Shown here: one piece after another, positions 1-64,000 of the stretch
How positions within the stretch are numbered: the stretch's first letter is position 1
Layout: each line of letters begins with the position of its first letter
From: Acidobacteriota bacterium
Lineage (GTDB): Bacteria > Acidobacteriota > Terriglobia > Bryobacterales > Bryobacteraceae
Direction: 5' to 3'
Assembly: GCA_947470805.1 (NCBI GenBank)
Contig: CANIVU010000041.1
Span: 1 to 64,000 of the forward strand
DNA length: 64,000 nucleotides
Position numbers and translations under genes: made by a program
Notes under the pieces: generated by a model
What the model was told of the DNA's origin: nothing
Seen by the model: only the letters and a program-made list of their open reading frames with translations
Database searches by the model: none

Positions 1-246
1 CATCGGCGTCCCAGAAAAAAGTAATCCGCAGGGCATCCCCGGCCAAGGTCTGCCGGGGTGCGCTCGGATTTCGGGCTCGCCAGACCCGAGAGCAAGTATA
101 TTCAGTTTTCACAGATCGAGCGGCCGGAAGTCCTTCGCAGGTACGGCCCCAAACAAAACTAAAAAACAAAAGCGGAAACTACGCCACAACCGCAGTAGTC
201 GCGGGTAGGGGAGCGTATTTTCGAGGCAACGAGTTGGTGTCCCCCC
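1..246. other. left-edge intergenic DNA, no gene recognised
   Basis: I see no convincing gene here. Two short hairpins are visible: CCCCGGC at 37-43 pairs with GCCGGGG at 52-58, and TCGGG at 71-75 pairs with CCCGA at 85-89. An A-rich stretch lies around 154-172. Several frames are open towards the window edge, but none gives a recognisable protein, so a gene tail running off the left end cannot be excluded. Confidence 0.4.
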
Positions 247-328
247 TTCGCCCTGCGGGCTTCCACCTTCGCCCGTTGGGCTTCCACCTTCGCCCTTCGG
301 GCTTCCACCTTCGCCCTTCGGGCTTCGG
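247..328. repeat. 21-bp tandem repeat, 4 copies
   Basis: Four near-identical 21-bp units (247-267, 268-288, 289-309, 310-328, the last slightly short) each start TTCGCCC, vary in the next three bases (TGC, GTT, TTC, TTC), then continue GGGCTTCCACC. GCCC/GGGC inside each unit makes a mini-hairpin. In one minus-strand frame the array reads as repeats of VEARRAK. It lies just downstream of the stop of the minus-strand terminase-like gene. Confidence 0.85.
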
Positions 329-374
329 CGGACAAGTCGGCGGACAAGTCGGCGGACAAGTCGGTGGACAAGCT
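327..374. repeat. 12-bp tandem repeat, 4 copies
   Basis: Units GGCGGACAAGTC at 327-338, 339-350 and 351-362 are identical and are followed by a variant GGTGGACAAGCT at 363-374. The array abuts the 21-bp array, so two different minisatellites sit back to back. Both unit lengths are multiples of three, so reading frames stay open through them (DLSA repeats on the minus strand). Confidence 0.85.
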
Positions 375-396
375 CCGGTCTTGGTTCTGCCGAGGG

Positions 397-1230
397 TTAC
401 TTGTTGACGTCTTGCGGCTTTTTGGGGGCCGGGACGTGGTCGTGGAATAGGGGTGGAAAGTACCACTGGTCGATGTCGGTGCGCATCATGCGGTTGATCA
501 TTTCCATCGTTACCAGCCTGTCGGCCGGCTGGATGAACTCACAGAGGAAGTCTTGGCGGTACTTGATCGGGTCCGCTGCCTTTTGCATTTCCAGGTAATC
601 GGGGTCGATCTCCGGGCAGTCGGTGACTGGGGAGAAGATTTTGGTCCAGCGCTTGTCGGGGCCGTGCCAGATGTTGAAGAAGAATCCGGCTTGGCGGCGC
701 GGCGTGCTCATTAGCCAGATGGCTCCTCTGGTCCTTGCTACTGATGCGCTGACGGACCAGTAGACGTTGTCTTGGACCAGGGCGGCTTCGTCGACTACCA
801 GGACGTTGGCGGTGTTGCCGACGGAGGTGTCGCCGCTGTGGGCTACTGCGATGATGTTGCTTCCGTTGGGTAGTTCCAGTGAGAACGGGAAGCCTAATAC
901 TCTTCTTAGCTTGATGTTGAGCTTGGGCAGGAAGCGGGTGGCTCTATTAATGAGAATGGCCGCTTGGTGCTTTGTGCGGCTTAGGATCACTATTGTTTGA
1001 TCCGGCTTTTCTACTGCGTGGTGGAGGGCTTTGATTGCGATGGTTGTTGTCTTGCCCCATTGGCGGTTGCAGCAGAGGATCAGGTATTTGGCGTCGGAGT
1101 TGAGGACTTCGGCCTGTTTGGGACTGGGGTGGAAGTTGAGTTTTTGTTCGGCCCAGTCGGCGGTTGATTTTGGGCATGGGGGGGCTGTCAGGGGAGTTGG
1201 GTTGAACTGGTTTGACAGCGCTTTTAGCAT
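397..1230 (-). CDS. terminase large subunit-like ATPase, nuclease half absent
   Basis: The 277-residue product has the ATPase core of phage terminase large subunits (the DNA-packaging motor): a Walker A-like segment CNRQWGKTT near residue 55, a Walker B segment NVLVVDEAA near 142, and a coupling-type segment LMSTPRR near 173. Full-length TerL proteins are usually 450-600 residues with a C-terminal RNase H-like nuclease. Here the protein ends soon after the ATPase, so packaging and cutting are unlikely. The start has a good site (GAAGGAAGAA before ATG). The partner gene lies 110 bp upstream on the same strand, and no capsid, portal or tail genes are visible. A domesticated or mobile helicase-like role is inference; a decaying prophage remnant is the alternative. 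Confidence 0.7.
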   Translation of the reverse strand: MLKALSNQFNPTPLTAPPCPKSTADWAEQKLNFHPSPKQAEVLNSDAKYLILCCNRQWGKTTTIAIKALHHAVEKPDQTIVILSRTKHQAAILINRATRFLPKLNIKLRRVLGFPFSLELPNGSNIIAVAHSGDTSVGNTANVLVVDEAALVQDNVYWSVSASVARTRGAIWLMSTPRRQAGFFFNIWHGPDKRWTKIFSPVTDCPEIDPDYLEMQKAADPIKYRQDFLCEFIQPADRLVTMEMINRMMRTDIDQWYFPPLFHDHVPAPKKPQDVNK

Positions 1231-1277
1231 TTCTTCCTTCTGTGTTCGTCAGTTGTATCGCGTCTTGGGTACACACT

Positions 1278-1298
1278 CCGGCGCGCGAGGCGCGCCGG
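1278..1298. other. GC-rich hairpin between the terminase-like gene and its partner
   Basis: CCGGCGCGC (1278-1286) pairs perfectly with GCGCGCCGG (1290-1298) around a GAG loop. It lies in the 110-bp gap between the two minus-strand genes. It has no T-tract, so it may attenuate or punctuate rather than terminate. Confidence 0.5.
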
Positions 1299-1340
1299 GC
1301 GAGTCTGTCCCCGGGGCGGTGACTGGTTGCACCTGTGGTT

Positions 1341-2069
1341 TTATGCAGCTCGCCTTGGGGCGGGCGGCAGATCGTCTTCGATGTCGATGCCTTTGGCGAC
1401 GTCGTCGGGCGGGAGGATGACGATTTTGTGGTTGGGGAACTCGCGGCGGTAGGCGGCGAGGACTTCTGGCGTCGGCTCGGTGACGTAGACGGTCGGTTCG
1501 CTATTTTCGGTTTCTGGCTCGGGTTCTTGTGTTTCCAATGGTTTGGCGACCGTGGGGAACTCTTTATTCACCAATTTGATTTCGCGGCGGAGACGGGCGA
1601 TGCGGCGCTCCAGGCGATCGATCTGGCGCTCCATCTTTTCGATGGGGGCGGTGCCGGTGTAGAGCTTTTTGGCCACTTGGGCCTGGTAGTAGTCGTCCTC
1701 GTGCTCTTCGGGGACGGGGGCGTCGTGGCGGGCGGCTTCCATGAGCTCGATGTTCCAGATGGAGTTGAGGTCGGTCTGGAGGCGGTCGATCTGCCAGCGG
1801 GCGATGGCGATTTGACGGACCATGGCGGCGGCTTCCTGATTGACAGGCAGGTAGATTTGAGTCAGCTGATTGATCAGCGCGTAGAACTTTTTGCGGTCCT
1901 CGTGGCAGAGGATGCCGGAGTTGGGCGGGACGAATTGGGCGAGGGTTTCGGCGTTCTCGCCGGTTTTGAGGGAGTTGAGGCGCGATTGGGCTTTGCCTGC
2001 TTCCGTCTTCGGTCCGCGGGACTTGGCGCCGTTTTCGCGGGCGATGCGGGCTTTGTCTTCTGGTGTCAT
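1341..2069 (-). CDS. conserved 'GAKSRGPKT' protein, possible terminase small-subunit-like partner
   Basis: This 242-residue hydrophilic protein opens with the basic motif ARENGAKSRGPKTEAGKAQS and an N-rich turn (RLNSLKTG), a signature I associate with acidobacterial proteins encoded beside terminase-like genes. The middle is helical and charged (about 140-180, ERQIDRLERRIARLRRE), likely a coiled coil. The C-terminus is acidic and proline-rich. I chose the start at 2069 because AAAGGAAC precedes the ATG; a longer frame to 2156 would run into the hairpin at 2097-2127. A DNA-binding or adaptor role for the neighbouring ATPase is inferred from order and charge only. Confidence 0.65.
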   Translation of the reverse strand: MTPEDKARIARENGAKSRGPKTEAGKAQSRLNSLKTGENAETLAQFVPPNSGILCHEDRKKFYALINQLTQIYLPVNQEAAAMVRQIAIARWQIDRLQTDLNSIWNIELMEAARHDAPVPEEHEDDYYQAQVAKKLYTGTAPIEKMERQIDRLERRIARLRREIKLVNKEFPTVAKPLETQEPEPETENSEPTVYVTEPTPEVLAAYRREFPNHKIVILPPDDVAKGIDIEDDLPPAPRRAA

Positions 2070-2096
2070 GTTCGTTCCTTTCTGCGCTGTAAAATG

Positions 2097-2127
2097 CAAA
2101 CGCCCTCGCGAGTGGCGAGGGCGTTTG
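2097..2127. other. 13-bp perfect inverted repeat upstream of the GAKSRGPKT gene
   Basis: CAAACGCCCTCGC (2097-2109) is the exact reverse complement of GCGAGGGCGTTTG (2115-2127), with a GAGTG loop. A-runs on one side and T-runs on the other make it terminator-like in both directions. It sits 28 bp upstream of the minus-strand start, so it could also be an operator or a boundary of an inserted unit. Confidence 0.65.
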
Positions 2128-2278
2128 GGGGTGAGGACTTCCTGACCCGATCTCAAGCTAGCACGGCTGGCAAGGGTTTTGAGGGGTGGATTTTTTCAGG
2201 TTGTTGATTTGAAGGGAAATATTTCGTTTCAAAACTTGTGACCCGCATGATTTAGGGGGGACAAAACGGCGGCGACGG

Positions 2279-2635
2279 ATGGCAGTATGGGCAACTAAGT
2301 TCTGGGAACTACCGCGGCGGGAGAAGCTGCTGCTGGCCGAGGCGGCGGTGTTTGTTGCGGCGAGCCGGATGGCGCTGAGGTGCCGGCGTAGAGAGAACTC
2401 GTGGAGGCCGCTGGGGATTCCGATGTGGACGGTGGGCGGGGTGGACGCTGAGCGGATGGCGTGGGCGGTGAGTGTGACGGCGGAGCGGAGGATGGCGATG
2501 AGGCGGGCCTCCTGCTCGACCGGGAGGAACATGGCGGATTCGGCGGCGGGCGTGGCTGCGGGAAGCCTTGATGATAGCTCTGGAAGGGGGCTTTTGACCA
2601 TACCCCCGGTTTCTGCTATTCTGGAAGCCTTGTAA
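2279..2635 (+). pseudogene. possible truncated transglutaminase-like (lasso-peptide B2 type) remnant
   Basis: The 118-residue frame begins like the PF13471 family (lasso-peptide B2 / transglutaminase-like): ELPRREKLLLAEAAVFVAAS, then a basic helix, then AWAVSVTAERR before a cysteine (MRRASC) where the catalytic Cys would fall. What should follow (a CL..AL helix and an AHAW-type His motif) is missing in all three frames, and the 3' end overlaps the rplM promoter. I read it as a decayed gene fragment. Chance resemblance in GC-rich DNA is a real alternative. Confidence 0.3.
2594..2622 (+). promoter_or_regulatory. candidate sigma-70 promoter of rplM-rpsI
   Basis: TTGACC at 2594-2599 and TATTCT at 2617-2622 are separated by 17 bp, with TG at 2614-2615 forming an extended -10 element. 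The distance to the rplM start (2660) leaves a leader of about 30 nt. Confidence 0.6.
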
Positions 2636-2659
2636 CGATTGCAGGGAGATCGTCTGTCC

Positions 2660-3088
2660 ATGAGCACTGTAGTTCCGTCTGGGAAAAACATCCAGAGAAA
2701 TTGGTACGTGATTGACGCCGGCGAGATGGTTGTCGGCCGCGTTGCCACCGAAGTTGCCCGCATTTTGATGGGCAAACATAAGACCACGTATACCCCATAC
2801 ATCGATATGGGCGACCACGTCATCATCGTCAACGCCGATAAGGTTCGTTTGACCGGTAAGAAAGAAGACCAGAAGCTCTATCGCTATCACTCCGGATATC
2901 CGGGTGGTTTGCGCGAAGTTGCCGCAAAACGCATGCGTCAAACTCGCCCGATCAAGATTCTGGAAGAAGCCGTGTCGGGAATGTTGCCGAAAAATAAACT
3001 GGGCAAGCAGATGTACCGGAAACTGAACGTCTACGCCGGCCCCCAACACCCCCACCAAGCGCAGACGCCGCAGGCGTTGTCGCTGTAG
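2660..3088 (+). CDS. rplM: 50S ribosomal protein L13
   Basis: The 142-residue product is a full-length L13 of the large ribosomal subunit, with the family hallmarks NWYVIDAGEMVVGRVATEVA near the N-terminus, LMGKHK, HVIIVNADKVRLTG, KLYRYHSGYPGG and GMLPKNKLG. The start at 2660 follows AGGGAGA; a frame starting at 2639 adds seven unlikely residues. The gene lies directly upstream of rpsI, the usual pairing, and behind the promoter at 2594-2622. L13 is an early assembly protein of the 50S subunit. Confidence 0.97.
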   Translation: MSTVVPSGKNIQRNWYVIDAGEMVVGRVATEVARILMGKHKTTYTPYIDMGDHVIIVNADKVRLTGKKEDQKLYRYHSGYPGGLREVAAKRMRQTRPIKILEEAVSGMLPKNKLGKQMYRKLNVYAGPQHPHQAQTPQALSL

Positions 3089-3112
3089 TATCCGAGAGAG
3101 GACAGTAGAGAA

Positions 3113-3508
3113 GTGGCTGCATTGACTCAATGGCTTGGCACCGGCCGCCGCAAGCGTGGCGTTGCCCGCGTGTTCCTGCGGAATGGTTCGGGCGCGATCG
3201 TGATTAACGGACGTCCGTACGATCAGTACTTTACGAATGAAAGCTCGCGGCTGCTGTGCCGTCAGGCCCTCCAGGCCACCGAAACGTCGGACAAGTTCGA
3301 CGTTCTGGTGTTAGCCAATGGCGGCGGCATGACTGGCCAGGCTGGCGCGGTCCGCCTGGGTATCTCCCGTGCGCTCATCAACTTCAACGCGGAACTCCGC
3401 GGCAAGTTGAAGAGCATGGGCTACCTGACGCGCGATCCTCGCGAACACGAGCGCAAGAAATACGGGCAGAAGGGCGCCCGCAAGCGGTTCCAGTTCTCCA
3501 AGCGCTAA
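3113..3508 (+). CDS. rpsI: 30S ribosomal protein S9
   Basis: The 131-residue S9 homologue has the N-terminal [15 protein letters not shown] segment, the central [19 protein letters not shown], and the basic C-terminal tail ending KRFQFSKR, which in the family reaches into the ribosomal P-site. Translation starts at GTG, preceded by a purine-rich GAGAGAGGACAG stretch. It is 24 bp downstream of rplM and surely co-transcribed. Confidence 0.97.
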
Positions 3509-3562
3509 TTCGCGCCTGGATGGGATCCGTTTCCATCAACCCGGATATTCCGCACATCTTTG

Positions 3563-3598
3563 CCGGCAGGACAAATCTCGTTTGGATGGTCCTGCCGG
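3563..3598 (+). terminator. hairpin between rpsI and rpsB
   Basis: CCGGCAGGAC (3563-3572) pairs with GTCCTGCCGG (3589-3598) around a 16-nt loop. Only TT follows, so termination would be weak. It might separate rplM-rpsI from rpsB-tsf or act as an S2 leader structure. Confidence 0.5.
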
Positions 3599-3633
3599 TT
3601 CGTGTGTGAATTCCACAAAACCTAGGAGCTACA

Positions 3634-4500
3634 TTGCCTGCAATTTCCATGAAGGAATTGCTCGAAGCCGGCGTTCACTTCGGGCACCAGACCAAGCGCT
3701 GGAATCCAAAAATGAAAGAATACATTTTTGGCGAACGTAACGGGATCTACATTGTCGATCTGCAGAAGACCTTGAAGTTGTTCAAGGAAGCCATGGCGTA
3801 TGTGGCCGAGATGGCGTCGCAGGGGAAAAACGTCCTCTTCGTCGGCACCAAGCGGCAGGCGCAGGAGGCGATTGCTGAAGAAGCGGGCCGTTGCTCGATG
3901 TTCTACATCAATCACCGCTGGCTGGGCGGATTGCTGACGAACTATTCGACGGTGAAGCGGTCGATTGAGCGTCTGAAGATGCTCGAGGACATGCACGAGA
4001 CGGGCAACTACGGTGGCCGGACGAAGAAGGAAATCGGACAGTTGGAGCGGGAACGCAAACACCTGTCGCAGAACCTTTCGGGTATCCGTGACATGGGCCG
4101 TTTGCCGGACGTGCTGTTCGTGATCGACTCGAACAAAGAAGAGATTGCGGTGGCGGAAGCGCGGCGGCTGGGCATCCCGGTTGTGGCCGTGGTGGACACC
4201 AACTGCGATCCCGACCAGGTGGACTACGTGATTCCGGGCAACGACGATGCGTTGCGCGCGATCCGGTTGTTCACGAACAAGATTGCCGAAGCTTGCATTG
4301 AAGGCCGCCAGCAGGTGACCGAGAGCGAGCTGGGCGTGATGACGCAGGACGGCGACGAGAGCGTTGACCTGGAAAATGCCGAGCAGTATCTGGACCCGCA
4401 GTTCAGTGCGCAGCTGATGTCGGAAACGACGGCGGAAGCGCAGGACGACGAACTGGCTGGCGTGCCGGCGAAGTACAAAGCAAACCTCGTCGACGAATAA
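3634..4500 (+). CDS. rpsB: 30S ribosomal protein S2
   Basis: The 288-residue product carries S2 signatures: [20 protein letters not shown], the FVGTKRQAQ segment, [11 protein letters not shown], and LPDVLFVID followed by [13 protein letters not shown]. It is longer than the typical 230-260 residues because of an acidic C-terminal extension. The TTG start is supported by AGGAG at 3624-3628; an ATG five codons in is possible. It heads the rpsB-tsf-pyrH-frr order typical of many bacteria. Confidence 0.97.
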
Positions 4501-4518
4501 ACGTCGAACCACTCCATT

Positions 4519-4560
4519 GGGCGATTGGCGATTCCCTTCCCGGGGCGGAGCCAATCGCCC
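4519..4560 (+). other. hairpin between rpsB and tsf
   Basis: GGGCGATTGGC (4519-4529) pairs with GCCAATCGCCC (4550-4560) around a 20-nt GC-rich loop. No T-tract follows. An attenuator or mRNA-processing site in the rpsB-tsf intergenic region is plausible. Confidence 0.55.
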
Positions 4561-4605
4561 TTACTCCCCCCTTTTTCATACCGTTTCCAAACCAAGAGAG
4601 GCATT

Positions 4606-5511
4606 ATGGCGGAAATCACCGCATTGATGGTGAAGCAACTGCGCGAGCGTACGGGCGCAGGCATGATGGAATGCAAGAAGGCCCTGGAAGAGGCCAATGG
4701 CAGCATCGACGACGCTGTGGACGTACTGCGTAAGCGCGGTATCGCTTCGGCTGCGAAGAAGGCGACGCGTTCGACCAAGCAGGGTTCGATCACGGTGGCG
4801 CTGAGCGGCGACCGGGCGGCGGGCACGATCCTGGAATTCAACTGTGAATCCGACTTCGTGGCGCGCACGGAAGACTTCCAGACGATGGTCGGCGAGCTGA
4901 CGCAGCAGGCGTTGGAAGCGCCTCTGGGCACGACGCGCGACGCGATGTTGGAAGCGCCCTACCGGGCCGACGCGACGCAGACCGTGCAGCAGATCATTGC
5001 CGGCAAGATTGGCAAGATCGGCGAGAACATGCAGATTGCGCGTTTCGAGAAGATCGAAGGCGGACTGTTGGGCACCTACATTCACCCGGGCGCGCAGTTG
5101 GGCGTGTTGGTGCAGGTGACTGGCGCGTCGCCGGCGACGGCTTCGAACGAAGAGATCCAGGAACTGTTGCGCGACGTGGCGATGCAGGTGGCCGCGGCCG
5201 ATCCGCAGTTCGTGCGGCGCGAAGAAGTGACCACGGCGACGTTGGACAAAGAACGCGAAATTCAGCGTGAGCGGGCACGGCAGGAAGGCAAGCCGGAGAA
5301 GGTCATCGACAAGATGATTGAAGGCCGGATGTCGAAGTACTTTGAAGAGTTCTGCCTGTTGGAACAGCCGTTCATCAAAGACAACACGGTGACGGTGGGC
5401 CAGCTGGTGGCCGATAAGGCCAAGAAGATCGGCGAACCGTTGGCTGTTGCCCGGTTTGTGCGCTACAAGGTTGGCGAAACGGCTCCGGCCGACGCGCCGG
5501 CTGAGGCGTAA
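4606..5511 (+). CDS. tsf: translation elongation factor Ts
   Basis: The 301-residue EF-Ts homologue exchanges GDP for GTP on EF-Tu. The N-terminal UBA-like region reads VKQLRERTGAGMMECKKALE, followed by the family segment LRKRGIASAAKKATR and, in the core domain, FNCESDFVARTEDF. The C-terminal part carries EQPFIKDNTVTVGQL. The start at 4606 follows AAGAGAGG; an upstream in-frame ATG at 4525 would fall inside the intergenic hairpin. pyrH follows after 6 bp. Confidence 0.97.
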   Translation: MAEITALMVKQLRERTGAGMMECKKALEEANGSIDDAVDVLRKRGIASAAKKATRSTKQGSITVALSGDRAAGTILEFNCESDFVARTEDFQTMVGELTQQALEAPLGTTRDAMLEAPYRADATQTVQQIIAGKIGKIGENMQIARFEKIEGGLLGTYIHPGAQLGVLVQVTGASPATASNEEIQELLRDVAMQVAAADPQFVRREEVTTATLDKEREIQRERARQEGKPEKVIDKMIEGRMSKYFEEFCLLEQPFIKDNTVTVGQLVADKAKKIGEPLAVARFVRYKVGETAPADAPAEA

Positions 5512-5517
5512 TCGAAC

Positions 5518-6225
5518 GTGGCACAGTACGCTCGAATCCTTCTGAAGTTGAGCGGCGAGGTACTGGCCGGTGGGGGCGGTTTTGGCATTGACCAAGACTG
5601 CCTTCACCGGCTGGCAGCCGAAGTAGCGGAAGTTGCGCGAACGGGCGTGCAGATTGGCCTCGTTGTAGGCGGAGGGAATTTCTTCCGCGGGGTGAGCGCG
5701 GCGGCGCGCAATATGGACCGTGTGGCGGCTGACCACATGGGGATGCTGGCGACGGTGATCAACGCGATTGCGTTGCAGGACGCGCTGGAAAAGCAGGGGA
5801 TTCCGACGCGGGTGATGACCGCGATTTCGATGGGCGCGGTGGCTGAGCCGTATATCCGGCGGCGGGCAATTCGTCATTTGGAAAAAGGCCGGATTGTGAT
5901 CTTTGGCGCGGGGACCTCGAACCCGTATTTTTCGACCGACACGGCGGCGACGCTGCGCGGGTTGGAGATTCACGCCGATGTTGTGGCGAAGGCGACTGGC
6001 GTGGACGGGGTGTATGATAAAGACCCACGGAAACATGCCGATGCCGTTCGGTATGAGACCGTGTCGTTCCAGGACGTGCTGGCGAAGCAGTTGGGCGTGA
6101 TGGACGCCTCGGCGGTGGCGATGTGCCGGGACAACAAATTGCCGATTTGCGTATTTGACCTGCGGCAGCCGGGGAATATCATGCGAGTTGCCATGGGCGA
6201 GACCGTCGGCACTATGATCAAGTAA
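5518..6225 (+). CDS. pyrH: UMP kinase
   Basis: The 235-residue amino-acid-kinase-fold enzyme phosphorylates UMP to UDP. Visible motifs are [11 protein letters not shown] at the N-terminus, [22 protein letters not shown], and [15 protein letters not shown] in the acceptor region. The canonical stretch there is usually GTGNPFFTTD, so this is a mild variant. It starts with GTG six bases after tsf, with GAGG inside the tsf end as the likely ribosome site. frr follows after 14 bp. Confidence 0.97.
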
Positions 6226-6239
6226 GCGAGATAACTTCT

Positions 6240-6815
6240 ATGTCAACGTTTCAAACTACCAAAGAAGTGGAAGCGAGCGCGAAGACGCGCATGGAAAAGG
6301 TGCTGGCCGATTTCCAGCACGACATGACCACGATCCGGACGGGCCGGGCGTCGGTGAACATGTTGGAGCCGGTGCAGATTGAGGCGTATGGTTCGATGAT
6401 GCCCATCAACCATGTGGCGACGCTGCATGTGCCGGAGCCGGCGATGATCACGGTGCAGCCGTTCGACGTGTCGCAGATTGGCGCGATTGACAAGGCGATC
6501 CGGAACTCGGGGCTGGGGCTGAACCCGTCGAACGATGGGAAGATCATCCGGATTCCGATTCCGCCGTTGAACGAAGAGCGGCGCAAGGAACTGGCGAAGA
6601 AGCTGCACGGGATTGCTGAAGACCACCGGGTGGCGATGCGCAATGTGCGCCGGGACTCGAACGAAGCGGTGAAGAAACTGTTGAAAGACAAGCTGATCAG
6701 CGAAGACGACGACCGCCGGGCGCACGATGAGATCCAGAAGCTGACCGATGGGAACATGGCCAAGCTGGACACGCTGAGCAAGGCGAAGGAAAAAGATATC
6801 CTCGAAGTGAAGTAA
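6240..6815 (+). CDS. frr: ribosome recycling factor
   Basis: The 191-residue product splits post-termination ribosomes together with EF-G. Family signatures include RTGRASVNMLEPV, the central LNPSNDGKIIRIPIPPLNEERRKEL, and the helix RNVRRDSNEAVKKL. Length matches the family (about 185). It is the last gene of the block: two hairpins follow directly at 6837-6917. Confidence 0.97.
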   Translation: MSTFQTTKEVEASAKTRMEKVLADFQHDMTTIRTGRASVNMLEPVQIEAYGSMMPINHVATLHVPEPAMITVQPFDVSQIGAIDKAIRNSGLGLNPSNDGKIIRIPIPPLNEERRKELAKKLHGIAEDHRVAMRNVRRDSNEAVKKLLKDKLISEDDDRRAHDEIQKLTDGNMAKLDTLSKAKEKDILEVK

Positions 6816-6836
6816 ACGGCGGGGGTAGAGATACCT

Positions 6837-6878
6837 CGGAGCAATTCTTTTCGGCCCGCACCGAAAAGAATTGCTTCG
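6837..6878 (+). terminator. long hairpin after frr
   Basis: An 18-bp stem with one G-U pair (6837-6854 with 6861-6878) closes a six-base loop. No T-run follows at once, but a second hairpin with a T-tract does, so the two probably act in series. Confidence 0.7.
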
Positions 6879-6884
6879 AAGACG

Positions 6885-6917
6885 AAGTCGGGGTGGAGTA
6901 TCGGCCCCGACTTTTTT
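6885..6917 (+). terminator. intrinsic terminator of the rpsB-tsf-pyrH-frr operon
   Basis: AAGTCGGGG (6885-6893) pairs with CCCCGACTT (6905-6913), and the uninterrupted T-run extends to 6917. This is a classic Rho-independent terminator. It ends one base before an ATG at 6918, which argues that the next gene starts at the second ATG (6933). Confidence 0.85.
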
Positions 6918-6932
6918 ATGCTCAATAGAGCG

Positions 6933-8024
6933 ATGAAAAAACAGGTCTACCCTTCGAGCGGCCCCAAACCGGCCGGCCCCTATTCCCCGGGCGTGTTGTG
7001 CGGTGACTTTTTGTACGTGAGCGGGCTGGCGGCGCGGCCGGCGGCGGGTGGCGATACGCCGCCTGATTTTGCGTCGCAGGTGCGGAACAGCCTGACGAAT
7101 GTGAAATTGATTGTGGAGGCCGGCGGGTTCTCCATGCGCGATGTGGTGTATTCGCAGGTGCACCTGGCGGATATGAGCCAGTTCCCTGCCCTGGCGGGGT
7201 TGTGGAAGGAGTTTTACCCGGAGGGCGGGCCGGCGTTCAGCGTGCTGGGGATGGCGCGGATGCCAACCGATACACCGGTGCAGATTAACGCCGTGGTGGC
7301 CAAGGGCGCGGGGAAGCCGCATGTGGATGTGCGGGAGGCGGGAGGGCGGTTGTATTTCAGCGGGATTGGCGGAAAGACGCCGGCCGAGGCGATGGAAAAT
7401 CTGGCGAAGCGGGCGAAGCTGGCGGGGATTGATTTGGGGCACTTCGCGTTTTTGAACGCGTATTGTTCGAACGGGGTGACGCTGGCGCAGTTGAATGAAG
7501 TCTACGCGCCGTATTTTGATGCCGGGAATGCGCCGGCGCGGGCGTCGATGCTGGTGGATTCGTTGCCGCCGGGGATGAGTGTGGAGTTGACCGGGGTGGC
7601 GGTGCGGGACTTGTCGACGCGGCGCGTGGTGCGGCCGCGGAATATGGCACCGAGCCGGACGGCGAGCCCGGGGGTGTGGGCTGGGGATATGTTCTACTTG
7701 TCGGCCAAGAGCGGGTTCATTCCGGGGCCGAATTCGGGGATTTATACGGGCACGGTGGAGCAGCAGTTGCGACAGACGATGCGGAATTTGCTGGATGGGT
7801 TGGAGGAGACGGGGTTGGATTTGTCGCACGTGGTGGCGACGGGGGTGTATTTGGACGATGTGAACGAGTTCGCGAAAATGAATTCAGTGTATGCGTCGTT
7901 CTTTAAGGACATTCCGCCGACGCGGAGCACGTTGCAGCCGATGAAGCCGGTGGAGCGGAAGTTTTCGGCGGCGGGGACGCATCCGATGGTGGAACAGGTG
8001 TCGATGGTGGCTTGGCGGGGGTAG
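6933..8024 (+). CDS. triple RidA-domain protein (enamine/imine deaminase family)
   Basis: The 363-residue protein holds three tandem RidA (YjgF/YER057c/UK114) domains. RidA enzymes hydrolyse reactive enamine/imine intermediates and normally work as trimers of about 130 residues, so this is a trimer on one chain. Domain 1 is about 3-125 (AGPYSPGV, VSGLAA), domain 2 about 130-225 (LYFSGIGG, PARAS) and domain 3 about 235-355 (FYLSAKSGF, PTRSTL). The arginine that binds substrate carboxylate sits in PARA of domain 2 and PTRS of domain 3 but is replaced in domain 1 (PAFS). ATG 6918 overlaps the upstream terminator, so 6933 is preferred. Confidence 0.8.
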   Translation: MKKQVYPSSGPKPAGPYSPGVLCGDFLYVSGLAARPAAGGDTPPDFASQVRNSLTNVKLIVEAGGFSMRDVVYSQVHLADMSQFPALAGLWKEFYPEGGPAFSVLGMARMPTDTPVQINAVVAKGAGKPHVDVREAGGRLYFSGIGGKTPAEAMENLAKRAKLAGIDLGHFAFLNAYCSNGVTLAQLNEVYAPYFDAGNAPARASMLVDSLPPGMSVELTGVAVRDLSTRRVVRPRNMAPSRTASPGVWAGDMFYLSAKSGFIPGPNSGIYTGTVEQQLRQTMRNLLDGLEETGLDLSHVVATGVYLDDVNEFAKMNSVYASFFKDIPPTRSTLQPMKPVERKFSAAGTHPMVEQVSMVAWRG

Positions 8025-8035
8025 TTTATTGACCG

Positions 8036-8061
8036 GGGGAGTCCGTAGTACCGGACTTCCC
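8036..8061. terminator. hairpin between convergent RidA and PilZ genes
   Basis: A 10-bp stem (8036-8045 with 8052-8061, one G-U pair) with loop TAGTAC lies between two convergent genes and could serve both. There is no clear T-run. Confidence 0.5.
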
Positions 8062-8095
8062 TGGTAGCACGGCTCCCGGGAGAATCCGGAGTGGA

Positions 8096-8422
8096 TCAGT
8101 CGGCTTTGGGGAGGATCAGGTATTCGGGGGTAACGACGAATTCGGACCAGCGGCAGTGTTCGTCGAACTCGACGCCGACGACCGGTCCGATCTCCGATTC
8201 GTGAACGTGGCGGACAACGCCGGTAAAGGAGTGTCCGTGCCAGTCAACCACAATGCCGCAGCCCAACGAAAGCTGCTCGTCAAGCTGGACGCCAACGCCT
8301 CTCGTTGAGACGTCGAGAACGTTCGCTTCGCACGCCCGCTCCACGCCCTCAGCGTTCCGCCATACCAGGCGGGCAAGGCTGGCGCAAAGGTTGCGATGTT
8401 CAATACGGCGATTATCGTTCAT
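8096..8422 (-). CDS. PilZ-domain protein (predicted cyclic-di-GMP receptor)
   Basis: The 108-residue single-domain protein has both PilZ ligand motifs: an N-terminal RxxxR type (NRRIEHR) and DVSTRGVGV, matching the D/NxSxxG consensus. It should bind c-di-GMP and act through an unknown partner. It lies 27 bp downstream of the GAF-GGDEF-EAL gene on the same strand, so both are probably co-expressed, though that neighbour looks catalytically dead. Confidence 0.85.
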   Translation of the reverse strand: MNDNRRIEHRNLCASLARLVWRNAEGVERACEANVLDVSTRGVGVQLDEQLSLGCGIVVDWHGHSFTGVVRHVHESEIGPVVGVEFDEHCRWSEFVVTPEYLILPKAD

Positions 8423-8449
8423 GTGTCAGTGCGACTATTGTCCTAGTCA

Positions 8450-10303
8450 TCATACATCGGAGTGGCGGTCCAGCCAACCCAGAATCTCCTCGATCGGCTG
8501 CGGCCTGCTCCAGTAGAAACCCTGTCCATAGCGGAATCCGGCCGCTTTTGCTCTTTCACAGTCCTCGGCGGTTTCAAGGTTCTTTGCGCAGACGGCCACG
8601 TTGGCCGAAGCGGCGAGTAACCGGACCGCGGAGAAGACGGCGACGCAGCCCGAATCCGGTCCATTTGCCGCACCGGCGGCAGACTCCGTTCTACAGCCGG
8701 CAACCTTGACCATCTCAAAGTGGGAGTCGTTTGGGACACCCAGGTAGCAGTTACCATGCTCCAGCCCATCGAGAGCGAGGCGGAAGCCACTCTTGTGCAG
8801 TTGGGCTAGTCTTCCGTGCAGGGGTTCGGCGTTGGCGTTCAGCTCGACATTTTCAATCTCGAGCAGGATCTGCTGGGGGGACACTCCGAACCGGGCGACG
8901 ATTTCGTGCAGCCGGAAGGCGATGTCGTCCTGTATGAGTTGTGCCGCCGAGAGATTTACTGACACAAATCGGGACCCGATCCGCGAGCGCAGCGTACTAA
9001 CGATCTCGCATACCCGTTCAAACATCCCAAATCCGATTTGGCTCAACAGGGGGCTGGCCGCTGCCAAGTACAGGGCCTCCTGGATCGGCAGGCCAAGGGC
9101 ATCCGGGAACCGGATCATCGCCTCCAAGCCGACACACTCGTTCGACACTAGGTCAACAACCGGTTGAAAGTAGGGAGTAAATCGGTTTATCGCGATCGCT
9201 TCGGTGAGCACAGTTCGCAGATTGCGCAGTTCGTTGACCCTGGCCCGATCGACGTCGCGAACGGGAATCACCGCATTCCGGCCCACCGTAGATCGACGCT
9301 TGAGCGCATGCGCCAACTCGTCCAGAACGATCTCGATCGATGCCTCCCCCCCCGCCCCCCCCACCGTAGTGGTGGCAACGGAAACGGAAACTGAAATCCC
9401 ATTTGCTCCAACGGGCAAGGCGGGACGGCAGGCATCGATCAGCGTATGCGCTAATTCTTCCATGATGGCTGCCGGCGCTTTTGAAAAGAGAAGGAAGCGA
9501 TCCCCGGAAAGGCGCCCGAAGTGGCATCCGGCGGGGAGTCGCTCACTAATCCGCGCCGCGAGGGCGTGCAGGATCTCGTCGCCGGTCTGCCGACCCAGAA
9601 CCTGATTGAAGTACTGAAAGTGGTCGATATCGAACGCCGCCACGGAAACAACGGCATCCGATTTGCCGTATTCCCCGATCCACTGTCGCAGGTTCTGCAG
9701 GAGGGAGGTGCGGTTTAGCACTCCGGTAAGTGGGTCCAGCCGCGACAGACGCCGCAGTTCCTCCTCATGGAGGACACGCTCCAGGGCGACCGTCGCCAAT
9801 TCAGAAAAATGATCCGCGATCTGCAGATCCTCCGCCGACGGGGTTCCCTCCATGGGGTAATACATTCCAAATACACCAAGAAGGGTTCCGTTACGGCGGC
9901 TCAGCAAGGGAGTGGACCAGGCCGACCGGATCTGGTGCAACTCGGCGAAATCCCGGAAGGTGGCCCAGAGGGGGTCTTTGGCCACGGACGAAGTGATGAC
10001 ACGCCGCTTTCGAAACGCCGCCGTACCGCAACTGCCCACGGCGGGACCAGGAACCAGGCCATCGACCGCATTCACAAAATCCGCCGAGAGTTTCCCGCTA
10101 CCACCCGCGCGTAGAGCGCCACGCTCTGCATCCCAATATAGAATGCTGGCCTGCATTGGGGGACAAACCTGTTCCGCGGTTCGAGCGATTAAGCAAAGCG
10201 TTTCCCGGAAGTCAGAGCCAGATGCCATTTGCCGCAACACCAGCCGCTGCGCAGTAAACAGAGCGTTGGACAGATCGTGTGGTGACATTTCGTGTCGTGA
10301 CAT
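8450..10303 (-). CDS. GAF-GGDEF-EAL protein with degenerate catalytic motifs
   Basis: The 617-residue soluble protein has a GAF domain (about 25-180), a GGDEF domain (about 188-345, opening DPLTGVLNR) and an EAL domain (about 365-612). The diguanylate cyclase signature is SGDRF at 266-270 instead of GGDEF, and the EAL signature is EAM at 394-396. The metal-binding DDFG is LDGLEHG at 511-517, so the second aspartate is gone; SVNLSA, LLEIE and the VKVAG lysine remain. It is probably a c-di-GMP sensor or partner-binding protein rather than an enzyme. ATG 10303 has AAAGGA almost adjacent; ATG 10288 is an alternative start. Confidence 0.85.
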   Translation of the reverse strand: MSRHEMSPHDLSNALFTAQRLVLRQMASGSDFRETLCLIARTAEQVCPPMQASILYWDAERGALRAGGSGKLSADFVNAVDGLVPGPAVGSCGTAAFRKRRVITSSVAKDPLWATFRDFAELHQIRSAWSTPLLSRRNGTLLGVFGMYYPMEGTPSAEDLQIADHFSELATVALERVLHEEELRRLSRLDPLTGVLNRTSLLQNLRQWIGEYGKSDAVVSVAAFDIDHFQYFNQVLGRQTGDEILHALAARISERLPAGCHFGRLSGDRFLLFSKAPAAIMEELAHTLIDACRPALPVGANGISVSVSVATTTVGGAGGEASIEIVLDELAHALKRRSTVGRNAVIPVRDVDRARVNELRNLRTVLTEAIAINRFTPYFQPVVDLVSNECVGLEAMIRFPDALGLPIQEALYLAAASPLLSQIGFGMFERVCEIVSTLRSRIGSRFVSVNLSAAQLIQDDIAFRLHEIVARFGVSPQQILLEIENVELNANAEPLHGRLAQLHKSGFRLALDGLEHGNCYLGVPNDSHFEMVKVAGCRTESAAGAANGPDSGCVAVFSAVRLLAASANVAVCAKNLETAEDCERAKAAGFRYGQGFYWSRPQPIEEILGWLDRHSDV

Positions 10304-10315
10304 TCCTTTCGTTTC

Positions 10316-10356
10316 TTTAACCCGTAACGTTTCGTTACTTTAACCCGTAATGTTAC
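10316..10356. promoter_or_regulatory. direct repeat with embedded palindromes, candidate operator
   Basis: TTTAACCCGTAACGTT (10316-10331) is repeated with one change at 10339-10354, a 23-bp period close to two helical turns. GTAACG-TTT-CGTTAC (10324-10338) is a perfect palindrome, and GTAA-TG-TTAC (10347-10356) an imperfect one. It sits between the divergent GGDEF-EAL and sigma-factor genes, immediately upstream of the former. Confidence 0.55.
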
Positions 10357-10496
10357 CAGAATATCTGGAACTGTCCTCTTGGCCTGTACTAAGCAGCACC
10401 TATTCTCGCAAAGGGAAACCCTGAATCTATACAGACGACTCACTACAGAGTCGTAATTTCCCGCATCTATTTTCAGTAGAAACCCTGTTTCCTGAA

Positions 10497-11294
10497 TTGG
10501 GCGAATTGCTTAGTTTAAGGTTAACCCACCACATGGTACCAAACCACCTAGTACTCACAGAGCCAACTCAGGCCTTTCCCTTATCGCCCGTTGACACATC
10601 CGCAGAGGCAACCCTGAAACAATTTGAGCCTCTGGTGAGGGCGATTGCCAGACACCTTTCCAAATCGCTTCCCTCCTGGGTGGAGGTGGACGATCTCGTG
10701 CAGTGGGGGCAGGTTGGACTGCTGCACGCCATTTCCCGGTACAGCGAGGAGCGGAACGTGAAGTTCTCAACCTACGCCAAGTATCGCATTCGCGGGGCCA
10801 TGTTGGACGGTCTGCGGGAGTTGGACTGGGCGCCGCGGAACGCACGGGCGGGTGCAAAGCGATTCGCGGAGGCGCAGGCGCGATTTGAAGCGGCGCATGG
10901 GCGCCCGGCGACGGACGACGAGTTGGCCGCAGTGTTGGATCTAACGGTGGAACAGGTGCGGGACCGGCTCCACCAGGTAGTGCCGGAGATGGTTTCGTTG
11001 CATCACGGTTCGTCTGGAGAAGGTTCGAGCGACTGGGATCAGCCGTCCGGGCAGCCTTCGCCATTTGATTTCGTCATGTCCGGACAGTTGCGCGACCGGC
11101 TGAGCGCGGCGATGGACCTGCTGCCGGAGCGCGATCGCGTGGTACTCCGATCGTATTACTGGGATTCGCAGACGATGGCCGAGATCGCCAAACAACTCGG
11201 AGTGAATGAGAGCCGGATCTGCCAAGTGCGAAAGCGCGCCATGGAACGGCTTCGCGTGATCCTCTGCGACGTGGGGATAGCCGAGGTCGCGTAG
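10497..11294 (+). CDS. FliA/WhiG-type alternative sigma factor (sigma-28 family)
   Basis: The 265-residue product has sigma region 2 (about 42-115: DDLVQWGQVGLLHAISRY, then VKFSTYAKYRIRGAMLDGLR), a short region 3 with GRPATDDELA, and a region 4 helix-turn-helix (MAEIAKQLGVNESRICQVRKRA). This layout fits the FliA/WhiG group, which drives flagellar or developmental genes. No flagellar gene is visible, so its regulon here is open. The start is uncertain: TTG 10497 opens the frame, ATG 10533 is an alternative with AAGG 12 nt upstream. No anti-sigma gene is adjacent. Confidence 0.88.
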   Translation: MGELLSLRLTHHMVPNHLVLTEPTQAFPLSPVDTSAEATLKQFEPLVRAIARHLSKSLPSWVEVDDLVQWGQVGLLHAISRYSEERNVKFSTYAKYRIRGAMLDGLRELDWAPRNARAGAKRFAEAQARFEAAHGRPATDDELAAVLDLTVEQVRDRLHQVVPEMVSLHHGSSGEGSSDWDQPSGQPSPFDFVMSGQLRDRLSAAMDLLPERDRVVLRSYYWDSQTMAEIAKQLGVNESRICQVRKRAMERLRVILCDVGIAEVA

Positions 11295-11304
11295 CTGCAA
11301 ATAC

Positions 11305-11337
11305 AGGGTTTCCCCGCGCTAAATCGGGAGAAACCCT
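11305..11337 (+). terminator. hairpin after the sigma-factor gene
   Basis: AGGGTTTC (11305-11312) pairs with GAAACCCT (11330-11337), extended inward by CCCG/CGGG with a one-base bulge. It lies just after the stop codon. No T-run is present, so terminator function is likely but weak. Confidence 0.5.
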
Positions 11338-11438
11338 CACGACTCCAACCGCACATGCGGGTACCATTACCAACAGTACCGAACAAGTTCCACTAAAACG
11401 GCGGGATGAACATCAGAAGGTCGAAGGGATAGCAGATC

Positions 11439-13181
11439 ATGAGATTGAAACTTTTAGCTCTAGGTGTGGCGATTGGGAACCTACTTTGGGGCGGCGTAGC
11501 TTCCCCGCATCTTCCGGCGGATGGAACCCCTGGAGACGTCAACGTCATCATTGTTTCGGAGCCCGGACAGCACGGCGTCGCGGTGGGGTTAGCCCGCGCG
11601 GCGATGGTGGCCAATGCAGGCGTACTGGACCTGGCCAATATAGAACAGGTCGTCACGCGGATGACACCGGCAGCAGCCCGGCGACTGGCGGCGCATCCGG
11701 CGGTGAAGTATGTGACGGTAGACCGGGTAGTGCAGTCCGCCGGGGCTGACCACGGTATGGAAGGCGCGGGTGTTCCCGCGTTTACGGTCGGCGCACGCGG
11801 CGCAACGCCGACCGCCTTCGGCCAAGACATCGGCATTGCGGTAATCGATTCGGGCATTCGCGACGTATCCGACCTGAACGAAGATCGCGGCTTCGGGAGC
11901 CGGGTCGTTTACCGGGAGAACTTCGTTACGACCTCGACCACCTGGAACGACGAGTACGGTCACGGGACCCACGTAGCAGGAATTATGGCCTCCAGCGGCC
12001 AGCGATCGTCCGGTAAAGGCTACCTGAAGTCTTATTACGGGGCCGCTCCGCGCGCCCATCTGATCAATTTGCGTGTGTTGGACGCCAATGGGGCGGGGCA
12101 GGACTCGTGGGTGATTAATGCCATCGACCGGGCGATTCAAATGAAGTATCTCTTTAATATTCGCGTGATTAATCTCTCCCTGGGCCGGGGCATTTACGAA
12201 AGCTACACAGTGGATCCGCTATGCCTGGCGGTGGAACGCGCCTGGAAGGCGGGCATCGTCGTCGTCGCGTCGGCGGGCAACTATGGCCGCACCAATGTGA
12301 ACGGTACTATGGGCTACGGGACGATCAGCTCGCCCGGCAATCACCCGGCCGTCATTACGGTGGGGGCGCTACGTCACATGTACACTGACCTTCGTTCGGA
12401 CGATGTGCTGGCAACGTACAGCTCGATGGGCCCGACGCGTTTCGACCATGTCGTGAAGCCGGATCTGGTGGCGCCGGGCAACCGCGTATCCTCCCTGATC
12501 GCACCGGCTGCGACGCTTACCCAAAGCACTCTTTTCTCCCCGGTTCCCTTTCCGACCTACTGCAAAACCTGCGGCAATGGCAACTCGCTGGACTACGCCT
12601 ACATGAGCGGGACCAGCATGGCGGCCCCCCTGGTGGCGGGTACCGCGGCGTTGATGATCGCCAATAACCCGGCGCTGACTCCGGACACGGTGAAGGCGCG
12701 GCTGATGAAAACGGCTACACGCAATTTCCCTGCTTCCTACACATCGACCGATTCTTCCGGTGTTACCCGCACGGTGTATCACAACCTGATGTCGATCGGC
12801 GCCGGATATCTGAACATTCCGGGTGCACTCGCTTCGACCGATAGCTTGCGCCCCGGTGTACGGGCGGCGTCGCCTGTCGCCAAGCAGTTGTTGCCGAAGG
12901 GTGTCGATCTGGTGCACCCGGGCAATCAACCCGGCGCGAACAATGCGCTGTGGGGTGACAACGCACTGTGGGGTGACAACGCACTGTGGGGTGACAACGC
13001 ACTATGGGGCGATAATGCACTGTGGGGCGACAACGCGCTGTGGGGCGACAATGCGCTGTGGGGTGACTCCACCCTGCTGGGATATAACGCACTGTGGGGC
13101 GATAACGCACTGTGGGGCGATAACGCACTGTGGGGCGATAACGCACTGTGGGGCGACTGGATTCTAGTGGGCGACAAATAG
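11439..13181 (+). CDS. secreted subtilisin-like serine protease (S8) with C-terminal NALWGD repeats
   Basis: The 580-residue protein has a signal peptide (about 1-22), a propeptide-like region to about 110, and a subtilase domain with all three catalytic residues: Asp in IAVIDSGI (about 133), His in YGHGTHVAG (about 178) and Ser in MSGTSMAAP (about 393). The oxyanion-hole Asn is probably in ASAGNYG. After about residue 500 the sequence becomes 11 exact NALWGD hexapeptides, interrupted once by STLLGY and closed by WILVGDK. The repeats may form a surface-binding or autotransporter-like stalk (inference). It follows the sigma-factor gene but is separated from it by a hairpin; a terminator follows at 13194. 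Confidence 0.93.
   Translation: MRLKLLALGVAIGNLLWGGVASPHLPADGTPGDVNVIIVSEPGQHGVAVGLARAAMVANAGVLDLANIEQVVTRMTPAAARRLAAHPAVKYVTVDRVVQSAGADHGMEGAGVPAFTVGARGATPTAFGQDIGIAVIDSGIRDVSDLNEDRGFGSRVVYRENFVTTSTTWNDEYGHGTHVAGIMASSGQRSSGKGYLKSYYGAAPRAHLINLRVLDANGAGQDSWVINAIDRAIQMKYLFNIRVINLSLGRGIYESYTVDPLCLAVERAWKAGIVVVASAGNYGRTNVNGTMGYGTISSPGNHPAVITVGALRHMYTDLRSDDVLATYSSMGPTRFDHVVKPDLVAPGNRVSSLIAPAATLTQSTLFSPVPFPTYCKTCGNGNSLDYAYMSGTSMAAPLVAGTAALMIANNPALTPDTVKARLMKTATRNFPASYTSTDSSGVTRTVYHNLMSIGAGYLNIPGALASTDSLRPGVRAASPVAKQLLPKGVDLVHPGNQPGANNALWGDNALWGDNALWGDNALWGDNALWGDNALWGDNALWGDSTLLGYNALWGDNALWGDNALWGDNALWGDWILVGDK
12942..13157 (+). repeat. 18-bp tandem repeat coding for NALWGD
   Basis: Twelve 18-bp units: seven NALWGD (12942-13067), one diverged unit STLLGY (13068-13085) and four more NALWGD (13086-13157). 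Copies differ only at a few silent positions (AAC/AAT, GCA/GCG, GGT/GGC, GAC/GAT), which suggests recent expansion and gene conversion. Confidence 0.95.
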
Positions 13182-13193
13182 GGAACGTACTTC

Positions 13194-13222
13194 AGATACC
13201 GGCCCCTAGTGGGCCGGTATCT
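13194..13222 (+). terminator. terminator after the subtilase gene
   Basis: A perfect 12-bp stem (13194-13205 with 13211-13222), loop CTAGT, is followed by two further T residues. It separates the subtilase from the downstream operon and covers the first codons of a longer reading of the next gene, supporting the later start at 13254. Confidence 0.75.
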
Positions 13223-13253
13223 TTCAGGGACACTCGGATATCCGGAGGGATCG

Positions 13254-15659
13254 TTGACACTACAGGAACGCATTTACTGCATTTCCGTGTTGCTAACCAC
13301 CATGGCGCTGACGGGCTTACAACTGCATCTGGTAGGCACAACCTTGTCAGATCCGATCTACACGCTCCTTCTTGCCGCGTTCGCGCTGTTTGCCTCCCGG
13401 ATGAAAGTGATGATTCCCCGCTTGCCGGGTAATATGTCCGGCGGGTTCCTGTTTACGATTCTGGCGGTCTTTCAGATTACGCTGCTTGAGGCGCTGTTGG
13501 TGGGCGCCGTCGCGGTGGTGGCACAGACGAAGTGGAACTCGCGCTCGCCGTCGAATATATGCCGATATGTGTTCAACCTGTCCTGCGTGTCGGCATCGGT
13601 GGTAACGACGAAGCTGGTTTTTGACACGCTGCGTGTTTTGCTGCCGAGCGAGATCGCGCTAGTGAATTCGATTATTTGCGGCGCGGTGTACTTCTGTGTG
13701 AACACCGGCGTGTTGAGCGGAATGCTGGCCATCAACCAGCGGCGCCCCTTCGGAGCATTGTGGCGGGAAACGTTCTTCTGGTCGATGCCGCTATTTGCGG
13801 TCGGCGCGGCGGCAATGTCCGTTCTGGGCGTGGTTGGAAATTCGATGGGGCATTCGATGGGGCGCGCCTCCACGATGCTCGTCGCTCCTGTGCTGATCCT
13901 GATTCACCGTTACCACACCATGAAGGTGGACACGATGGAGGACTCGCACAAGCGGCTGGAGATGGCCAACGAACATATCCAGGAAATGAATGAAGTACAC
14001 ATGCGGACGATCGAGGCGCTGGCGCTGGCGATCGGGGCAAAGGATGAGGTCACCGGGAGCCATTTGAACAGGGTGCGCATCTATTGCCGAAACATGGGCG
14101 TCCTGATGGGATTGGCGGAGGAGGAACGGCGGGCGCTCGATGCGGCTTCACTGCTTCACGATATCGGGAAACTGGCCGTTCCCGAGCATATTTTGACGAA
14201 ACCGGGACGGCTGACGCCGGAGGAGTTTGAGAGTATTAAGCTTCACCCACAGATCGGCGCGGAGATTCTGGAGCGGGTACGGTTCCCCTACCCGGTGGTT
14301 CCGATCGTGCGATCCCACCACGAACAGTGGGCCGGGGCGGGCTATCCGGACGGCATGAAGGGAGAAGAGATTCCGATCGGCGCGCGAATCCTTTCGGTCG
14401 TCGATTGTTTCGACGCGCTTGCCAGCGACCGCCAGTATCGAAAAGCGATCCCGGTTGATGAAGTGATGCGGATGATCGAGGCGGATTCCGGAACCCGTTA
14501 CGATCCAACGATTGTCGCGCATCTGAAGGCGAATTATCTGCAATGGGAGGTGGAAGCCCGCCAATCGGTTTCGAATCTGAATCTGATGGACGTCTCTCCG
14601 GTGTCCGCCAAGGTGGCACCAGGGGCCGGGTTCTCCCCGGAAGGGAACGCGCTGCCGCCATCGGTAGTCAGCGCCATCAGCTCGGCCAGCTCGGAGGTGC
14701 AGATGATGCTGGAGATATCCGGAATCATGGTTACTTCCACTTCTGTTCCTTCGCTGATGCAGCGAATGAGCCCGTGCCTCAGCGCGGTCATTCCTTTCGA
14801 TGGTCTTTCGCTCTACTACACTGGCGGGGGCCAGCGTGAGCGGGTGTTTTCCTACGGAACGGGGGAGCTCCCGCAGGCCCCAAACCGGGAGCGCGGCGTT
14901 GTTGAGTCCGCGGTCGCGGCTGGACAGATTGTGTTACTGTCCTCGCCGGGGGACGAGGCGGCGCACGGGATAACCGAAGCGCAACCGTTTCCGGCCGCCT
15001 GCGCGCTTCCGTTGTTTGGATCGGCGCAGCAAATGGTTGGAGTTCTGGTCCTGAGTTCGGCGTTGCCGTCCGCTTTCACGCGGGATCATGTCCGGATATT
15101 GAACACGATCGCGACCCAAGTGGGGATGACGGTTCAGTTATTGCGTATGTTCGCATCGGTGGTGAGCGAGAGCCGGATCGACGCCCTGACGGGAGTCGGG
15201 AACCGGCGCGAACTCGACGAATGTCTCTCAATCGACCTGGCATCGTCACAGCGGAACGGCGATGCGTTTTCGCTGTTGTGCGTGGATATCGACAACTTCA
15301 AGCTGATCAACGATCAATTCGGACACGCCGTGGGCGACGAAGTGCTGTGCCGCGTGGCGGACGTATTGCAGGACTGCCGTCAGCCGATGGATTATGTATG
15401 CCGGATTGGCGGTGACGAATTTGTCCTGGTTTTGCCCGGAGCGGAAAGAGAGTTGGCCTCGAAGTACCGGGAGGCTATTGAGAATTTGTTGGAGAGCCAG
15501 GCGGAGGGACTTCCCTACCCCGGTCTAACGATTCAACTGAGCGTCGGGATGGCGAGTCTGAGCCCGGAGATTACGAACCGCGAGGAACTTCTGTCGGCGG
15601 CGGACGCGGACATGTATGTAATCAAGCGGTCGCGTAAATCGGTTGAGTCGGCCGCATAG
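13254..15659 (+). CDS. membrane HD-GYP phosphodiesterase / GAF / GGDEF protein
   Basis: The 801-residue protein has several N-terminal membrane helices (about 5-220), an HD-GYP domain (HDIGKLAVPEHIL from residue 302, HHEQWAGAGYPDG near 355-367), a GAF-like domain (about 465-630) and a GGDEF domain (DALTGVGNRREL, intact GGDEF at 719-723). It may both degrade and make c-di-GMP. The TTG start is supported by GGAGGG a few bases upstream. It is the first gene of a plus-strand run to 20915 and is clearly paralogous to the 42917-45421 gene, with the same order and the HD at the same residue number. Confidence 0.9.
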   Translation: MTLQERIYCISVLLTTMALTGLQLHLVGTTLSDPIYTLLLAAFALFASRMKVMIPRLPGNMSGGFLFTILAVFQITLLEALLVGAVAVVAQTKWNSRSPSNICRYVFNLSCVSASVVTTKLVFDTLRVLLPSEIALVNSIICGAVYFCVNTGVLSGMLAINQRRPFGALWRETFFWSMPLFAVGAAAMSVLGVVGNSMGHSMGRASTMLVAPVLILIHRYHTMKVDTMEDSHKRLEMANEHIQEMNEVHMRTIEALALAIGAKDEVTGSHLNRVRIYCRNMGVLMGLAEEERRALDAASLLHDIGKLAVPEHILTKPGRLTPEEFESIKLHPQIGAEILERVRFPYPVVPIVRSHHEQWAGAGYPDGMKGEEIPIGARILSVVDCFDALASDRQYRKAIPVDEVMRMIEADSGTRYDPTIVAHLKANYLQWEVEARQSVSNLNLMDVSPVSAKVAPGAGFSPEGNALPPSVVSAISSASSEVQMMLEISGIMVTSTSVPSLMQRMSPCLSAVIPFDGLSLYYTGGGQRERVFSYGTGELPQAPNRERGVVESAVAAGQIVLLSSPGDEAAHGITEAQPFPAACALPLFGSAQQMVGVLVLSSALPSAFTRDHVRILNTIATQVGMTVQLLRMFASVVSESRIDALTGVGNRRELDECLSIDLASSQRNGDAFSLLCVDIDNFKLINDQFGHAVGDEVLCRVADVLQDCRQPMDYVCRIGGDEFVLVLPGAERELASKYREAIENLLESQAEGLPYPGLTIQLSVGMASLSPEITNREELLSAADADMYVIKRSRKSVESAA

Positions 15660-15660
15660 G

Positions 15661-16944
15661 ATGCCGTTGCCGGATGAATTTCCTGGGGAAAAGGCGTCGT
15701 CGCAAACGGCAGCGGACCGCTATCCCTGTGTAACACTTTCCTCGCGGTTCCTTCCCCCACAGGCGGGCTGGGTTCCGGCCGAGGCCGCCGAAGAACTGCC
15801 ACAGGCCGCCGAGTGGCGCGTGGTTTCGACCGGTACGGCGAGGTTGGGCTCCGACAACTGGCAGGACACGGTATATGCGCTGCTGGAGTCCGGCACAATT
15901 CCACGCGCCGCACCGGGGCCGTTGCTGGTTCGATGTCACAACGACGCCGAGACATCCTATGGCCGATTCATGCATTTTCGGGCCATTGGCCCGGAGGGGT
16001 TTTCGAGTTCATTTTCCGTTGCGATCACCCATTACGGCGTTGTCTGGTTTTCCGGACACCTGAATGCGGAGCAACCACGTGTTCGGCAACTGGGACTGGA
16101 CGACGGCCTTTTTCTGGAATGCACGGCACCGAATCCGAACCCATTGGAGATTGAAAGCTTACTGACGCGCGGCGCCGACCCGAACGCGAGAGGCAGACTG
16201 ACGAACGCTCCGCAAGAGTATGGCTCCTGCCTTACCGCGCTCCTTACCCATCCTGGGGACGCGGACTTTCCAAAATGCACAGATCTCATTCTCCGTGCCG
16301 GGGCCGATCCCAACCTACCCACTTCCGTGTCCCAATGTACCCCGGTGTTGTTCGCAATCGCCGGGGACAAAATGGCTTCCCTCCTCCTGCTGCTGAACGC
16401 GGGGGCCGATCCAGACTCGCTCTCCTGGAATCCAGGACTGCCATCGTCGCTGCACCTGGCCATTGGCGCGAGAGGGTACCTGCAGCGCCGTTACCTGAAC
16501 ATCCTGGCCAATGCCGGCGCGAAAATCGACCTGTCTGACTGTACAGGCTCCTCCGCCCTGCACTTCGCTATCAAGCGGCGGGATTTGACGGCGCTACGGA
16601 ACATACTGCTCTTCGGTATGCGAGGATCATTGGATGAACCCGCGGCGGCGTCCGGCATGACACCGCTGCAGACAGCAATAGCGGAAGGGGGAGATATTGA
16701 CGCGATTCGCGTTTTACTGGCCCACGGAGCCGGTCCAGATGCCGTCAACCGAAGCGGACATACAGCGCTTCACGTGGCGGCGGAGTACGCCTACCTGGCC
16801 GCCGGAGCGCTGCTAGTGCGAGCGGGGTGTTCCCGGACGATTCGATCCGAGCAGGGCGAGACGGCCGCCGAGCTGTACCGCAGTGTTCACGGACCCCTCC
16901 CCCAGCTTTGGCGGGAAATCCTGGAGGTAGGTCCCGGGGCATGA
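15661..16944 (+). CDS. ankyrin-repeat protein
   Basis: The 427-residue protein starts one base after the HD-GYP stop codon (TAGGATG). Residues 1-155 match no family I recognise. From about 160 onward are ankyrin-like repeats, e.g. IESLLTRGADPNARG, LILRAGADPNLPT, LLLLNAGADPDS, SALHFAIKRRDL, VLLAHGAGPDAVN, and GHTALHVAAEYA. No signal peptide is visible. The tight coupling suggests it works with the upstream sensor or downstream transporter, probably as a protein-interaction scaffold. Confidence 0.85.
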   Translation: MPLPDEFPGEKASSQTAADRYPCVTLSSRFLPPQAGWVPAEAAEELPQAAEWRVVSTGTARLGSDNWQDTVYALLESGTIPRAAPGPLLVRCHNDAETSYGRFMHFRAIGPEGFSSSFSVAITHYGVVWFSGHLNAEQPRVRQLGLDDGLFLECTAPNPNPLEIESLLTRGADPNARGRLTNAPQEYGSCLTALLTHPGDADFPKCTDLILRAGADPNLPTSVSQCTPVLFAIAGDKMASLLLLLNAGADPDSLSWNPGLPSSLHLAIGARGYLQRRYLNILANAGAKIDLSDCTGSSALHFAIKRRDLTALRNILLFGMRGSLDEPAAASGMTPLQTAIAEGGDIDAIRVLLAHGAGPDAVNRSGHTALHVAAEYAYLAAGALLVRAGCSRTIRSEQGETAAELYRSVHGPLPQLWREILEVGPGA

Positions 16945-16951
16945 ACGACAT

Positions 16952-17779
16952 ATGGGACCGCTGATTCCCCTCATCCTGTTACGTTGCATGCTCTCGGTCA
17001 TGCTCACGACAGTCGTGGTGGGGGCACTGATCTGGCTGGCGCCGGGCCGGGAGTTTACGAACACTTCGCTACATGGGTTTGGAGCGGAGATGGCGGCTCC
17101 GGCGGTGGAGTCCGGCTCCCTGTTTGTCTGGAAATACGCTGTCGGCCTGCTGTCGGGCGACGCGGGGATATCGACGAGCTTTCAGGCGCCGGTGGCCGGG
17201 CTGATCCGGGAGCGATTCGCGCTCTCCGCGCTTACACTGGCCCGCTCGTTCCTGATTTTATTGGCCGTCACCGGCGCATTGGCAGTGCTTTCGGTTCGCA
17301 GTCCGCTGGTCCGGTCGGCGGCGCGAGTGGGTACGGGTGTTTTGTATTCAATCCCAGTGGGAGTTCTGGCCTTGCCGCTCGCATATGTCGGATGGCCGGC
17401 GGAACTGTCCGTAGTGGCCGGTTCGCTGCCGAAGGCGTTTGCGCTTTTCGACGCTGTTTTGGAACGAACGGCCCGTGGCACGCACTTGGTCTGGATGCGC
17501 TCGATGGGGGTAGGGTGGGGCCCGGTGCTGTGGCACGGCATCCTTCGCTCCGCGCGCCCGGAACTGCTGGAGGTGATGGCGTTGTGGGTACCACTTCTGC
17601 TGGGGACGCTCATCGTTGTTGAAGTCATCTCCGGGCAGGCCGGCCTAGGGACCCTGGCGTGGCGGGCAGTGCAGGCGCGCGATCTGCCGCTTTTGGGGGC
17701 GATCACCATTCTGTTCGCGGTGGGTTCGTCGCTGGCGGCCGCGGCCGCCGCACTCTGTTCGCGGGAGGCGAGGCAGTGA
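16952..17779 (+). CDS. ABC transporter permease, OppB/DppB type
   Basis: The 275-residue membrane protein is the first permease of a peptide/nickel-type importer. It has an N-terminal helix (LILLRCMLSVMLTTVVVG), several further hydrophobic segments, and the cytoplasmic EAA-like loop (RSMGVGWGPVLWHGILRSA) that docks the ATPase. It is shorter than the usual 300-340 residues, mostly in the periplasmic loop. It starts 7 bp after the ankyrin gene, and its TGA overlaps the GTG of the next permease (GTGA). Confidence 0.88.
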   Translation: MGPLIPLILLRCMLSVMLTTVVVGALIWLAPGREFTNTSLHGFGAEMAAPAVESGSLFVWKYAVGLLSGDAGISTSFQAPVAGLIRERFALSALTLARSFLILLAVTGALAVLSVRSPLVRSAARVGTGVLYSIPVGVLALPLAYVGWPAELSVVAGSLPKAFALFDAVLERTARGTHLVWMRSMGVGWGPVLWHGILRSARPELLEVMALWVPLLLGTLIVVEVISGQAGLGTLAWRAVQARDLPLLGAITILFAVGSSLAAAAAALCSREARQ

Positions 17780-18561
17780 GGGTCGCGGCCGCCAGTCTCC
17801 TATTGTTCCTGCTACTGCTTCCCTTCTTCTGCAGTTGGACGGCCGACACGCAGGACCGCGAGCATCTGCTGGCGGCGCCGAATTCGATTCACTGGCTGGG
17901 AACGGACGTTGTGGGGCGAGACAATCTGGCGCGGTATGCGTTGGCGGCCCGCTTTTCGATTTTCGGCGGCGCGGCGGCCTCTGCCGTGGCCATCACGATT
18001 GGAGCGATCATCGCGGTTGGTTTCGCGGCATTACCGGAGCGGGTGGCGTTTCTGGCTTCGGCCTGCTTCGACACGATGCACGCGGTTCCCTGGTATCTGA
18101 TGGCATTTGTCCTACGCGCGATGGTTCCGCTGGACACAGCACCGTCGCGGATCGCCATCATCACTTTCTGCCTGCTGGCGGGGGTGGGGTGGGTCTCGAC
18201 GGCGCGCGTTGTCGCTTCGTCGCTTCGACAGCTCCGGCCCGCGCCGTGGGTCCGGTTCCCGGTCAGCACTGGCGTCTCCGCAGGGGCGGTGTTCGTCGGG
18301 CACCTGTTGCCGAATCTGTGGCCCATTCTGCGAGCCCAGTTTCTGCTACTCCTCCCCGCCATGCTGCTGGCGGAGACCTCACTGGGGCTGGTAGGCCTAG
18401 GATTTCCGGAACCGCTCCCGTCGCTTGGGGCGGCGATCGCGGAACTGATTCAGCCTGGCTGGCACTGGTGGAACCTGATCCCGTTCGCCGTATTGTCTGT
18501 ATCTGTTCTCTCCGTCCAAGCGCTTATCGGCCACATTCGGCCTGCTCCTGGCAACCTATGA
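17776..18561 (+). CDS. ABC transporter permease, OppC/DppC type
   Basis: The 261-residue second permease begins at a GTG overlapping the previous stop by 4 nt. The family N-terminal segment HWLGTDVVGRDNLARYALAA is clear, followed by membrane helices, an ALPERVAFLASACFDT segment and the C-terminal AETSLGLVGLGFPEPLPSLG motif typical of DppC/OppC. With the OppB-type partner it should form the membrane channel. A longer frame back to 17659 lies inside oppB and is not real. Confidence 0.88.
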   Translation: MRVAAASLLLFLLLLPFFCSWTADTQDREHLLAAPNSIHWLGTDVVGRDNLARYALAARFSIFGGAAASAVAITIGAIIAVGFAALPERVAFLASACFDTMHAVPWYLMAFVLRAMVPLDTAPSRIAIITFCLLAGVGWVSTARVVASSLRQLRPAPWVRFPVSTGVSAGAVFVGHLLPNLWPILRAQFLLLLPAMLLAETSLGLVGLGFPEPLPSLGAAIAELIQPGWHWWNLIPFAVLSVSVLSVQALIGHIRPAPGNL

Positions 18562-20147
18562 ACCTTCTTCGTTTCCTCTTCCTTTTTCCGGCAGTTCTGC
18601 TACCCGCGGCGGAGCTGCACTTTTCCATTCGATCCGATCCGCGCACACTCGATCCGCTGCAGGTCTCCGATCAGTCCTCCGAGGCGGTTCGATATCTCAC
18701 CACGGCGCGGCTGGCGCGGCTTCATCCGAAATCCGGCCGGGTGGAGCCGGAACTCGCCGCGAGTTGGTCCGTCCGCGATGGCAACCGAACGCTGGCCTTT
18801 CGCCTTCGCCGGGGAGTGCGCTTCTCCGATGGTTCAGCGCTTACGGTTCGCGATGTGACACAGACCGTGCAGGCCCTACTGGATCCTGCCCGCAAGCTGA
18901 CGGCAGGAGAAGAGATTCGGTCGCTTGGGATTGAGAGCGTATCAACCCCGAACAACGAGACGGTGGAGATCCGTTTTCGGCAACCGGTAGCCTCACCGGA
19001 GCGCTTCTTCACCGAATTCCCGATTGTCGCCGCGAGTTCCGGGACAAAACAGGCTCCGGTGCTGGGTCCGTTCGTACTGGAAGAGTACCAACGGGGTACG
19101 CGGCTTCGGTTCCGACGCAACCCCTACTACTTGAAATCGACCGTGGAGGGGCAGCGACTCCCGCGATTGGATTCGGTCGTACTGGAGATTCTTGCGACGC
19201 CGGAGTTGGAACGAGCGGCGTGGCATAGCGGGCGCATTCACCTGTTGGAATCGGTGGACGCAGCGCTTTTCGATGAACTCACCTCCTCTGGCGCGGCCCG
19301 GAACAACGGTGCATCTCCAGAGGCCGAGGTGTTATGGTTCAACCTCAATCCGGACGCGCCGATCTCCCCGGCTAAACAGCGCTGGTTTCAAAACCGTCTC
19401 TTCCGGCAGGCGGTATCGGGCCTGATACGGCGGGAGGATCTGGTCCGGATCGCATTCCGGTCCCGCGCGACGCCCGCCAGTGGGCCGTTCGCGGAGGGCT
19501 CGGCGTGGCTGCGTCCATCACGAGTGCAGGCGCGTCCCGACGGTGCAGCCATTTTGCGATCGCTGGAGGCAGCGGGATTCCACCGGGACCGTTCCGGCGC
19601 TCTGCGGGATGCCCAGGGGGAAGCGGTGGCGTTTTCGATAGCGACCAACGCATCGAACCGATCTCGAATGCAGATGCTGACTTTGATCCAGGCGGACCTG
19701 GCCCGCGCCGGTATCGCGGTCACCATCGCCGCACTGGATATGCCATCGCTGCTTGAGCGGATGTCGAAATCCAAGCAATACGACGCAATCCTACTGGGGC
19801 TGATCGGCGTCGATGACGATCCGAATCACCAGATGAACATCTGGCTAAGTTCCTCCGTCAACCATCCATGGCGTCCATCGCAAACAGCCCCGGCGACGTC
19901 GTGGGAGCGGGAGATCGATGAGCTACTGCGCAGCCAGTTTCGGGCAACATCGCAACAGGCGCGGCGCAAACTGCTGTGGCGGCTGCAGGAGATAATCGAA
20001 GACGAAAGATCCTTGATTTATCTGGTTCACCCGCACGTCCTGAGCGCAGCCTCTCCCCTGCTGCGATACCTGGATCCATCCGTTGGCAGGCCCCGGCTTT
20101 TCTGGAATATCGACGTGCTTGATGTCGCCACCAGCGGGGGCCGCTGA
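18558..20147 (+). CDS. extracellular solute-binding protein, family 5 (peptide type)
   Basis: The 529-residue protein starts at an ATG overlapping the permease stop (ATGA). A signal peptide (about 1-18, LLRFLFLFPAVLLPAA) without a lipobox cysteine precedes the SBP family 5 fold: RSDPRTLDPLQVSDQSSEA, then GVRFSDGSALTVRDVTQT, and LGLIGVDDDPN late in the protein. It delivers oligopeptides or similar ligands to the permease pair. Lack of a lipid anchor fits a periplasmic protein of a diderm. The ligand cannot be told from sequence. Confidence 0.9.
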   Translation: MNLLRFLFLFPAVLLPAAELHFSIRSDPRTLDPLQVSDQSSEAVRYLTTARLARLHPKSGRVEPELAASWSVRDGNRTLAFRLRRGVRFSDGSALTVRDVTQTVQALLDPARKLTAGEEIRSLGIESVSTPNNETVEIRFRQPVASPERFFTEFPIVAASSGTKQAPVLGPFVLEEYQRGTRLRFRRNPYYLKSTVEGQRLPRLDSVVLEILATPELERAAWHSGRIHLLESVDAALFDELTSSGAARNNGASPEAEVLWFNLNPDAPISPAKQRWFQNRLFRQAVSGLIRREDLVRIAFRSRATPASGPFAEGSAWLRPSRVQARPDGAAILRSLEAAGFHRDRSGALRDAQGEAVAFSIATNASNRSRMQMLTLIQADLARAGIAVTIAALDMPSLLERMSKSKQYDAILLGLIGVDDDPNHQMNIWLSSSVNHPWRPSQTAPATSWEREIDELLRSQFRATSQQARRKLLWRLQEIIEDERSLIYLVHPHVLSAASPLLRYLDPSVGRPRLFWNIDVLDVATSGGR

Positions 20148-20915
20148 GTGCTTCTGGAAACGGACTTGGAACTGTCTTACGGGAACCAGAAGATACTGGA
20201 CTGCTTCCGTTTGTCGATTGCGCCAGGCGAGATCGTGGGGCTGGCGGGGGAGAGCGGGAGTGGCAAGAGCTCCTTCGCCAACGCGCTGCTCGGTTTGTTA
20301 AAACCGCCGGCTGTCAGGATCACCGGGACAATGCGGTTCCGGGGCGAGGACCTGCGCGACCGTTCGGAGTCGCAGTGGCGGGCTGTTCGCGGAAGGGAGA
20401 TCGCGCTGATCCCGCAGTCGCCCCAGTCGGCCTTGAATCCTGCGCTTACGTTGGAATCGCAGGCGCGGCTGATCTGGCGGGCGCACAGCAATGAGCCATG
20501 GACGAAGGGGCGCGATCGGCTGCTTGCGTTGTTTAGCGGTTGCAACATTCCGGCCACCGACGAGTTCCTGCGCCGGTATCCAGCTGAGATCTCCGTTGGG
20601 CAGGCGCAGCGGGTCGTCATCTCGATCGCGGTGCTGCACGCTCCTTCGCTGCTGATCGGCGACGAAATCACCAGTTCGCTGGACACGCTGTCCCGCCACC
20701 ATGTGTTGCAAACGGTGAAGGGGGTGTTGCAATCGACACGAATGGCGATGCTGTTCCTATCGCACGATCTGACGGTCCTGCGGGCGTTCTGCGACACGAT
20801 CGCTGTATTGCATGACGGCCGGATCGTCGAGCAACAGAAGCCCGCGGAGTTGTTCCATTCCCCCCAGCATTCGTTCACCCGCCGGCTGGTGGACCTGACC
20901 GTCCAACCGATTTGA
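20148..20915 (+). CDS. ABC transporter ATPase, OppD/DppD type
   Basis: The 255-residue ATPase starts with GTG immediately after the binding-protein stop. It has Walker A GESGSGKSS (about 35-43), a Q-loop (IPQSPQSALNP), Walker B LLIGDEITSSLD and the H-loop LSHD. The signature is ISVGQ instead of LSGGQ, a notable change. Opp/Dpp systems usually carry two ATPases (D and F); only one is encoded here, so it may homodimerise or pair with a product encoded elsewhere. It is the last gene of the 13254-20915 run. Confidence 0.9.
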   Translation: MLLETDLELSYGNQKILDCFRLSIAPGEIVGLAGESGSGKSSFANALLGLLKPPAVRITGTMRFRGEDLRDRSESQWRAVRGREIALIPQSPQSALNPALTLESQARLIWRAHSNEPWTKGRDRLLALFSGCNIPATDEFLRRYPAEISVGQAQRVVISIAVLHAPSLLIGDEITSSLDTLSRHHVLQTVKGVLQSTRMAMLFLSHDLTVLRAFCDTIAVLHDGRIVEQQKPAELFHSPQHSFTRRLVDLTVQPI

Positions 20916-20929
20916 ATTTTACGCCCCCG

Positions 20930-22027
20930 CTACAGCGTCCAGCGGGCCAGGCGGAGTTGGGAGAACGGAGGCTCCGGCAGGGTGGCGGTGACGGTGCCGG
21001 AGCGCTTGGATTCGTACCAGAGGGTGAGGAGTTTGCCGGGGGCGACTTCAACGGTGGAGGGGTAGCCGATGTCGCCTTTGCCGTCGTTGGAGATGACGAT
21101 GGGCTCCGACCAGGTTTGGCCGTGGTCGCGGCTGAGGCGGGCGTGGTTGCCACGGGGGTCGCGGCGGTAGCCGTAGGTCATGACGAGGCAGCCGTCGGCG
21201 AGGCGGAGGAGGTGGCTGGGGAGGCCCCAGACGCCGATGGGGCGGGGGGCGGACCAGGTTTTGCCGCCGTCGGTGGATTCCGATTGGAGGGTTTCGCGGT
21301 CGTTGGCGGGGTTCTGGTTGCGGATGTGGGCGATCAAGCGGCCGTCGGCGGCTTGGACGGCGTGGAGTTCGTGGTAGTTGATGGCGGAGTCGCCGGGACG
21401 AGAGGGGATTTCGGCGAGCCAGCGCCAGGTGAGGCCATCGTCGGTGGATTCGCAGACGCCGATTTCGGCATTGGCGTCCCAAAGGCGTTTGCCGGCGTAG
21501 AGAAGGCGGCCGTCGCGGAGAGCGACGGGGCCGTGAGGGCTGTTGACGGGGACGCGATAGGGGGCCGACCAGTGGAGGCCGCCGTCGGTGGAGCGGATCA
21601 TCCAGGTGCCGAGGAGGGACTGGCGTTCCGCCGCGGTGGTGGCGCGTTGCACGCTTTGCCAGCGTTCGATGCGGGCGGGGTCCCAGCCCTTGGCTTCGGA
21701 GAGGATTTTTTCGTAGGCGAGGGAGGTGAAGGTGGTGACGAGGAGGGTGCCGCGCGGGGTTTCGACGATGCCGGCGTCGCGGTCGTCGATGGGGGTGTCC
21801 ATGATGATTTGGGGCCAACTCCAGGTTTGGCCGTTGTCTTTGGAGCGGCTGAATTCGACGCGGCCGAAGGGGTCGATGTGGCCTTCACGGCCGCCGGAGT
21901 AGGCGATGACGAGTTCGCCATTGGCGCGGCGGGCCATGGTGGGCCAGGCGTGATAGTACTGGGGCTGTTTGGAGATGACGGTGATGAGGGGGGCTTGGAG
22001 GAAGGCGCGGCGGTGCATTGTTGACAT
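20930..22027 (-). CDS. secreted sialidase/BNR-repeat protein
   Basis: The 365-residue protein has a short Sec/Tat-like N-terminus (MHRRAFLQAPLI) and five Asp-box (BNR) motifs of the form SxDxGxTW: KDNGQTW, STDGGLHW, STDDGLTW, STDGGKTW and SRDHGQTW. This is the six-bladed propeller of exo-sialidases and related neuraminidase-like proteins. Whether it cleaves sialic acid is unknown, as many BNR proteins of this group are uncharacterised. The start is probably the ATG at 22027 (or 22018); the longer frame to 22063 lacks support. It converges on the Opp ATPase. Confidence 0.8.
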   Translation of the reverse strand: MSTMHRRAFLQAPLITVISKQPQYYHAWPTMARRANGELVIAYSGGREGHIDPFGRVEFSRSKDNGQTWSWPQIIMDTPIDDRDAGIVETPRGTLLVTTFTSLAYEKILSEAKGWDPARIERWQSVQRATTAAERQSLLGTWMIRSTDGGLHWSAPYRVPVNSPHGPVALRDGRLLYAGKRLWDANAEIGVCESTDDGLTWRWLAEIPSRPGDSAINYHELHAVQAADGRLIAHIRNQNPANDRETLQSESTDGGKTWSAPRPIGVWGLPSHLLRLADGCLVMTYGYRRDPRGNHARLSRDHGQTWSEPIVISNDGKGDIGYPSTVEVAPGKLLTLWYESKRSGTVTATLPEPPFSQLRLARWTL

Positions 22028-22097
22028 GGTATCGCGGGGGTGCGGGCCGAACGCTGCTGGCATTCGGGTAAGATGTGGATGGCCAGCGCCGGGGGTA

Positions 22098-22454
22098 CTA
22101 GCGCGGTATGACTCTGATCCGCAGGGCGCGGCCTGCGAGCACAGAGAAGCGATCGAGAAGGGCCGGTCCGTGCTGGTTCACTGCAGCGAGAGTGTTGGCC
22201 GCATTTTCGTCGGGACCATCTTCTGGCGAGCGAATCAGAAGGACACCACAATGGGACTCATGGCTGCGGAAGACCAGTTCTCCAAAGTCCTTGTCGGCAG
22301 TCAGGAGGAGTGCCTGTTCGCGGCGTGCGATCTCGAGTACTGCCGCATCTCCGATTCCGGGTGAGGTCTCGGCTATGAATAGAACAACGTGCCCGGCGGC
22401 GCGAAGAGCGGATACAGTGGGGCCCTCGACGCTTTCGTCGGCCACCAGTTTCAC
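22098..22454 (-). CDS. DUF5615 PIN-like toxin
   Basis: The 118-residue protein starts MKLVADESVEGPTV and has TADKDFGELVF, the two acidic patches typical of DUF5615 (Mut7-C-like PIN fold) proteins, which act as the toxin (predicted RNase) of DUF433/DUF5615 modules. Its ATG overlaps the TGA of the antitoxin gene (22451-22454), the usual coupled order. The target RNA is unknown. Confidence 0.85.
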   Translation of the reverse strand: MKLVADESVEGPTVSALRAAGHVVLFIAETSPGIGDAAVLEIARREQALLLTADKDFGELVFRSHESHCGVLLIRSPEDGPDENAANTLAAVNQHGPALLDRFSVLAGRALRIRVIPR

Positions 22455-22690
22455 GATGCCACTCGCTCCAGGGGATACACAACCGACGCCTGGAGCGCCT
22501 GCGCGGCAAACGCCAGGGCGGCGCGGATGCCCTCGCGTGAAATGTGAGGATGCGCAAGGAGAATCTGCTCCTCGGACTGGCCGGCCGCGAATTTCTCCAG
22601 AAGCAACTCAACTGTAATTCGAGTGCCGCGAATGACCGGTTTACCCATCATGACATTTGGATTTGAAACGATTAGACCAGACTCTTGCAT
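22451..22690 (-). CDS. DUF433 antitoxin
   Basis: The 79-residue protein has the DUF433 hallmark MMGKPVIRGTRITVELLLE followed by a helix-turn-helix-like segment (SEEQILLAHPHISREGIRAA). In this family it is the DNA-binding antitoxin paired with a DUF5615 PIN-like toxin. GGAG precedes the ATG. It is the first gene of the two-gene module. Confidence 0.88.
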   Translation of the reverse strand: MQESGLIVSNPNVMMGKPVIRGTRITVELLLEKFAAGQSEEQILLAHPHISREGIRAALAFAAQALQASVVYPLERVAS

Positions 22691-22752
22691 GGCATGCTCC
22701 TACTTCTGAGTTTAGTTTAACGCCAGCGCACTACGCCGAGAGGGCCTGGTCG

Positions 22753-24144
22753 TCAGGCCACTACCGCTTTCACGACCTGACCATGAACGTCGGTGAGGCG
22801 GAAGTCGCGGCCGGCGTAGCGGAAGGTGAACTTTTCGTGTTCGAAGCCGAGGAGGTGGAGGAGCGTGGCGTGGAGGTCGTGGACGTGGACGCGGTCGACT
22901 TCGGAGCGGAAGCCGAATTCGTCCGTTGCGCCGTGGGCCATGCCGCCTTTGGCGCCGCCGCCGGCTAGCCAGACGGAGAAACCATACGAGTTGTGGTCGC
23001 GGCCGGCGGTGCCGGCGTTGGAGCCGAACGCGGGGAGTTCGACGACCGGCGTACGGCCGAATTCCCCGCCCCAGATGATCAGCGTGTCATCCAGCATGCC
23101 GCGTTGTTTCAGGTCCGTCAGCAGGGCGGCGATGGGTTGGTCCGACTCCTGGCCGAGCTGTTTGACGCGCTTGGCTACGTCGTCGTGAGTGTCCCAGGGT
23201 TGCCCCGCGCCGTGCCAGACCTGGACGACGCGGACGCCCTTTTCGAGCAGGCGGCGGGCCATGAGCATCTGGCGGCCGTGGAGCGTGTCGCCGTACATGT
23301 CGCGGATGTGTTGGGGTTCCTTCGAGAGATCGAAGACATCTTCGGCTTCCAGCTGCATGCGAAAGGCGAGTTCAAACGACTGGACGCGGGATTCGAGGGC
23401 TTCGTCTTCGGCGCGGGTCTGTTGATACTCGCGGTTCATGGCGGCGAGGAGGTCGAGTTGTGCCTTCTGCTGGGGACGGGTGGTGAGGCGGTTCTGGACG
23501 TTTTCGACGAGCTTATCGAGATCGGTTTCGCGGGTATCGATGTGGGTGCCCTGGTAGGCTCCTGGAAGGAAGGCCGACTTCCAGTTTTGCGCACCGCGGA
23601 TGGGCAGACCGCCGGGGCAGAGGGAGATGAAGCCAGGGAGGTTTTGGTTCTCCGACCCGAGGCCGTAGACGACCCAGGAGCCAAAGCTGGGACGGCTTTG
23701 TTGCTGCGCGCCGCAGTTCATCATCATGAGCGACGGTTCGTGGTTGGGCACTTCGGTGTGCATGCTGCGGATGACGCAGAGATCATCGGCGTGCTGGGCC
23801 ACTTTGGCGAAGACGTCGCTGATTTCGAGGCCCGATTTACCGTACTTCTTGAAGGCGAACGGGGACGGAAGGGCGGTGCCGGTTTTGCGTTCGGTGCGGA
23901 GGTGGACGGGCAGCGGCTGGCCGGCGTATTTCTGCAGGGCCGGTTTGTAGTCGAACGTGTCCATGTGCGACGGGCCGCCGTTGGCGAAGATGTGGATGAC
24001 GCGTTTGGCTTTGCCGGGGAATTGGGATTTGCGGGGCGCAAGCGGGCCGGCGAGGCCGGCTTGTTCGAAGACGCTCGCCAAGCCGACCAGGCCGAGGCCG
24101 GCGCCTACACGGCGGAAGAGATCGCGACGGTTTACTTGGTGCAT
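22753..24144 (-). CDS. DUF1501 family secreted protein
   Basis: The 463-residue protein begins with a Tat-like signal (NRRDLFRRVGAGLGLVGLAS) and has DUF1501 features: AKRVIHIFANGGPSHMDTFD, LIIWGGEFGRTPVVE, and GRDHNSYGFSVWLAGGG. The fold belongs to the alkaline-phosphatase/sulfatase superfamily, but no substrate is established. DUF1501 genes habitually accompany PSD1 genes in Planctomycetes and Acidobacteria; here the PSD1 stop is 4 nt before this ATG. The preferred start is 24144 because the Tat motif follows at once; 24171 would add nine residues. Confidence 0.9.
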   Translation of the reverse strand: MHQVNRRDLFRRVGAGLGLVGLASVFEQAGLAGPLAPRKSQFPGKAKRVIHIFANGGPSHMDTFDYKPALQKYAGQPLPVHLRTERKTGTALPSPFAFKKYGKSGLEISDVFAKVAQHADDLCVIRSMHTEVPNHEPSLMMMNCGAQQQSRPSFGSWVVYGLGSENQNLPGFISLCPGGLPIRGAQNWKSAFLPGAYQGTHIDTRETDLDKLVENVQNRLTTRPQQKAQLDLLAAMNREYQQTRAEDEALESRVQSFELAFRMQLEAEDVFDLSKEPQHIRDMYGDTLHGRQMLMARRLLEKGVRVVQVWHGAGQPWDTHDDVAKRVKQLGQESDQPIAALLTDLKQRGMLDDTLIIWGGEFGRTPVVELPAFGSNAGTAGRDHNSYGFSVWLAGGGAKGGMAHGATDEFGFRSEVDRVHVHDLHATLLHLLGFEHEKFTFRYAGRDFRLTDVHGQVVKAVVA

Positions 24145-24148
24145 GGGG

Positions 24149-27109
24149 TTAGTCCAGGAACGCGAATTCATTGGTTAAGAGCAGCACTTGCGCGAGTTGT
24201 TCGCGGGGGGTTAATTGACGAATTTGAGGGCCCGCGAATTGGGCGCGGGCGTCCAATTTTTGGTTGCCGATGGTTAGCACCGGGCTCCATTGGAAGTCGT
24301 CGGCTTCGTAGTCGCCGACCGAATCGACGACGAAATCGATGATCTCGCCTTGTTCGACGTCGATGGCCTTTAGATCTGTATCGACGCTGGGGTTGGCTTT
24401 GTAGGAGATGCCGTCGGCGGGGGCGGGTGGCGGGTTGACGCGCCACTTGCCGAGGACGCCTTTTTTGTTCGAAATGGCCCAACCGCGGATGCCGTTGGAG
24501 AAGTGGAAGCGGATGGCGAGGGCGCCGACGTTGAGGACGAGTTTGCCTTCCACGTTGAGTTTGCCGGAGGCGGGGGCGACCCAGCGGCGGACGGCGGCGT
24601 TGGAGAGATCGTCCCCGGGGGCTCCGCCGGCGGCGGTGAGTTTGGCGACGCCGGTTTTGGCGTCGAGGCCGGCGGAGGCGTTCTGCCAGGCGCGGCCGGT
24701 GAAGAAACGGAAGGGGGCGAAGTTGGACGTTGTGCCGGCGTCGGGATCGAGCGTGGCGGTGCCGTATTGCCAGGGGCTCGCCGGCACCGGGGCTGGCGTG
24801 GCAGGGGCGGACCAGAAGGGGGCGGCTTGTTGGCGTTCGGTGGCGGACGGCGGGCGGTGGAGGACTGCCTTGTAGAGACTATCGAGATCGCTCGCGCGGG
24901 CGGCGACGGATTGGGCCATTTCACCGATGAAGGGGCTGTTTAGAAGAAATAATCCTTGTTGGGGGACGGTGGTTTGGTAGCGTTGGGGGGAGTGCTGTTC
25001 GGGGTCGGCGACGTCGAAGGTTTTGAGCAGCGCCAGCGGGCGTTCGCGCTCGATCATGGCGTAAATTGTCCGGCGCGGTTCGGCCGGGGTGGCGACGATG
25101 GAGATGGGCTGGCCGCCCTGGGCGTCATCGAGTTTGCCGGCGGTGGCGAGCATGGCGTCGCGCATGGCCTCGAAGTCCAGACGGCGGCGGGGCATGCGCC
25201 AGAGGAGTTTGTTTTCGGGGTCTTTGGCGCGGGCTTCGGGACGGTCGGCGCTGGATTGGCGGTACGTCTCGGACAGCACGATTTGGCGGATGAGTTGCTT
25301 CATCGACCAGGTTTGGCGAAAGTTAGCGGCGAGGGTATCGAGGAGTTCGGGGTGGGTGGGGAGGTCGCCGCGGAAGCCGAAGTCCGACGGGGTGCGGACG
25401 AGGCCTTCGCCGAAGAGGCGCTGCCAGACGCGGTTGACCATGACACGGGCGGCGACGGGGTTTTGTTCGCTGGTGATGGCGCGGGCGAGTTCGAGGCGGC
25501 CGGAGCCATTGGTGAAGCAGGGTTGGGCTTTGGTGAGGACGGAGGGGAAACAGCGATTGACGGGGTCGCCGAGGTCGTTCTGGTTGCCGCGGGTGAAGAC
25601 GTAGGCGGGCTTGATAACAGGCTTATCGTTGGCGCCGAGGGCGACGGCGGGGGAACCGCGGTAGGCCGCATCGTTGAGCACGGCTTCGTACTGCCACTGG
25701 AGGTCGCGGGTGGTGTTGGCGTCGCCTTCGGTCATGATGTAGGGGAAGTCTTCCACGGGCACGTCGGTAGGGCCGTGGAGGAGGGGCTTGTATTCGGGAG
25801 TTTGGAGGCGGGCGAGGTAGGTGTCGACGGGGCTTTCGGTGGCTTTGCGCCAGTCGGCGAAGAGGGGGTTCGAGTCGACGGCGTCGGCCCAGCGGGCGAG
25901 GACGAGCGAGTTGACGTTCTTTTCGCGGGCGAAGTTATCGAGGCGGGCGCGGGTGACTTTGCGGCCGTCCCAGAGGGCTTGGAGGTAGCGCTGCAGTTCG
26001 GCGGGGGCGCGGAGTTCGGCGCGAAGAACTTCGAGACGTTCGTTGATGAATTCGGCGAGGATGCGTTTGCGGGTGGCGGCGCGCTGTTCATAGAAGGGCG
26101 GGAGTTGGGCGATTTGAACGGGTTCGACGCCGTAGCGGGTGTTGGCGAAGACGCCGTAGAGGCCGTAGTAATCCTTGGTGGGGATGGGGTCGAATTTGTG
26201 GTCGTGGCAGCGGGCGCAGGCGACGGTGAGGCCGAGGAGGCCGCGGGAGACGAGATCAATTTTATCGTCGACGACGTCGGGGAGGTCGACGGCGCGGTTG
26301 GGGTTGAGACCGAGGGAGAGAAAGCCGAGGGCGGCGTGGTCCTTCTTGGGAGTGTTGGGGAGTTGGTCGGCGGCGAGTTGGAGGGCGATGAATTTGTCGT
26401 AGGGGAGGTCTTTGTTGAAAGCGTCGATGAGCCAATCGCGATAGGTGAAAGAGAGGAGGAAGGCGCGGGAGAGGAAGCCGGTATCGGCGTAGCGGGCGAC
26501 GTCCATCCAGTGGCGGGCCCAGCGTTCGCCGAAGCGGGGGGAGGCGAGGAATTTGTCGGCGGCTTGTTCGGGGGTGAGTTGATAGTCCGAGGCGGCGGGA
26601 GGGAGGCCGGTGAGGTCGAAACTGAGCCGGCGGATGAGGGTGCGGTGGTCGGCGGCCGGGGCGGGGGTGAGGCCGTTTTCGGTGAGTTTGGCGCGAATTT
26701 GCTGATCGATGGAACCGGTGGCGGGACGGAGCGGTTGCCAGGCCCAATGGTTGGTATTCTGGGTGGATTTGACGAGGGTGGTGGCGGTGGAGGCGGGGAC
26801 GGGGGCACCCATTTCGGCCCACTTTTCGAGGGTCGCGATTTCGTCCGGTTTGAGTTTGCCGGTGGGGGGCATGCCGACTGATTCGTAGCGAATGGCGGGG
26901 AGGATTCTGGCGGCGGATTTGTGGGCAGTGGCGGGATCGTCAAAACGCAGGCCGGCCATGGGGGCGGCCGATTTGGCGCTGTGGCAGGCGTAGCATTTGG
27001 CGGCCAGCAGGGGGCGGACTTTGGCTTCGAAGAAGTCGGTGCCGGGGTCGGCCGAGGCGGCCAGGGGGAGCAGAAAAGTAACGAGCCAAACTCTCACATT
27101 GGATAGCAT
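24149..27109 (-). CDS. PSD1-type protein: cytochrome c (PSCyt1) + DUF1549 + DUF1553
   Basis: The 986-residue secreted protein has a signal peptide (1-20), a PSCyt1 cytochrome module with CYACH heme site near residue 39, DUF1549 (DQQIRAKLTENGL, then LIRRLSFDLTGLPP) and DUF1553 (LARAITSEQNPVAARVMVNR, then FGEGLVRTPSDFG). Between DUF1553 and its terminal helix (EQLAQVLLLTNEFAFLD) lies an inserted beta-rich stretch (about 770-950, FAPFRFFTGRAWQNASAG onward), perhaps a carbohydrate-binding module. Such proteins are thought to act in polymer or glycan breakdown outside the cell with the paired DUF1501 protein. Confidence 0.92.
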   Translation of the reverse strand: MLSNVRVWLVTFLLPLAASADPGTDFFEAKVRPLLAAKCYACHSAKSAAPMAGLRFDDPATAHKSAARILPAIRYESVGMPPTGKLKPDEIATLEKWAEMGAPVPASTATTLVKSTQNTNHWAWQPLRPATGSIDQQIRAKLTENGLTPAPAADHRTLIRRLSFDLTGLPPAASDYQLTPEQAADKFLASPRFGERWARHWMDVARYADTGFLSRAFLLSFTYRDWLIDAFNKDLPYDKFIALQLAADQLPNTPKKDHAALGFLSLGLNPNRAVDLPDVVDDKIDLVSRGLLGLTVACARCHDHKFDPIPTKDYYGLYGVFANTRYGVEPVQIAQLPPFYEQRAATRKRILAEFINERLEVLRAELRAPAELQRYLQALWDGRKVTRARLDNFAREKNVNSLVLARWADAVDSNPLFADWRKATESPVDTYLARLQTPEYKPLLHGPTDVPVEDFPYIMTEGDANTTRDLQWQYEAVLNDAAYRGSPAVALGANDKPVIKPAYVFTRGNQNDLGDPVNRCFPSVLTKAQPCFTNGSGRLELARAITSEQNPVAARVMVNRVWQRLFGEGLVRTPSDFGFRGDLPTHPELLDTLAANFRQTWSMKQLIRQIVLSETYRQSSADRPEARAKDPENKLLWRMPRRRLDFEAMRDAMLATAGKLDDAQGGQPISIVATPAEPRRTIYAMIERERPLALLKTFDVADPEQHSPQRYQTTVPQQGLFLLNSPFIGEMAQSVAARASDLDSLYKAVLHRPPSATERQQAAPFWSAPATPAPVPASPWQYGTATLDPDAGTTSNFAPFRFFTGRAWQNASAGLDAKTGVAKLTAAGGAPGDDLSNAAVRRWVAPASGKLNVEGKLVLNVGALAIRFHFSNGIRGWAISNKKGVLGKWRVNPPPAPADGISYKANPSVDTDLKAIDVEQGEIIDFVVDSVGDYEADDFQWSPVLTIGNQKLDARAQFAGPQIRQLTPREQLAQVLLLTNEFAFLD

Positions 27110-27134
27110 ATGCGATTGGCGGGGCGGAAGGATT

Positions 27135-27157
27135 TAATTGGTGCCTGGCACCAATTA
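27135..27157. terminator. perfect palindrome at the stop of the GNAT gene
   Basis: TAATTGGTGCC (27135-27145) and GGCACCAATTA (27147-27157) flank one central base. It covers the stop codon of the minus-strand acetyltransferase gene. The same layout recurs at 57853-57879, suggesting a family of stop-proximal palindromes that act as terminators or REP-like elements. Confidence 0.6.
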
Positions 27158-27628
27158 TTGGGCGAGGCGGGTGAGGGCGGCGTCGGTGACGCGGAAGATG
27201 GTCCATTCGTCTTGCGGTTCGGCGCCGAGGGATTTGTAGAAATCGATGGCGGGGGTATTCCAATCGAGGACCGACCATTCCAGGCGCGCGCAGCCGCGTT
27301 CGACGGCGAGTTTGGCGAGTTCCTTGAGCAGTGCCTTGCCGACGCCGTGGCCGCGGCGTTCGGGGAGGACATAGAGATCTTCGAGGTAGATGCCGGGGGC
27401 GGCGCGGAAGGTGGAGTAGTTATGAAAGAACAGTGCGAAGCCGGCCGGGGCGCCATCGTATTCGCCGAGGATGACTTCGGCGTAGGGGCGGGGGCCGAAG
27501 AGGGTCTGGCGGAGGGAGTCCTCGGTGGCGATGCAGGCGTGGGATAGTTTTTCGTACTCGGCGAGGCCTTGGATGTAGGCGAGGATTTGGGGAATGTCGG
27601 CAGCGGTGGCGGGGCGGAGAGAGACCAT
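27155..27628 (-). CDS. GNAT acetyltransferase, diamine/SSAT-like
   Basis: The 157-residue GNAT enzyme transfers acetyl from acetyl-CoA to an amine. The CoA loop is RRGHGVGKALL (about 90-101), preceded by GIYLEDLYVLPE and followed by LEWSVLDWNTPAIDFYKSLGA, a run strongly recalling spermidine/spermine and diamine N-acetyltransferases. Substrate specificity is inferred from that resemblance only. It stands alone between the PSD1 gene and a lipoprotein gene. Confidence 0.85.
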   Translation of the reverse strand: MVSLRPATAADIPQILAYIQGLAEYEKLSHACIATEDSLRQTLFGPRPYAEVILGEYDGAPAGFALFFHNYSTFRAAPGIYLEDLYVLPERRGHGVGKALLKELAKLAVERGCARLEWSVLDWNTPAIDFYKSLGAEPQDEWTIFRVTDAALTRLAQ

Positions 27629-27637
27629 CTACATAGG

Positions 27638-28345
27638 CTAACGCGGGGAACCCGGGGCGAGGCGCGCGATTTCGGCTTCGATGGCGTCGGCGAGATCGAA
27701 GCGGACTTGTTGGGAATCGGTGTTTACGGTGCGGGTGGTGGTGTGTTTGGTGACGCTGGGTGTGCGGCCGCGGCGGCGGGGAACGGTGGTGTAGGAGTTG
27801 GAGGTGACGGTGTCGGTGCGGCCGGCGCTGGTGAAGTCGAGCGGGAAGCCGCCGATGGGGCGGCCGGTGGCGAGAGAGAACGCGACGACATCGCCTTCGA
27901 AATCGTGTTCTGTAAAGGTGCGGGTGCGGAGGATGAACACGTACTCGATATTGATGCAGCTGTCGAGGCGGGTCTTGGCGACGGCGGGGATGGCGTCATC
28001 GGCACCGCGACGGAGGAGTTCGCCGCAGTCTTCGAGCAGTTGCGCCTTGGGGATGCGGGCGCGGTAGTGGGGGCCAGCTTCGTTGAGAACGCGCAGATCG
28101 GTGAGGGCCTGTTCGTAGACGACGGTGGCGGTGGGAAGTCCGGTAAAGGTGAGCGGGGTGGGGCCGAGGGTGAGGATCGGCTCTGTGACGGGAGGTACGG
28201 CGGCGAGGGCGGCGCGGAGCGATTGGACGCGGTCGAGCTTGGCCGAGACGGCGGCGCGGCGTTCGTTGAGGATACGGGTTCCTTCCCGTTGGCAGGAGGA
28301 GAGGCAGAGGAGAGCGGCAACGAGAGCGAGGCGGTTAGGCGTCAT
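27638..28345 (-). CDS. hypothetical lipoprotein
   Basis: The 235-residue protein has a lipoprotein signal with a lipobox-like cysteine (LALVAALLCLSSCQRE, Cys about 18). The body has no domain I recognise; it contains two further cysteines (DCGEL, DSCINIEY) and a Thr-rich basic stretch near the C-terminus (TPSVTKHTTTRTVNT). It overlaps the 3' end of the upstream membrane protein gene by 11 bp and is probably co-expressed with it. Confidence 0.7.
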   Translation of the reverse strand: MTPNRLALVAALLCLSSCQREGTRILNERRAAVSAKLDRVQSLRAALAAVPPVTEPILTLGPTPLTFTGLPTATVVYEQALTDLRVLNEAGPHYRARIPKAQLLEDCGELLRRGADDAIPAVAKTRLDSCINIEYVFILRTRTFTEHDFEGDVVAFSLATGRPIGGFPLDFTSAGRTDTVTSNSYTTVPRRRGRTPSVTKHTTTRTVNTDSQQVRFDLADAIEAEIARLAPGSPR

Positions 28346-28793
28346 GGCGCGGGGCTCTCAGAAGCTTGTCGAGGACGAAGGCGACGACGGCGAAGAATGC
28401 CATGAGGCCAGCGGCGACGAGAAAAGCGTCCAAGTAGGCGATAGCGTAGAGGACGCTGCTGATGGCGGCGAGCAGCGAACCGAGGATGGCCACTAGAGCG
28501 AGTGGGATGGCCAGGCCAATTTGCAACGCGTCCATAACGGCGCGGGAGATGGCGGCGGCGAGCCCGATGAGAGCGCCGGCGGCGAATCCGGCGAAGGGCA
28601 GTTTATCGGCCACCGGCGGGGCGACGCCGGCCTTGACGGCGAGAGGAATGAGATGCACAGAGCCGAGTCCGACAGCCACGCTGAGGCCCAGCGTGAGGGC
28701 CAGCAGTTTACCGAAGCCGAAGGCGGCGAGGCGCGCCAAAATCGACGCGTTGCCGCGGGCCTTTGCGGCGCGGTACTGTTGCACACGGTTCAT
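28335..28793 (-). CDS. small integral membrane protein
   Basis: The 152-residue protein has a basic N-terminus (MNRVQQYRAAKARG) and about four hydrophobic segments (GKLLALTLGLSVAVGLGSVH; LPFAGFAAGALIGLAAAI; IGLAIPLALVAILGSLLAA; AFLVAAGLMAFFAVVAFVLD). I do not recognise the family. It overlaps the lipoprotein gene by 11 bp and starts 71 bp after the kinase-like gene, so it may be the tail of the seven-gene cluster's transcript. Confidence 0.7.
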   Translation of the reverse strand: MNRVQQYRAAKARGNASILARLAAFGFGKLLALTLGLSVAVGLGSVHLIPLAVKAGVAPPVADKLPFAGFAAGALIGLAAAISRAVMDALQIGLAIPLALVAILGSLLAAISSVLYAIAYLDAFLVAAGLMAFFAVVAFVLDKLLRAPRHDA

Positions 28794-28864
28794 GCGGACT
28801 CCCTTCGTGATGAAAGACTGTAGCGCGACCGGCGGAGTTCGTCAAGACGGTTGCCAAGAAGGGG

Positions 28865-29602
28865 TCAGTACCAGAGCGCGGCACCGACGCCGAAGCCGAG
28901 GGTGAGCAGGAGCGTCTTTTCGTGGTTGGTGGGCGGGTAGCCACGGGCGGTGAGAATGGCGTCGTTGCCGTAGATGACCGGTGCGTCTGCGAAGAGGCCG
29001 GCGAAGATGGATTCGACCGGGCCGTAGAGGCCGGGGTAGGTCGACGATTCAGCGACGCCGGTGGGACTGATGGCGTTGGGAAGGGCGAGGAGGACGCCGT
29101 CGAACTCGGCGGGGAGATGGGAGTGGAGCCATTCGCGAAGGCGGGCGCGGCCCTTGGCTTCGGGCAGGGCCGTACGGCCGAAGGGGAGGTGGGCTTCGTC
29201 GCGTTCAACGGCGCGGTTGGCGTGGGGGGTGAGGATTTTGAGGCGTGTCTGACCGAGGTCGATGGCAATGGGATTCCGCCAGCCTTGCTCATGCCAGATG
29301 GCTTCGGCGCCGGCGCGAAGGGCGAAGGGGCCGGGGGCGGCGAGTTCGTTGGGCCAGCGGAGGGTGGAGGCCGCTTCGGCGGCGTCACCACCAGCGAGGA
29401 GAAGGCGTTCGAAGCCGGCGGCGGGGCCCAGCAGATCGCCCCCCGCCGTGCGGGCGGAGCCGGCGTGGAGTTGGCCCAGGAACTCGTCGAGGCCGGCGAA
29501 GTACGCGGGCTTATCGTGACGAAGTTGATCGAGCGTGGCATGCCGGGCGATGCCCTGCCAGACTTCGAGTCCGTGGAGATGCGGATGGTGGAAGGGGCGC
29601 AC
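28865..29602 (-). CDS. ASKHA-fold sugar-kinase-like protein, short
   Basis: The 245-residue protein begins at a GTG overlapping the GT2 stop by one base (TAGTG), with AAGGAG about 11 nt upstream. ASKHA-type nucleotide-binding segments are visible: a phosphate-1-like AIDLGQTRLKIL near residue 110, VIYGNDAILTARG near 215, and a C-terminal LTLGFGVGAALWY. ROK and other sugar kinases are usually 290-320 residues, so part of the fold is missing or displaced. A divergent sugar kinase or allosteric subunit is possible. A longer upstream frame lies inside the glycosyltransferase gene. Confidence 0.6.
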   Translation of the reverse strand: MRPFHHPHLHGLEVWQGIARHATLDQLRHDKPAYFAGLDEFLGQLHAGSARTAGGDLLGPAAGFERLLLAGGDAAEAASTLRWPNELAAPGPFALRAGAEAIWHEQGWRNPIAIDLGQTRLKILTPHANRAVERDEAHLPFGRTALPEAKGRARLREWLHSHLPAEFDGVLLALPNAISPTGVAESSTYPGLYGPVESIFAGLFADAPVIYGNDAILTARGYPPTNHEKTLLLTLGFGVGAALWY

Positions 29603-30555
29603 TACTCGAGCGGCTCCTTGGTTTCCCGGACGGGGTGCCAGGTGGGGCAGGGTTCGCTCGACAGGTGTGTGTAGTAGACGCGCTGGGCAGAGTAAGCGAT
29701 TTTGCAGAGGACCAACGCGGCCTGGAAGATGCCGTAGTAGAACTGTTCGGAGAGCGGCGCCTGGCGGAGGAGAGAGCGGTCGAGCGCGCGGCGGCCGAGG
29801 CGGGTGTGCGTCTGCCGGGAATCGGGGAAATAGTGGTGCATTCGCTCGATTTCCAGGCACATGCGCTGGTACTTATGGAACATGCCGCGCAGCGTTTCCG
29901 GAGGGCGGTAGCGGACCGCGGCAGGGACGCACTGGAGGGCGGCGGGGCCGTGGGTGCGGAGCACGTCGCGCGAAAGGAAGATATCGTCGGTGCGGATGCC
30001 GGCGGAGAGGTGGAGAAAGTTGTTATCGGCGGTGATGTCCCATTGGAGTTCATCGACGGTGGGGATATTCCAATGGCGAATGGCGAAGCACTGGCCGTTG
30101 CAGTAGTTACGGGAGGTTTGATAGCCCTCGTTCAGGTTGTAAAGATACAAGGCGCGAGCGAGGGGTGTGCGGCGTTTGGGCGGGACGGGGACCTTGGCGG
30201 CGTAGGCGATTTGGAGCGCGGAATTGGACTGAAGCGCGGCGGTGAGTTGGGTGATGGTATCGGCGTGGAGGAGAATATCGGCGTCGGTAAAGATGACGAA
30301 GGGCACGCCGGGGGAGGCGGCGACCAAGGCGCGCTGCGCTTCGACGAGGCCGCCGTGGGTTTCCCAGAGAAAGAGATCCGGTTGGGCTTCGAGCAGGACC
30401 GGGGTATTGTCTTCGTTGTCGTTCAGCAGGACGTGGATTTCGTATTCGACACCGAGCGCCGCGGTGGCCCGGGCGATGGAGACGCGCAGGGAGGCGAGCA
30501 GGCCGAGGATGGTGGCGGCTTCGTTGCGGGCGGTGATGCCGATGGGGATCTTCAT
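29602..30555 (-). CDS. family 2 glycosyltransferase (GT-A fold)
   Basis: The 317-residue protein begins MKIPIGITARNEAATILGLL, the usual GT2 opening, and has the nucleotide-sugar/metal motif FTDADILL (about 91) and a downstream TDDIFLSRDVL segment. No clear membrane anchor is present. Its ATG overlaps the GT1 stop by 4 nt and its TAG overlaps the next GTG by 1 nt, so it is embedded in the seven-gene coupled set. Donor and acceptor are unknown. Confidence 0.85.
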   Translation of the reverse strand: MKIPIGITARNEAATILGLLASLRVSIARATAALGVEYEIHVLLNDNEDNTPVLLEAQPDLFLWETHGGLVEAQRALVAASPGVPFVIFTDADILLHADTITQLTAALQSNSALQIAYAAKVPVPPKRRTPLARALYLYNLNEGYQTSRNYCNGQCFAIRHWNIPTVDELQWDITADNNFLHLSAGIRTDDIFLSRDVLRTHGPAALQCVPAAVRYRPPETLRGMFHKYQRMCLEIERMHHYFPDSRQTHTRLGRRALDRSLLRQAPLSEQFYYGIFQAALVLCKIAYSAQRVYYTHLSSEPCPTWHPVRETKEPLE

Positions 30556-31706
30556 ACGCGCAGTTGCTCGATCAACTGGGCGGCGCGAAGAGCGCCGTTG
30601 GCTTGATAGGTGCGAGACAACGCAGCCAGGTTACGGCGAATGGGGCCATCGGCGAGCAGAGTGTCGATGGCGGCGGTGACCTCCAACTGCGGCATGGTGC
30701 GGAGGTCGGCGGCGATGCCGATTCCGGCTTGCGTGAGGAAGTGCGCCTGGTGGAACTGGTCGTTGCACATGGGCGACAGGAGCATGGGAACGTTGGCGGC
30801 GATAGCCTCCATGAAGCTGTTGGCGCCGCCGTGGGTAAGGAAAGCGTGGGCCCGTTGGAGAAGTGCCTGTTGCGGGGCGTAGCGATAGAGCTGGCAGTTT
30901 GGCGTGGGCTGGATTTGGTCCACCAGATCGCCGACGGAGAGGACCAGATGGACACGGCTGGCGGCGGTTTGGAGCTTGGTGAACAGTTCGGGCCAGTGGT
31001 AGATCTGGCTGCCGAAAGAGGCGTAGACGATGGGTTTGTTGTCCGGGAGGGGTTGGAGCGGCACTTCATCGCCGCGCTCGAGGAGCGGGAAGGACGGGCC
31101 GACCAATTCCACGCCGGGGACGGGGCCGCAGAGCGCTTCGGTGGTGAAGGCGATGGTGAGAAAGGGCGAGAGTACGTCGGCACTGCGGAAGGCGGCTTGG
31201 AGGCCGTATTGGGCGAAGATCTCATCGCGACGCGGGGCGAGCGCGCGGCAGGTTGCAAGGAGTGCGCTCGAGAGAGTGGGCGGGAGGACGGGGTTGAGCG
31301 AATTGGAGACGCTGGCCCAGGGGCGGCCTTCGGCGTGGGCGGCAAGGGCGGCGGCGTAGTAGAGAGGATCGATGACGACGATGTCGGCTCGCAGACGGCG
31401 GATGGCGAGACGGAGTTGCGCGACCTGCGGCGGGATATCGGTGAGCAGGAGTTGCGCGATCCATTCGGCGAGGCGCGGGGCGTCCTGGATGAGCGATACC
31501 AGTTCGGCGCCGTGGGTGGGGCGGGGGCCTTGGGTTGCCGGGATCAGGTCAGTCGCAAAGGAAAGCCCGGCGGCGGCACACTGCGAGGAGATATCGCCAG
31601 GAGCGACGACGGTTACTTGATGGCCGCGCGCGGCGAGCGCCTGAGCGGGGCCGATGTACGGATTGACGTGGCCTTTTTCCGGGATGACGGCAAAGAGGAT
31701 ATTCAT
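30552..31706 (-). CDS. UDP-glycosyltransferase, GT1 (macrolide-type)
   Basis: The 384-residue GT-B enzyme starts MNILFAVIPEKGHVNPYIGP, the GT1 N-terminal motif, with C-terminal donor-site features YASFGSQIYHWPEL, RYAPQQALLQRAHAFLTHGG and ANSFMEAIAANVPMLLSPM. Such enzymes glycosylate small hydrophobic acceptors (polyketides, terpenoids, lipids). ATG 31706 overlaps the asparagine-synthetase TGA (ATGA). A longer frame from 31727 is not needed. It suggests a small-molecule product for the cluster. Confidence 0.88.
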   Translation of the reverse strand: MNILFAVIPEKGHVNPYIGPAQALAARGHQVTVVAPGDISSQCAAAGLSFATDLIPATQGPRPTHGAELVSLIQDAPRLAEWIAQLLLTDIPPQVAQLRLAIRRLRADIVVIDPLYYAAALAAHAEGRPWASVSNSLNPVLPPTLSSALLATCRALAPRRDEIFAQYGLQAAFRSADVLSPFLTIAFTTEALCGPVPGVELVGPSFPLLERGDEVPLQPLPDNKPIVYASFGSQIYHWPELFTKLQTAASRVHLVLSVGDLVDQIQPTPNCQLYRYAPQQALLQRAHAFLTHGGANSFMEAIAANVPMLLSPMCNDQFHQAHFLTQAGIGIAADLRTMPQLEVTAAIDTLLADGPIRRNLAALSRTYQANGALRAAQLIEQLRV

Positions 31707-33397
31707 TGGGCAAAGCGGGAGAACCACATGAGCAGAGCGGCGGCGCGGAAACAGAGGCCGGTTTCGCGATCGGTGGCCGGCAGGGGGAGTTTCGCCAGGC
31801 TATCGGCAGGGAGGTAGGGACCGAGGCATTCGCCATGGCGTTTCCAGAGTTTCTGGAAGAGGCGATAGATGGCACGGCGGGCATTGAGATTTTTGGTGAG
31901 CGCGGACTTGGGACGCCAGGCGATTTCCGGCGGCAGTACTTCGGCGGCGGCGAGACGGAGGTGATGTTTTTCGATGCCGTTTTCGAGACCCGCGGCGAGG
32001 GAGACCTGGGCCGCGTAAGCCAGGACGGCGGGGTCGGAAAACGGGACGCGGCCTTCGACCGAATGGGCCATCAGTTGGATGTCTCCATTGTGCAGCAGGC
32101 GGGTGAGCCAGAAGTGGCGGATGAGGCTGGAAATGGCCAGGCGTTGATCGTCGGGCGTTCGCCAACTGTGGCCTTCCGATTCGGCGAAGGAGCGGTATTT
32201 GTCCACGAAATGAGCGGCGCCGATGCGGGCGGGCAGGCAGCCGAAGTAGTCCAGCAGCGGCGCGGGGGAGGCAAGGCGTTCCGGGTGCAGCAGGAAGGAG
32301 TAGCCGAAGTGAGTTTCATCGGCGGCATCGCCCACCAGAACGGCTTTGACGTGAGGCGCGGCGGCGGCGGCGAGGAGGTTTTGGGAAACTTCCTGCTCCC
32401 AGGCGGCGATGAGATCGTTGGTACGGAGTGTGCGTTCAAGAGCCGCGTCGAAGTCAGGCACTTTGACGGCGTTGTGGGGATGGTGGTGCCGGGCGGCAAC
32501 CTGACGGGCGAAGGGGAGATCGTCGCTGCGGACGATGAGTGAGTTCTCAAAGTGTTCCGGGTGGAGATCGTAATCGATGGTGAAGGCGGGCATCGGCGCC
32601 GGGGCGAGGGCGGCGATGAGGCTGGAATCGACGCCACCGGAAAGGAACAGGCCGACGGGAGCATCGGCCGTGGATTGGGCTATCACCGCGTGGCGGAGGG
32701 CGGGCAGGAAGGCGGGTGGCGGGGCGGCGGCGGAGCGGTATGTGCCGAGGAAGACCGAGTTGCCGGAAAGCTCCAGATAGTGGCCGGGGAGGAGGCGTTG
32801 CAGGTTGGCGAAGGGGAGTTGGTGGGAGCTGCTGAAATAGGGCGCAACGAGATATTCGGCGATGGCTTCTTCCCGCGGACGGAAGGGGAGAAGGCCGGAT
32901 TCCAGCAGCGGGCCGGCTTCGGAACAGTAGACGAACTGGCTTTCGGAGGCGTGATAGATCAGGGGCTTTACCGAGAGCGGGTCGACGGCGGCGAGAGCGT
33001 GTTGTTCCTGCGCATCCCAAAGAAACAGGGCGAACATCCCTTCGAAGCGAGAGAGAGCGTCCGGGCCCCAGTGGATGAGCGCGGCGAGGACGACTTCGGT
33101 ATCGGTGGCGGTTTGGAACTCGTAGTGAGGCCGCAGTTGACGGCGAAGCGCGGCGTGGTTGTAGACTTCGCCGTTGTAGGTGAGCGTATAGCGGCCGTCG
33201 GGGGATTGCAGGGGAAGCGGGTGCGGATCGGGATGGACGAGGGCCAGGCGAGTCTGGACAAACGCGGCATTGGGGAGAGCGACGAGACCTTCCCCATCGG
33301 GACCGCGATGGCGAAGCAGCCACTGGAGGCGGGAGGCGCGGGAACGGTCCGCGGCGGTGAGGCCGTGATAGCGAATCAGCCCGGCGATGCCACACAT
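31703..33397 (-). CDS. asparagine synthetase (glutamine-hydrolysing) family protein
   Basis: The 564-residue protein has an N-terminal glutaminase domain (MCGIAGLI with Cys2 nucleophile, RHRGPDGEG, TYNGEVYNH) and a PP-loop synthetase domain (FLSGGVDSS about 252-260, VLVGDAADETHFGY about 350, HSVEGRVPFSD). It transfers amide nitrogen to an adenylated acid. GGAGG precedes the ATG well. It overlaps the upstream 218-residue PP-loop gene by 22 bp, and its TGA overlaps the GT1 ATG. In a cluster with glycosyltransferases it may amidate a pathway intermediate rather than aspartate (inference). Confidence 0.9.
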   Translation of the reverse strand: MCGIAGLIRYHGLTAADRSRASRLQWLLRHRGPDGEGLVALPNAAFVQTRLALVHPDPHPLPLQSPDGRYTLTYNGEVYNHAALRRQLRPHYEFQTATDTEVVLAALIHWGPDALSRFEGMFALFLWDAQEQHALAAVDPLSVKPLIYHASESQFVYCSEAGPLLESGLLPFRPREEAIAEYLVAPYFSSSHQLPFANLQRLLPGHYLELSGNSVFLGTYRSAAAPPPAFLPALRHAVIAQSTADAPVGLFLSGGVDSSLIAALAPAPMPAFTIDYDLHPEHFENSLIVRSDDLPFARQVAARHHHPHNAVKVPDFDAALERTLRTNDLIAAWEQEVSQNLLAAAAAPHVKAVLVGDAADETHFGYSFLLHPERLASPAPLLDYFGCLPARIGAAHFVDKYRSFAESEGHSWRTPDDQRLAISSLIRHFWLTRLLHNGDIQLMAHSVEGRVPFSDPAVLAYAAQVSLAAGLENGIEKHHLRLAAAEVLPPEIAWRPKSALTKNLNARRAIYRLFQKLWKRHGECLGPYLPADSLAKLPLPATDRETGLCFRAAALLMWFSRFAQ

Positions 33398-34032
33398 TGC
33401 AGGGCCTCCAACATCTGTTTGGTGTAAGTGAGGATGTTACTGCCGGGATAGTAAGTTGGGCGCTTGGGAATGGGCGGGATGCCGAGGGAGGCGGCGAGCT
33501 GGCGGAGGGGGAGTTTATCGGGGTCCGGCACCGTGCACAAGGCACGGACCTCGGGCTCCAGGAAAGGCGTAATCAATCCGACGTTACAGTGGCGAAAGCA
33601 GGCCTGCGTGAGGGGCAGAAGGTCGCACTCCGCTTCGCAGCGGAAGACCTGATCGGCCGCGTCGCCTGTGACGATGTAGTCGATGCCACGTGCGGCGAGG
33701 CCTTCGGCGAGGAGGAGTTTCGAGACCGGATGGAGGTTATAGATTGGGGTCCTGGTAACGTTTAGAAAACGTGGCAGGGCCTCCTCAAAACCGGAGACTT
33801 CGATGGGGTAAACAGGGATATCGAAGTTATCAGCAATGGCCACGGTTTGTTCCCATTCGCAGTAGCCTTCGACCCGGGAGACAAGCGTGTAACCGGCAAC
33901 GTCGCGACCCAGTTGGCGAAGTAAGAGGGCGAGCACCCACGAGTCCAATCCGCCGCTGACAGCCACCGCGACGAGCGCACCGGCATGGAGGCGGGAGAGA
34001 GCGGACAGGAGTGCTTCGCCGAGAGGGCTCAT
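33376..34032 (-). CDS. stand-alone PP-loop (asparagine synthetase C-domain-like) protein
   Basis: The 218-residue protein lacks the glutaminase domain but keeps a PP-loop: AVSGGLDSWVLALLLRQLG (SGGLDS about 24-29) and YIVTGDAADQVF later on, both typical of the asparagine synthetase family. Cysteines (CEAECDLL, ACFRHC) lie near the active-site side. It may use a carried or free ammonia donor, or act as a subunit with the full synthetase encoded next. Start 34032 overlaps the radical SAM stop (ATGA). Confidence 0.8.
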   Translation of the reverse strand: MSPLGEALLSALSRLHAGALVAVAVSGGLDSWVLALLLRQLGRDVAGYTLVSRVEGYCEWEQTVAIADNFDIPVYPIEVSGFEEALPRFLNVTRTPIYNLHPVSKLLLAEGLAARGIDYIVTGDAADQVFRCEAECDLLPLTQACFRHCNVGLITPFLEPEVRALCTVPDPDKLPLRQLAASLGIPPIPKRPTYYPGSNILTYTKQMLEALQCVASPG

Positions 34033-34856
34033 GGCGTGATCTGGGTGGTGAGGGTGACGAGTTGATCGCGCTTGGCGCGGATGGCCTGCGGATTGAGTTG
34101 GCGATGCGTGTCGAGCGGCGCCTGGCCACCGTTGCATAGGAAGCAGGAGTGGAGCGGCTCGGTTTGCGTGAGATGTTCCCGAATGGTGGCGGCGAGGACG
34201 GCGGCGTCTTCGACATGCACGGGGATGCCGTCCTCGGCGAAGAGGGGACCATCGGCGGCGAACTTCTGGATGTACTGCGGACGGGTGCAGGAGTAAAACC
34301 GGCCGTTCTTGATGGAGTTACAACGGTGGCGGATCCAGCAATCGGCGAAGGTGTCGCGAGCCTCATCGCGGGTGGCGAGGACGGTCCGGTCCAAACACGT
34401 GAACTTATCCTGCATCTTCCAACTGACTTCGATGTTCCGCCGGGCGGCTTCCCGGGCAACGTAGCGGATCAGATCCTTCGGCAACGCAGGCTCCGGGTAG
34501 AGAGAAACCGAAAGCATCTGAATGCAATCCCAGGAACGCGGCGTGAGTTGCCGCAGAAGAATGCCGTTGGTGGTGAGTTGGATGCGCGCGCCGACCTGCA
34601 GTTCGTGGGCGGTGACGAGAAGCTCTTCCAGCGCCGGATGGAGCAGCGGTTCGCCGCCGACAATCTTCAGAAACTCCGGCCGGACGACGCGGCGAACGGC
34701 GATGAGATCCTCGCGGAATGCCACCGGATCGGCAAGCCATTTTTTGAGAATGGGCGAGAAGGAGCAGCAGTGATCACAGCGTAGATTGCAGTGATCAGTA
34801 ATGTGATACTCGAGCGCCCGAGTTTGTACCCGGCCGTCTACGATCGGATAGTTCAC
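34029..34856 (-). CDS. radical SAM protein with C-terminal auxiliary-cluster cysteines
   Basis: The 275-residue enzyme has the radical SAM motif CxxxCxxC as CNLRCDHC (Cys23, 27, 30), VGGEPLLHP as the GGE motif, and LTTNGILL. Later cysteines (CWIRHRC, SCTRP and CFLC near 240) suggest a SPASM-like auxiliary Fe-S cluster. GTG 34856 has AAGGG just upstream and overlaps the aldolase TAG by one base; the longer frame from 35120 lies inside the aldolase gene. The reaction is unknown. Confidence 0.85.
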   Translation of the reverse strand: MNYPIVDGRVQTRALEYHITDHCNLRCDHCCSFSPILKKWLADPVAFREDLIAVRRVVRPEFLKIVGGEPLLHPALEELLVTAHELQVGARIQLTTNGILLRQLTPRSWDCIQMLSVSLYPEPALPKDLIRYVAREAARRNIEVSWKMQDKFTCLDRTVLATRDEARDTFADCWIRHRCNSIKNGRFYSCTRPQYIQKFAADGPLFAEDGIPVHVEDAAVLAATIREHLTQTEPLHSCFLCNGGQAPLDTHRQLNPQAIRAKRDQLVTLTTQITP

Positions 34857-35635
34857 TATCCCTTCAGTATATGGCGAACGGCGTCGATCCCGCTTGTCAG
34901 TGCCGCGCGATAGACAGCGTAATCGATGCCCCAACTGATGACATTGAAGCCGATATCGCGCCACTGCTGAGCGTCTTCCACGCGCCCGGGCTGGATGCCC
35001 GCCTGCTTGCCGTGCCGGCGGGCGGCGGCGGTGACGGCATGAAGAGCACCAATAAAATCGGGGTGTTGAAACTGCGCGGGGATGCCCATGGCCTGCGTCA
35101 GATCGTAGTGGCCGACCCATAGGACATCAATTCCAGGCGTGGCGGCAATGGCGTCGATGTTGCTGACGCCTAGCGGCGACTCGATCATGGCGATGACGGT
35201 CGTGTTCTGGTTGGCGTAGCGGAAATACTCCACCGGGTCGGGCATAACGAAATCGTTGTGCGCGCCGCCGAGCGCCACGCCACGGCGGCCGAGCGGGGCG
35301 TATTTGCAGGCGTCGACGATCTCCCGGGCCCGCTGGGGGGTTTCGACGTTGGCGACCATTATGCCCAGCGCGCCGGCATCGAGCGTGCGAGCGCAGAAGT
35401 GATAAAGGCCCTGCGGAATGCGGACAAACGGGGCGATATCGGTGGCGCGGAACCAGGCGCAGAGATCGGCGATGCGTTCCGTATCGTAGCCGGTGTGTTC
35501 CATATCGATCATGACGAAATCTGGATTGGCGCCAGCGACGATGCGGGCGATGTTGCGCGTGCCGAAATCGCTGATCATATGGCCGGCGGCGGTGCCGGTG
35601 GCGGCGATGGACTGTTGGAATTTGTTCGGTTTCAT
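34856..35635 (-). CDS. HpcH/HpaI-type class II aldolase
   Basis: The 259-residue TIM-barrel protein has HpcH/HpaI features: PDFVMIDMEHTGYD, PFVRIPQG, LDAGALGIMVANVETP, MIESPLGVSNIDAIAATPG and DVLWVGHYDLTQAMG. Family members make or cleave a C-C bond next to a pyruvate-like keto acid using a divalent metal. The start at 35635 has GGAG about 11 nt upstream. It is the first gene of the seven-gene minus-strand set and is divergent from the DUF6282 gene (82-bp gap). Confidence 0.88.
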   Translation of the reverse strand: MKPNKFQQSIAATGTAAGHMISDFGTRNIARIVAGANPDFVMIDMEHTGYDTERIADLCAWFRATDIAPFVRIPQGLYHFCARTLDAGALGIMVANVETPQRAREIVDACKYAPLGRRGVALGGAHNDFVMPDPVEYFRYANQNTTVIAMIESPLGVSNIDAIAATPGIDVLWVGHYDLTQAMGIPAQFQHPDFIGALHAVTAAARRHGKQAGIQPGRVEDAQQWRDIGFNVISWGIDYAVYRAALTSGIDAVRHILKG

Positions 35636-35717
35636 ACGCGTGGAACTCCGTTTCGGCTTCGCCGCGTAGTCTATCACGGGGCTTCATCTCGTCTTCCGAT
35701 TGGGATATCTTGTCGGC

Positions 35718-36548
35718 ATGAGCGGACTCCCGGAGTACCTTCGCGGCGCGGCGGACCTGCACGTTCACAGCTCCCCGGATCGCGTCCCGCGGCGGCTTGA
35801 CGACATCGACCTGGCGCGGGAGGCAGCGCGTACCGGCTTCGGCGCGCTACTGCTGAAGAACGACATGGTGCCGACCATGGACCGCGCCTATCTGGTGAAC
35901 CGCATGGTACCGGACATCGTCATTTATGGCGGGATTGTACTGAATGACAGTGTGGGTGGGTTCAACACGGCAGCCGTACGGGTGGCCTTGGAACTCGGCG
36001 CGAGGGTAGTCGAAATGCCGACCACTTCCGCGCATAATCACAAATTGACGGAGCACGGCCACGGCGGGTTATCGGTCTTCGACGCGCATGGCGAGTTGCG
36101 CCACGATGTGAAGGATATCTGCATTCTGATCGGGCATTCCAGGGCCATTTTGGCGACCGGCCACTTGAGCCCGGAAGAGGGCTCGGCGTTGATTCGCTAC
36201 GCCTATACGCAGGGGATCCGGCGGATGATTGTGTCTCACCCGGAGTGGGGACCAACGGCTTATCCGATCGCGCTGCAGCATGACCTGGCGCGCTACAGCG
36301 TGATGTTCGAGCGGCAATTTCTTTCGACTACGGCGCAGGGTGGCGGGGTGTCCCTGGAGACGATCGCGAACGCAATTGCCGATGTGGGCGTGGAGTCAAC
36401 GATTCTTGCGAGCGGCTTGGGCCAACTGGAGAATCCGCCGCCGGCGGAAGGCATGGCGATTTATGCCGAGCGGATGCAGGCAGCCGGATTCACGCCCGAA
36501 ACTTTGCGCGCGATGATGGTGACCAACCCAAACGTTTTGTTAGAGTAG
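35718..36548 (+). CDS. DUF6282 family metal-dependent hydrolase-like protein
   Basis: The 276-residue protein starts near AADLHVHSSPDRVPRRLD, an amidohydrolase-type HxH metal motif. Further candidates are HNHKLTEHGHGG, IGHSRAI, ATGHLSPEEG and IVSHPEWGP. The layout fits DUF6282, whose reaction is not established. It begins a plus-strand run with the DUF3500 (5-bp gap) and sulfatase genes. Start 35718 is chosen over TTG 35700. Confidence 0.8.
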   Translation: MSGLPEYLRGAADLHVHSSPDRVPRRLDDIDLAREAARTGFGALLLKNDMVPTMDRAYLVNRMVPDIVIYGGIVLNDSVGGFNTAAVRVALELGARVVEMPTTSAHNHKLTEHGHGGLSVFDAHGELRHDVKDICILIGHSRAILATGHLSPEEGSALIRYAYTQGIRRMIVSHPEWGPTAYPIALQHDLARYSVMFERQFLSTTAQGGGVSLETIANAIADVGVESTILASGLGQLENPPPAEGMAIYAERMQAAGFTPETLRAMMVTNPNVLLE

Positions 36549-36553
36549 GGGCC

Positions 36554-37723
36554 ATGAAACGGCTCATCGTTTGGATTGGCGTAGTGATGGCAGTGGCCTT
36601 CTCCGAGGACCTGCAGGAAGCGTTCAAGAAGCGCAGCCTGGCGGCGGAAGAGGCGGGGTTGAAAGAACCGTTCCGCGGCGTTACGGCGAATGGAACCGTG
36701 GAGCCGGGCCTGTTCCCGGTGAAATCCACGGGCGTTACTACGGAACCTGTCCGGAAGGCGGCGGTAGCATTTCTGGCCGGACTGACCGACGCGCAACGCG
36801 CCAAGACCAAGTTCCCGATCGATGACAGCGAGTGGCGCAAGTGGATGAACCAGCATTTTTACGTCCGGCAGGGCGTGAGCTTTCTGGAGATGAACGACAA
36901 GCAGAGGGAACTCGGGTTCGCGCTGCTGCGTGCATCGCTGAGCGCCAACGGCCTCAAGCTATCGCGCGACATTATGAAGCTGAACGAGACGCTGGGCGAG
37001 TTGAACAACAACGATTTCGCCCAGTACGGCGAGTGGCGGTATCACATCACCGTGATGGGCGAGCCGTCAAAGGACAAACCGTGGGGATGGCAGATTGACG
37101 GCCATCACCTGATCATCAATTACTTCGTTCTGGGCGACCAGGTGGTGATGACGCCGACCTTCGTAGGGTCCGAGCCGGTGATTGCGACGTCCGGAAAATA
37201 CAAGGGAACATCGATCCTCCAGGAAGAGCCGAAGCTGGGTCTGGCGCTGATCCGCTCGTTTGACGCCGCGCTGAAGAAGAAGGCGATTCTCGAGACAGCC
37301 AAACCTGCGAACAACAATGTGGGAGAGGCGTTCAAGGACAATGTGGTGTTGGATTACGCCGGCGTTCGGGGTTCGGAAATGACCGCCGCACAGAAGAAAG
37401 CGATGCTCGGAGTAGTAGCTAAGTACTTGAGTAACATGGACGACGGCCACGCCAAGGTGAAAATGACCGAAGTGGAGAAGCACTTAGACAAGACCTACTT
37501 CGCCTGGATCGGCGGCACGGAGGACGCAAGCGTGTTCTACTACCGCATCCACAGCCCGGTGATTCTGATTGAGTTCGACCACCAGCGTCCGGCCGGCCTG
37601 CGCAATATGATGAAGGACCAATCGCCGAACAAGGAGCACGTCCACGTTGTGATCCGCACCCCGAACGGCAACGATTACGGCAAGGACCTGCTGCGCCAGC
37701 ATTACGCCATGCACAAGCACTAG
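36554..37723 (+). CDS. DUF3500 family secreted protein
   Basis: The 389-residue protein has a signal-like N-terminus (LIVWIGVVMAVAFS) and DUF3500 features: MNQHFYVRQGVSFLEMND, QYGEWRYHITVMGEP, WGWQIDGHHLIINYFV and HSPVILIEFDHQ. The biochemical role is unknown. It sits 5 bp from the neighbours on both sides in a DUF6282-DUF3500-sulfatase run. Confidence 0.82.
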   Translation: MKRLIVWIGVVMAVAFSEDLQEAFKKRSLAAEEAGLKEPFRGVTANGTVEPGLFPVKSTGVTTEPVRKAAVAFLAGLTDAQRAKTKFPIDDSEWRKWMNQHFYVRQGVSFLEMNDKQRELGFALLRASLSANGLKLSRDIMKLNETLGELNNNDFAQYGEWRYHITVMGEPSKDKPWGWQIDGHHLIINYFVLGDQVVMTPTFVGSEPVIATSGKYKGTSILQEEPKLGLALIRSFDAALKKKAILETAKPANNNVGEAFKDNVVLDYAGVRGSEMTAAQKKAMLGVVAKYLSNMDDGHAKVKMTEVEKHLDKTYFAWIGGTEDASVFYYRIHSPVILIEFDHQRPAGLRNMMKDQSPNKEHVHVVIRTPNGNDYGKDLLRQHYAMHKH

Positions 37724-37728
37724 CCACC

Positions 37729-39156
37729 ATGAGCCACACACTTTCCCGCCGCGCCTTTCTGGCGCTGGGCGGGGGCCTGTTCGCGCAGACCCCGCAAAAG
37801 CCCAATATTCTGCTGATTCTCTGCGACGACCTCGGCTATGGGGACGTGCAAGCCTACTTCCCCGATTCCAAAATTCCGACGCCGCACATGGACAAACTGG
37901 CGAGCGAAGGCATGCGTTTCACCGACGCCCATTCGCCCTCCTCCGTCTGCACGCCGACGCGCTACGGCCTGCTCACCGGCCGCTACTGCTGGCGCACGCG
38001 CATGAAGAGCGGCGTTGGCAACGGCTACTCACCGGCGTTAATTGAACCCGGCCGCGCCACAATCGCCTCGCTCCTCAAGACTCAACGTAACTACCGCACG
38101 GGCGGTTTCGGCAAGTGGCACTTAGGCCTCGGCAACGACGAGAAAGTGGATTACGCAAAGTCATTTACACCCTCGCCCAATGACTTTGGCTTCGACGAAT
38201 TCTTTGGCATTCCGGCGTCGCTCGACATGCCGCCGTATGTCTTTATAGATAACCATCGCGCCGTCGAGCCACCGACATCGACCATCGCCGACAACGGCGA
38301 AATCAAGCGCGGCCCCTACTGGCGCGGCGGCCCGCGGGCGCCCTCGTTCCAGATGGAGGAGGTAGTCCCGGCGATCGTCAAGCGCGCCTGCGAGTTCGTG
38401 GAAAAGGACAAAGGCCCCTTCTTCGCCTACGTCCCTCTGCCCGCGCCGCACACGCCATGGGTGCCATCGAAGCCCTTCAAAAACAGGTCAAAGGCCGGCC
38501 TTTACGGGGACTTCGTCGAAGAGACCGATGCCTCGATCGGCCGCATTCTGGAAAGCCTGGAACGCACCGGACAGGCAAAGAACACGCTGGTCATCGTCAC
38601 CTCCGACAACGGTGCTCCGTGGGAGGAACGCGATTCCCGCGAAGCCATCGGCCACTGGGCCAACGCCAACTGGCGCGGCCAGAAAGCCGACATTCAGGAG
38701 GCCGGCCATCGTATTCCGTTCATCGTCCGCTGGCCCGGCATGGTGAAGCCGGGCACCACGTCCAGCCAGACCATCTGCCTGACCGATATCTTCGCCACCA
38801 TCGCCCAGATCCAGGGCATTCCGTTAACTGACATGATGGGTGAAGACAGCGTCAGCCTGCTCAACATCCTTACCGGCAAGCAACGCGGCGCCGTGCGCGA
38901 GGCCGTCGTCCATCACTCCTCCACCGGCGTCTTCGCCATCCGCCAGGGCGATTGGAAACTGGTGTTCGGCCGCGGTTCCGGCGGCTTCACCGAACCGGCG
39001 AAGATTGTCCCCAAACCGGGCGAGCCCACCGTCGAACTCTACAATCTCCTCAACGACCCGCACGAGGACCACAACGTCTACGACTCGAACCCAAAAATCG
39101 TGGCGCGCCTCACGTCGTTGTTACAACGCTACAAGGACGCCGGCCACAGCCGCTAA
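37729..39156 (+). CDS. secreted arylsulfatase-type sulfatase
   Basis: The 475-residue protein has a Tat-like signal (SRRAFLALGGGLF), the metal-binding start PNILLILCDDLGYGD, and the formylglycine motif in SSVCTPTRYGLLTGRY (Cys about 83; C-x-P-x-R). GGFGKWHLG and the VIVTSDNGAPW segment complete the active site. It needs a formylglycine-generating enzyme, not visible here. Likely substrate is a sulfated glycan (inference). It ends convergently, overlapping the GNAT gene by 4 bp. Confidence 0.93.
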   Translation: MSHTLSRRAFLALGGGLFAQTPQKPNILLILCDDLGYGDVQAYFPDSKIPTPHMDKLASEGMRFTDAHSPSSVCTPTRYGLLTGRYCWRTRMKSGVGNGYSPALIEPGRATIASLLKTQRNYRTGGFGKWHLGLGNDEKVDYAKSFTPSPNDFGFDEFFGIPASLDMPPYVFIDNHRAVEPPTSTIADNGEIKRGPYWRGGPRAPSFQMEEVVPAIVKRACEFVEKDKGPFFAYVPLPAPHTPWVPSKPFKNRSKAGLYGDFVEETDASIGRILESLERTGQAKNTLVIVTSDNGAPWEERDSREAIGHWANANWRGQKADIQEAGHRIPFIVRWPGMVKPGTTSSQTICLTDIFATIAQIQGIPLTDMMGEDSVSLLNILTGKQRGAVREAVVHHSSTGVFAIRQGDWKLVFGRGSGGFTEPAKIVPKPGEPTVELYNLLNDPHEDHNVYDSNPKIVARLTSLLQRYKDAGHSR

Positions 39157-39614
39157 AGGGCAAGCTCCAGGTATAACGCGCCTGCAATCGGGTTGGCCGT
39201 ATACGGGGCGATATCGACGAAACCAAGCCGCCGGTACATCGCAATCGCGGTGCCCATCTGCGGCAACGTGTCCAGCCGGAGCCGGGAGTAGCCTCGGCCT
39301 CGCGCAACGTCGACGACCGCTTCCGCCAGCGCCCGCCCCAGCCCGGTCCCCTGCTGCGACGGCCGGACAAAGAGCCGCTTCATCTCGGCGGTGAACGGAT
39401 CGATCGCCCGAAGAGCGACAACCCCGGCGCCATCACCGGCAATCAGAATCGCCCCTTGCGGCGGCGCATACCGGCCGGGCAACCCGGCCAGTTCCTCTTC
39501 AAAACTTTGGAAGCACAAGTCGACCGCGATAAAGGCCTGGTACTCGCGGAACAGCACGCGGACCAGATCCATCTCTTCCGGTTGCGCGGGCCGAATCTCA
39601 CACGCCGCCGGCAT
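39153..39614 (-). CDS. GNAT acetyltransferase
   Basis: The 153-residue GNAT protein has EMKRLFVRPSQQGTGLGRAL (acetyl-CoA loop QGTGLG) and a YRRLGFVDI motif near the C-terminus. The N-terminus reads CEIRPAQPEEMDLVRVLF, typical of the fold. Its ATG shares a base with the TAA of the amidohydrolase gene (TAATG), so the two are translationally coupled. The substrate is unknown; a D-amino acid or amine released by the neighbour is a plausible guess. Confidence 0.82.
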   Translation of the reverse strand: MPAACEIRPAQPEEMDLVRVLFREYQAFIAVDLCFQSFEEELAGLPGRYAPPQGAILIAGDGAGVVALRAIDPFTAEMKRLFVRPSQQGTGLGRALAEAVVDVARGRGYSRLRLDTLPQMGTAIAMYRRLGFVDIAPYTANPIAGALYLELAL

Positions 39615-41197
39615 TATTTCTGATACCCCGGCCCGTAAATCGCCCGCCCCGGCCGCGCCGGCAACATCTTGCCATCCACCAGCACCGGCGTGCCATTGAC
39701 GATCACATGCGCGAACCCTTCGGCATACTGGTGCGGATTGCCGAATTCGGATTTGTCGATGACGGTGTTGGCATCGAAGACGGCGACATCAGCCTTCATC
39801 CCGGGACGAAGCAGGCCGCGGTCCATGATGCGGAATCGCCCGGCCGGCAGACTGGACATCCGGCGCACCGCGTCTTCCAATGTGATCACTTTCTTCTCCC
39901 GAACATACCGCCCCAGCACCCGCGCAAACGTACCATAACTACGCGGATGCGGCACGTCTTCGCCGAAGATCGGAATGCCGCCGTCGGAGGCGATCATCGT
40001 GCCCGGATAGCGCATGATTCGCACCACGTCCTCCTCCGAAATCGCGTGATAGATACACGAACAGCCGCCCAACTCCTGCAAGCGCACGACATGCTCGGCG
40101 GCCTTTTCAAAATCGTCGGAACCGGTCAGATCCCGCAAGCTCTTCCCCGCCAGAGTCCGATCCCCGGCGCAACTGGCGAAGACGACATTCCGCAGATCCC
40201 CGGACCCGCGGTCGACCTTCAAATTGACGACGATATCCTGCTTCATCCGCGCCCGCGCCTCCGGCGACGCCGCCCGCTCCTTGAACGATTTCTGCCCACT
40301 CTCGAGCGCCCACTTGGGCACCAGCGCCGCCAGCCCCGTCGACGAAGCCGTGTACGGATATTGATCGATCGAGATATCGACGCCCCGCGCCCGCGCCTCC
40401 TCCACCAGCCGCAGCGTGTCCACCGACTGGCCCCAGCTCTTCCCACCCATAATTTTGTGGTGCGTTACCTGCGCCGGCAGATGCCCTTCCTCGCCAATGC
40501 GAATCAGCTCTTTCACCGATTCGACGCTCTTGGCCGCCTCGTCGCGCATGTGCGACGTGTAGACGCCACCCATTTCGCCGGCGACCTTCGCCAGCGCCAC
40601 CACTTCCTCCGTCGGCGTGAACGCACCGGGAACGTAGAACAAACCGGTTGATAGCCCAATGGCCCCCTCGCGCATCGACCGGCGGACAATCTCGCGCATC
40701 TTGTCCAACTCTTCCGGCGTGGCCTTGCGGTCTTTCAAGCCGATTACTTTTTCGCGGACCGTTCCCTGCCCCAGCATCATCCCGAAGTTGGTAGTGGCGG
40801 GTACCTTCGAGAATCGGGAGAGATACTCCCCAACCGGGTAGGGCGAGGAGCCGTCCGGCCCCTCGATAATCGTCGTCACCCCTTGGCGAATCTGGTTCTC
40901 CGCGCTGGGGACTTCAAAGATGCCGCGCCGGCCGTGACTGTGGGTATCGATGAACCCAGGTGTGACCGTTTTGCCACGTGCGTCGAGCGTTTGCCGCGCC
41001 GTTACTTTCTTCGACGGGCCCACATAGACGATGGTGTCACCCTTGATGCCAACGTCGCCAACGTACCAGGGATTGCCAGCGCCATCAACAATCCGGCCTC
41101 CCGAAATCCAAATATCATATTCCGGATTTTGCGCCGCCAGAGGCACCATCGCGCAGATTATCAGGATAAGCCGAAACAAGTGCCCATTCATTGGCAT
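39614..41197 (-). CDS. N-acyl-D-amino-acid deacylase/D-aminoacylase-type amidohydrolase
   Basis: The 527-residue secreted protein has a signal peptide (to about 22), then DIWISGGRIVDGAGNPWYVG, GFIDTHSHGRRG, YTSHMRDE, AQVTHHKIMGG and MIASDGGIPIFG, matching the D-aminoacylase/dihydroorotase-like family. Where D-aminoacylases often have a metal-binding Cys after TTVV(V)G, this one reads TTIIEGPDGSS with a glutamate. It could release free D-amino acids from N-acyl forms. ATG 41191 is an alternative start. The GNAT gene downstream is coupled. Confidence 0.87.
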   Translation of the reverse strand: MPMNGHLFRLILIICAMVPLAAQNPEYDIWISGGRIVDGAGNPWYVGDVGIKGDTIVYVGPSKKVTARQTLDARGKTVTPGFIDTHSHGRRGIFEVPSAENQIRQGVTTIIEGPDGSSPYPVGEYLSRFSKVPATTNFGMMLGQGTVREKVIGLKDRKATPEELDKMREIVRRSMREGAIGLSTGLFYVPGAFTPTEEVVALAKVAGEMGGVYTSHMRDEAAKSVESVKELIRIGEEGHLPAQVTHHKIMGGKSWGQSVDTLRLVEEARARGVDISIDQYPYTASSTGLAALVPKWALESGQKSFKERAASPEARARMKQDIVVNLKVDRGSGDLRNVVFASCAGDRTLAGKSLRDLTGSDDFEKAAEHVVRLQELGGCSCIYHAISEEDVVRIMRYPGTMIASDGGIPIFGEDVPHPRSYGTFARVLGRYVREKKVITLEDAVRRMSSLPAGRFRIMDRGLLRPGMKADVAVFDANTVIDKSEFGNPHQYAEGFAHVIVNGTPVLVDGKMLPARPGRAIYGPGYQK

Positions 41198-41236
41198 ATT
41201 GTAGCGCGGCGCGTTTCGCCACAGTGTCCGAAAACG

Positions 41237-41359
41237 CTACGCCGCTGTGTCGGAAGAGGACTTCTCTTCTTTGGCCGGAACAGTGGGAGCGGCAGAGGTC
41301 AACATGCTGAGAAACAAGCCCAGAATGACGAAAACAGCAATGAGTCCCGAGACTGGCAT
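41237..41359 (-). CDS. membrane microprotein 1 (40 aa)
   Basis: A 40-codon frame starts at ATG 41359 preceded by GGAGG. One hydrophobic helix (GLIAVFVILGLFLSMLTSAA) is followed by a polar tail KEEKSSSDTAA. It resembles the microprotein encoded directly upstream in length, helix position, and a GL..(V/A).(L/I)LG...LT pattern. No family is recognised. It could be a leader, a small regulator of a membrane enzyme, or a type I toxin-like peptide. Confidence 0.6.
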   Translation of the reverse strand: MPVSGLIAVFVILGLFLSMLTSAAPTVPAKEEKSSSDTAA

Positions 41360-41432
41360 ATAACCTCCGCGCTTTTATAGTGCAATCCAACGGCCAATCG
41401 GCCGGCGCGGCTATCGGGACTGCTTTCCCCGG

Positions 41433-41561
41433 CTAATCTTGCGATTCGACGCGGGGAGGACGGGTGGTCAAAGAAGTAAGGAACAAGCTAAGAATATATA
41501 GCCCAGCTACGACCGCGGTAGCGGCAAGTCCAGTGCTCGGTAGTGCCATTGGTAGGCTCAT
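41433..41561 (-). CDS. membrane microprotein 2 (42 aa)
   Basis: A 42-codon frame starts at ATG 41561 with AAGGG upstream. One helix (GLAATAVVAGLYILSLFLTS) is followed by a short tail TTRPPRVESQD. It is 73 bp upstream of microprotein 1 on the same strand and similarly built, suggesting tandem duplication. Both are too short for routine gene calls. Function unknown; divergent from the LarA-type gene. Confidence 0.58.
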   Translation of the reverse strand: MSLPMALPSTGLAATAVVAGLYILSLFLTSLTTRPPRVESQD

Positions 41562-41672
41562 CGTCTAATCCCTTCACTTCTTTAACGCGTCAAACAGGAA
41601 AATAGATGCGCAAAGATTTGTGAATAAATTTGGAGAAGCGTTTCATGGCGGAAACATGATACGTTGCAAAAG

Positions 41673-42956
41673 ATGCGTATTGAACTGGCGTTTGGAAAGA
41701 CAGGGCTTGCCGCGGAGCTGCCCGACACATTGCGGTATCAGTTTTTGGAGGCCCGATCGGCGGTGGCGCTCGCCGACGGCGCAGCCGCACTCGAAGCGGC
41801 GATGGATGCCCCGATCGGCACCGCCCCCCTCGTCGAACTGGCGCGCGGCAAGAAGACCGCCGCGATTTCCGTCTGTGACATTACCCGCCCGGCGCCGAAC
41901 CGCCTGGTCCTGCCGCCGCTGTTGGCGCGTCTGGAACAGGGCGGCATTACCCGCGAGAATACGACCGTGCTGATCGCCACCGGTCTCCACCGCCCGGCGA
42001 CGGAAGAGGAAATCCGCGAGATCATCGGGCCGGATCTCTACGGGAAAATCCGCGTTGTGAACCACCATGCCAAGGTGCTCTCCGAACACACATATCTGGG
42101 CGACACGACGACCGGCACCCCCGTCCACATCGATTCGCGCTTCATCGCGGCCGACCTCCACATCACCCTCGGCTTCATCGAGCCGCACTTGATGCTCGGC
42201 TTCTCCGGCGGCCGCAAGCTGATCGCCCCCGGCCTCGCCGCCCAGGAAACGATCAAGGTGCTCCACAGCCCCAAGTTCATGCGCGACAAACGCGCCGTGG
42301 AAGGTTCGGTTGAGGACAATCCGCTCCACCGCGAGTTGATTGAAATCTCCCGCATCGCCCGGCACGATTTTCTGGTCGACGTCTCCCTCACGCGCGACCG
42401 CAAAATTGCCCAGGTCTTCGCCGGCCACCCAGAGCAGGCCCACCGCCGCGGCATGGAGTTCGTCGGCAAAGTCATGCTGGAGCGCATCGAGGAGCCCGTC
42501 GACGCCGTCATCACCACCTCCGCCGGCTACCCGTTGGATCTCACGTTCTACCAGACTGTGAAAGGGATCACCGCCGCCAGCCACATCGTGAAACCGGGCG
42601 GCCGGATTCTGGTTGTCTCCGCCTGCACCGAAGGCGCCGGCGCACCGGAGTTCTGCGAGATGCTGGAGCGCTTCCCTACCCCGCAGGCCTTCCTGGACCA
42701 CGTTGCGGAAAATCCCGTCGTCGTCGACCAGTGGCAGTTGGAGAAACTGGCGCTCGTCTGCCGCGACAAGGAGCTGCTGTTCCACGTGCCCGGGCTGGAG
42801 GCGCACTATCAGGACAAGCTGTGGGGGCGCACGTTTGCCGATGTGAACGAAGCCATCGCGGCCGCGCTCGATGGCCTGCCGGCCGGCGCCCGCATTGCCG
42901 TAATCCCCGAAGGCCCCTATGTACTGGCCAGAGTGGAGGAAGGCGTGTTGGCCTGA
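41673..42956 (+). CDS. LarA-family (nickel-pincer lactate racemase-like) protein
   Basis: The 427-residue protein fits the LarA family, which racemises lactate or other 2-hydroxyacids with a nickel pincer nucleotide bound to a lysine. Visible: SVCDITRPAPN, IATGLHRPATEEE (candidate catalytic His), IEPHLMLGFSGGRKLIAPG (second His and the cofactor Lys), and PLDLTFYQTVKGI. The larB/C/E maturation genes are not seen in the window. Start 41673 is used; a TTG at 41664 is possible. Its 3' end overlaps the convergent sensor gene by 40 bp. Confidence 0.87.
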   Translation: MRIELAFGKTGLAAELPDTLRYQFLEARSAVALADGAAALEAAMDAPIGTAPLVELARGKKTAAISVCDITRPAPNRLVLPPLLARLEQGGITRENTTVLIATGLHRPATEEEIREIIGPDLYGKIRVVNHHAKVLSEHTYLGDTTTGTPVHIDSRFIAADLHITLGFIEPHLMLGFSGGRKLIAPGLAAQETIKVLHSPKFMRDKRAVEGSVEDNPLHRELIEISRIARHDFLVDVSLTRDRKIAQVFAGHPEQAHRRGMEFVGKVMLERIEEPVDAVITTSAGYPLDLTFYQTVKGITAASHIVKPGGRILVVSACTEGAGAPEFCEMLERFPTPQAFLDHVAENPVVVDQWQLEKLALVCRDKELLFHVPGLEAHYQDKLWGRTFADVNEAIAAALDGLPAGARIAVIPEGPYVLARVEEGVLA

Positions 42957-45421
42957 GGCCAGCCGTCTCTGTCCACAGCTGCCCGGCCGTCTTCGGCCTG
43001 TTGCCGGCTGGCGTATTTATGGCGGTACATACGCTGGTCGGCAATCGATAGCAGGAGTTCGGCGTCGGCGCCATCTTCCGGATACCGGGCAAAGCCGACG
43101 GCGCAGGAAAGCACGTTTTCCCCTGTGATCATACGGCCCGCATCGGCGGCAAGCTGGGAGAGTTGCGCGGCACGAACGTCAAAGTTGCTGGCCTCCGCCC
43201 CTGGCATGACGATGACAAACTCATCTCCGCCCATGCGGGCGACGTAGTCGTACTCCCGGCAGTTCTCGCGTAATCGGGATGCCACCTCGCGCAGCACTCG
43301 ATTCCCTTCCAGATGTCCAAACCGGTCGTTCACGAGTTTGAACCCGTTCAGATCACAGACCACCAACTCGAGCGGTTCGACGTTCCGCCGGCATCGGTTC
43401 AGTTCTTCTTCCAGACGGGGGAAGAGGCTGCGGGCGTTCGGCAGGCCAGTCAGGTAGTCGGTGGTGGCGGTCGTTTCCGCCACATGGAATTTGAGCGCGT
43501 TTTCGATGGAATTGGAGAGTTTCGCGCTGATACCGTTCAAGATCCGGAGATGGTCTCTCGAAAACGCATCTTTGTCGGCATGGTAGAGAGATAGGACGCC
43601 GACAACTCCCTGCGCGCCCTCCAGCGGCACGGCAAGCGCGGATCGAAGAGTGGAGAACTTCGTTGGATCGTTCAGGTATCCCGGCTCCACCGACGGATTG
43701 CCGTTGAGAATGGGTTGACGGCGTTCGGCCACCCATCCGCTCAGTCCCTGTCCATACGGGATCTCCAAGGAGGCAAACAACCGGAAATTCTCACCGGTGA
43801 CGTACTCGGGAATCAACTTGTCATCGCGCAGGAAATAGATCGCCAATGAGTCAAACGGTACCAGCCGTTTTAGTCGCGTCGCCAAAACAGAGAGAGTCTC
43901 CTGGAGGCTGAGCGAACTGCCAAGATCGCTGGTGAGTTCGAACAGCGTCAGCACCTCCAATCGGGCCGCGGCAATCTTTTCCAGGAAGTTCGGCGCGTGG
44001 CCGGATACGCTCTTCCCATCGGCAGACGATGGGGCGGCCTGTTCAAATCCAGCCGCCGGTTTCCCGCGCGTTACCCGCAGCGCGGCGATGTCCTTGATCC
44101 TGCCCGCGTTCGCCTTCACAGTCTGCTCCAGGTAATGGTAGTTGGCCACCAACACCTGCACCACATCCGGGTCGAACGACTGGCCGGCTTCTTTCTGGAC
44201 AAACGCAATCGCCTCCGAAGGCGGCAGCGCCCGGCGATACTGGCGATCGGAACTCAACGCATCGAAACAATCGACGGCGGACAGAATCCGCGCGCCGATC
44301 GGAATATTGGCCCCCCGCAGCCCGTCCGGATAGCCTTCGCCATTCCAGCGCTCGTGGTGGGAACGCACGATGGGCGCCACCGGATACGGGAAGTTGGCCC
44401 GCTCAATAATGTCGGCGCCGACGATCGGGTGGATCTTCATCTTCTCGAACTCATCCGGCGTCAGACGGCCGGGCTTGGAAAGGATGTGTTCAGGCACAGC
44501 CAGCTTGCCGATATCATGCAACAAGGCGGCCGCGCGCAGGGCCTCCAATTCCGCCTCGCTGATCCGCATGATCCGGCCGATTTCGATGGCATAGGTCTGC
44601 ACACGTTCCAGGTGGTTCGCCGTCGTCGAGTCTTTGGCTTCAATCGCCAGGGCCAGCGCTTCGATGGTCCGTAGATGCAGGCCCGCCAGTTCCTCGGCGT
44701 GGCGAAGGCCATCGTCCACGCGGGCAATATGGAGTTGATAGGAGCGGGTGATCAGATACACCACCGGCAATACCAGGAGCGAGAGTTGCCATCCGATCCG
44801 GTGCGACAACGTGGCAAAACACCCGGCCACCGCCGCACCCGCCACGGAATAGGGGAGCGACCAAAGGCTGCAGTCCTTCCATGTTCCGATGATCCGCCGG
44901 CCCTCGGTCCAGGCGATCGCGATGGAGACAGGAATGGTGGAGGAAAGGAACAGGACCAGCGCCGCCGGGATCAATTGAAATGTCTCATCGGTCACCGTGT
45001 CCCCACTCGGCATCGACCAGTAGACCAGCGTCGCAAGATGGACTGAGATGGCCGCCACCGAGAGGTTGAACATCACCTTGAGTGCGTTCGGGGACCGTTC
45101 GTGCGCGAACAAGCACTGAATTACCGCCGCCCCGCCCGCCAGTACCACCAATTCCCCGCGCGTCAGGTGCACCAGCCCAATCAGGATGAACAGGAAATTG
45201 ATAGAGAGTGTGCCGCTGACAGTCGGCAGGCTTACGCGCAACCCGGCTGCCAAAGCTGCCATTACAAAATAGGTAAGGAACCGGGTAGTGTCAGAAGTCT
45301 GAAAGGGAATCAGATCAATCCACAGGCAGGTAGCGCCAATGGCAATGATCGAATATAGGAACGCGCGGACCTTCCCGCTGTGTTGCGGGGCGTCGGAACC
45401 GTCGCGATGAAAGAATGACAC
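42917..45421 (-). CDS. membrane HD-GYP / GAF / GGDEF protein (paralogue)
   Basis: The 834-residue protein has N-terminal membrane helices (about 20-225), HD-GYP (HDIGKLAVPEHIL from 302, HHERWNGEGYPDG near 360), a GAF domain (about 480-640) and a GGDEF domain (DYLTGLPNARSLFP, MGGDEFVIVMPGAE). All c-di-GMP motifs look intact. It starts at GTG 45421 with AGGAG upstream and is divergent from the regulator gene at 45662. It is closely related to the 13254-15659 gene, including an exactly matching HD position. Confidence 0.92.
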   Translation of the reverse strand: MSFFHRDGSDAPQHSGKVRAFLYSIIAIGATCLWIDLIPFQTSDTTRFLTYFVMAALAAGLRVSLPTVSGTLSINFLFILIGLVHLTRGELVVLAGGAAVIQCLFAHERSPNALKVMFNLSVAAISVHLATLVYWSMPSGDTVTDETFQLIPAALVLFLSSTIPVSIAIAWTEGRRIIGTWKDCSLWSLPYSVAGAAVAGCFATLSHRIGWQLSLLVLPVVYLITRSYQLHIARVDDGLRHAEELAGLHLRTIEALALAIEAKDSTTANHLERVQTYAIEIGRIMRISEAELEALRAAALLHDIGKLAVPEHILSKPGRLTPDEFEKMKIHPIVGADIIERANFPYPVAPIVRSHHERWNGEGYPDGLRGANIPIGARILSAVDCFDALSSDRQYRRALPPSEAIAFVQKEAGQSFDPDVVQVLVANYHYLEQTVKANAGRIKDIAALRVTRGKPAAGFEQAAPSSADGKSVSGHAPNFLEKIAAARLEVLTLFELTSDLGSSLSLQETLSVLATRLKRLVPFDSLAIYFLRDDKLIPEYVTGENFRLFASLEIPYGQGLSGWVAERRQPILNGNPSVEPGYLNDPTKFSTLRSALAVPLEGAQGVVGVLSLYHADKDAFSRDHLRILNGISAKLSNSIENALKFHVAETTATTDYLTGLPNARSLFPRLEEELNRCRRNVEPLELVVCDLNGFKLVNDRFGHLEGNRVLREVASRLRENCREYDYVARMGGDEFVIVMPGAEASNFDVRAAQLSQLAADAGRMITGENVLSCAVGFARYPEDGADAELLLSIADQRMYRHKYASRQQAEDGRAAVDRDGWPQANTPSSTLAST

Positions 45422-45661
45422 GCTTGGTTTGCGCTCCTATCACCGTTAATCGACAGGGAGGGGGCCAGGCTGTAGCAACTAGGGGTGTTTCCTAGGCGTA
45501 ATTCGAGGTAACTGATAGCAATAATTGAGTTTTTACCCATTTCCGGGATTTCCGTAGTCCCTAGGTTCTAAGGCGTTTTTCGGCGCAAGTACAGGGAAGA
45601 GACACCTATCAAAGGGCGCGCCTGTTAGCGCACTATGGTTCCAGGATCAATCCAGGACAGC

Positions 45662-46723
45662 ATGCAAGGAATAACCCATAGTTTCTTGGGCGTGCCAGTG
45701 GTGGCGGCTAGCCGGCCAATGCGGACTCTGCTGAACACTGTGCAACTGATTGCCACCTCCGAGGCTACCGTCCTCGTGGAAGGTGAAAGTGGCGCGGGAA
45801 AAGAAGTGATCGCCCGGGCGCTGCACTGTTTTTCGCCACGGAGCAGTGGCCCCTGGGTGAATTTGAACTGCGCGGCGCTGCCGGACTGGTTGCTGGAAAC
45901 CGAACTGTTCGGCTGCGAAACGTCCAACCCGGCCGAGGGGGTCTTCCCACGTCCGGGCATGTTCGAACTCGCCGATGGCGGGACGTTGTTTCTGGACGAA
46001 ATCAGCGACTTGGAGATGAAGGTCCAGGCGAAGCTACTCCGAGTGCTCGATGGGTTCCCGTTCTTCCGGAACGGTGGTATGAAACCGATCCATCCCAAAG
46101 TACGCCTGGTTGTGGCCACTAACCAGAAATTGGAAGAAGCCGTGGCGGCTGGCCGCTTTCGTGCCGACCTGTTCCACCGGTTAACCCAGTTCCGCATCGT
46201 CGTCCCGCCCTTGCGGGACCGGATTGAGGACATCGTCCCGTTGGCGGAACATTTTCTGGACGCCGCTCGCGACGGGCTGGAAATCACCGATGACGCCAAG
46301 CGGACCTTGGAATCCTACCCTTGGCCTGGCAACGTTCGGGAACTGCAGAACGTGATTAATATGTGCGCGGTCACCGCTCGCGGTCATGCCGTTCGCACGC
46401 TCGACCTGCCGGAACGGTTGCAGGATCACTACGCCTGCCTCCCGGAACAGGAAAGCGATCTGAAGCGTCTGTTCCATTCGGTTAATTCCGAACTTGATGG
46501 CCCCGGTGGCGGTACGGCGGCGGGCGCCATGCTACAAGATATGGAGAAACGGTTGATCCTCCAGGTGCTCTCTCACACCGGCGGTCACCAGGAACGAGCG
46601 GCGAACCTGCTGGGCATATCGCGCCGCACACTGAGTCGAAAATTGAAACAGTACGATTCCGAGCATAAAGACAGCACTGGCGATAGAGAAGTCGAACACG
46701 AAGCGGGACTGGAGTTAGTATGA
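45662..46723 (+). CDS. AAA+ enhancer-binding-like regulator with Fis-type HTH, GAFTGA lost
   Basis: The 353-residue protein has a sigma-54-activator-type AAA+ domain with Walker A GESGAGKE (about 41-48), LFLDE as Walker B (about 109-113), sensor/R-finger segment FRADLFHRL, and the WPGNVRELQN motif. The C-terminal HTH is ERAANLLGISRRTLSRKL. The GAFTGA loop that contacts sigma-54 is replaced by SNPAEG in an otherwise aligned ELFGCET...VFPRPG stretch. No receiver or sensing domain precedes the AAA+ domain. Start chosen for AGGA upstream of ATG 45662; ATG 45635 is possible. The PilZ gene is coupled. Confidence 0.88.
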   Translation: MQGITHSFLGVPVVAASRPMRTLLNTVQLIATSEATVLVEGESGAGKEVIARALHCFSPRSSGPWVNLNCAALPDWLLETELFGCETSNPAEGVFPRPGMFELADGGTLFLDEISDLEMKVQAKLLRVLDGFPFFRNGGMKPIHPKVRLVVATNQKLEEAVAAGRFRADLFHRLTQFRIVVPPLRDRIEDIVPLAEHFLDAARDGLEITDDAKRTLESYPWPGNVRELQNVINMCAVTARGHAVRTLDLPERLQDHYACLPEQESDLKRLFHSVNSELDGPGGGTAAGAMLQDMEKRLILQVLSHTGGHQERAANLLGISRRTLSRKLKQYDSEHKDSTGDREVEHEAGLELV

Positions 46724-47031
46724 CCGGAGCAGATTGGAAACCCTCCCTTTCGCACAGTGATAACGCGGTTGGGACCGATGACCGCCGTGCCGAGCCCCGG
46801 TTCCCCGCCTCCGGCGAGGTTCGTCTGCTGTTTAACAATCCGCAGTCGCTGGCCATTCCCGGCAGAATCCTCGATGTCAGCCAGCACGGGATGCGAGTTG
46901 AACATATGTATGCCGCCCTCACCAGCGGTACCATTCTGCAGATCGAGTCAGGCGCGTCGCAGTACACGGCCCGCGTCGTCTGGAACCGAATTAAAGACGA
47001 CGGCGTCGAAAGCGGCTTCTACCTCTTATAG
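46720..47031 (+). CDS. PilZ-domain protein
   Basis: The 103-residue protein has the PilZ motifs DDRRAEPRFPASGEVRLL (RxxxR) and LDVSQHGMRV (DxSxxG). Its ATG overlaps the regulator's TGA by 4 nt (ATGA), so the c-di-GMP receptor and the regulator are made together. It may gate the regulator's activity by c-di-GMP (inference). Its stop overlaps the convergent methyltransferase gene by 6 bp. Confidence 0.87.
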   Translation: MTGADWKPSLSHSDNAVGTDDRRAEPRFPASGEVRLLFNNPQSLAIPGRILDVSQHGMRVEHMYAALTSGTILQIESGASQYTARVVWNRIKDDGVESGFYLL

Positions 47032-47556
47032 CTTTTCGTACTCGAACCGCATGACCTTGCCGCGGATCACGAAACAGAGGTAGTGCTCCCAAAACAGCCG
47101 GAAGCGTGGCCAGGCGTTCACCAACGCCTCGAACCCCAGGTAACGCCACAACGCCAGCAGGCGGACGTGGATTCGCACTTCGCGAAAACGCACGGCCGAG
47201 TAGTACCCATAGCCCGCGTTATCGTCGCCGAAGTAGCGAAACGAATAGGTGTTCAGGTGCCATTTGTGGGATGGGTCACACCAGGAACTGAAGTCGGTGT
47301 AGTGCGGGGTCTCCATCAGCAGCCGGCCGCCGGGCCGCAGAATGCGATGGATCTCCTCCATCGTTCGCAGCACATCGCCGACATGCTCGATGACGTGAAT
47401 CAAACGGACCTGGTCGAACGAAGCGCTCTCCACCGGCCAGGGAAACTGGTCCAGATCCCAAACAATGTCGGCGGCCGTGCCCGGCAAACGGTCGATTCCC
47501 ACCGCTCCCGGATATTTCTTTATCCCGCACCCGACATCGAGTATCTTTTCCGCCAC
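47026..47556 (-). CDS. class I SAM-dependent methyltransferase
   Basis: The 176-residue protein has motif I ILDVGCGIKKYPGAVGID, then DIVWDLDQFPWPVE, VRLIHVIEHVGD and LRPGGRLLMETPH, typical of UbiE/type 11-like methyltransferases. It is short, with an aromatic-rich C-terminus (FRLFWEHYLCFVI). Acceptor unknown. It stands alone, convergent with the PilZ gene. Confidence 0.85.
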   Translation of the reverse strand: MAEKILDVGCGIKKYPGAVGIDRLPGTAADIVWDLDQFPWPVESASFDQVRLIHVIEHVGDVLRTMEEIHRILRPGGRLLMETPHYTDFSSWCDPSHKWHLNTYSFRYFGDDNAGYGYYSAVRFREVRIHVRLLALWRYLGFEALVNAWPRFRLFWEHYLCFVIRGKVMRFEYEKL

Positions 47557-47873
47557 TAGAAGACAGTGTAACGCGCCGTTGGCCGGTCAGCCCTCGGGGA
47601 GTGTAGGGCCACCGCGGCGCCCTACAAGAATCGGAATTATCCGGGTAATGAACAGAAGGAAAACCGTCGAAAAGAGTTTACGGAAGCGCGCCGCCATCCT
47701 CCTTCACCGGAAACGGAAGGGGGTAGCAAACAATTTGCAGAAGTATTGTGTTACAAACCTTGCTTCAGATTGTCACTGGACCGTAATATTGGGTCAGCAA
47801 CAGCGGAATCTGATTGACAGCACCATTCTATGGTGGACAATGAGATGTCAGACCAGATCGAGGAGAGCAGCCG
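47557..47873. promoter_or_regulatory. leader region of the FecR gene, with candidate promoter
   Basis: No gene is seen in these 317 bp. A candidate sigma-70 promoter is TTGACA at 47814-47819, 16-bp spacer and GACAAT at 47836-47841. The ribosome site GAGGAGA lies just before the start at 47874. The upstream part is AT-richer than its surroundings around 47690-47800. Confidence 0.45.
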
Positions 47874-48941
47874 ATGCGAATCACACAAGCCGTTACAATC
47901 GTTACAGTTATGGCGGCGTGCAGCGCCCTTAACAGCTTCGGTCAGTCAGTGATCTCAGCCAAAGCGGGCGTGATCCACTACACCGAAGGGGACGTGAATA
48001 TCGCTTCCGGGAAAACGGTGGAACCGGTGGAAGCGCGCAGCGGTGGCAAGTACACCGATCTGAAGGAAGGCCAAGCACTCGGCACGGCGGAAGGCCGTGT
48101 GGAAATGTTGCTTAACCCCGGTGTTTTCTTCCGGATGGGGGAAAACAGCTCGGTCAAGATGATTTCCTCCCGGCTGTCGGACACGCGCCTGGACTTGACG
48201 AGCGGCGTGGCGCTGGTGGAAGTCGCTGAAGTTTCGAAGGAAAACGCGGTTACGATCCTCGTCAAGGACGCTGCGGTGACGTTTTCCAAGATGGCGCTGG
48301 TCCGGCTCGATGCCGAAAACGGAATCAAGGTGTTTAAGGGTGAAGCGCAGGTAATGACCGGCGGCACCCCGCAAATCCTCCGTGAAGGCCGTGAGATGCA
48401 GTTCCAGGCCGGCAACGCCGTGGTGAAGTTCGACGCCAAACAGGGAGATCCGCTCTACCGCTGGGCCAACCGGCGCGCCGAGTACATCGCCATGGCCAAC
48501 ATCGCCTCCGCCAAGATGGCCCGTTCCAGCTACAGCGGCCTCTCGGGCTCCAACTATCCGACGGCCGGCGGTTGGTTCTACAACTCCTTCTACGGGATGA
48601 TGACGTACTTGCCGATGGGCAACAGCCTTTACCGTAGCCCGTTCGGCTACATGTACTACAGCCCGCAACGCGTGGCGCGATACTACTCGAACTACATGCA
48701 GGCGCAGAATCCGTCTGGCGGCGGTTCGATGGCGGCGACTGGCGGTGGCAACAACGGCCGCGCCTGGAACTCCGATAACGGCTACTACACCACGCAATCC
48801 CGCTCGGCCGGCCCGGTCACCTCGATGCCCGCTGGCGGCGGCGGCGCTCCGGCGGCTGCTGCTTCAGCTCCTCCTGCAGCCCGCGGTGCGGACGCTGGCA
48901 CCGGACGTGGCGCTGCTGGCGGCGGCGGCCGCGGGAAATAA
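47874..48941 (+). CDS. secreted FecR-domain protein
   Basis: The 355-residue protein has a signal peptide (1-23, TIVTVMAACSALNSFGQS) and a FecR-like beta domain (about 28-190: GDVNIASGK, LKEGQALGTAEGRVEMLLNP, VFFRMGENSSVKM). The C-terminal part is rich in Tyr, Ser, Gly and Ala (YRSPFGYMYYSPQRVARYY; the last 60 residues mostly G/A/P). FecR domains bind or sense at the envelope; here no sigma factor is adjacent. The start has a strong GAGGAG site, and a perfect terminator follows. Confidence 0.85.
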   Translation: MRITQAVTIVTVMAACSALNSFGQSVISAKAGVIHYTEGDVNIASGKTVEPVEARSGGKYTDLKEGQALGTAEGRVEMLLNPGVFFRMGENSSVKMISSRLSDTRLDLTSGVALVEVAEVSKENAVTILVKDAAVTFSKMALVRLDAENGIKVFKGEAQVMTGGTPQILREGREMQFQAGNAVVKFDAKQGDPLYRWANRRAEYIAMANIASAKMARSSYSGLSGSNYPTAGGWFYNSFYGMMTYLPMGNSLYRSPFGYMYYSPQRVARYYSNYMQAQNPSGGGSMAATGGGNNGRAWNSDNGYYTTQSRSAGPVTSMPAGGGGAPAAAASAPPAARGADAGTGRGAAGGGGRGK

Positions 48942-48962
48942 ACGACTCTCCCTGGCACGACC

Positions 48963-49002
48963 GGAAACGGGGCACCTCGAAAGAGATGCCCCGTTTCCTT
49001 TT
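48963..49002 (+). terminator. terminator after the FecR gene
   Basis: GGAAACGGGGCA (48963-48974) pairs with TGCCCCGTTTCC (48987-48998); the stem continues past one mismatch as CTC/GAG with a GAAA tetraloop. TTTT follows. Confidence 0.85.
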
Positions 49003-49148
49003 GGTCTGTACATTGCGGTTGCCAGCGGCTGAGCCGCCTGCAGTCCGAGGTCCACCGGCGAAAAGCAACGCCGTCTCCGGTACGCCTTACGGTTCCGGGC
49101 ATTGGGGACGGACAACACATCCCTGGCGTTCGCGACTCCCGCGGCTGG

Positions 49149-50210
49149 CTACGGGGTGATCTGGCCCAGGATGACGGCGTGCCGGGCACCAGTGGCGCTG
49201 GGGAGCGAGTTGGGGCGGCGGTGCCAGGTTTCGTGCGCCAGGATGGCGAAGGCAACGGCTTCTTTGGCTTCGGCGGGCAGGCCGTAGTCGTCGGTGGTCT
49301 GTACAAGTGTTTTGGGAAGTAATCCCCGCAGATGATTCATAATGTGCGGGTTGTTCGTCCCGCCACCGGCGGCGATCAATTCATCGGGCGCGCTAGCGCG
49401 GATGGCTTCATAGATCGTCACCGGAGTCAGCAGAGTGACGGTAGCGATCAGGTCGTAGAGATCAATCTGAGTGGCCAGCAGCTGGGCGATGAACTCGCGG
49501 CCGAACTGCTCCCGGCCACAAGACTTGGGGGCCTTGCGCGTGTAGTATTTATTAGCCAGCAGTGCTTTCAGCAGAGCCTGATTCGGCTTCCCCTTTGCTG
49601 CTAAGTGGCCGTCTTTGTCGTAGTTTCGCTTGCCTTTGCTAATAATCCAGGCGAGCTGATCGATGATCATGTTCCCCGGGCCCGTATCAAAGGCCACAAC
49701 CGTTTCCGGAGGGCAGCCGGCGGGCAGCAAGGTTACATTCGCTATACCGCCGATGTTTAACAAAACACGGCTCTTCTTGGCGCTGCGGTAGAGCAGGTAG
49801 TCGACAAACGGAACGAGCGGAGCACCTTGGCCGCCGGCGGCGATGTCGCGCGGCCGAAAGTTGCTAACCACCGGGCACGCCGTGCGCTCCGCCAGAACCT
49901 GGGCTTCACCCAATTGCAGGGTGCAGCCTGGTCCATGAAAAACAGTTTGCCCATGGCAGCCAATCAGTTGCGGCTTATTCTTCAAGCGAAGGATTGCTTT
50001 TGCGTACTGCTCGCCCAGCTCGAAGTTCAGGCGGGCGATCTCACCGGTATGCGCCTCGGCGTTCGACACGGCCAGGATCCGCTCCCGCAGCTTCTTGGGA
50101 TAGGGAACCGTGGCATATTCAAGCAGGTCCCACTTGGCGCCGCGCCGGTCCACGGCAGCGACGGTGATGCCGTCGAGCGAGGTCCCGCTCATGATACCCG
50201 CTACGATCAT
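49149..50210 (-). CDS. anmK: anhydro-N-acetylmuramic acid kinase
   Basis: The 353-residue protein recycles cell-wall 1,6-anhydro-MurNAc to MurNAc-6-phosphate. Signatures: GIMSGTSLDGITVAAV at the N-terminus, LIGCHGQTVFHGPG, NFRPRDIAAGGQGAPLVPF, LNIGGIANVTLLP, AFDTGPGNMIID and ELIAAGGGTNNP. Its ATG overlaps the mutS TGA by 4 nt. It is third in the gdh-mutS-anmK order. Confidence 0.95.
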   Translation of the reverse strand: MIVAGIMSGTSLDGITVAAVDRRGAKWDLLEYATVPYPKKLRERILAVSNAEAHTGEIARLNFELGEQYAKAILRLKNKPQLIGCHGQTVFHGPGCTLQLGEAQVLAERTACPVVSNFRPRDIAAGGQGAPLVPFVDYLLYRSAKKSRVLLNIGGIANVTLLPAGCPPETVVAFDTGPGNMIIDQLAWIISKGKRNYDKDGHLAAKGKPNQALLKALLANKYYTRKAPKSCGREQFGREFIAQLLATQIDLYDLIATVTLLTPVTIYEAIRASAPDELIAAGGGTNNPHIMNHLRGLLPKTLVQTTDDYGLPAEAKEAVAFAILAHETWHRRPNSLPSATGARHAVILGQITP

Positions 50211-52759
50211 TCCCCCAACTCCTTCTGCAGTTCGGCCAATAGTTGCAATGCTTCAATGGGCCGAAGTTCATCCAGTTTCAAGCTTCTGATCCGGTCGGCA
50301 ATGTTGCCGTTGACCGGTTCGAACAACCGGATCTGCATCGGGCCGGCCGGCTCGGGGTTGGGCTGGTGGGAGGAGACGCTGACGACGGTCTGTTCGGCCT
50401 CTTCATGCAGGGCCAGGATCTCGCGGGCGCGTTCGATGACGGTCATCGGCAAAGCCGCAAGTCGCGCTACTTCAATACCATAGCTGCGATCGGCGGCACC
50501 GGGCAGCACCTTGCGGAGGAAGATGATCTGGTCGCCGGCTTCCTTCACGGCCACGTGGAGGTTGCGAACGCCCGGGAGCCGCTCGGCCAACTCCGTAAGC
50601 TCATGATAGTGGGTGGCGAAGAGCGTCCGGGCGCCGATGCGCTCGTGAATGAACTCGACCACCGCCCAGGCCAGAGCCAAGCCATCATACGTGGCCGTGC
50701 CGCGACCAATTTCATCCAGTATTATCAAACTGTTACGCGTCGCAGTGTTAAGAATCACTGCAGTTTCTGTCATCTCCACCATGAAGGTGGATCGGCCGCG
50801 TGCGAGGTTGTCAGAGGCCCCGATGCGGGTGAAAACCCGGTCGACAATAGGCAGCGCGGCGTCATCGGCCGGCACGAAAGAGCCCATTTGGGCCAGAATG
50901 CTCATCAACGCCACCTGGCGGAGGTAGGTGGACTTACCGCCCATGTTGGGGCCGGTAATCACTCCCAGGAACTTGCCATCGCCATCGAGCGAGACATCGT
51001 TGGGAATGAACCGCTGGGCGTCCCGCGCGGCGAGCTGTTCGATAACCGGATGGCGCCCGCCGGCGATGCGCAGTTCCCCGCCCGGGGTGAACCGGGGGCG
51101 GGTGTAGCGGTTTTCGGCCGCCACCTGGGCCAGGCCCGCATTCAGATCCAGTTCAGCTATCCCGTTTGCCAGCAATCGGATACGATCCGCTTGTGAAGCG
51201 GCGTATGAACGAATTTCAGTGAACAGCGTCCGCTCAATTTCGAGCATCTTCTCTTCGGCGGCCAGGATCTTGCCTTCCAACTCCTTCAACTCCGGGGTGA
51301 TGAAGCGTTCGGCGCCGACCAGGGTCTGCTTGCGGTCATAATCGGAGGGTACGCGATCGAGATTCGACTTCGAAATCTCGATGTAGTAGCCGAAGACATT
51401 GTTAAAGCGAACCTTGAGAGAGGTAATGCCAGTCCGTTGACGTTCGAGGACTTCGATATTGGCCAGGTACTGCTTGGAGTTCTTCGAAAGGTCGCGCAGC
51501 TCGTCGAGTTCCGGGTGGACGCCGTCGCGGATAGTGCCGCCATCGTTGAGGTTAATGGGAGGCTCGTCGGCGATGCCCAGGAGGATCTTTTCGCGGACTT
51601 CGGCGATCTCGTCGAAGCGGGATTCCTTCAACTGGCGGTTCAGTTCGGGGACCTTGTCGAGGCTCCGGCCCATGGCCAGCAACTCCCTGGGGGTGGCTGA
51701 GCCGAGTGTGATCTTCGCCAAAAGGCGTTCCAAATCGAGGATTTGTACCAGTATTTTGCGCAATTCCGCGCGCAAAATGGTGTCTTTTAGCAGCGTTTCG
51801 ACGGCATCCAGGCGGCTGTTGATCTCCGTTTCGGTGACCGAGGGGCGGAGCAGGCGGCGGCGAAGGAGGCGTCCGCCCATGCCGGTCATAGTGGCATCGA
51901 GGACGCTGACGAGGGTGGATTCCTTGGATTCGCCGGCGAAGAGCGGATCCACCAGTTCGAGGTTACGGACAGTAACGGCGTCGAGGACCATGGCATCGCC
52001 GCGGTCAAAGAAACTGGGCCGTTCGACGTGGTTGAGAGCGGCGCGCTGGGTATCGCGGAGGTAGTGGAGGATGGCGCCGGCGGCCTGGGTGGCGAGCGGC
52101 TTACCGCCAAGCCCACAGCCGTCTAGAGAGAGAAGGCCAAAGTGTTCCTTGAGGATTCGATCGGCGTAATCGTGATCGAATACCCAGCTGTCTAGGGGAG
52201 TTTTGGTGCGGACGCCGTCGAGGATCGCGCCTTCGGGGAGCAGAACCTCGCGGACGTTCCAGCTTTCGAGCGACGGGACGACTTCGTCGCCGACAAGTTC
52301 GGTGCAGCGGAATTCCCCGGTGGAGACGTCGACATAGGCCACCCCGGCGCGATCCTTCTGGCGAACCACGGCGGCGAGGTAGTTGTTCTCGCGCGACCGG
52401 AGCATGTTGGTGTCGGTCGCGGTGCCGGGGGTGACGATGCGGGTAATCTCGCGGCGTACCAGTTTTTTGCCAGGGCCGGGCAGTTCCATCTGCTCACAGA
52501 TGGCGACGCGAAAGCCTTTAGCGATGAGGCGGGCGAGATACCCATCGGCGGAGTGATAGGGCACACCGCACATGGGGATGGGCTGTTCGGCGTCCTTATT
52601 CCGGCAGGTGAGGGTGATTTCAAGTTCGCGGGCGGCGGTTACGGCGTCATCGAGGAAGAGTTCGTAGAAATCGCCCAGACGAAAAAACAGCAGGGCCCCG
52701 GGCACCTGCTGTTTGATGGAGTGATACTGCCGCATGAGCGGCGTTGCTTCGGCGGCCAT
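50207..52759 (-). CDS. mutS: DNA mismatch repair protein MutS
   Basis: The 850-residue protein is full length. The mismatch-reading motif is LFFRLGDFYELF near residue 27, and the ATPase has GPNMGGKSTYLRQ (Walker A), LIILDEIGRGTATYDG (Walker B) and FATHYHELTEL. It recognises mispairs and starts repair with MutL (not seen here). Its ATG is three bases after the gdh stop, and its stop overlaps anmK, so the three genes form one operon. Confidence 0.97.
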   Translation of the reverse strand: MAAEATPLMRQYHSIKQQVPGALLFFRLGDFYELFLDDAVTAARELEITLTCRNKDAEQPIPMCGVPYHSADGYLARLIAKGFRVAICEQMELPGPGKKLVRREITRIVTPGTATDTNMLRSRENNYLAAVVRQKDRAGVAYVDVSTGEFRCTELVGDEVVPSLESWNVREVLLPEGAILDGVRTKTPLDSWVFDHDYADRILKEHFGLLSLDGCGLGGKPLATQAAGAILHYLRDTQRAALNHVERPSFFDRGDAMVLDAVTVRNLELVDPLFAGESKESTLVSVLDATMTGMGGRLLRRRLLRPSVTETEINSRLDAVETLLKDTILRAELRKILVQILDLERLLAKITLGSATPRELLAMGRSLDKVPELNRQLKESRFDEIAEVREKILLGIADEPPINLNDGGTIRDGVHPELDELRDLSKNSKQYLANIEVLERQRTGITSLKVRFNNVFGYYIEISKSNLDRVPSDYDRKQTLVGAERFITPELKELEGKILAAEEKMLEIERTLFTEIRSYAASQADRIRLLANGIAELDLNAGLAQVAAENRYTRPRFTPGGELRIAGGRHPVIEQLAARDAQRFIPNDVSLDGDGKFLGVITGPNMGGKSTYLRQVALMSILAQMGSFVPADDAALPIVDRVFTRIGASDNLARGRSTFMVEMTETAVILNTATRNSLIILDEIGRGTATYDGLALAWAVVEFIHERIGARTLFATHYHELTELAERLPGVRNLHVAVKEAGDQIIFLRKVLPGAADRSYGIEVARLAALPMTVIERAREILALHEEAEQTVVSVSSHQPNPEPAGPMQIRLFEPVNGNIADRIRSLKLDELRPIEALQLLAELQKELGE

Positions 52760-52762
52760 GAA

Positions 52763-54046
<1,284 letters not shown>

Positions 54047-54186
54047 CGAGCCTCCGCCTACATTATGACACCGCCTTCGGGACACAGTTTGGCGACTAAG
54101 GAAAACACCGATAGGGCCTCGGTAGATTTCGCATAGGACGAAGCGTGAAGTTGGGACAGGGTGATGCCGATTTCTATCTATATCCC

Positions 54187-55313
54187 ATGCGTCTGACCGT
54201 TAATTCAAAGCTGGCGATCCTGTCACTGCTATTGTGCGCAACTCCGCTGACGGGGGGCCCGTTGTGGTGGCCGGTCACCGCATTGCGCAACGAAGTGAAC
54301 CCGGCGGGATCGGGGACGGCGCCGTACTATCTGGTGTTTGGCGGGTCGCAGCAGGCCGTTGCCTGGCAAAGCGGTCCGGTGGCGGTACCGTCGGCAGAGA
54401 TGGGGGGGCGTACTGGTCTTTTATCCCGCGACGCCGAACCCATTTACCTCGCTCGGCAGGGTGCCGATTTCGCTAGAGGCGATTATCGAGGCGGGCATCG
54501 ATCTTGGCGGCGGGGGTGGGACGCCAGGAGGAACGGGCGGTACTGGGGGCGGCGCCGGCGTCGGTGGCGGCTCAGGCGTTGGAGGTAGCGCGGGCACCGG
54601 TGGAACCGGTGGCACAGGGAATGCTGGGAATACGGGCGGAACGGGATTCCATCCGAGCGCTGTCGGCGCCGGGGGAGTGGGGGGGGACAGGGGCGACGAC
54701 GAATTCGGGCGGGACAGGCTTTCATCCGGCAACGGGAGGAACCGGTGGCGTTGGGGGGACAGAGACAGCGGGAGCTGGCGGGACCGGCGCACATCCGGGA
54801 ACGGGCGGCGTTGGAGGAACTGGCGGGAACGGTGGAACGGGCGCGACTGGAGGGGGGAGTGGTACGGGCGGCACTGCGGGCACTGGAGGAACGGGTGGCA
54901 CGGGTGGCTCCGGCGGGACTGCGGGTATCGAACGAACGGGTGGTAGTAGTGGCACCGGCGGGACTGGTGGTACCGGTGGAACTGCGGGCACGGGAGGGAC
55001 TGGTGGAACTGGCGGCACGGGCGGGTCCGGGGGAACTGCGGGCACGGGCGGGTCCGGGGGAACTGCGGGCACGGGTGGCACGGGCGGGTCGGGTGGCACG
55101 GGTGGAACCGGTGGAGTTGGTGGGATTGGTGGAATCGGTGGAACAGGCGGGGCAATCATCCATGACCCATTGGCACCGCTAATCCCTCAGCCTGGCGAGC
55201 CGCCGCTAACCGATCTCGGTGTACCGGAGCCGGGATCGATCTGGTTGACGCTCTCAGGACTCGGGCTGACGGCAGCGGCCGCTAGTGCGACATCGCGTAG
55301 ACGACGTAGTTAA
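54187..55313 (+). pseudogene. Gly-Thr-rich PEP-CTERM protein, reading frame broken at two poly-G runs
   Basis: Three overlapping frames add up to one protein: a signal peptide (LAILSLLLCATPLTGG), a domain ending GGVLVFYPATPNPF, a long GGTGG-type repeat tract, and a C-terminal PEP-CTERM sorting signal (VPEPGSIWLTLSGLGL, then RRRRS). The frame shifts +1 at a run of seven Gs (54402-54408) and again at eight Gs (54679-54686). Removing one G from each gives an open frame of 374 residues. The shifts may be phase variation, programmed slippage or sequencing error. GTG 54145 with AGGA upstream is an alternative start. The 3' end overlaps the convergent DUF4159 gene by 32 bp. Confidence 0.75.
54500..55150 (+). 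repeat. Gly-rich low-complexity repeat tract
   Basis: Imperfect repeats of GG(T/A/S)GG coding triplets fill this stretch, including a locally near-identical 27-bp unit around 55015-55080. Minus-strand and other-frame open readings here (Pro- and Arg-rich) are by-products of the repeat. Confidence 0.8.
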
Positions 55314-56106
55314 CGCCGATGCGGAGGCCGAGCGCGGAGAACTTCTCGGGATAGCGGGGTTCGTCGGCGAGTTGCCAGGAATCGCCGAGATCGGAATTAA
55401 ACGCCATGGCGACCATGACGCGGCCTTTGCCGTCGCGAATCACACGCCAGTGCGCCTCGGCGCCATCGGCGCGGTAGGTGCGGCCGTCGCGGAGCATACT
55501 GCGGAAGTTGCCCACCTGGTAGCGCTCGTCGAGGTCGAAGACGGTGTGGAACATGGGGTCGTCGTTGAGCAGTTCTTCGACGTCGCGGTCGGGAAAGATG
55601 CGCTTCATTCCGGATTCGAAGCCGCGCCACTCTTCGGTGCCGAAGAAGCTGTCACAGAACATGAAGCCGCCTCGGAGGAGGTAATCGCGGAGTTTGGCGG
55701 TCTGGGCATCGGTCAGGTTCCAGTTGCCGGGCATGCTGACGTGCAGGTAGGGCCAAAAGAAGATGTCGTCGCCATCGTCGGGGTTGACGGGTTGTTCGAC
55801 GCTGCGAATGTCGATGCGGGTGAGACGGCGAAGGGCGGCGGCAAAGGTACGGTCGCCCTTGGGATAGTCGACGGTCCAGGTGGTGCGGCCGGCGAGCCAG
55901 TTCCCTCCCCCGCCACCGCGACCACCGCGGCCGCCGGAGGGATACATGAGGCGAGCGAGGACGAGTTCGGACTTGTTGTTGAAATCGGCCGGGAGTTCGG
56001 TGTCGGCGGCGGGGCCTTCGGCGCCGGGATAGGTACGGAAGGGCCGCTGGGCGAGCAGGAGCACGCCGAGGAACGAACATAGCGCGAGACGGACGGTGAT
56101 GCGCAT
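55282..56106 (-). CDS. DUF4159 family secreted protein
   Basis: The 274-residue protein has a signal peptide (1-19, LALCSFLGVLLLAQ) and DUF4159 features: ELVLARLMYPSGG, WTVDYPKGDRTFAAALRRLT, DIFFWPYLHVSMPGNW, and YLLRGGFMFCDSFFG. A Gly/Arg-rich loop (GGRGGRGGGGG) lies near residue 60. Its family has a class I glutamine-amidotransferase-like fold, but the role is unknown. It converges with the PEP-CTERM gene. Confidence 0.82.
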   Translation of the reverse strand: MRITVRLALCSFLGVLLLAQRPFRTYPGAEGPAADTELPADFNNKSELVLARLMYPSGGRGGRGGGGGNWLAGRTTWTVDYPKGDRTFAAALRRLTRIDIRSVEQPVNPDDGDDIFFWPYLHVSMPGNWNLTDAQTAKLRDYLLRGGFMFCDSFFGTEEWRGFESGMKRIFPDRDVEELLNDDPMFHTVFDLDERYQVGNFRSMLRDGRTYRADGAEAHWRVIRDGKGRVMVAMAFNSDLGDSWQLADEPRYPEKFSALGLRIGVNYVVYAMSH

Positions 56107-56193
56107 GGCTGACTGGGAAGAGACGCCCTCTGATCGCGCCCGGTTACGAACCGATGAATTGCGAAGGCCGCGCCTATTCTACACTGGAAGATA

Positions 56194-56907
56194 GTGACCT
56201 CCCGACGGGCCTTTCTTGCACTCGCGACCGCCGCTTCCCTTTCCGCCGGCATGAAGAAGTATTGCGGGATCCACTTCCAGGAGATCAAGAACGGGAAGTC
56301 GAACCGCCGCTATTTTTGGATTCACGGCGATGAACTGACGGCGCGGGACGTGTTGTTGGCCCATATGAAGAAGTTCCAGGGGCGGGCGTTGCTGGTGGAC
56401 AATCCGACGCGGGTGATTAAGATGCCGCCGGTGGAGTTCGATCCGAACCGGATGTTTACGGCCGTGGGGCTGGAGCGGAATCTGAAGCGCTTGAATCCCA
56501 ATTCGACGCCGGAGGACCGGCAGCGGGTGATGGCGATCGTCGGCAAGGATCGCGACAAGCTGCTGCGGGCGTTGACGCCGCCGGGGAACGGGTTGTTGAC
56601 CGTTGTCCACAATAACAGCCGCGGCTATTCGGTGACCGATGAGGTGCAGATCAGCAACGATGTTTCGCTGGCCGCGCCCGATACGCCGAACGATTTCATG
56701 CTGTGCACGGACCCGAAGGACTTTGCGCTGCTGCGGAAATCGCCGTTTAACGTGGTTCTGCAGAATGATCCGAAGGGGGAAGAGGACGGCTCGTTTTCAC
56801 GGCTGGCGGCGGGGCGGAAGATCCGGTACGTCAACATTGAATGCGCCAAGGGCCGATTTGACACGCAACGGTCCATTTTGGAATGGCTGGAGCATAACCT
56901 GCCGTGA
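56194..56907 (+). CDS. hypothetical secreted protein, Tat-like signal
   Basis: The 237-residue protein starts at GTG with GGAAG upstream and has a twin-arginine-like start (TSRRAFLALATAASLSAG). No domain is recognised. Middle motifs include YFWIHGDELTARDVLLAH, LLVDNPTRVIKMP, PPGNGLLTVVHNNSRGYSV and IRYVNIECAKG. Its TGA overlaps the next GTG (GTGA, 56904-56907), so it is coupled to a PLP enzyme. Confidence 0.72.
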   Translation: MTSRRAFLALATAASLSAGMKKYCGIHFQEIKNGKSNRRYFWIHGDELTARDVLLAHMKKFQGRALLVDNPTRVIKMPPVEFDPNRMFTAVGLERNLKRLNPNSTPEDRQRVMAIVGKDRDKLLRALTPPGNGLLTVVHNNSRGYSVTDEVQISNDVSLAAPDTPNDFMLCTDPKDFALLRKSPFNVVLQNDPKGEEDGSFSRLAAGRKIRYVNIECAKGRFDTQRSILEWLEHNLP

Positions 56908-57848
56908 GGCTCTCGTTCGCGCGGGTGGAAGAGGCGGCGCGGACGATTGATCCCGTGTTTTTGCGGTCGCCCCAATATGCATGCGAACCGCTGGGGGCGG
57001 CGCTGGGTGTGGCGTTGACGCTGAAGGTGGAGACGGTGAATCCCGTTCGGTGCTTCAAGGGCCGGGGGGCCTCGTTTTGTGTTTCGCAGTTGGAGGGCGA
57101 CGGGCCGTTGGTGTGCGCGAGCGCGGGGAATTTTGGGCAGGCGATGGCGTATGCGTGCCGCGCGCGGGGACGGCGGTTGGTGGTGTTCGCGGGTGTGGCG
57201 GCGAATCCGTTGAAGATCGAGCGGATGCGGGCGCTGGGGGCGGAAGTGCGGCTGGCGGGCGAGGATTTTGACGCGGCCAAGGTGGAAGCGCGGCGGTGGG
57301 CGGTGGAAGCAGGGCTGCAGTTTGTGGAGGACGGGTTGGAGGCGGCGACGGCGGAGGGGGCGGGGACGATTGGGGTGGAGATGAGCGGGTTGCCGCTGGA
57401 TGCGATGTTGGTGCCGTTGGGGAATGGGGCGTTGTTGGGCGGGGTGGCGTTGGCGCTGCGGACATTGGTGCCGGGGGTGAAGATTGTGGCGGTGCAGGCG
57501 GCGGGGGCGCCGGCGATGACCGAGTCGTTAGTTGGGGGGAAGATCGTCTGCCATGCGGAGATGAAGACAATTGCCGATGGGATTGGGGTGCGGATTCCGA
57601 TTCCGGAGACGATCGAGTATTTGCAAGGGATGGCAGATCAGTTTTTGTTGGTCGGGGAGGATTCGATTGTGGCGGGGATGCGGGCGATCCACCGGCATGC
57701 GGGGTTGGTGGTGGAGCCGTCGGGGGCAGTGGGCGTAGCGGCGCTGTTGGAGAATCCGGAGTTGTTTCAGGGACAGCGGGTGGGGACGATTCTGTGTGGC
57801 GGGAATTTGACGGCGGAACAGATGCGGGAGTGGCTGGGACCGGGGTAG
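56904..57848 (+). CDS. PLP-dependent threonine/serine dehydratase-like enzyme
   Basis: The 314-residue fold-type II PLP protein has VRCFKGRGAS with the Schiff-base Lys, CASAGNFGQAMAYACR, VPLGNGALLGGVALAL as the phosphate-binding loop, and LVVEPSGAVGVAALL near the end. Threonine dehydratases deaminate Thr or Ser to 2-keto acids. No ACT regulatory domain follows, so it resembles catabolic dehydratases or serine racemases. It starts at GTG 56904, coupled to the preceding gene. Confidence 0.88.
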   Translation: MRLSFARVEEAARTIDPVFLRSPQYACEPLGAALGVALTLKVETVNPVRCFKGRGASFCVSQLEGDGPLVCASAGNFGQAMAYACRARGRRLVVFAGVAANPLKIERMRALGAEVRLAGEDFDAAKVEARRWAVEAGLQFVEDGLEAATAEGAGTIGVEMSGLPLDAMLVPLGNGALLGGVALALRTLVPGVKIVAVQAAGAPAMTESLVGGKIVCHAEMKTIADGIGVRIPIPETIEYLQGMADQFLLVGEDSIVAGMRAIHRHAGLVVEPSGAVGVAALLENPELFQGQRVGTILCGGNLTAEQMREWLGPG

Positions 57849-57852
57849 GATT

Positions 57853-57879
57853 TTTCCTGGGTGACAGTCACCTAGGAAA
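57853..57879. terminator. stop-proximal palindrome between convergent genes
   Basis: TTTCCTGGGTGAC (57853-57865) and GTCACCTAGGAAA (57867-57879) pair with one G-U pair around a single base. It directly abuts the TAA of the minus-strand hydrolase gene and lies just after the plus-strand PLP gene, as a bidirectional terminator would. The layout matches 27135-27157. Confidence 0.65.
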
Positions 57880-58614
57880 TTACTGGAAGGCGCGGCGCAC
57901 GGCCTTGAGCAGGGCGGCCTGTTGTTCGGCGCGGGTGATGCCGGGTTCGCCATCGAGGAGTTGGTGGCGGTAGTATCCGAATTGGACGTGGTTGGCGCCG
58001 GGGATTTCGACCCAGGTGGTGGATTTGGGCAGGAGAGCGGCGTTGGCACGGGTGGCCTCCGGGGTGGCGATGCCGTCGTGGGTACCCATGATTTTGGTGA
58101 CCTGGAGGGGGGAGGCGGAGAGGTCGAAGTCGCGGGGGTGGGTGGTGCCGATGAGGATTAAGCCGGCGATGTTGGACTGCGATTCGCGGGCGAAGCGGGC
58201 GGCGAGCATGGCGCCGCGGGAGTGGCCGGCGAGGTACCAGCGGGCGTCGGGGTTGGCTTTCAGAATCGCGGTGACGCGTTGGAAGACTTCGGTGATTTGG
58301 GATTCGAAGAAGGCACTGCGCATCGGCAGGCGGACCAGGTGGGCGGGGTGGCCGGTGGCGGCCAGGTTCTTGAGGAGAGGGGCGTAGGCAACAGGGTCGA
58401 CCATGCCGCCGGGGAGGAAGATGACGCCGGTGGAACGGCGGTTGGCGCGGGGCTGGAAGGTGATTCGATCGTCGGTATCGGCAACTTTGACGGCGGAGTT
58501 AGTAAGTAAGACACCGGCGGGGAGGTCCGTGGCCTGGTAACCCCATACCATCCAGATCATGAATGTAATCCCGAAGGCGACGAAGCCGAGGCGAACAAAT
58601 GGATGGCGGCCCAC
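57880..58614 (-). CDS. alpha/beta hydrolase
   Basis: The 244-residue protein has an N-terminal membrane or signal helix (LGFVAFGITFMIWMVWGY) and a hydrolase core: FLPGGMVDP (oxyanion region), LAGHSRGAMLAARFA with the Ser nucleophile, and GANHVQFGYYRHQ with the likely catalytic His. An Asp candidate is in IMGTHDGIA. It starts at GTG 58614. Substrate unknown; esterase/peptidase-like. Confidence 0.82.
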   Translation of the reverse strand: MGRHPFVRLGFVAFGITFMIWMVWGYQATDLPAGVLLTNSAVKVADTDDRITFQPRANRRSTGVIFLPGGMVDPVAYAPLLKNLAATGHPAHLVRLPMRSAFFESQITEVFQRVTAILKANPDARWYLAGHSRGAMLAARFARESQSNIAGLILIGTTHPRDFDLSASPLQVTKIMGTHDGIATPEATRANAALLPKSTTWVEIPGANHVQFGYYRHQLLDGEPGITRAEQQAALLKAVRRAFQ

Positions 58615-58618
58615 GAAC

Positions 58619-58936
58619 TTAGGCTAACTGATATTCACGCCGGTCTGGGAGCAGACGCCGGAACATGGCGGCGGGCGGCTCCGATTGCACGGAGCAGCGG
58701 CGGCCCTGCGAGAGGCCGTCGACGCTGACGTGGGTGCCGTTGACCGAGACGCGATAGGCCATTTCAGCCCCGGATTCGCGGGCGAGCGATTCGAGAGGCC
58801 AGTCACTATTGGCGACCATGCGAATCCCGCCTTCGCGAGCGATTAGAACGGTCCAGGCGGATTCACTGCATCCGGCCTGGACCGCGGACCGGCCACCTTC
58901 TAAGATTCGCGCCGCGTTATCGAGGAACCGGTCCAT
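58619..58936 (-). CDS. small hypothetical protein (105 aa)
   Basis: Start at ATG 58936 with GAAGAG upstream. The product (MDRFLDNAARILEGGRSAVQ, then WTVLIAREGGIRMVANSDWP, ending RREYQLA) has no signal peptide and no family I recognise; the LIAREGGIRMV beta strand could fit a roadblock-like or antidote fold. It ends four bases upstream of the hydrolase start and so may be co-transcribed with it. Confidence 0.6.
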   Translation of the reverse strand: MDRFLDNAARILEGGRSAVQAGCSESAWTVLIAREGGIRMVANSDWPLESLARESGAEMAYRVSVNGTHVSVDGLSQGRRCSVQSEPPAAMFRRLLPDRREYQLA

Positions 58937-58986
58937 GTAAAGCTCTTCGGAAATTAAGGGGCAACCTTGCAACGTATAATGCAAGC

Positions 58987-59649
58987 ATGCTTCGGGTAAG
59001 TTGGCTCATCGGTTGTTGCGCGCTTGTGCTGCCGGCGCAGGTGAAGCGGCCTCCGGGCTCGTTTGAGAACGACCGGATCATGGTGGAATCGACGATCCAT
59101 AGGGATCGCGAAGTGGTGAAGAAGATGATTGGCCACGACTTCGACGGGTCGGTGGCGGTGGTTGAGATCACAGTGACGCCGCGCGGTGGCGAGGCGCTGG
59201 ACGTGGAACGCGAAGACTGGATTCTGTTTTCGAACAAGGACGCGCAGAAGGGCCCCGCATTCCACCCGAGCCAGCTCGCCGGGCAGGGCGCGATTGTGGT
59301 GAAGGAACAGCGCGGCGGGGGCGGCGTGATGGCCGGGGACAGCCCGAACGCGCCGGTGATTGGCGGGATTCCGGGTACCGGGGGGAGGCCGGGACGGATG
59401 GGAAACGGCGGCGGCGGCGTGGGCAATTCGGCGTCGCAAACAGTGGACACGACGATTGAAACGAAGAACGATGCGACGGTGAACCCGGTGCTGGCGACGT
59501 TGAAACAAAAGGAGTTGACCTACGGCAAGACGATGAAGCCGGTGAAGGGACTGCTGTACTTTTCGCTCGACGGGAAGCACAAGCCGAAGGACTTGGAGCT
59601 GTGGTACCGAGGCCCGGCGGGCAAGTTCGTAATATCCTATAAGCCGTAA
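58987..59649 (+). CDS. hypothetical secreted protein
   Basis: The 220-residue protein has a signal peptide (1-17, SWLIGCCALVLPAQ), a beta-rich domain (VAVVEITVTPRGGEALDVE, then WILFSNKDAQKGPAF), a Gly-rich linker (GRMGNGGGGVGN) and a C-terminal LLYFSLDGKHKPKDLELWY, reminiscent of a small Ig-like domain. I cannot name a family. Its TAA shares a base with the next ATG (TAATG). Confidence 0.72.
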   Translation: MLRVSWLIGCCALVLPAQVKRPPGSFENDRIMVESTIHRDREVVKKMIGHDFDGSVAVVEITVTPRGGEALDVEREDWILFSNKDAQKGPAFHPSQLAGQGAIVVKEQRGGGGVMAGDSPNAPVIGGIPGTGGRPGRMGNGGGGVGNSASQTVDTTIETKNDATVNPVLATLKQKELTYGKTMKPVKGLLYFSLDGKHKPKDLELWYRGPAGKFVISYKP

Positions 59650-60716
59650 TGCACATTAACGAACTGGATACGCCGGCGCTGGTCATCGATTTGGACGTGA
59701 TGGAGCGCAATCTGAGCCGGATGGCCGATTACGCGCGGGAGCACGGCCTGCAACTGCGGCCGCACACCAAAACGCACAAGACGCCGGCACTGGGAGCGCG
59801 GCAATTGGCGCATGGCGCCGTGGGACTCACTGTGGCGAAGGTGAGCGAGGCGGAGGTGATGTTGGCCTCCGGAGTGCAAGATCTGCTGATCGCCTACCCG
59901 ATTTTTGGCGCGGAGAAGATGCGGCGGCTGGTGGAAGTGGCGAAGAAGGCGCGGGTAACCGTTTCCGTCGATAGCCTGGAAGCGGCGCGGCCGATTGCCG
60001 AAGCCGCGGCGGCGGCCGGGGTAACGGTGGGCGTGCTGGCCGAAGTCGACGCCGGATTGCACCGCGTGGGCGTGCAGCCGGAAGGCTTCGTGGATTTGTT
60101 GCGCGGATTGGTGGGTTTGCCGGGGATTGAACTGCGCGGCATGGCGTTTTATCCGGGACATATTAAAAACCAGGATCTGGACGCGCTGGCGGCGTTGTCG
60201 ACGCTGATTTCGGGGCTGATTGGAGAGGCCAAGGCGGCCGGGTTTGCACTGCCGATCGTCTCCGGCGGGTCGACTCCCACCGAATGGCACTCGCACGAAG
60301 TGGCCGGGATGACCGAGATTCGCCCGGGCACCTACATCTTCAACGATCGGAACACCATCTTTTCCGGCGCTTGCACGGCGGAGGACTGTGCGGCGACGAT
60401 CATCGCCACCGTAGTTTCGACGTCGGTACCGGGGCAGTTCGTGATCGACGGCGGGTCGAAGACGTTTTCATCCGACCGGACGGCAGTAGACGGATTCGGC
60501 GGCATTCTGGACGCGCCGGACGCGCTGTTCGAAAAGATGAACGAAGAGCACGGCTACGTTAAACACGCCGGGCACACGCGGAAAGTGGGCGACCGGGTAC
60601 GGATCGTGCCCAATCACATCTGCGTGGCGGTGAACCTGCACGAGCGGATTTACGGCGTTCGCGGGGACCAGGTGGTGGAAACCTGGACTGTGGACGGGCG
60701 CGGCAAGCTCCAATAG
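59649..60716 (+). CDS. D-threonine aldolase / D-serine dehydratase-like PLP enzyme
   Basis: The 355-residue alanine-racemase-like barrel protein has LDTPALVIDLDVMERNLSRM, the PLP lysine motif RPHTKTHKTP, VSGGSTPTEW, EIRPGTYIFND and, near the C-terminus, metal-site-type VPNHICVAVNLHE. D-threonine aldolases and eukaryotic-type D-serine dehydratases share these. With the D-aminoacylase-type protein at 39.6 kb, D-amino acid metabolism is a theme. A strong terminator follows. Confidence 0.88.
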   Translation: MHINELDTPALVIDLDVMERNLSRMADYAREHGLQLRPHTKTHKTPALGARQLAHGAVGLTVAKVSEAEVMLASGVQDLLIAYPIFGAEKMRRLVEVAKKARVTVSVDSLEAARPIAEAAAAAGVTVGVLAEVDAGLHRVGVQPEGFVDLLRGLVGLPGIELRGMAFYPGHIKNQDLDALAALSTLISGLIGEAKAAGFALPIVSGGSTPTEWHSHEVAGMTEIRPGTYIFNDRNTIFSGACTAEDCAATIIATVVSTSVPGQFVIDGGSKTFSSDRTAVDGFGGILDAPDALFEKMNEEHGYVKHAGHTRKVGDRVRIVPNHICVAVNLHERIYGVRGDQVVETWTVDGRGKLQ

Positions 60717-60720
60717 ACGC

Positions 60721-60751
60721 AAAAAGGCGGGCCCGATCGGCCCGCCTTTTT
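60721..60751. terminator. bidirectional intrinsic terminator
   Basis: AAAAAGGCGGGCC (60721-60733) and GGCCCGCCTTTTT (60739-60751) form a 13-bp stem with loop CGATC, with A-run and T-run flanks. It serves both the aldolase gene (plus) and the small secreted protein gene (minus). Confidence 0.9.
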
Positions 60752-60777
60752 CGTTTGGAGTTAAATCCGGTAGCGAA

Positions 60778-61074
60778 CTACTCGGAGATCTTTTCGACGT
60801 GGACCGAGTCACCGTCAATCTTACCGGTGATCGTGACGGCCTTGCCGTAGAACTTTTCGCCAACCGCGTCAGCGTTGTGAATCTTGATCACTTTGCCGTC
60901 AGCGGTGACGAGGACGGGGGAACCGCCCTTGCCGATGCAGCTCTTCACGCAGCCGGCATTTTCCTTACCGGGGCCGTGCTTGGCGCCGCAGCCGGAATCG
61001 GAGATCGAACCCTTGAGTTCGGCACCGTAGATACCCATCGCAGCGATGGACATCGCCAGAATCAGCTTTTTCAT
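60778..61074 (-). CDS. small secreted cysteine-containing protein
   Basis: The 98-residue protein has a signal peptide (1-18, LILAMSIAAMGIYGAE) and a short beta-rich domain with four cysteines (SDSGCGAKHG, AGCVKSCIG) and VTADGKVIKIHNADAV, KAVTITGKIDGDS, which suggests an OB-like fold. Similar small proteins are common in acidobacterial genomes; no function is known to me. AGGGAG precedes the start. Confidence 0.72.
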   Translation of the reverse strand: MKKLILAMSIAAMGIYGAELKGSISDSGCGAKHGPGKENAGCVKSCIGKGGSPVLVTADGKVIKIHNADAVGEKFYGKAVTITGKIDGDSVHVEKISE

Positions 61075-61189
61075 ATTATTATCTCCCTGGAACTCGGACC
61101 GAGAAGGTCCTTAATCTCGAACTATACTCCACGCACGAGGTGGTACGCAACCATCTTATACGTAGCCGGTCGAGAATCAGATGTCGGAA

Positions 61190-62122
61190 TCAGATGCCGC
61201 GTTGCAAAGAGATCGAACCATTTGAGGTACTGAGGTCGAGCAAGGCGCCACCGTTGCCGACCTTGCCCTCCATCCGCTTCTTGGTTATCTCGCCGCGAAC
61301 ATCGAAATCGCTGCGGACAGAGGAGCCGGACGTACGGGCGTCGACCTGGAAGTTTGAGTTGGCCGGGAGCTTCACTTCGATGCTGCCGTTCGAAGTGGAG
61401 GCGCGGACATCGTTTTTGAGGGCGGTGGGCAGGCGGAGTTCGATGCTGCCGTTGGTGGTGGAGAAGCGCATCTTCCGGTCGTCGGTGGAACGGGTCATTG
61501 CAGCGACGATGGAGCCGTTGGTGGTGCTGGCGTCCATGGGACCTTCGATGCCGTTGAGACGGACACGGCCGTTAGTGGTGCGGGCGGTGACGTTGCCGGT
61601 GACGTCCTGGAACTCGATGGCGCCGTTGGAGGAGGTGGCGGAGACGGCGCCGTTGACGCTGGCGACGCGGACCGAGCCGTTGCTAGTACGGACAGTGGCG
61701 CCGCCGTCGATGCCGGTGACGCGGATACTGCCGTTGGTGCTTTTCACCAGTTCAACAATAGCCTGTTTGGGAACGCGTATCTGGTAGCGGGCGCCGGTGT
61801 TGCCGTGGCGGTCGAGCGGGGGGACGGTACGGATGTTGATCGAGTCATTGCCGCGGGAGATGTCGATTTTGACGTCCTTCAGGCGATCCTTCGAGTTGGC
61901 GAAGCGGGCGCCATCAATCTCGATTTTCGGCTGGTCCCAGGCGTTGATTTCAACGGCGCCGTTGTAGGTGTCGAGCAGCAGGCGACTGCCTGGCTTGAAG
62001 TCGTAGGAGTAATGGAACGGCTACTCCTCCTTCGGCCCCATATGGACGTCGTCAATATCGATATCGCAGCCGGCGAGCCCAAGGGTTGCGGCGAGAAGAA
62101 CGTAGGCGAGAGGGTTCCGCAT
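61190..62122 (-). pseudogene. DUF4097-type lipoprotein interrupted by an in-frame amber codon
   Basis: From ATG 62122 the frame gives a lipoprotein signal (MRNPLAYVLLAATLGLAGCD, Cys 19), then DIDDVHMGPKEE, then TAG at 62023-62021 (codon 34), and continues in frame with HYSYDFKPGSRLLLDTYNG, the normal DUF4097 beginning, to 61190. The body is a repeat of strands with STNGSI, TSNGSV, SSNGAI, TTNGRV and similar motifs, a right-handed beta-helix-like adhesin fold. Without read-through the body has no export signal. Single mutation, sequencing error or amber read-through are the options. Confidence 0.75.
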
Positions 62123-62226
62123 GCCAGGGAGTACGCAGCAGGATGTAAAAAGTTCCATGGTATTCTGAGGCTTACGCCCGCCTGCCTCCCGGCCCTGCTC
62201 ATTCCATAAGGTAAACACCTACATTC

Positions 62227-64000
62227 ATGAAAAAACTGCTTGCCCTGAACCGTGGCGAGATCGCCATTCGTATTCTCCGTGCCGCCAATGAGTTAGGCCT
62301 GAAAACGGTCGCTGTCTATTCAAAGGAAGACCGGCTGAGTTTGCACCGGTTTAAGGCGGACGAAGCCTACGAAGTCGGCCAGGGCATGGGCCCTGTGCAG
62401 GCGTATCTGGACGTCGATGGCATCTGCGCGCTAGCCGCGGCCAAGGGCGTGGATGCGATTCATCCAGGCTATGGCTTTTTGTCGGAGAACCCCTCGCTGC
62501 CGCGTGCTTGTGAGAAGTACGGTTTAACGTTCGTCGGCCCGCGCGCCGAACTCCTGGAGATGCTGGGCGACAAGACCGCCGCCCGCACGCTGGCGCAAAA
62601 GGCCGGAGTACCGGTAATTCCGGGCACGCCGGAGCCGGTTTCGGATTTGAAGAAGGCCACGGCGATGGCTGCCGAAATCGGCTTCCCGGTGATCATCAAG
62701 GCGGCGTTCGGCGGCGGAGGCCGCGGGATGCGCGTGGTGCTGGAGCCATCGGAATTGGAAGGCCGGCTGGCGGAGGCAACAGCCGAAGCGGCCGCGGCGT
62801 TCGGCAATGGCGCCATATTTATTGAGCGCTACATTCGCCGGCCGCGCCACGTGGAAGTGCAGATCATGGCCGACATGCACGGCAACATTCTGCATCTGCA
62901 TGAGCGGGATTGCTCCGTGCAGCGCCGGCACCAGAAAGTGGTGGAGGTGGCGCCGGCGATCGGGCTGGACAACCGGATTCGCCGCGAACTGGCCGATGCG
63001 GCGGTGGCGTTGGCACGGACGGCGCGGTATGAGAACGCCGGGACTGTCGAATTCCTGGTGGATTCCGACACCGGCGAGTGGTTCTTTATTGAAGTGAACC
63101 CGCGCGTCCAGGTGGAGCATACGGTAACCGAACTGGTGACCGGCATTGACATTGTCCAGACGCAGATCCTGATCGCGCAGGGCCATACGCTGCACGGCAG
63201 TCAGATCAACTTACCGGCGCAGGAAGATGTGCCCTTGCATGGGACGGCGTTGCAGTGCCGCGTAACTACCGAAGACCCGGCGAATAGCTTCCTGCCTGAT
63301 TACGGAAAATTGCAGACTTACCGATCGCCTGCTGGGTTTGGCATCCGCCTGGATGGAGCCAGCGCATATGGCGGCGCGGTGATCACGCCGTTCTATGACT
63401 CGCTGCTGGTGAAGGTGACCAGCTGGGGCCGCACGTTCCCGGAAGCCTGCAGCCGCATGGACCGCGCCTTGCGCGAGTTCCGCATTCGCGGCGTGAAGAC
63501 GAACATTCCGTTCGTCGAGAACGTCGTCAACCACCCGGATTTTCAGAACGGAACAGTGACCACGAACTGGCTGGCGGAGACGCCGGCGCTATTCAAGTTC
63601 ACCACGCGCAAGGATCGCGCGACACGGGTGCTTTCGTATCTGGCGGAAGTGAATGTCAACGGCAATCCGGAAGTGAAAGGGCGCGTCATTCCGGCCGAAT
63701 GCAAACCCGCTCCGGTGCCGGCCATGAATCCGTTGGCGCCGCCGCCGGGGACCAAGCAGTTACTGGACAAGATGGGTCCGGATAAGTTCGCGGCCTGGCT
63801 TCGTTCGCAGAAGCGCTTGTTACTTACCGACACGACGATGCGCGACGCGCACCAGTCGCTGTTCGCCACCCGCGCCCGGACGTATGATTTGCACCAGATC
63901 TCCAACTTCGCCGCCCATGAAATGAGTGGACTGTTCAGCTTGGAAATGTGGGGTGGGGCGACGTTCGACGTCTCCATGCGGTTCCTGCTGGAAGACCCGT
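62227..64000 (+). CDS. pyc: pyruvate carboxylase, N-terminal part (runs off the window)
   Basis: The frame is open from ATG 62227 to the window end (about 591 codons). It has biotin carboxylase motifs (LALNRGEIAIRILRAANELG, HPGYGFLSENP, AFGGGGRGMRVV ATP-grasp loop, HLHERDCSVQRRHQKV, EVNPRVQVEHTVTE), then the linker and the start of the carboxyltransferase domain (LLTDTTMRDAHQSLFATR), the order of single-chain pyruvate carboxylase. It makes oxaloacetate from pyruvate and bicarbonate with ATP. The biotinyl domain would lie beyond 64000. Confidence 0.93.
   Translation, partial: MKKLLALNRGEIAIRILRAANELGLKTVAVYSKEDRLSLHRFKADEAYEVGQGMGPVQAYLDVDGICALAAAKGVDAIHPGYGFLSENPSLPRACEKYGLTFVGPRAELLEMLGDKTAARTLAQKAGVPVIPGTPEPVSDLKKATAMAAEIGFPVIIKAAFGGGGRGMRVVLEPSELEGRLAEATAEAAAAFGNGAIFIERYIRRPRHVEVQIMADMHGNILHLHERDCSVQRRHQKVVEVAPAIGLDNRIRRELADAAVALARTARYENAGTVEFLVDSDTGEWFFIEVNPRVQVEHTVTELVTGIDIVQTQILIAQGHTLHGSQINLPAQEDVPLHGTALQCRVTTEDPANSFLPDYGKLQTYRSPAGFGIRLDGASAYGGAVITPFYDSLLVKVTSWGRTFPEACSRMDRALREFRIRGVKTNIPFVENVVNHPDFQNGTVTTNWLAETPALFKFTTRKDRATRVLSYLAEVNVNGNPEVKGRVIPAECKPAPVPAMNPLAPPPGTKQLLDKMGPDKFAAWLRSQKRLLLTDTTMRDAHQSLFATRARTYDLHQISNFAAHEMSGLFSLEMWGGATFDVSMRFLLEDP

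Follow-up and report, generated by a model that had tools for sequence, protein, structure and literature searches.

Seven consecutive open reading frames (A–G) lie on the minus strand at positions 28865-35635 of the 64,000-nt stretch of Acidobacteriota DNA analysed here (the window), and every junction between them overlaps. The arrangement raises the question of whether the seven genes encode one biosynthetic pathway and, if so, what type of product they make. All seven frames and six overlapping junctions claimed in the initial annotation are present, with overlaps of 1, 4, 22, 4, 4 and 1 bp from A/B to F/G. The domain labels given there are confirmed by Pfam for A–F; the window's G matches no Pfam family, and its kinase-like fold is only predicted (Table 1).

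Table 1 Genes of the overlapping block, with the matches on which each assignment is based
Gene	Assignment	Position	Strand	Basis
A	HpcH/HpaI aldolase	34856-35635	-	PF03328
B	Radical SAM protein, twitch-type C-terminus, SpeY-like; 275 aa, GTG start	34029-34856	-	PF04055 (E 3.7e-10); 7wzv profile match
C	Asparagine-synthetase-type PP-loop ATPase without glutaminase domain; 218 aa	33376-34032	-	PF00733 (E 2.2e-11)
D	Full-length AsnB-type amidotransferase; 564 aa	31703-33397	-	TIGR01536, above cut-off
E	GT1/UGT-type glycosyltransferase; 384 aa	30552-31706	-	PF00201
F	GT2-type glycosyltransferase; 317 aa	29602-30555	-	PF00535 (E 4.5e-6)
G	ASKHA/ROK-like kinase domain, predicted to be circularly permuted; 245 aa, GTG start	28865-29602	-	AlphaFold2 model, Foldseek

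Conservation of the gene order

Purifying selection acts on all seven genes (dN/dS 0.014-0.290, window against loci L052 and L044), and the overlaps themselves are kept by evolution: the 4-bp B/C and 22-bp C/D overlaps are identical in five of the six loci measured (L039, L040, L044, L048 and L052) and differ in the sixth, L054. The profiles used to scan for further loci were derived from this cluster, and distant variants may therefore be missed. Ten of the 13 scan loci, namely nine of the 11 labelled as Acidobacteria and one from Bdellovibrionales, share the B–G gene order (radical SAM, Asn-synthetase-like, AsnB, GT1, GT2, kinase-like). Conserved order had been named beforehand as the check on a common pathway, and the B–G order is indeed shared by three genera of a single family and by the Bdellovibrionales genome. 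Among 150 genomes of the family, five have strong matches to G, and these are also the ones with strong matches to C. The pairwise distances of B–G correlate at r 0.941-0.986 (11 loci), for which vertical descent may account in part. At L055 only B–E are present, and L066 carries a rearranged set of radical SAM, AsnB-like, GT1 and PIG-L genes.

A PIG-L deacetylase gene, H, follows G as the seventh gene in seven of the ten loci with B–G order, and we did not find it in the window's genome. The best explanation, which we hold to be somewhat more probable than its opposite as a whole, is that B–H form a conserved seven-gene cassette and that the window's lineage is without H. As the window's genome has no H, deacetylation cannot be a universal step. 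The claim that the seven genes form one translationally coupled unit stands for B–G; A is judged to be a neighbour, and most relatives have the PIG-L gene at the opposite end.

Alignments A1, A2 and A3 each cover four of the five family clusters (left out were B of L041, with a stop, C of L042, with undetermined bases, and D of L042, with a frame change), and alignment A11 omits two of the 13 scan loci, L050 and L053, which have broken B copies.

The kinase-like protein G

The AlphaFold2 model of G, which is confident (pLDDT 88.4, pTM 0.85), retrieves ROK-type kinases as its top Foldseek matches (best E 1.1e-5), in line with a likeness to ROK sugar kinases (3lm2, ManNAc kinases). G differs from these in the order of its predicted strands and helices, which is permuted: C-domain elements sit at the N-terminus rather than the N-domain preceding the C-domain. 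The Cys-rich zinc motif characteristic of ROK kinases is also absent from G (11 of 11 sequences), and the Pfam ROK family matches none of 11 sequences in native order and one of seven after rotation (E 0.14). Residues D116, G118, N214, D215, G237 and G241 are invariant in 11 of 11 sequences and cover the ATP-phosphate motifs and the acid of an ND pair, which we take to have the role of its ROK counterpart. The ASKHA motif names used for G are those of PMC1079889.

Sequence comparisons with native and rotated G were as follows. (i) In alignments with ROK proteins, it is their N-terminal half that pairs with the C-terminal half of G. (ii) Against two ROK proteins in global mode, the rotated form scored 25.6 and the native form 12.5; against three ROK proteins the scores were 29.8 for the native form and 29.9 for the best rotation; against the same three trimmed to the domain, the native form scored higher, at 41.9, than cuts at residues 100-112, at 27.8-31.6. 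(iii) The N-terminal half alone scored 12.9, no better than shuffled columns (11.4 ± 2.0, maximum 15.9, n = 60). (iv) A rotated profile (7 of 11 sequences) gave matches in the PDB to 1woq (E 0.31), 3lm2 (E 0.42) and 3r8e (E 0.99), two of which align across the joined ends, and a native profile of five sequences matched 3lm2 at E 0.57. Because these sequence tests gave mixed scores, the permutation claim rests on the predicted structure, according to which G seems to be a circularly permuted ASKHA/ROK kinase. In the model, C-domain helices and strands would come first, followed by the whole N-domain, with the phosphate-2 hairpin last. If true, the ASKHA/ROK kinase superfamily would gain a domain order that is new to it; the ASKHA fold would then tolerate a cut behind the ATP-binding hairpin, and G would offer a natural model for domain rearrangement.

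Putative tailoring enzymes and the predicted product

By profile comparison, B is a full-length relative of the Twitch Radical SAM Dehydrogenase SpeY (7wzv, E 5.8e-42 over 257 positions). SpeY is part of spectinomycin biosynthesis. C23, C27 and C30 of the CxxxCxxC SAM-cluster motif and four auxiliary cysteines, C173, C190, C238 and C241, the putative ligands of a further cluster, are invariant in all 12 sequences of A11. All seven align with those of SpeY (7wzv, 7wzx, 7x0b), whereas overall identity is 23-25% and B has an additional invariant cysteine, Cys 179, where SpeY has a serine. According to PMC9012708, BtrN combines two-electron oxidation with an auxiliary cluster held by four cysteines, whereas MoaA has three such cysteines. 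The predicted structure of B is moderately confident (pLDDT 69.7). SynChlorMet and viperin labels, whose models matched B below cut-off, were dropped after the SpeY match.

The PP-loop SGGxD of C is present in 4 of 4 aligned sequences, and over residues 5-83 the C profile lies near TtuA, LarE and GMP synthase. D belongs to the AsnB family (TIGR01536, 292.7 bits, cut-off 267.1) and retains glutaminase-type residues in A3, with C2, R50, N75 and D99 present in 4 of 4 sequences and E77 in 3 of 4; these presumably have their usual glutaminase roles. Its closest solved relative is the hydroxyamidotransferase 7ylz (E 4.2e-53), which we take to be TsnB9. Another member of this group, SaHAT, uses ATP to activate benzoic acid at its free carboxylate (PMC13418202). 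Unlike the hydroxyamidotransferase systems, the scanned window genes include no recognised amidooxygenase-like neighbour; moreover, D scores above the cut-off of the AsnB model, and E. coli AsnB is its next-closest structure (3.1e-46).

E matches the MGT subfamily (TIGR01426, E 1.6e-37) below the cut-off of the model and has YjiC, Kcn28 and oleandomycin glycosyltransferase as its nearest solved structures. For H, the profile matches are to two deacetylases, Dbv21 and that of teicoplanin pseudoaglycone. Both E and H resemble antibiotic-tailoring enzymes. F is 59-65% identical to four relatives, and its profile has no PDB match up to E 1. Aminoglycoside and glycopeptide tailoring systems (BtrN; teicoplanin and Dbv21 deacetylases; OleD-type GT1) share with the cassette a twitch radical SAM enzyme, a GT1 enzyme and, in relatives only, a PIG-L deacetylase. 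The window's operon differs from them in having no recognised cyclitol-forming or peptide-scaffold gene and in adding two Asn-synthetase-type proteins.

We consider it somewhat more probable than not that B–G are a translationally coupled biosynthetic operon, most likely for a small glycoside. The analysis establishes which genes are present and in what order, the selection on them, their homologies and the conserved cysteine and glutaminase-type residues. The best reading, in which we infer every reaction, the reaction order, the acceptor and the product, is an oxidised, amidated and phosphorylated glycoside and not a RiPP; the glycosylated, amidated product proposed earlier is plausible. E and F would glycosylate a small acceptor with one or two sugars, and in relatives H would deacetylate an N-acetyl amino sugar to the free amine. 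B may convert a ring hydroxyl into a ketone with the help of SAM and two Fe-S clusters, by analogy with BtrN, which catalyses this reaction, and SpeY, which is named for it. D, perhaps with C, would activate a carboxylate with ATP to form an amide with nitrogen from glutamine or another amine, and G would phosphorylate the sugar part in an activation or protection step. Pfam identified no acceptor-making or transport gene inside the operon, and no cyclitol-forming or sugar-nucleotide gene was recognised in B–G or in the Pfam-scanned window neighbours.

To our knowledge, few natural-product pathways from Acidobacteria have been described, and a literature search on the gene set, SpeY, permuted ROK/ASKHA proteins, hydroxyamidotransferases and Acidobacteria aminoglycosides found no description of this cluster. 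We see an even chance that the cassette represents an undescribed class of glycoside natural products in Acidobacteria and Bdellovibrionales and that G is a sugar kinase of the ROK type with a circularly permuted fold. The cassette would add a compact, conserved and testable pathway from an under-sampled phylum, with B open to direct assay on glycosides.

With its pair of glycosyltransferases, its AsnB relative and a deacetylase of the PIG-L type, the cassette could also be a cell-surface modification set decorating lipopolysaccharide or exopolysaccharide, and an XrtA EPS amidotransferase model matches D below cut-off. We regard this as unlikely: Pfam scans of the operon, of neighbouring window genes and of five neighbours at L055 turned up no flippase, polymerase, polyprenyl transferase or sugar-nucleotide gene, and E belongs to the natural-product GT1 type.

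A sulfur-containing product without a second amide would follow if C were a LarE/TtuA-type sulfur-transfer enzyme. The TtuA and LarE structures match the C profile slightly better (E 1.3e-5 and 3.1e-5) than GMP synthase does (9.2e-5); LarE and MnmA models match weakly, and Pfam tRNA_Me_trans reaches 21.2 bits (cut-off 20.6). However, the best Pfam match is Asn_synthase at 44.4 bits (cut-off 21), a family that the open frame containing C at L055 matches at E 5.2e-29, and we consider sulfur transfer a doubtful assignment, somewhat less probable than surface decoration.

In a RiPP pathway, also suggested by the initial annotation, radical SAM and AsnB-like proteins would modify a ribosomal peptide that is glycosylated afterwards. 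A lasso cyclase model matches D and a radical SAM peptide-maturase model matches B, both below cut-off, but the best full-length solved relative of B is SpeY, which is no peptide maturase. Because the genes overlap throughout, there is no space for a precursor gene inside the operon. The search for a short precursor gene nearby found none at the cluster edges of L045 and L046 either, where a large frame ends 6 bp before B and a convergent frame overlaps the end of H. From the operon and these two loci, a RiPP is judged improbable.

The aldolase gene at the operon edge

Orthologues of A at 66% identity or more are present in 17 of 19 genomes of the genus. Behind these 17, B is intact in four, degraded in two and not seen within 1.5 kb in 11, counts that do not support the proposed role of the aldolase as a pathway enzyme. 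In genomes G078 and G004, A lies on a different contig from the cluster, and 12 of the 17 genus loci have a sulfatase or DUF6282 gene near A. A single pathway of all seven genes, with C-C bond formation by the aldolase, is consequently very improbable, even though A and B share a 1-bp overlap in the window, L052 and L044 and are adjacent in L043, purifying selection on A is strong (dN/dS 0.025 and 0.106), and L054 has a chorismatase, another precursor-type gene, in A's position. The chorismatase was rejected as a general precursor enzyme: the FkbO/Hyg5 model has no match in the window's genome and matches one of seven further cluster genomes, that of L054 itself, where the gene adjoins the cluster. 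We judge A to be a genus-wide gene that adjoins the operon and stands outside its pathway; its coupling to the operon probably arose within a single subclade.

Conservation of the gene set and its separation from the aldolase

The window belongs to contig C41 in a genome of 8.7 Mb. Judged by gene B, its closest named relatives are MAGs that carry the labels Acidobacteria, Candidatus Sulfopaludibacter and Bryobacterales. The initial annotation described a seven-gene run with an overlap at every junction, and all six overlaps are present (1, 4, 22, 4, 4 and 1 bp from the 5′ end). Gene G starts with GTG at 29602; the sequence that was aligned and modelled comprises 246 residues, one residue extra. 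Scanning the window for tRNA and for Rfam families at gathering score returned none.

Coordinates of the genes in the window and of related features at other loci
Feature	Location	Strand	Remark
Seven-gene run	28865-35635	minus	order A to G from the 5′ end
A	34856-35635	minus	aldolase
B	34029-34856	minus	radical SAM protein
C	33376-34032	minus	Asn-synthetase-like ATPase
D	31703-33397	minus	full AsnB
E	30552-31706	minus	GT1
F	29602-30555	minus	GT2
G	28865-29602	minus	kinase-like
DUF6282, DUF3500 and sulfatase genes	35700-39156		divergent
DUF1501 + PSCyt2/PSD1 (DUF1549/DUF1553) protein pair	22753-27109		
LarA-type lactate racemase homologue	41664-42956		
MutS and AnmK genes	49149-52759		overlapping
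Chorismatase gene, FkbO/Hyg5 type	L054:1892-2650		Bdellovibrionales; overlaps B start
Rearranged related set	L066:4798-10650		another acidobacterial family; class III aminotransferase gene beyond
Degraded rSAM fragments	L076:2280-2539		several frames; immediately behind aldolase
Degraded rSAM fragment	L077:1392-1481		immediately behind aldolase
Joined upstream ORF and B	L047:6182-10810		one open frame

Among 150 family genomes, G has matches in nine, five strong (E 1.5e-31 or better) and four weak and partial, and C has matches in 26, strong in the same five (E 5.6e-49 or better) and weak in 21 (E 1.8e-6 or worse). The order B-G is the same in all four relatives among these five genomes, across three genera. 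A scan of genome contigs with the rSAM alignment as query yielded 13 loci; Acidobacteria is the label of 11, with one each from Bdellovibrionales and Proteobacteria. Ten of them preserve the B-G order; of the other three, L043 is a short contig (4.3 kb) terminating within E, L053 retains remnants of B, G and the deacetylase gene H only, and L055 has B-E only. The 22 bp C/D overlap is retained in five of six loci measured, the exception being the Bdellovibrionales locus L054, where C and D lie 1 bp apart. Pairwise distances of the six genes B-G over 11 loci are correlated in all 15 comparisons (r 0.941-0.986; Mantel p 0.001), part of which could be explained by vertical descent alone. Two ordered loci are damaged: in L050 (also L041), codon 93 of B is an in-frame stop, and in L051 (also L042) the reading frame of D shifts, reflecting either real decay or assembly error. 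In locus L047, B is joined to a large upstream ORF (DnaE-like by eye), either because the two genes have fused or through misassembly; unlike L047, loci L045 and L046 keep the two apart by a stop and 6 bp.

The conserved order that the initial annotation proposed as a check holds for B-G and fails for the aldolase, which is not a cluster member. An orthologue of A (at least 66% identity) occurs in 17 of 19 genus genomes, the remaining two having paralogues only (42% and 35%). Behind A, B is intact at four of these 17 loci and a degraded fragment at two; at the other 11, the first 1.5 kb behind A show no B. Cluster and aldolase lie on separate contigs in genomes G078 (C24 and C17) and G004 (C2 and C1). 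The cluster thus arrived behind A within a single subclade, and in two genomes there, the genus members of L076 and L077, it is breaking down and appears to have been lost. At 12 of the 17 loci, A has a DUF6282 or sulfatase gene nearby; the opposite flank of A is shorter in L079 and L087.

Profile scans with B (threshold E 1e-20, counts including the starting genome) matched at least 2 of 240 genomes in the phylum of L054, at least 2 of 321 in the class of L055 and at least 4 of 347 in the phylum of the window, all lower bounds because initial scoring was limited to the top candidates from each genome. Five further hits emerged. The set at L066 is related but rearranged, with the rSAM gene divergent from genes for an AsnB-like protein, in which the glutaminase domain was not recognised, a GT1 and a PIG-L protein. 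The other four (L065, L067, L068 and L069) contain an rSAM relative, and a search for C-H at E 1e-4 found none.

Enzyme families and a candidate permuted kinase

The B profile matches 7wzv over 257 positions (E 5.8e-42), followed among solved structures by MoaA (1.6e-9); Foldseek lists 7wzv as Twitch Radical SAM Dehydrogenase SpeY, with BtrN (4m7t) at rank 30. All 12 B sequences share the three SAM-cluster cysteines and the four auxiliary ones. Cys 179 is likewise invariant in the 12, whereas SpeY has Ser at the aligned site. According to PMC9012708, BtrN holds its auxiliary cluster on four Cys and performs a two-electron oxidation, in contrast to MoaA, with three Cys and no net oxidation. D scores above the AsnB cut-off and retains glutaminase-type residues, one of them in just three of four sequences. 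E is closest to the YjiC, Kcn28 and oleandomycin glycosyltransferases, and for F a profile search up to E 1 returned no solved relative. C shows weak LarE similarity, and a LarA-type racemase homologue lies elsewhere in the window.

H is a deacetylase of the PIG-L family (PF02585 match examined in L040 and L042), closest to Dbv21 and teicoplanin pseudoaglycone deacetylases. It follows G in seven of the ten ordered loci (L045, L046, L047, L048, L050, L051 and L054) and was not seen behind G in L044, L049 and L052. G and H overlap by 13 bp in L039, L040 and L048 and by 25 bp in L054. Of the genomes searched with an H profile, those of the window, L044 and L055 gave no match, and that of L049 gave a weak one (E 2.6e-6).

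We modelled G from eleven sequences (pLDDT 88.4, pTM 0.85; first ten residues 61). Residues 10-107 form two short strands, helix, strand, helix, strand and helix; residues 112-220 form three strands, helix, strand, helix, strand and helix; and residues 231-245 form two strands. The RNase H-like core is described in PMC1079889 as three strands followed by helix, strand, helix, strand and helix. In the model, residues 112-220 correspond to one complete core of this type, and residues 231-245 followed by 10-107 correspond to a second if the chain is read as a circle. The motifs GG 72-73, DLGQ 116, ND 214 and GFGVG 237, which we read as ASKHA motifs, agree with this arrangement, with GG at the expected place of the adenosine motif. 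The best nine Foldseek matches are ROK-type kinases and repressors aligned over 114-155 columns (TM 0.31-0.40), a short span that is expected if one half alone matches in order; lower matches include type II pantothenate kinases over ~230 columns at an rmsd near 8, which favour neither chain order. Sequence comparisons likewise gave no consistent preference for the rotated or the native order. On this model, G is probably a circularly permuted kinase.

Proposed role in glycoside tailoring

Judged from the enzyme families, B-H most likely constitute a glycoside-tailoring set. By homology, (i) E and F would transfer sugar, (ii) H, where present, would deacetylate, (iii) B would oxidize a hydroxyl, (iv) D, and perhaps also C, would form an amide and (v) G would phosphorylate. 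The main rival is a role in a surface glycan. The neighbours of B-E in L055, namely two APH-type kinase genes, a CmcI-type and an FkbM-type methyltransferase gene and a polysaccharide deacetylase gene, are compatible with glycoside tailoring. The chorismatase gene at the start of B in L054 suggests that the acceptor at that locus may be an aromatic or cyclohexene acid; an FkbO/Hyg5-type chorismatase was not found in seven other cluster genomes tested. A literature search, with most subscription journals outside its scope, found no description of the cluster. Its parts are known families; new are their combination and the predicted order of the halves of G.

Elsewhere in the window, a MutS gene is overlapped by a gene for AnmK, an anhydro-N-acetylmuramic acid kinase, and a DUF1501 protein is paired with PSCyt2/PSD1, a type of pair common in Planctomycetes.
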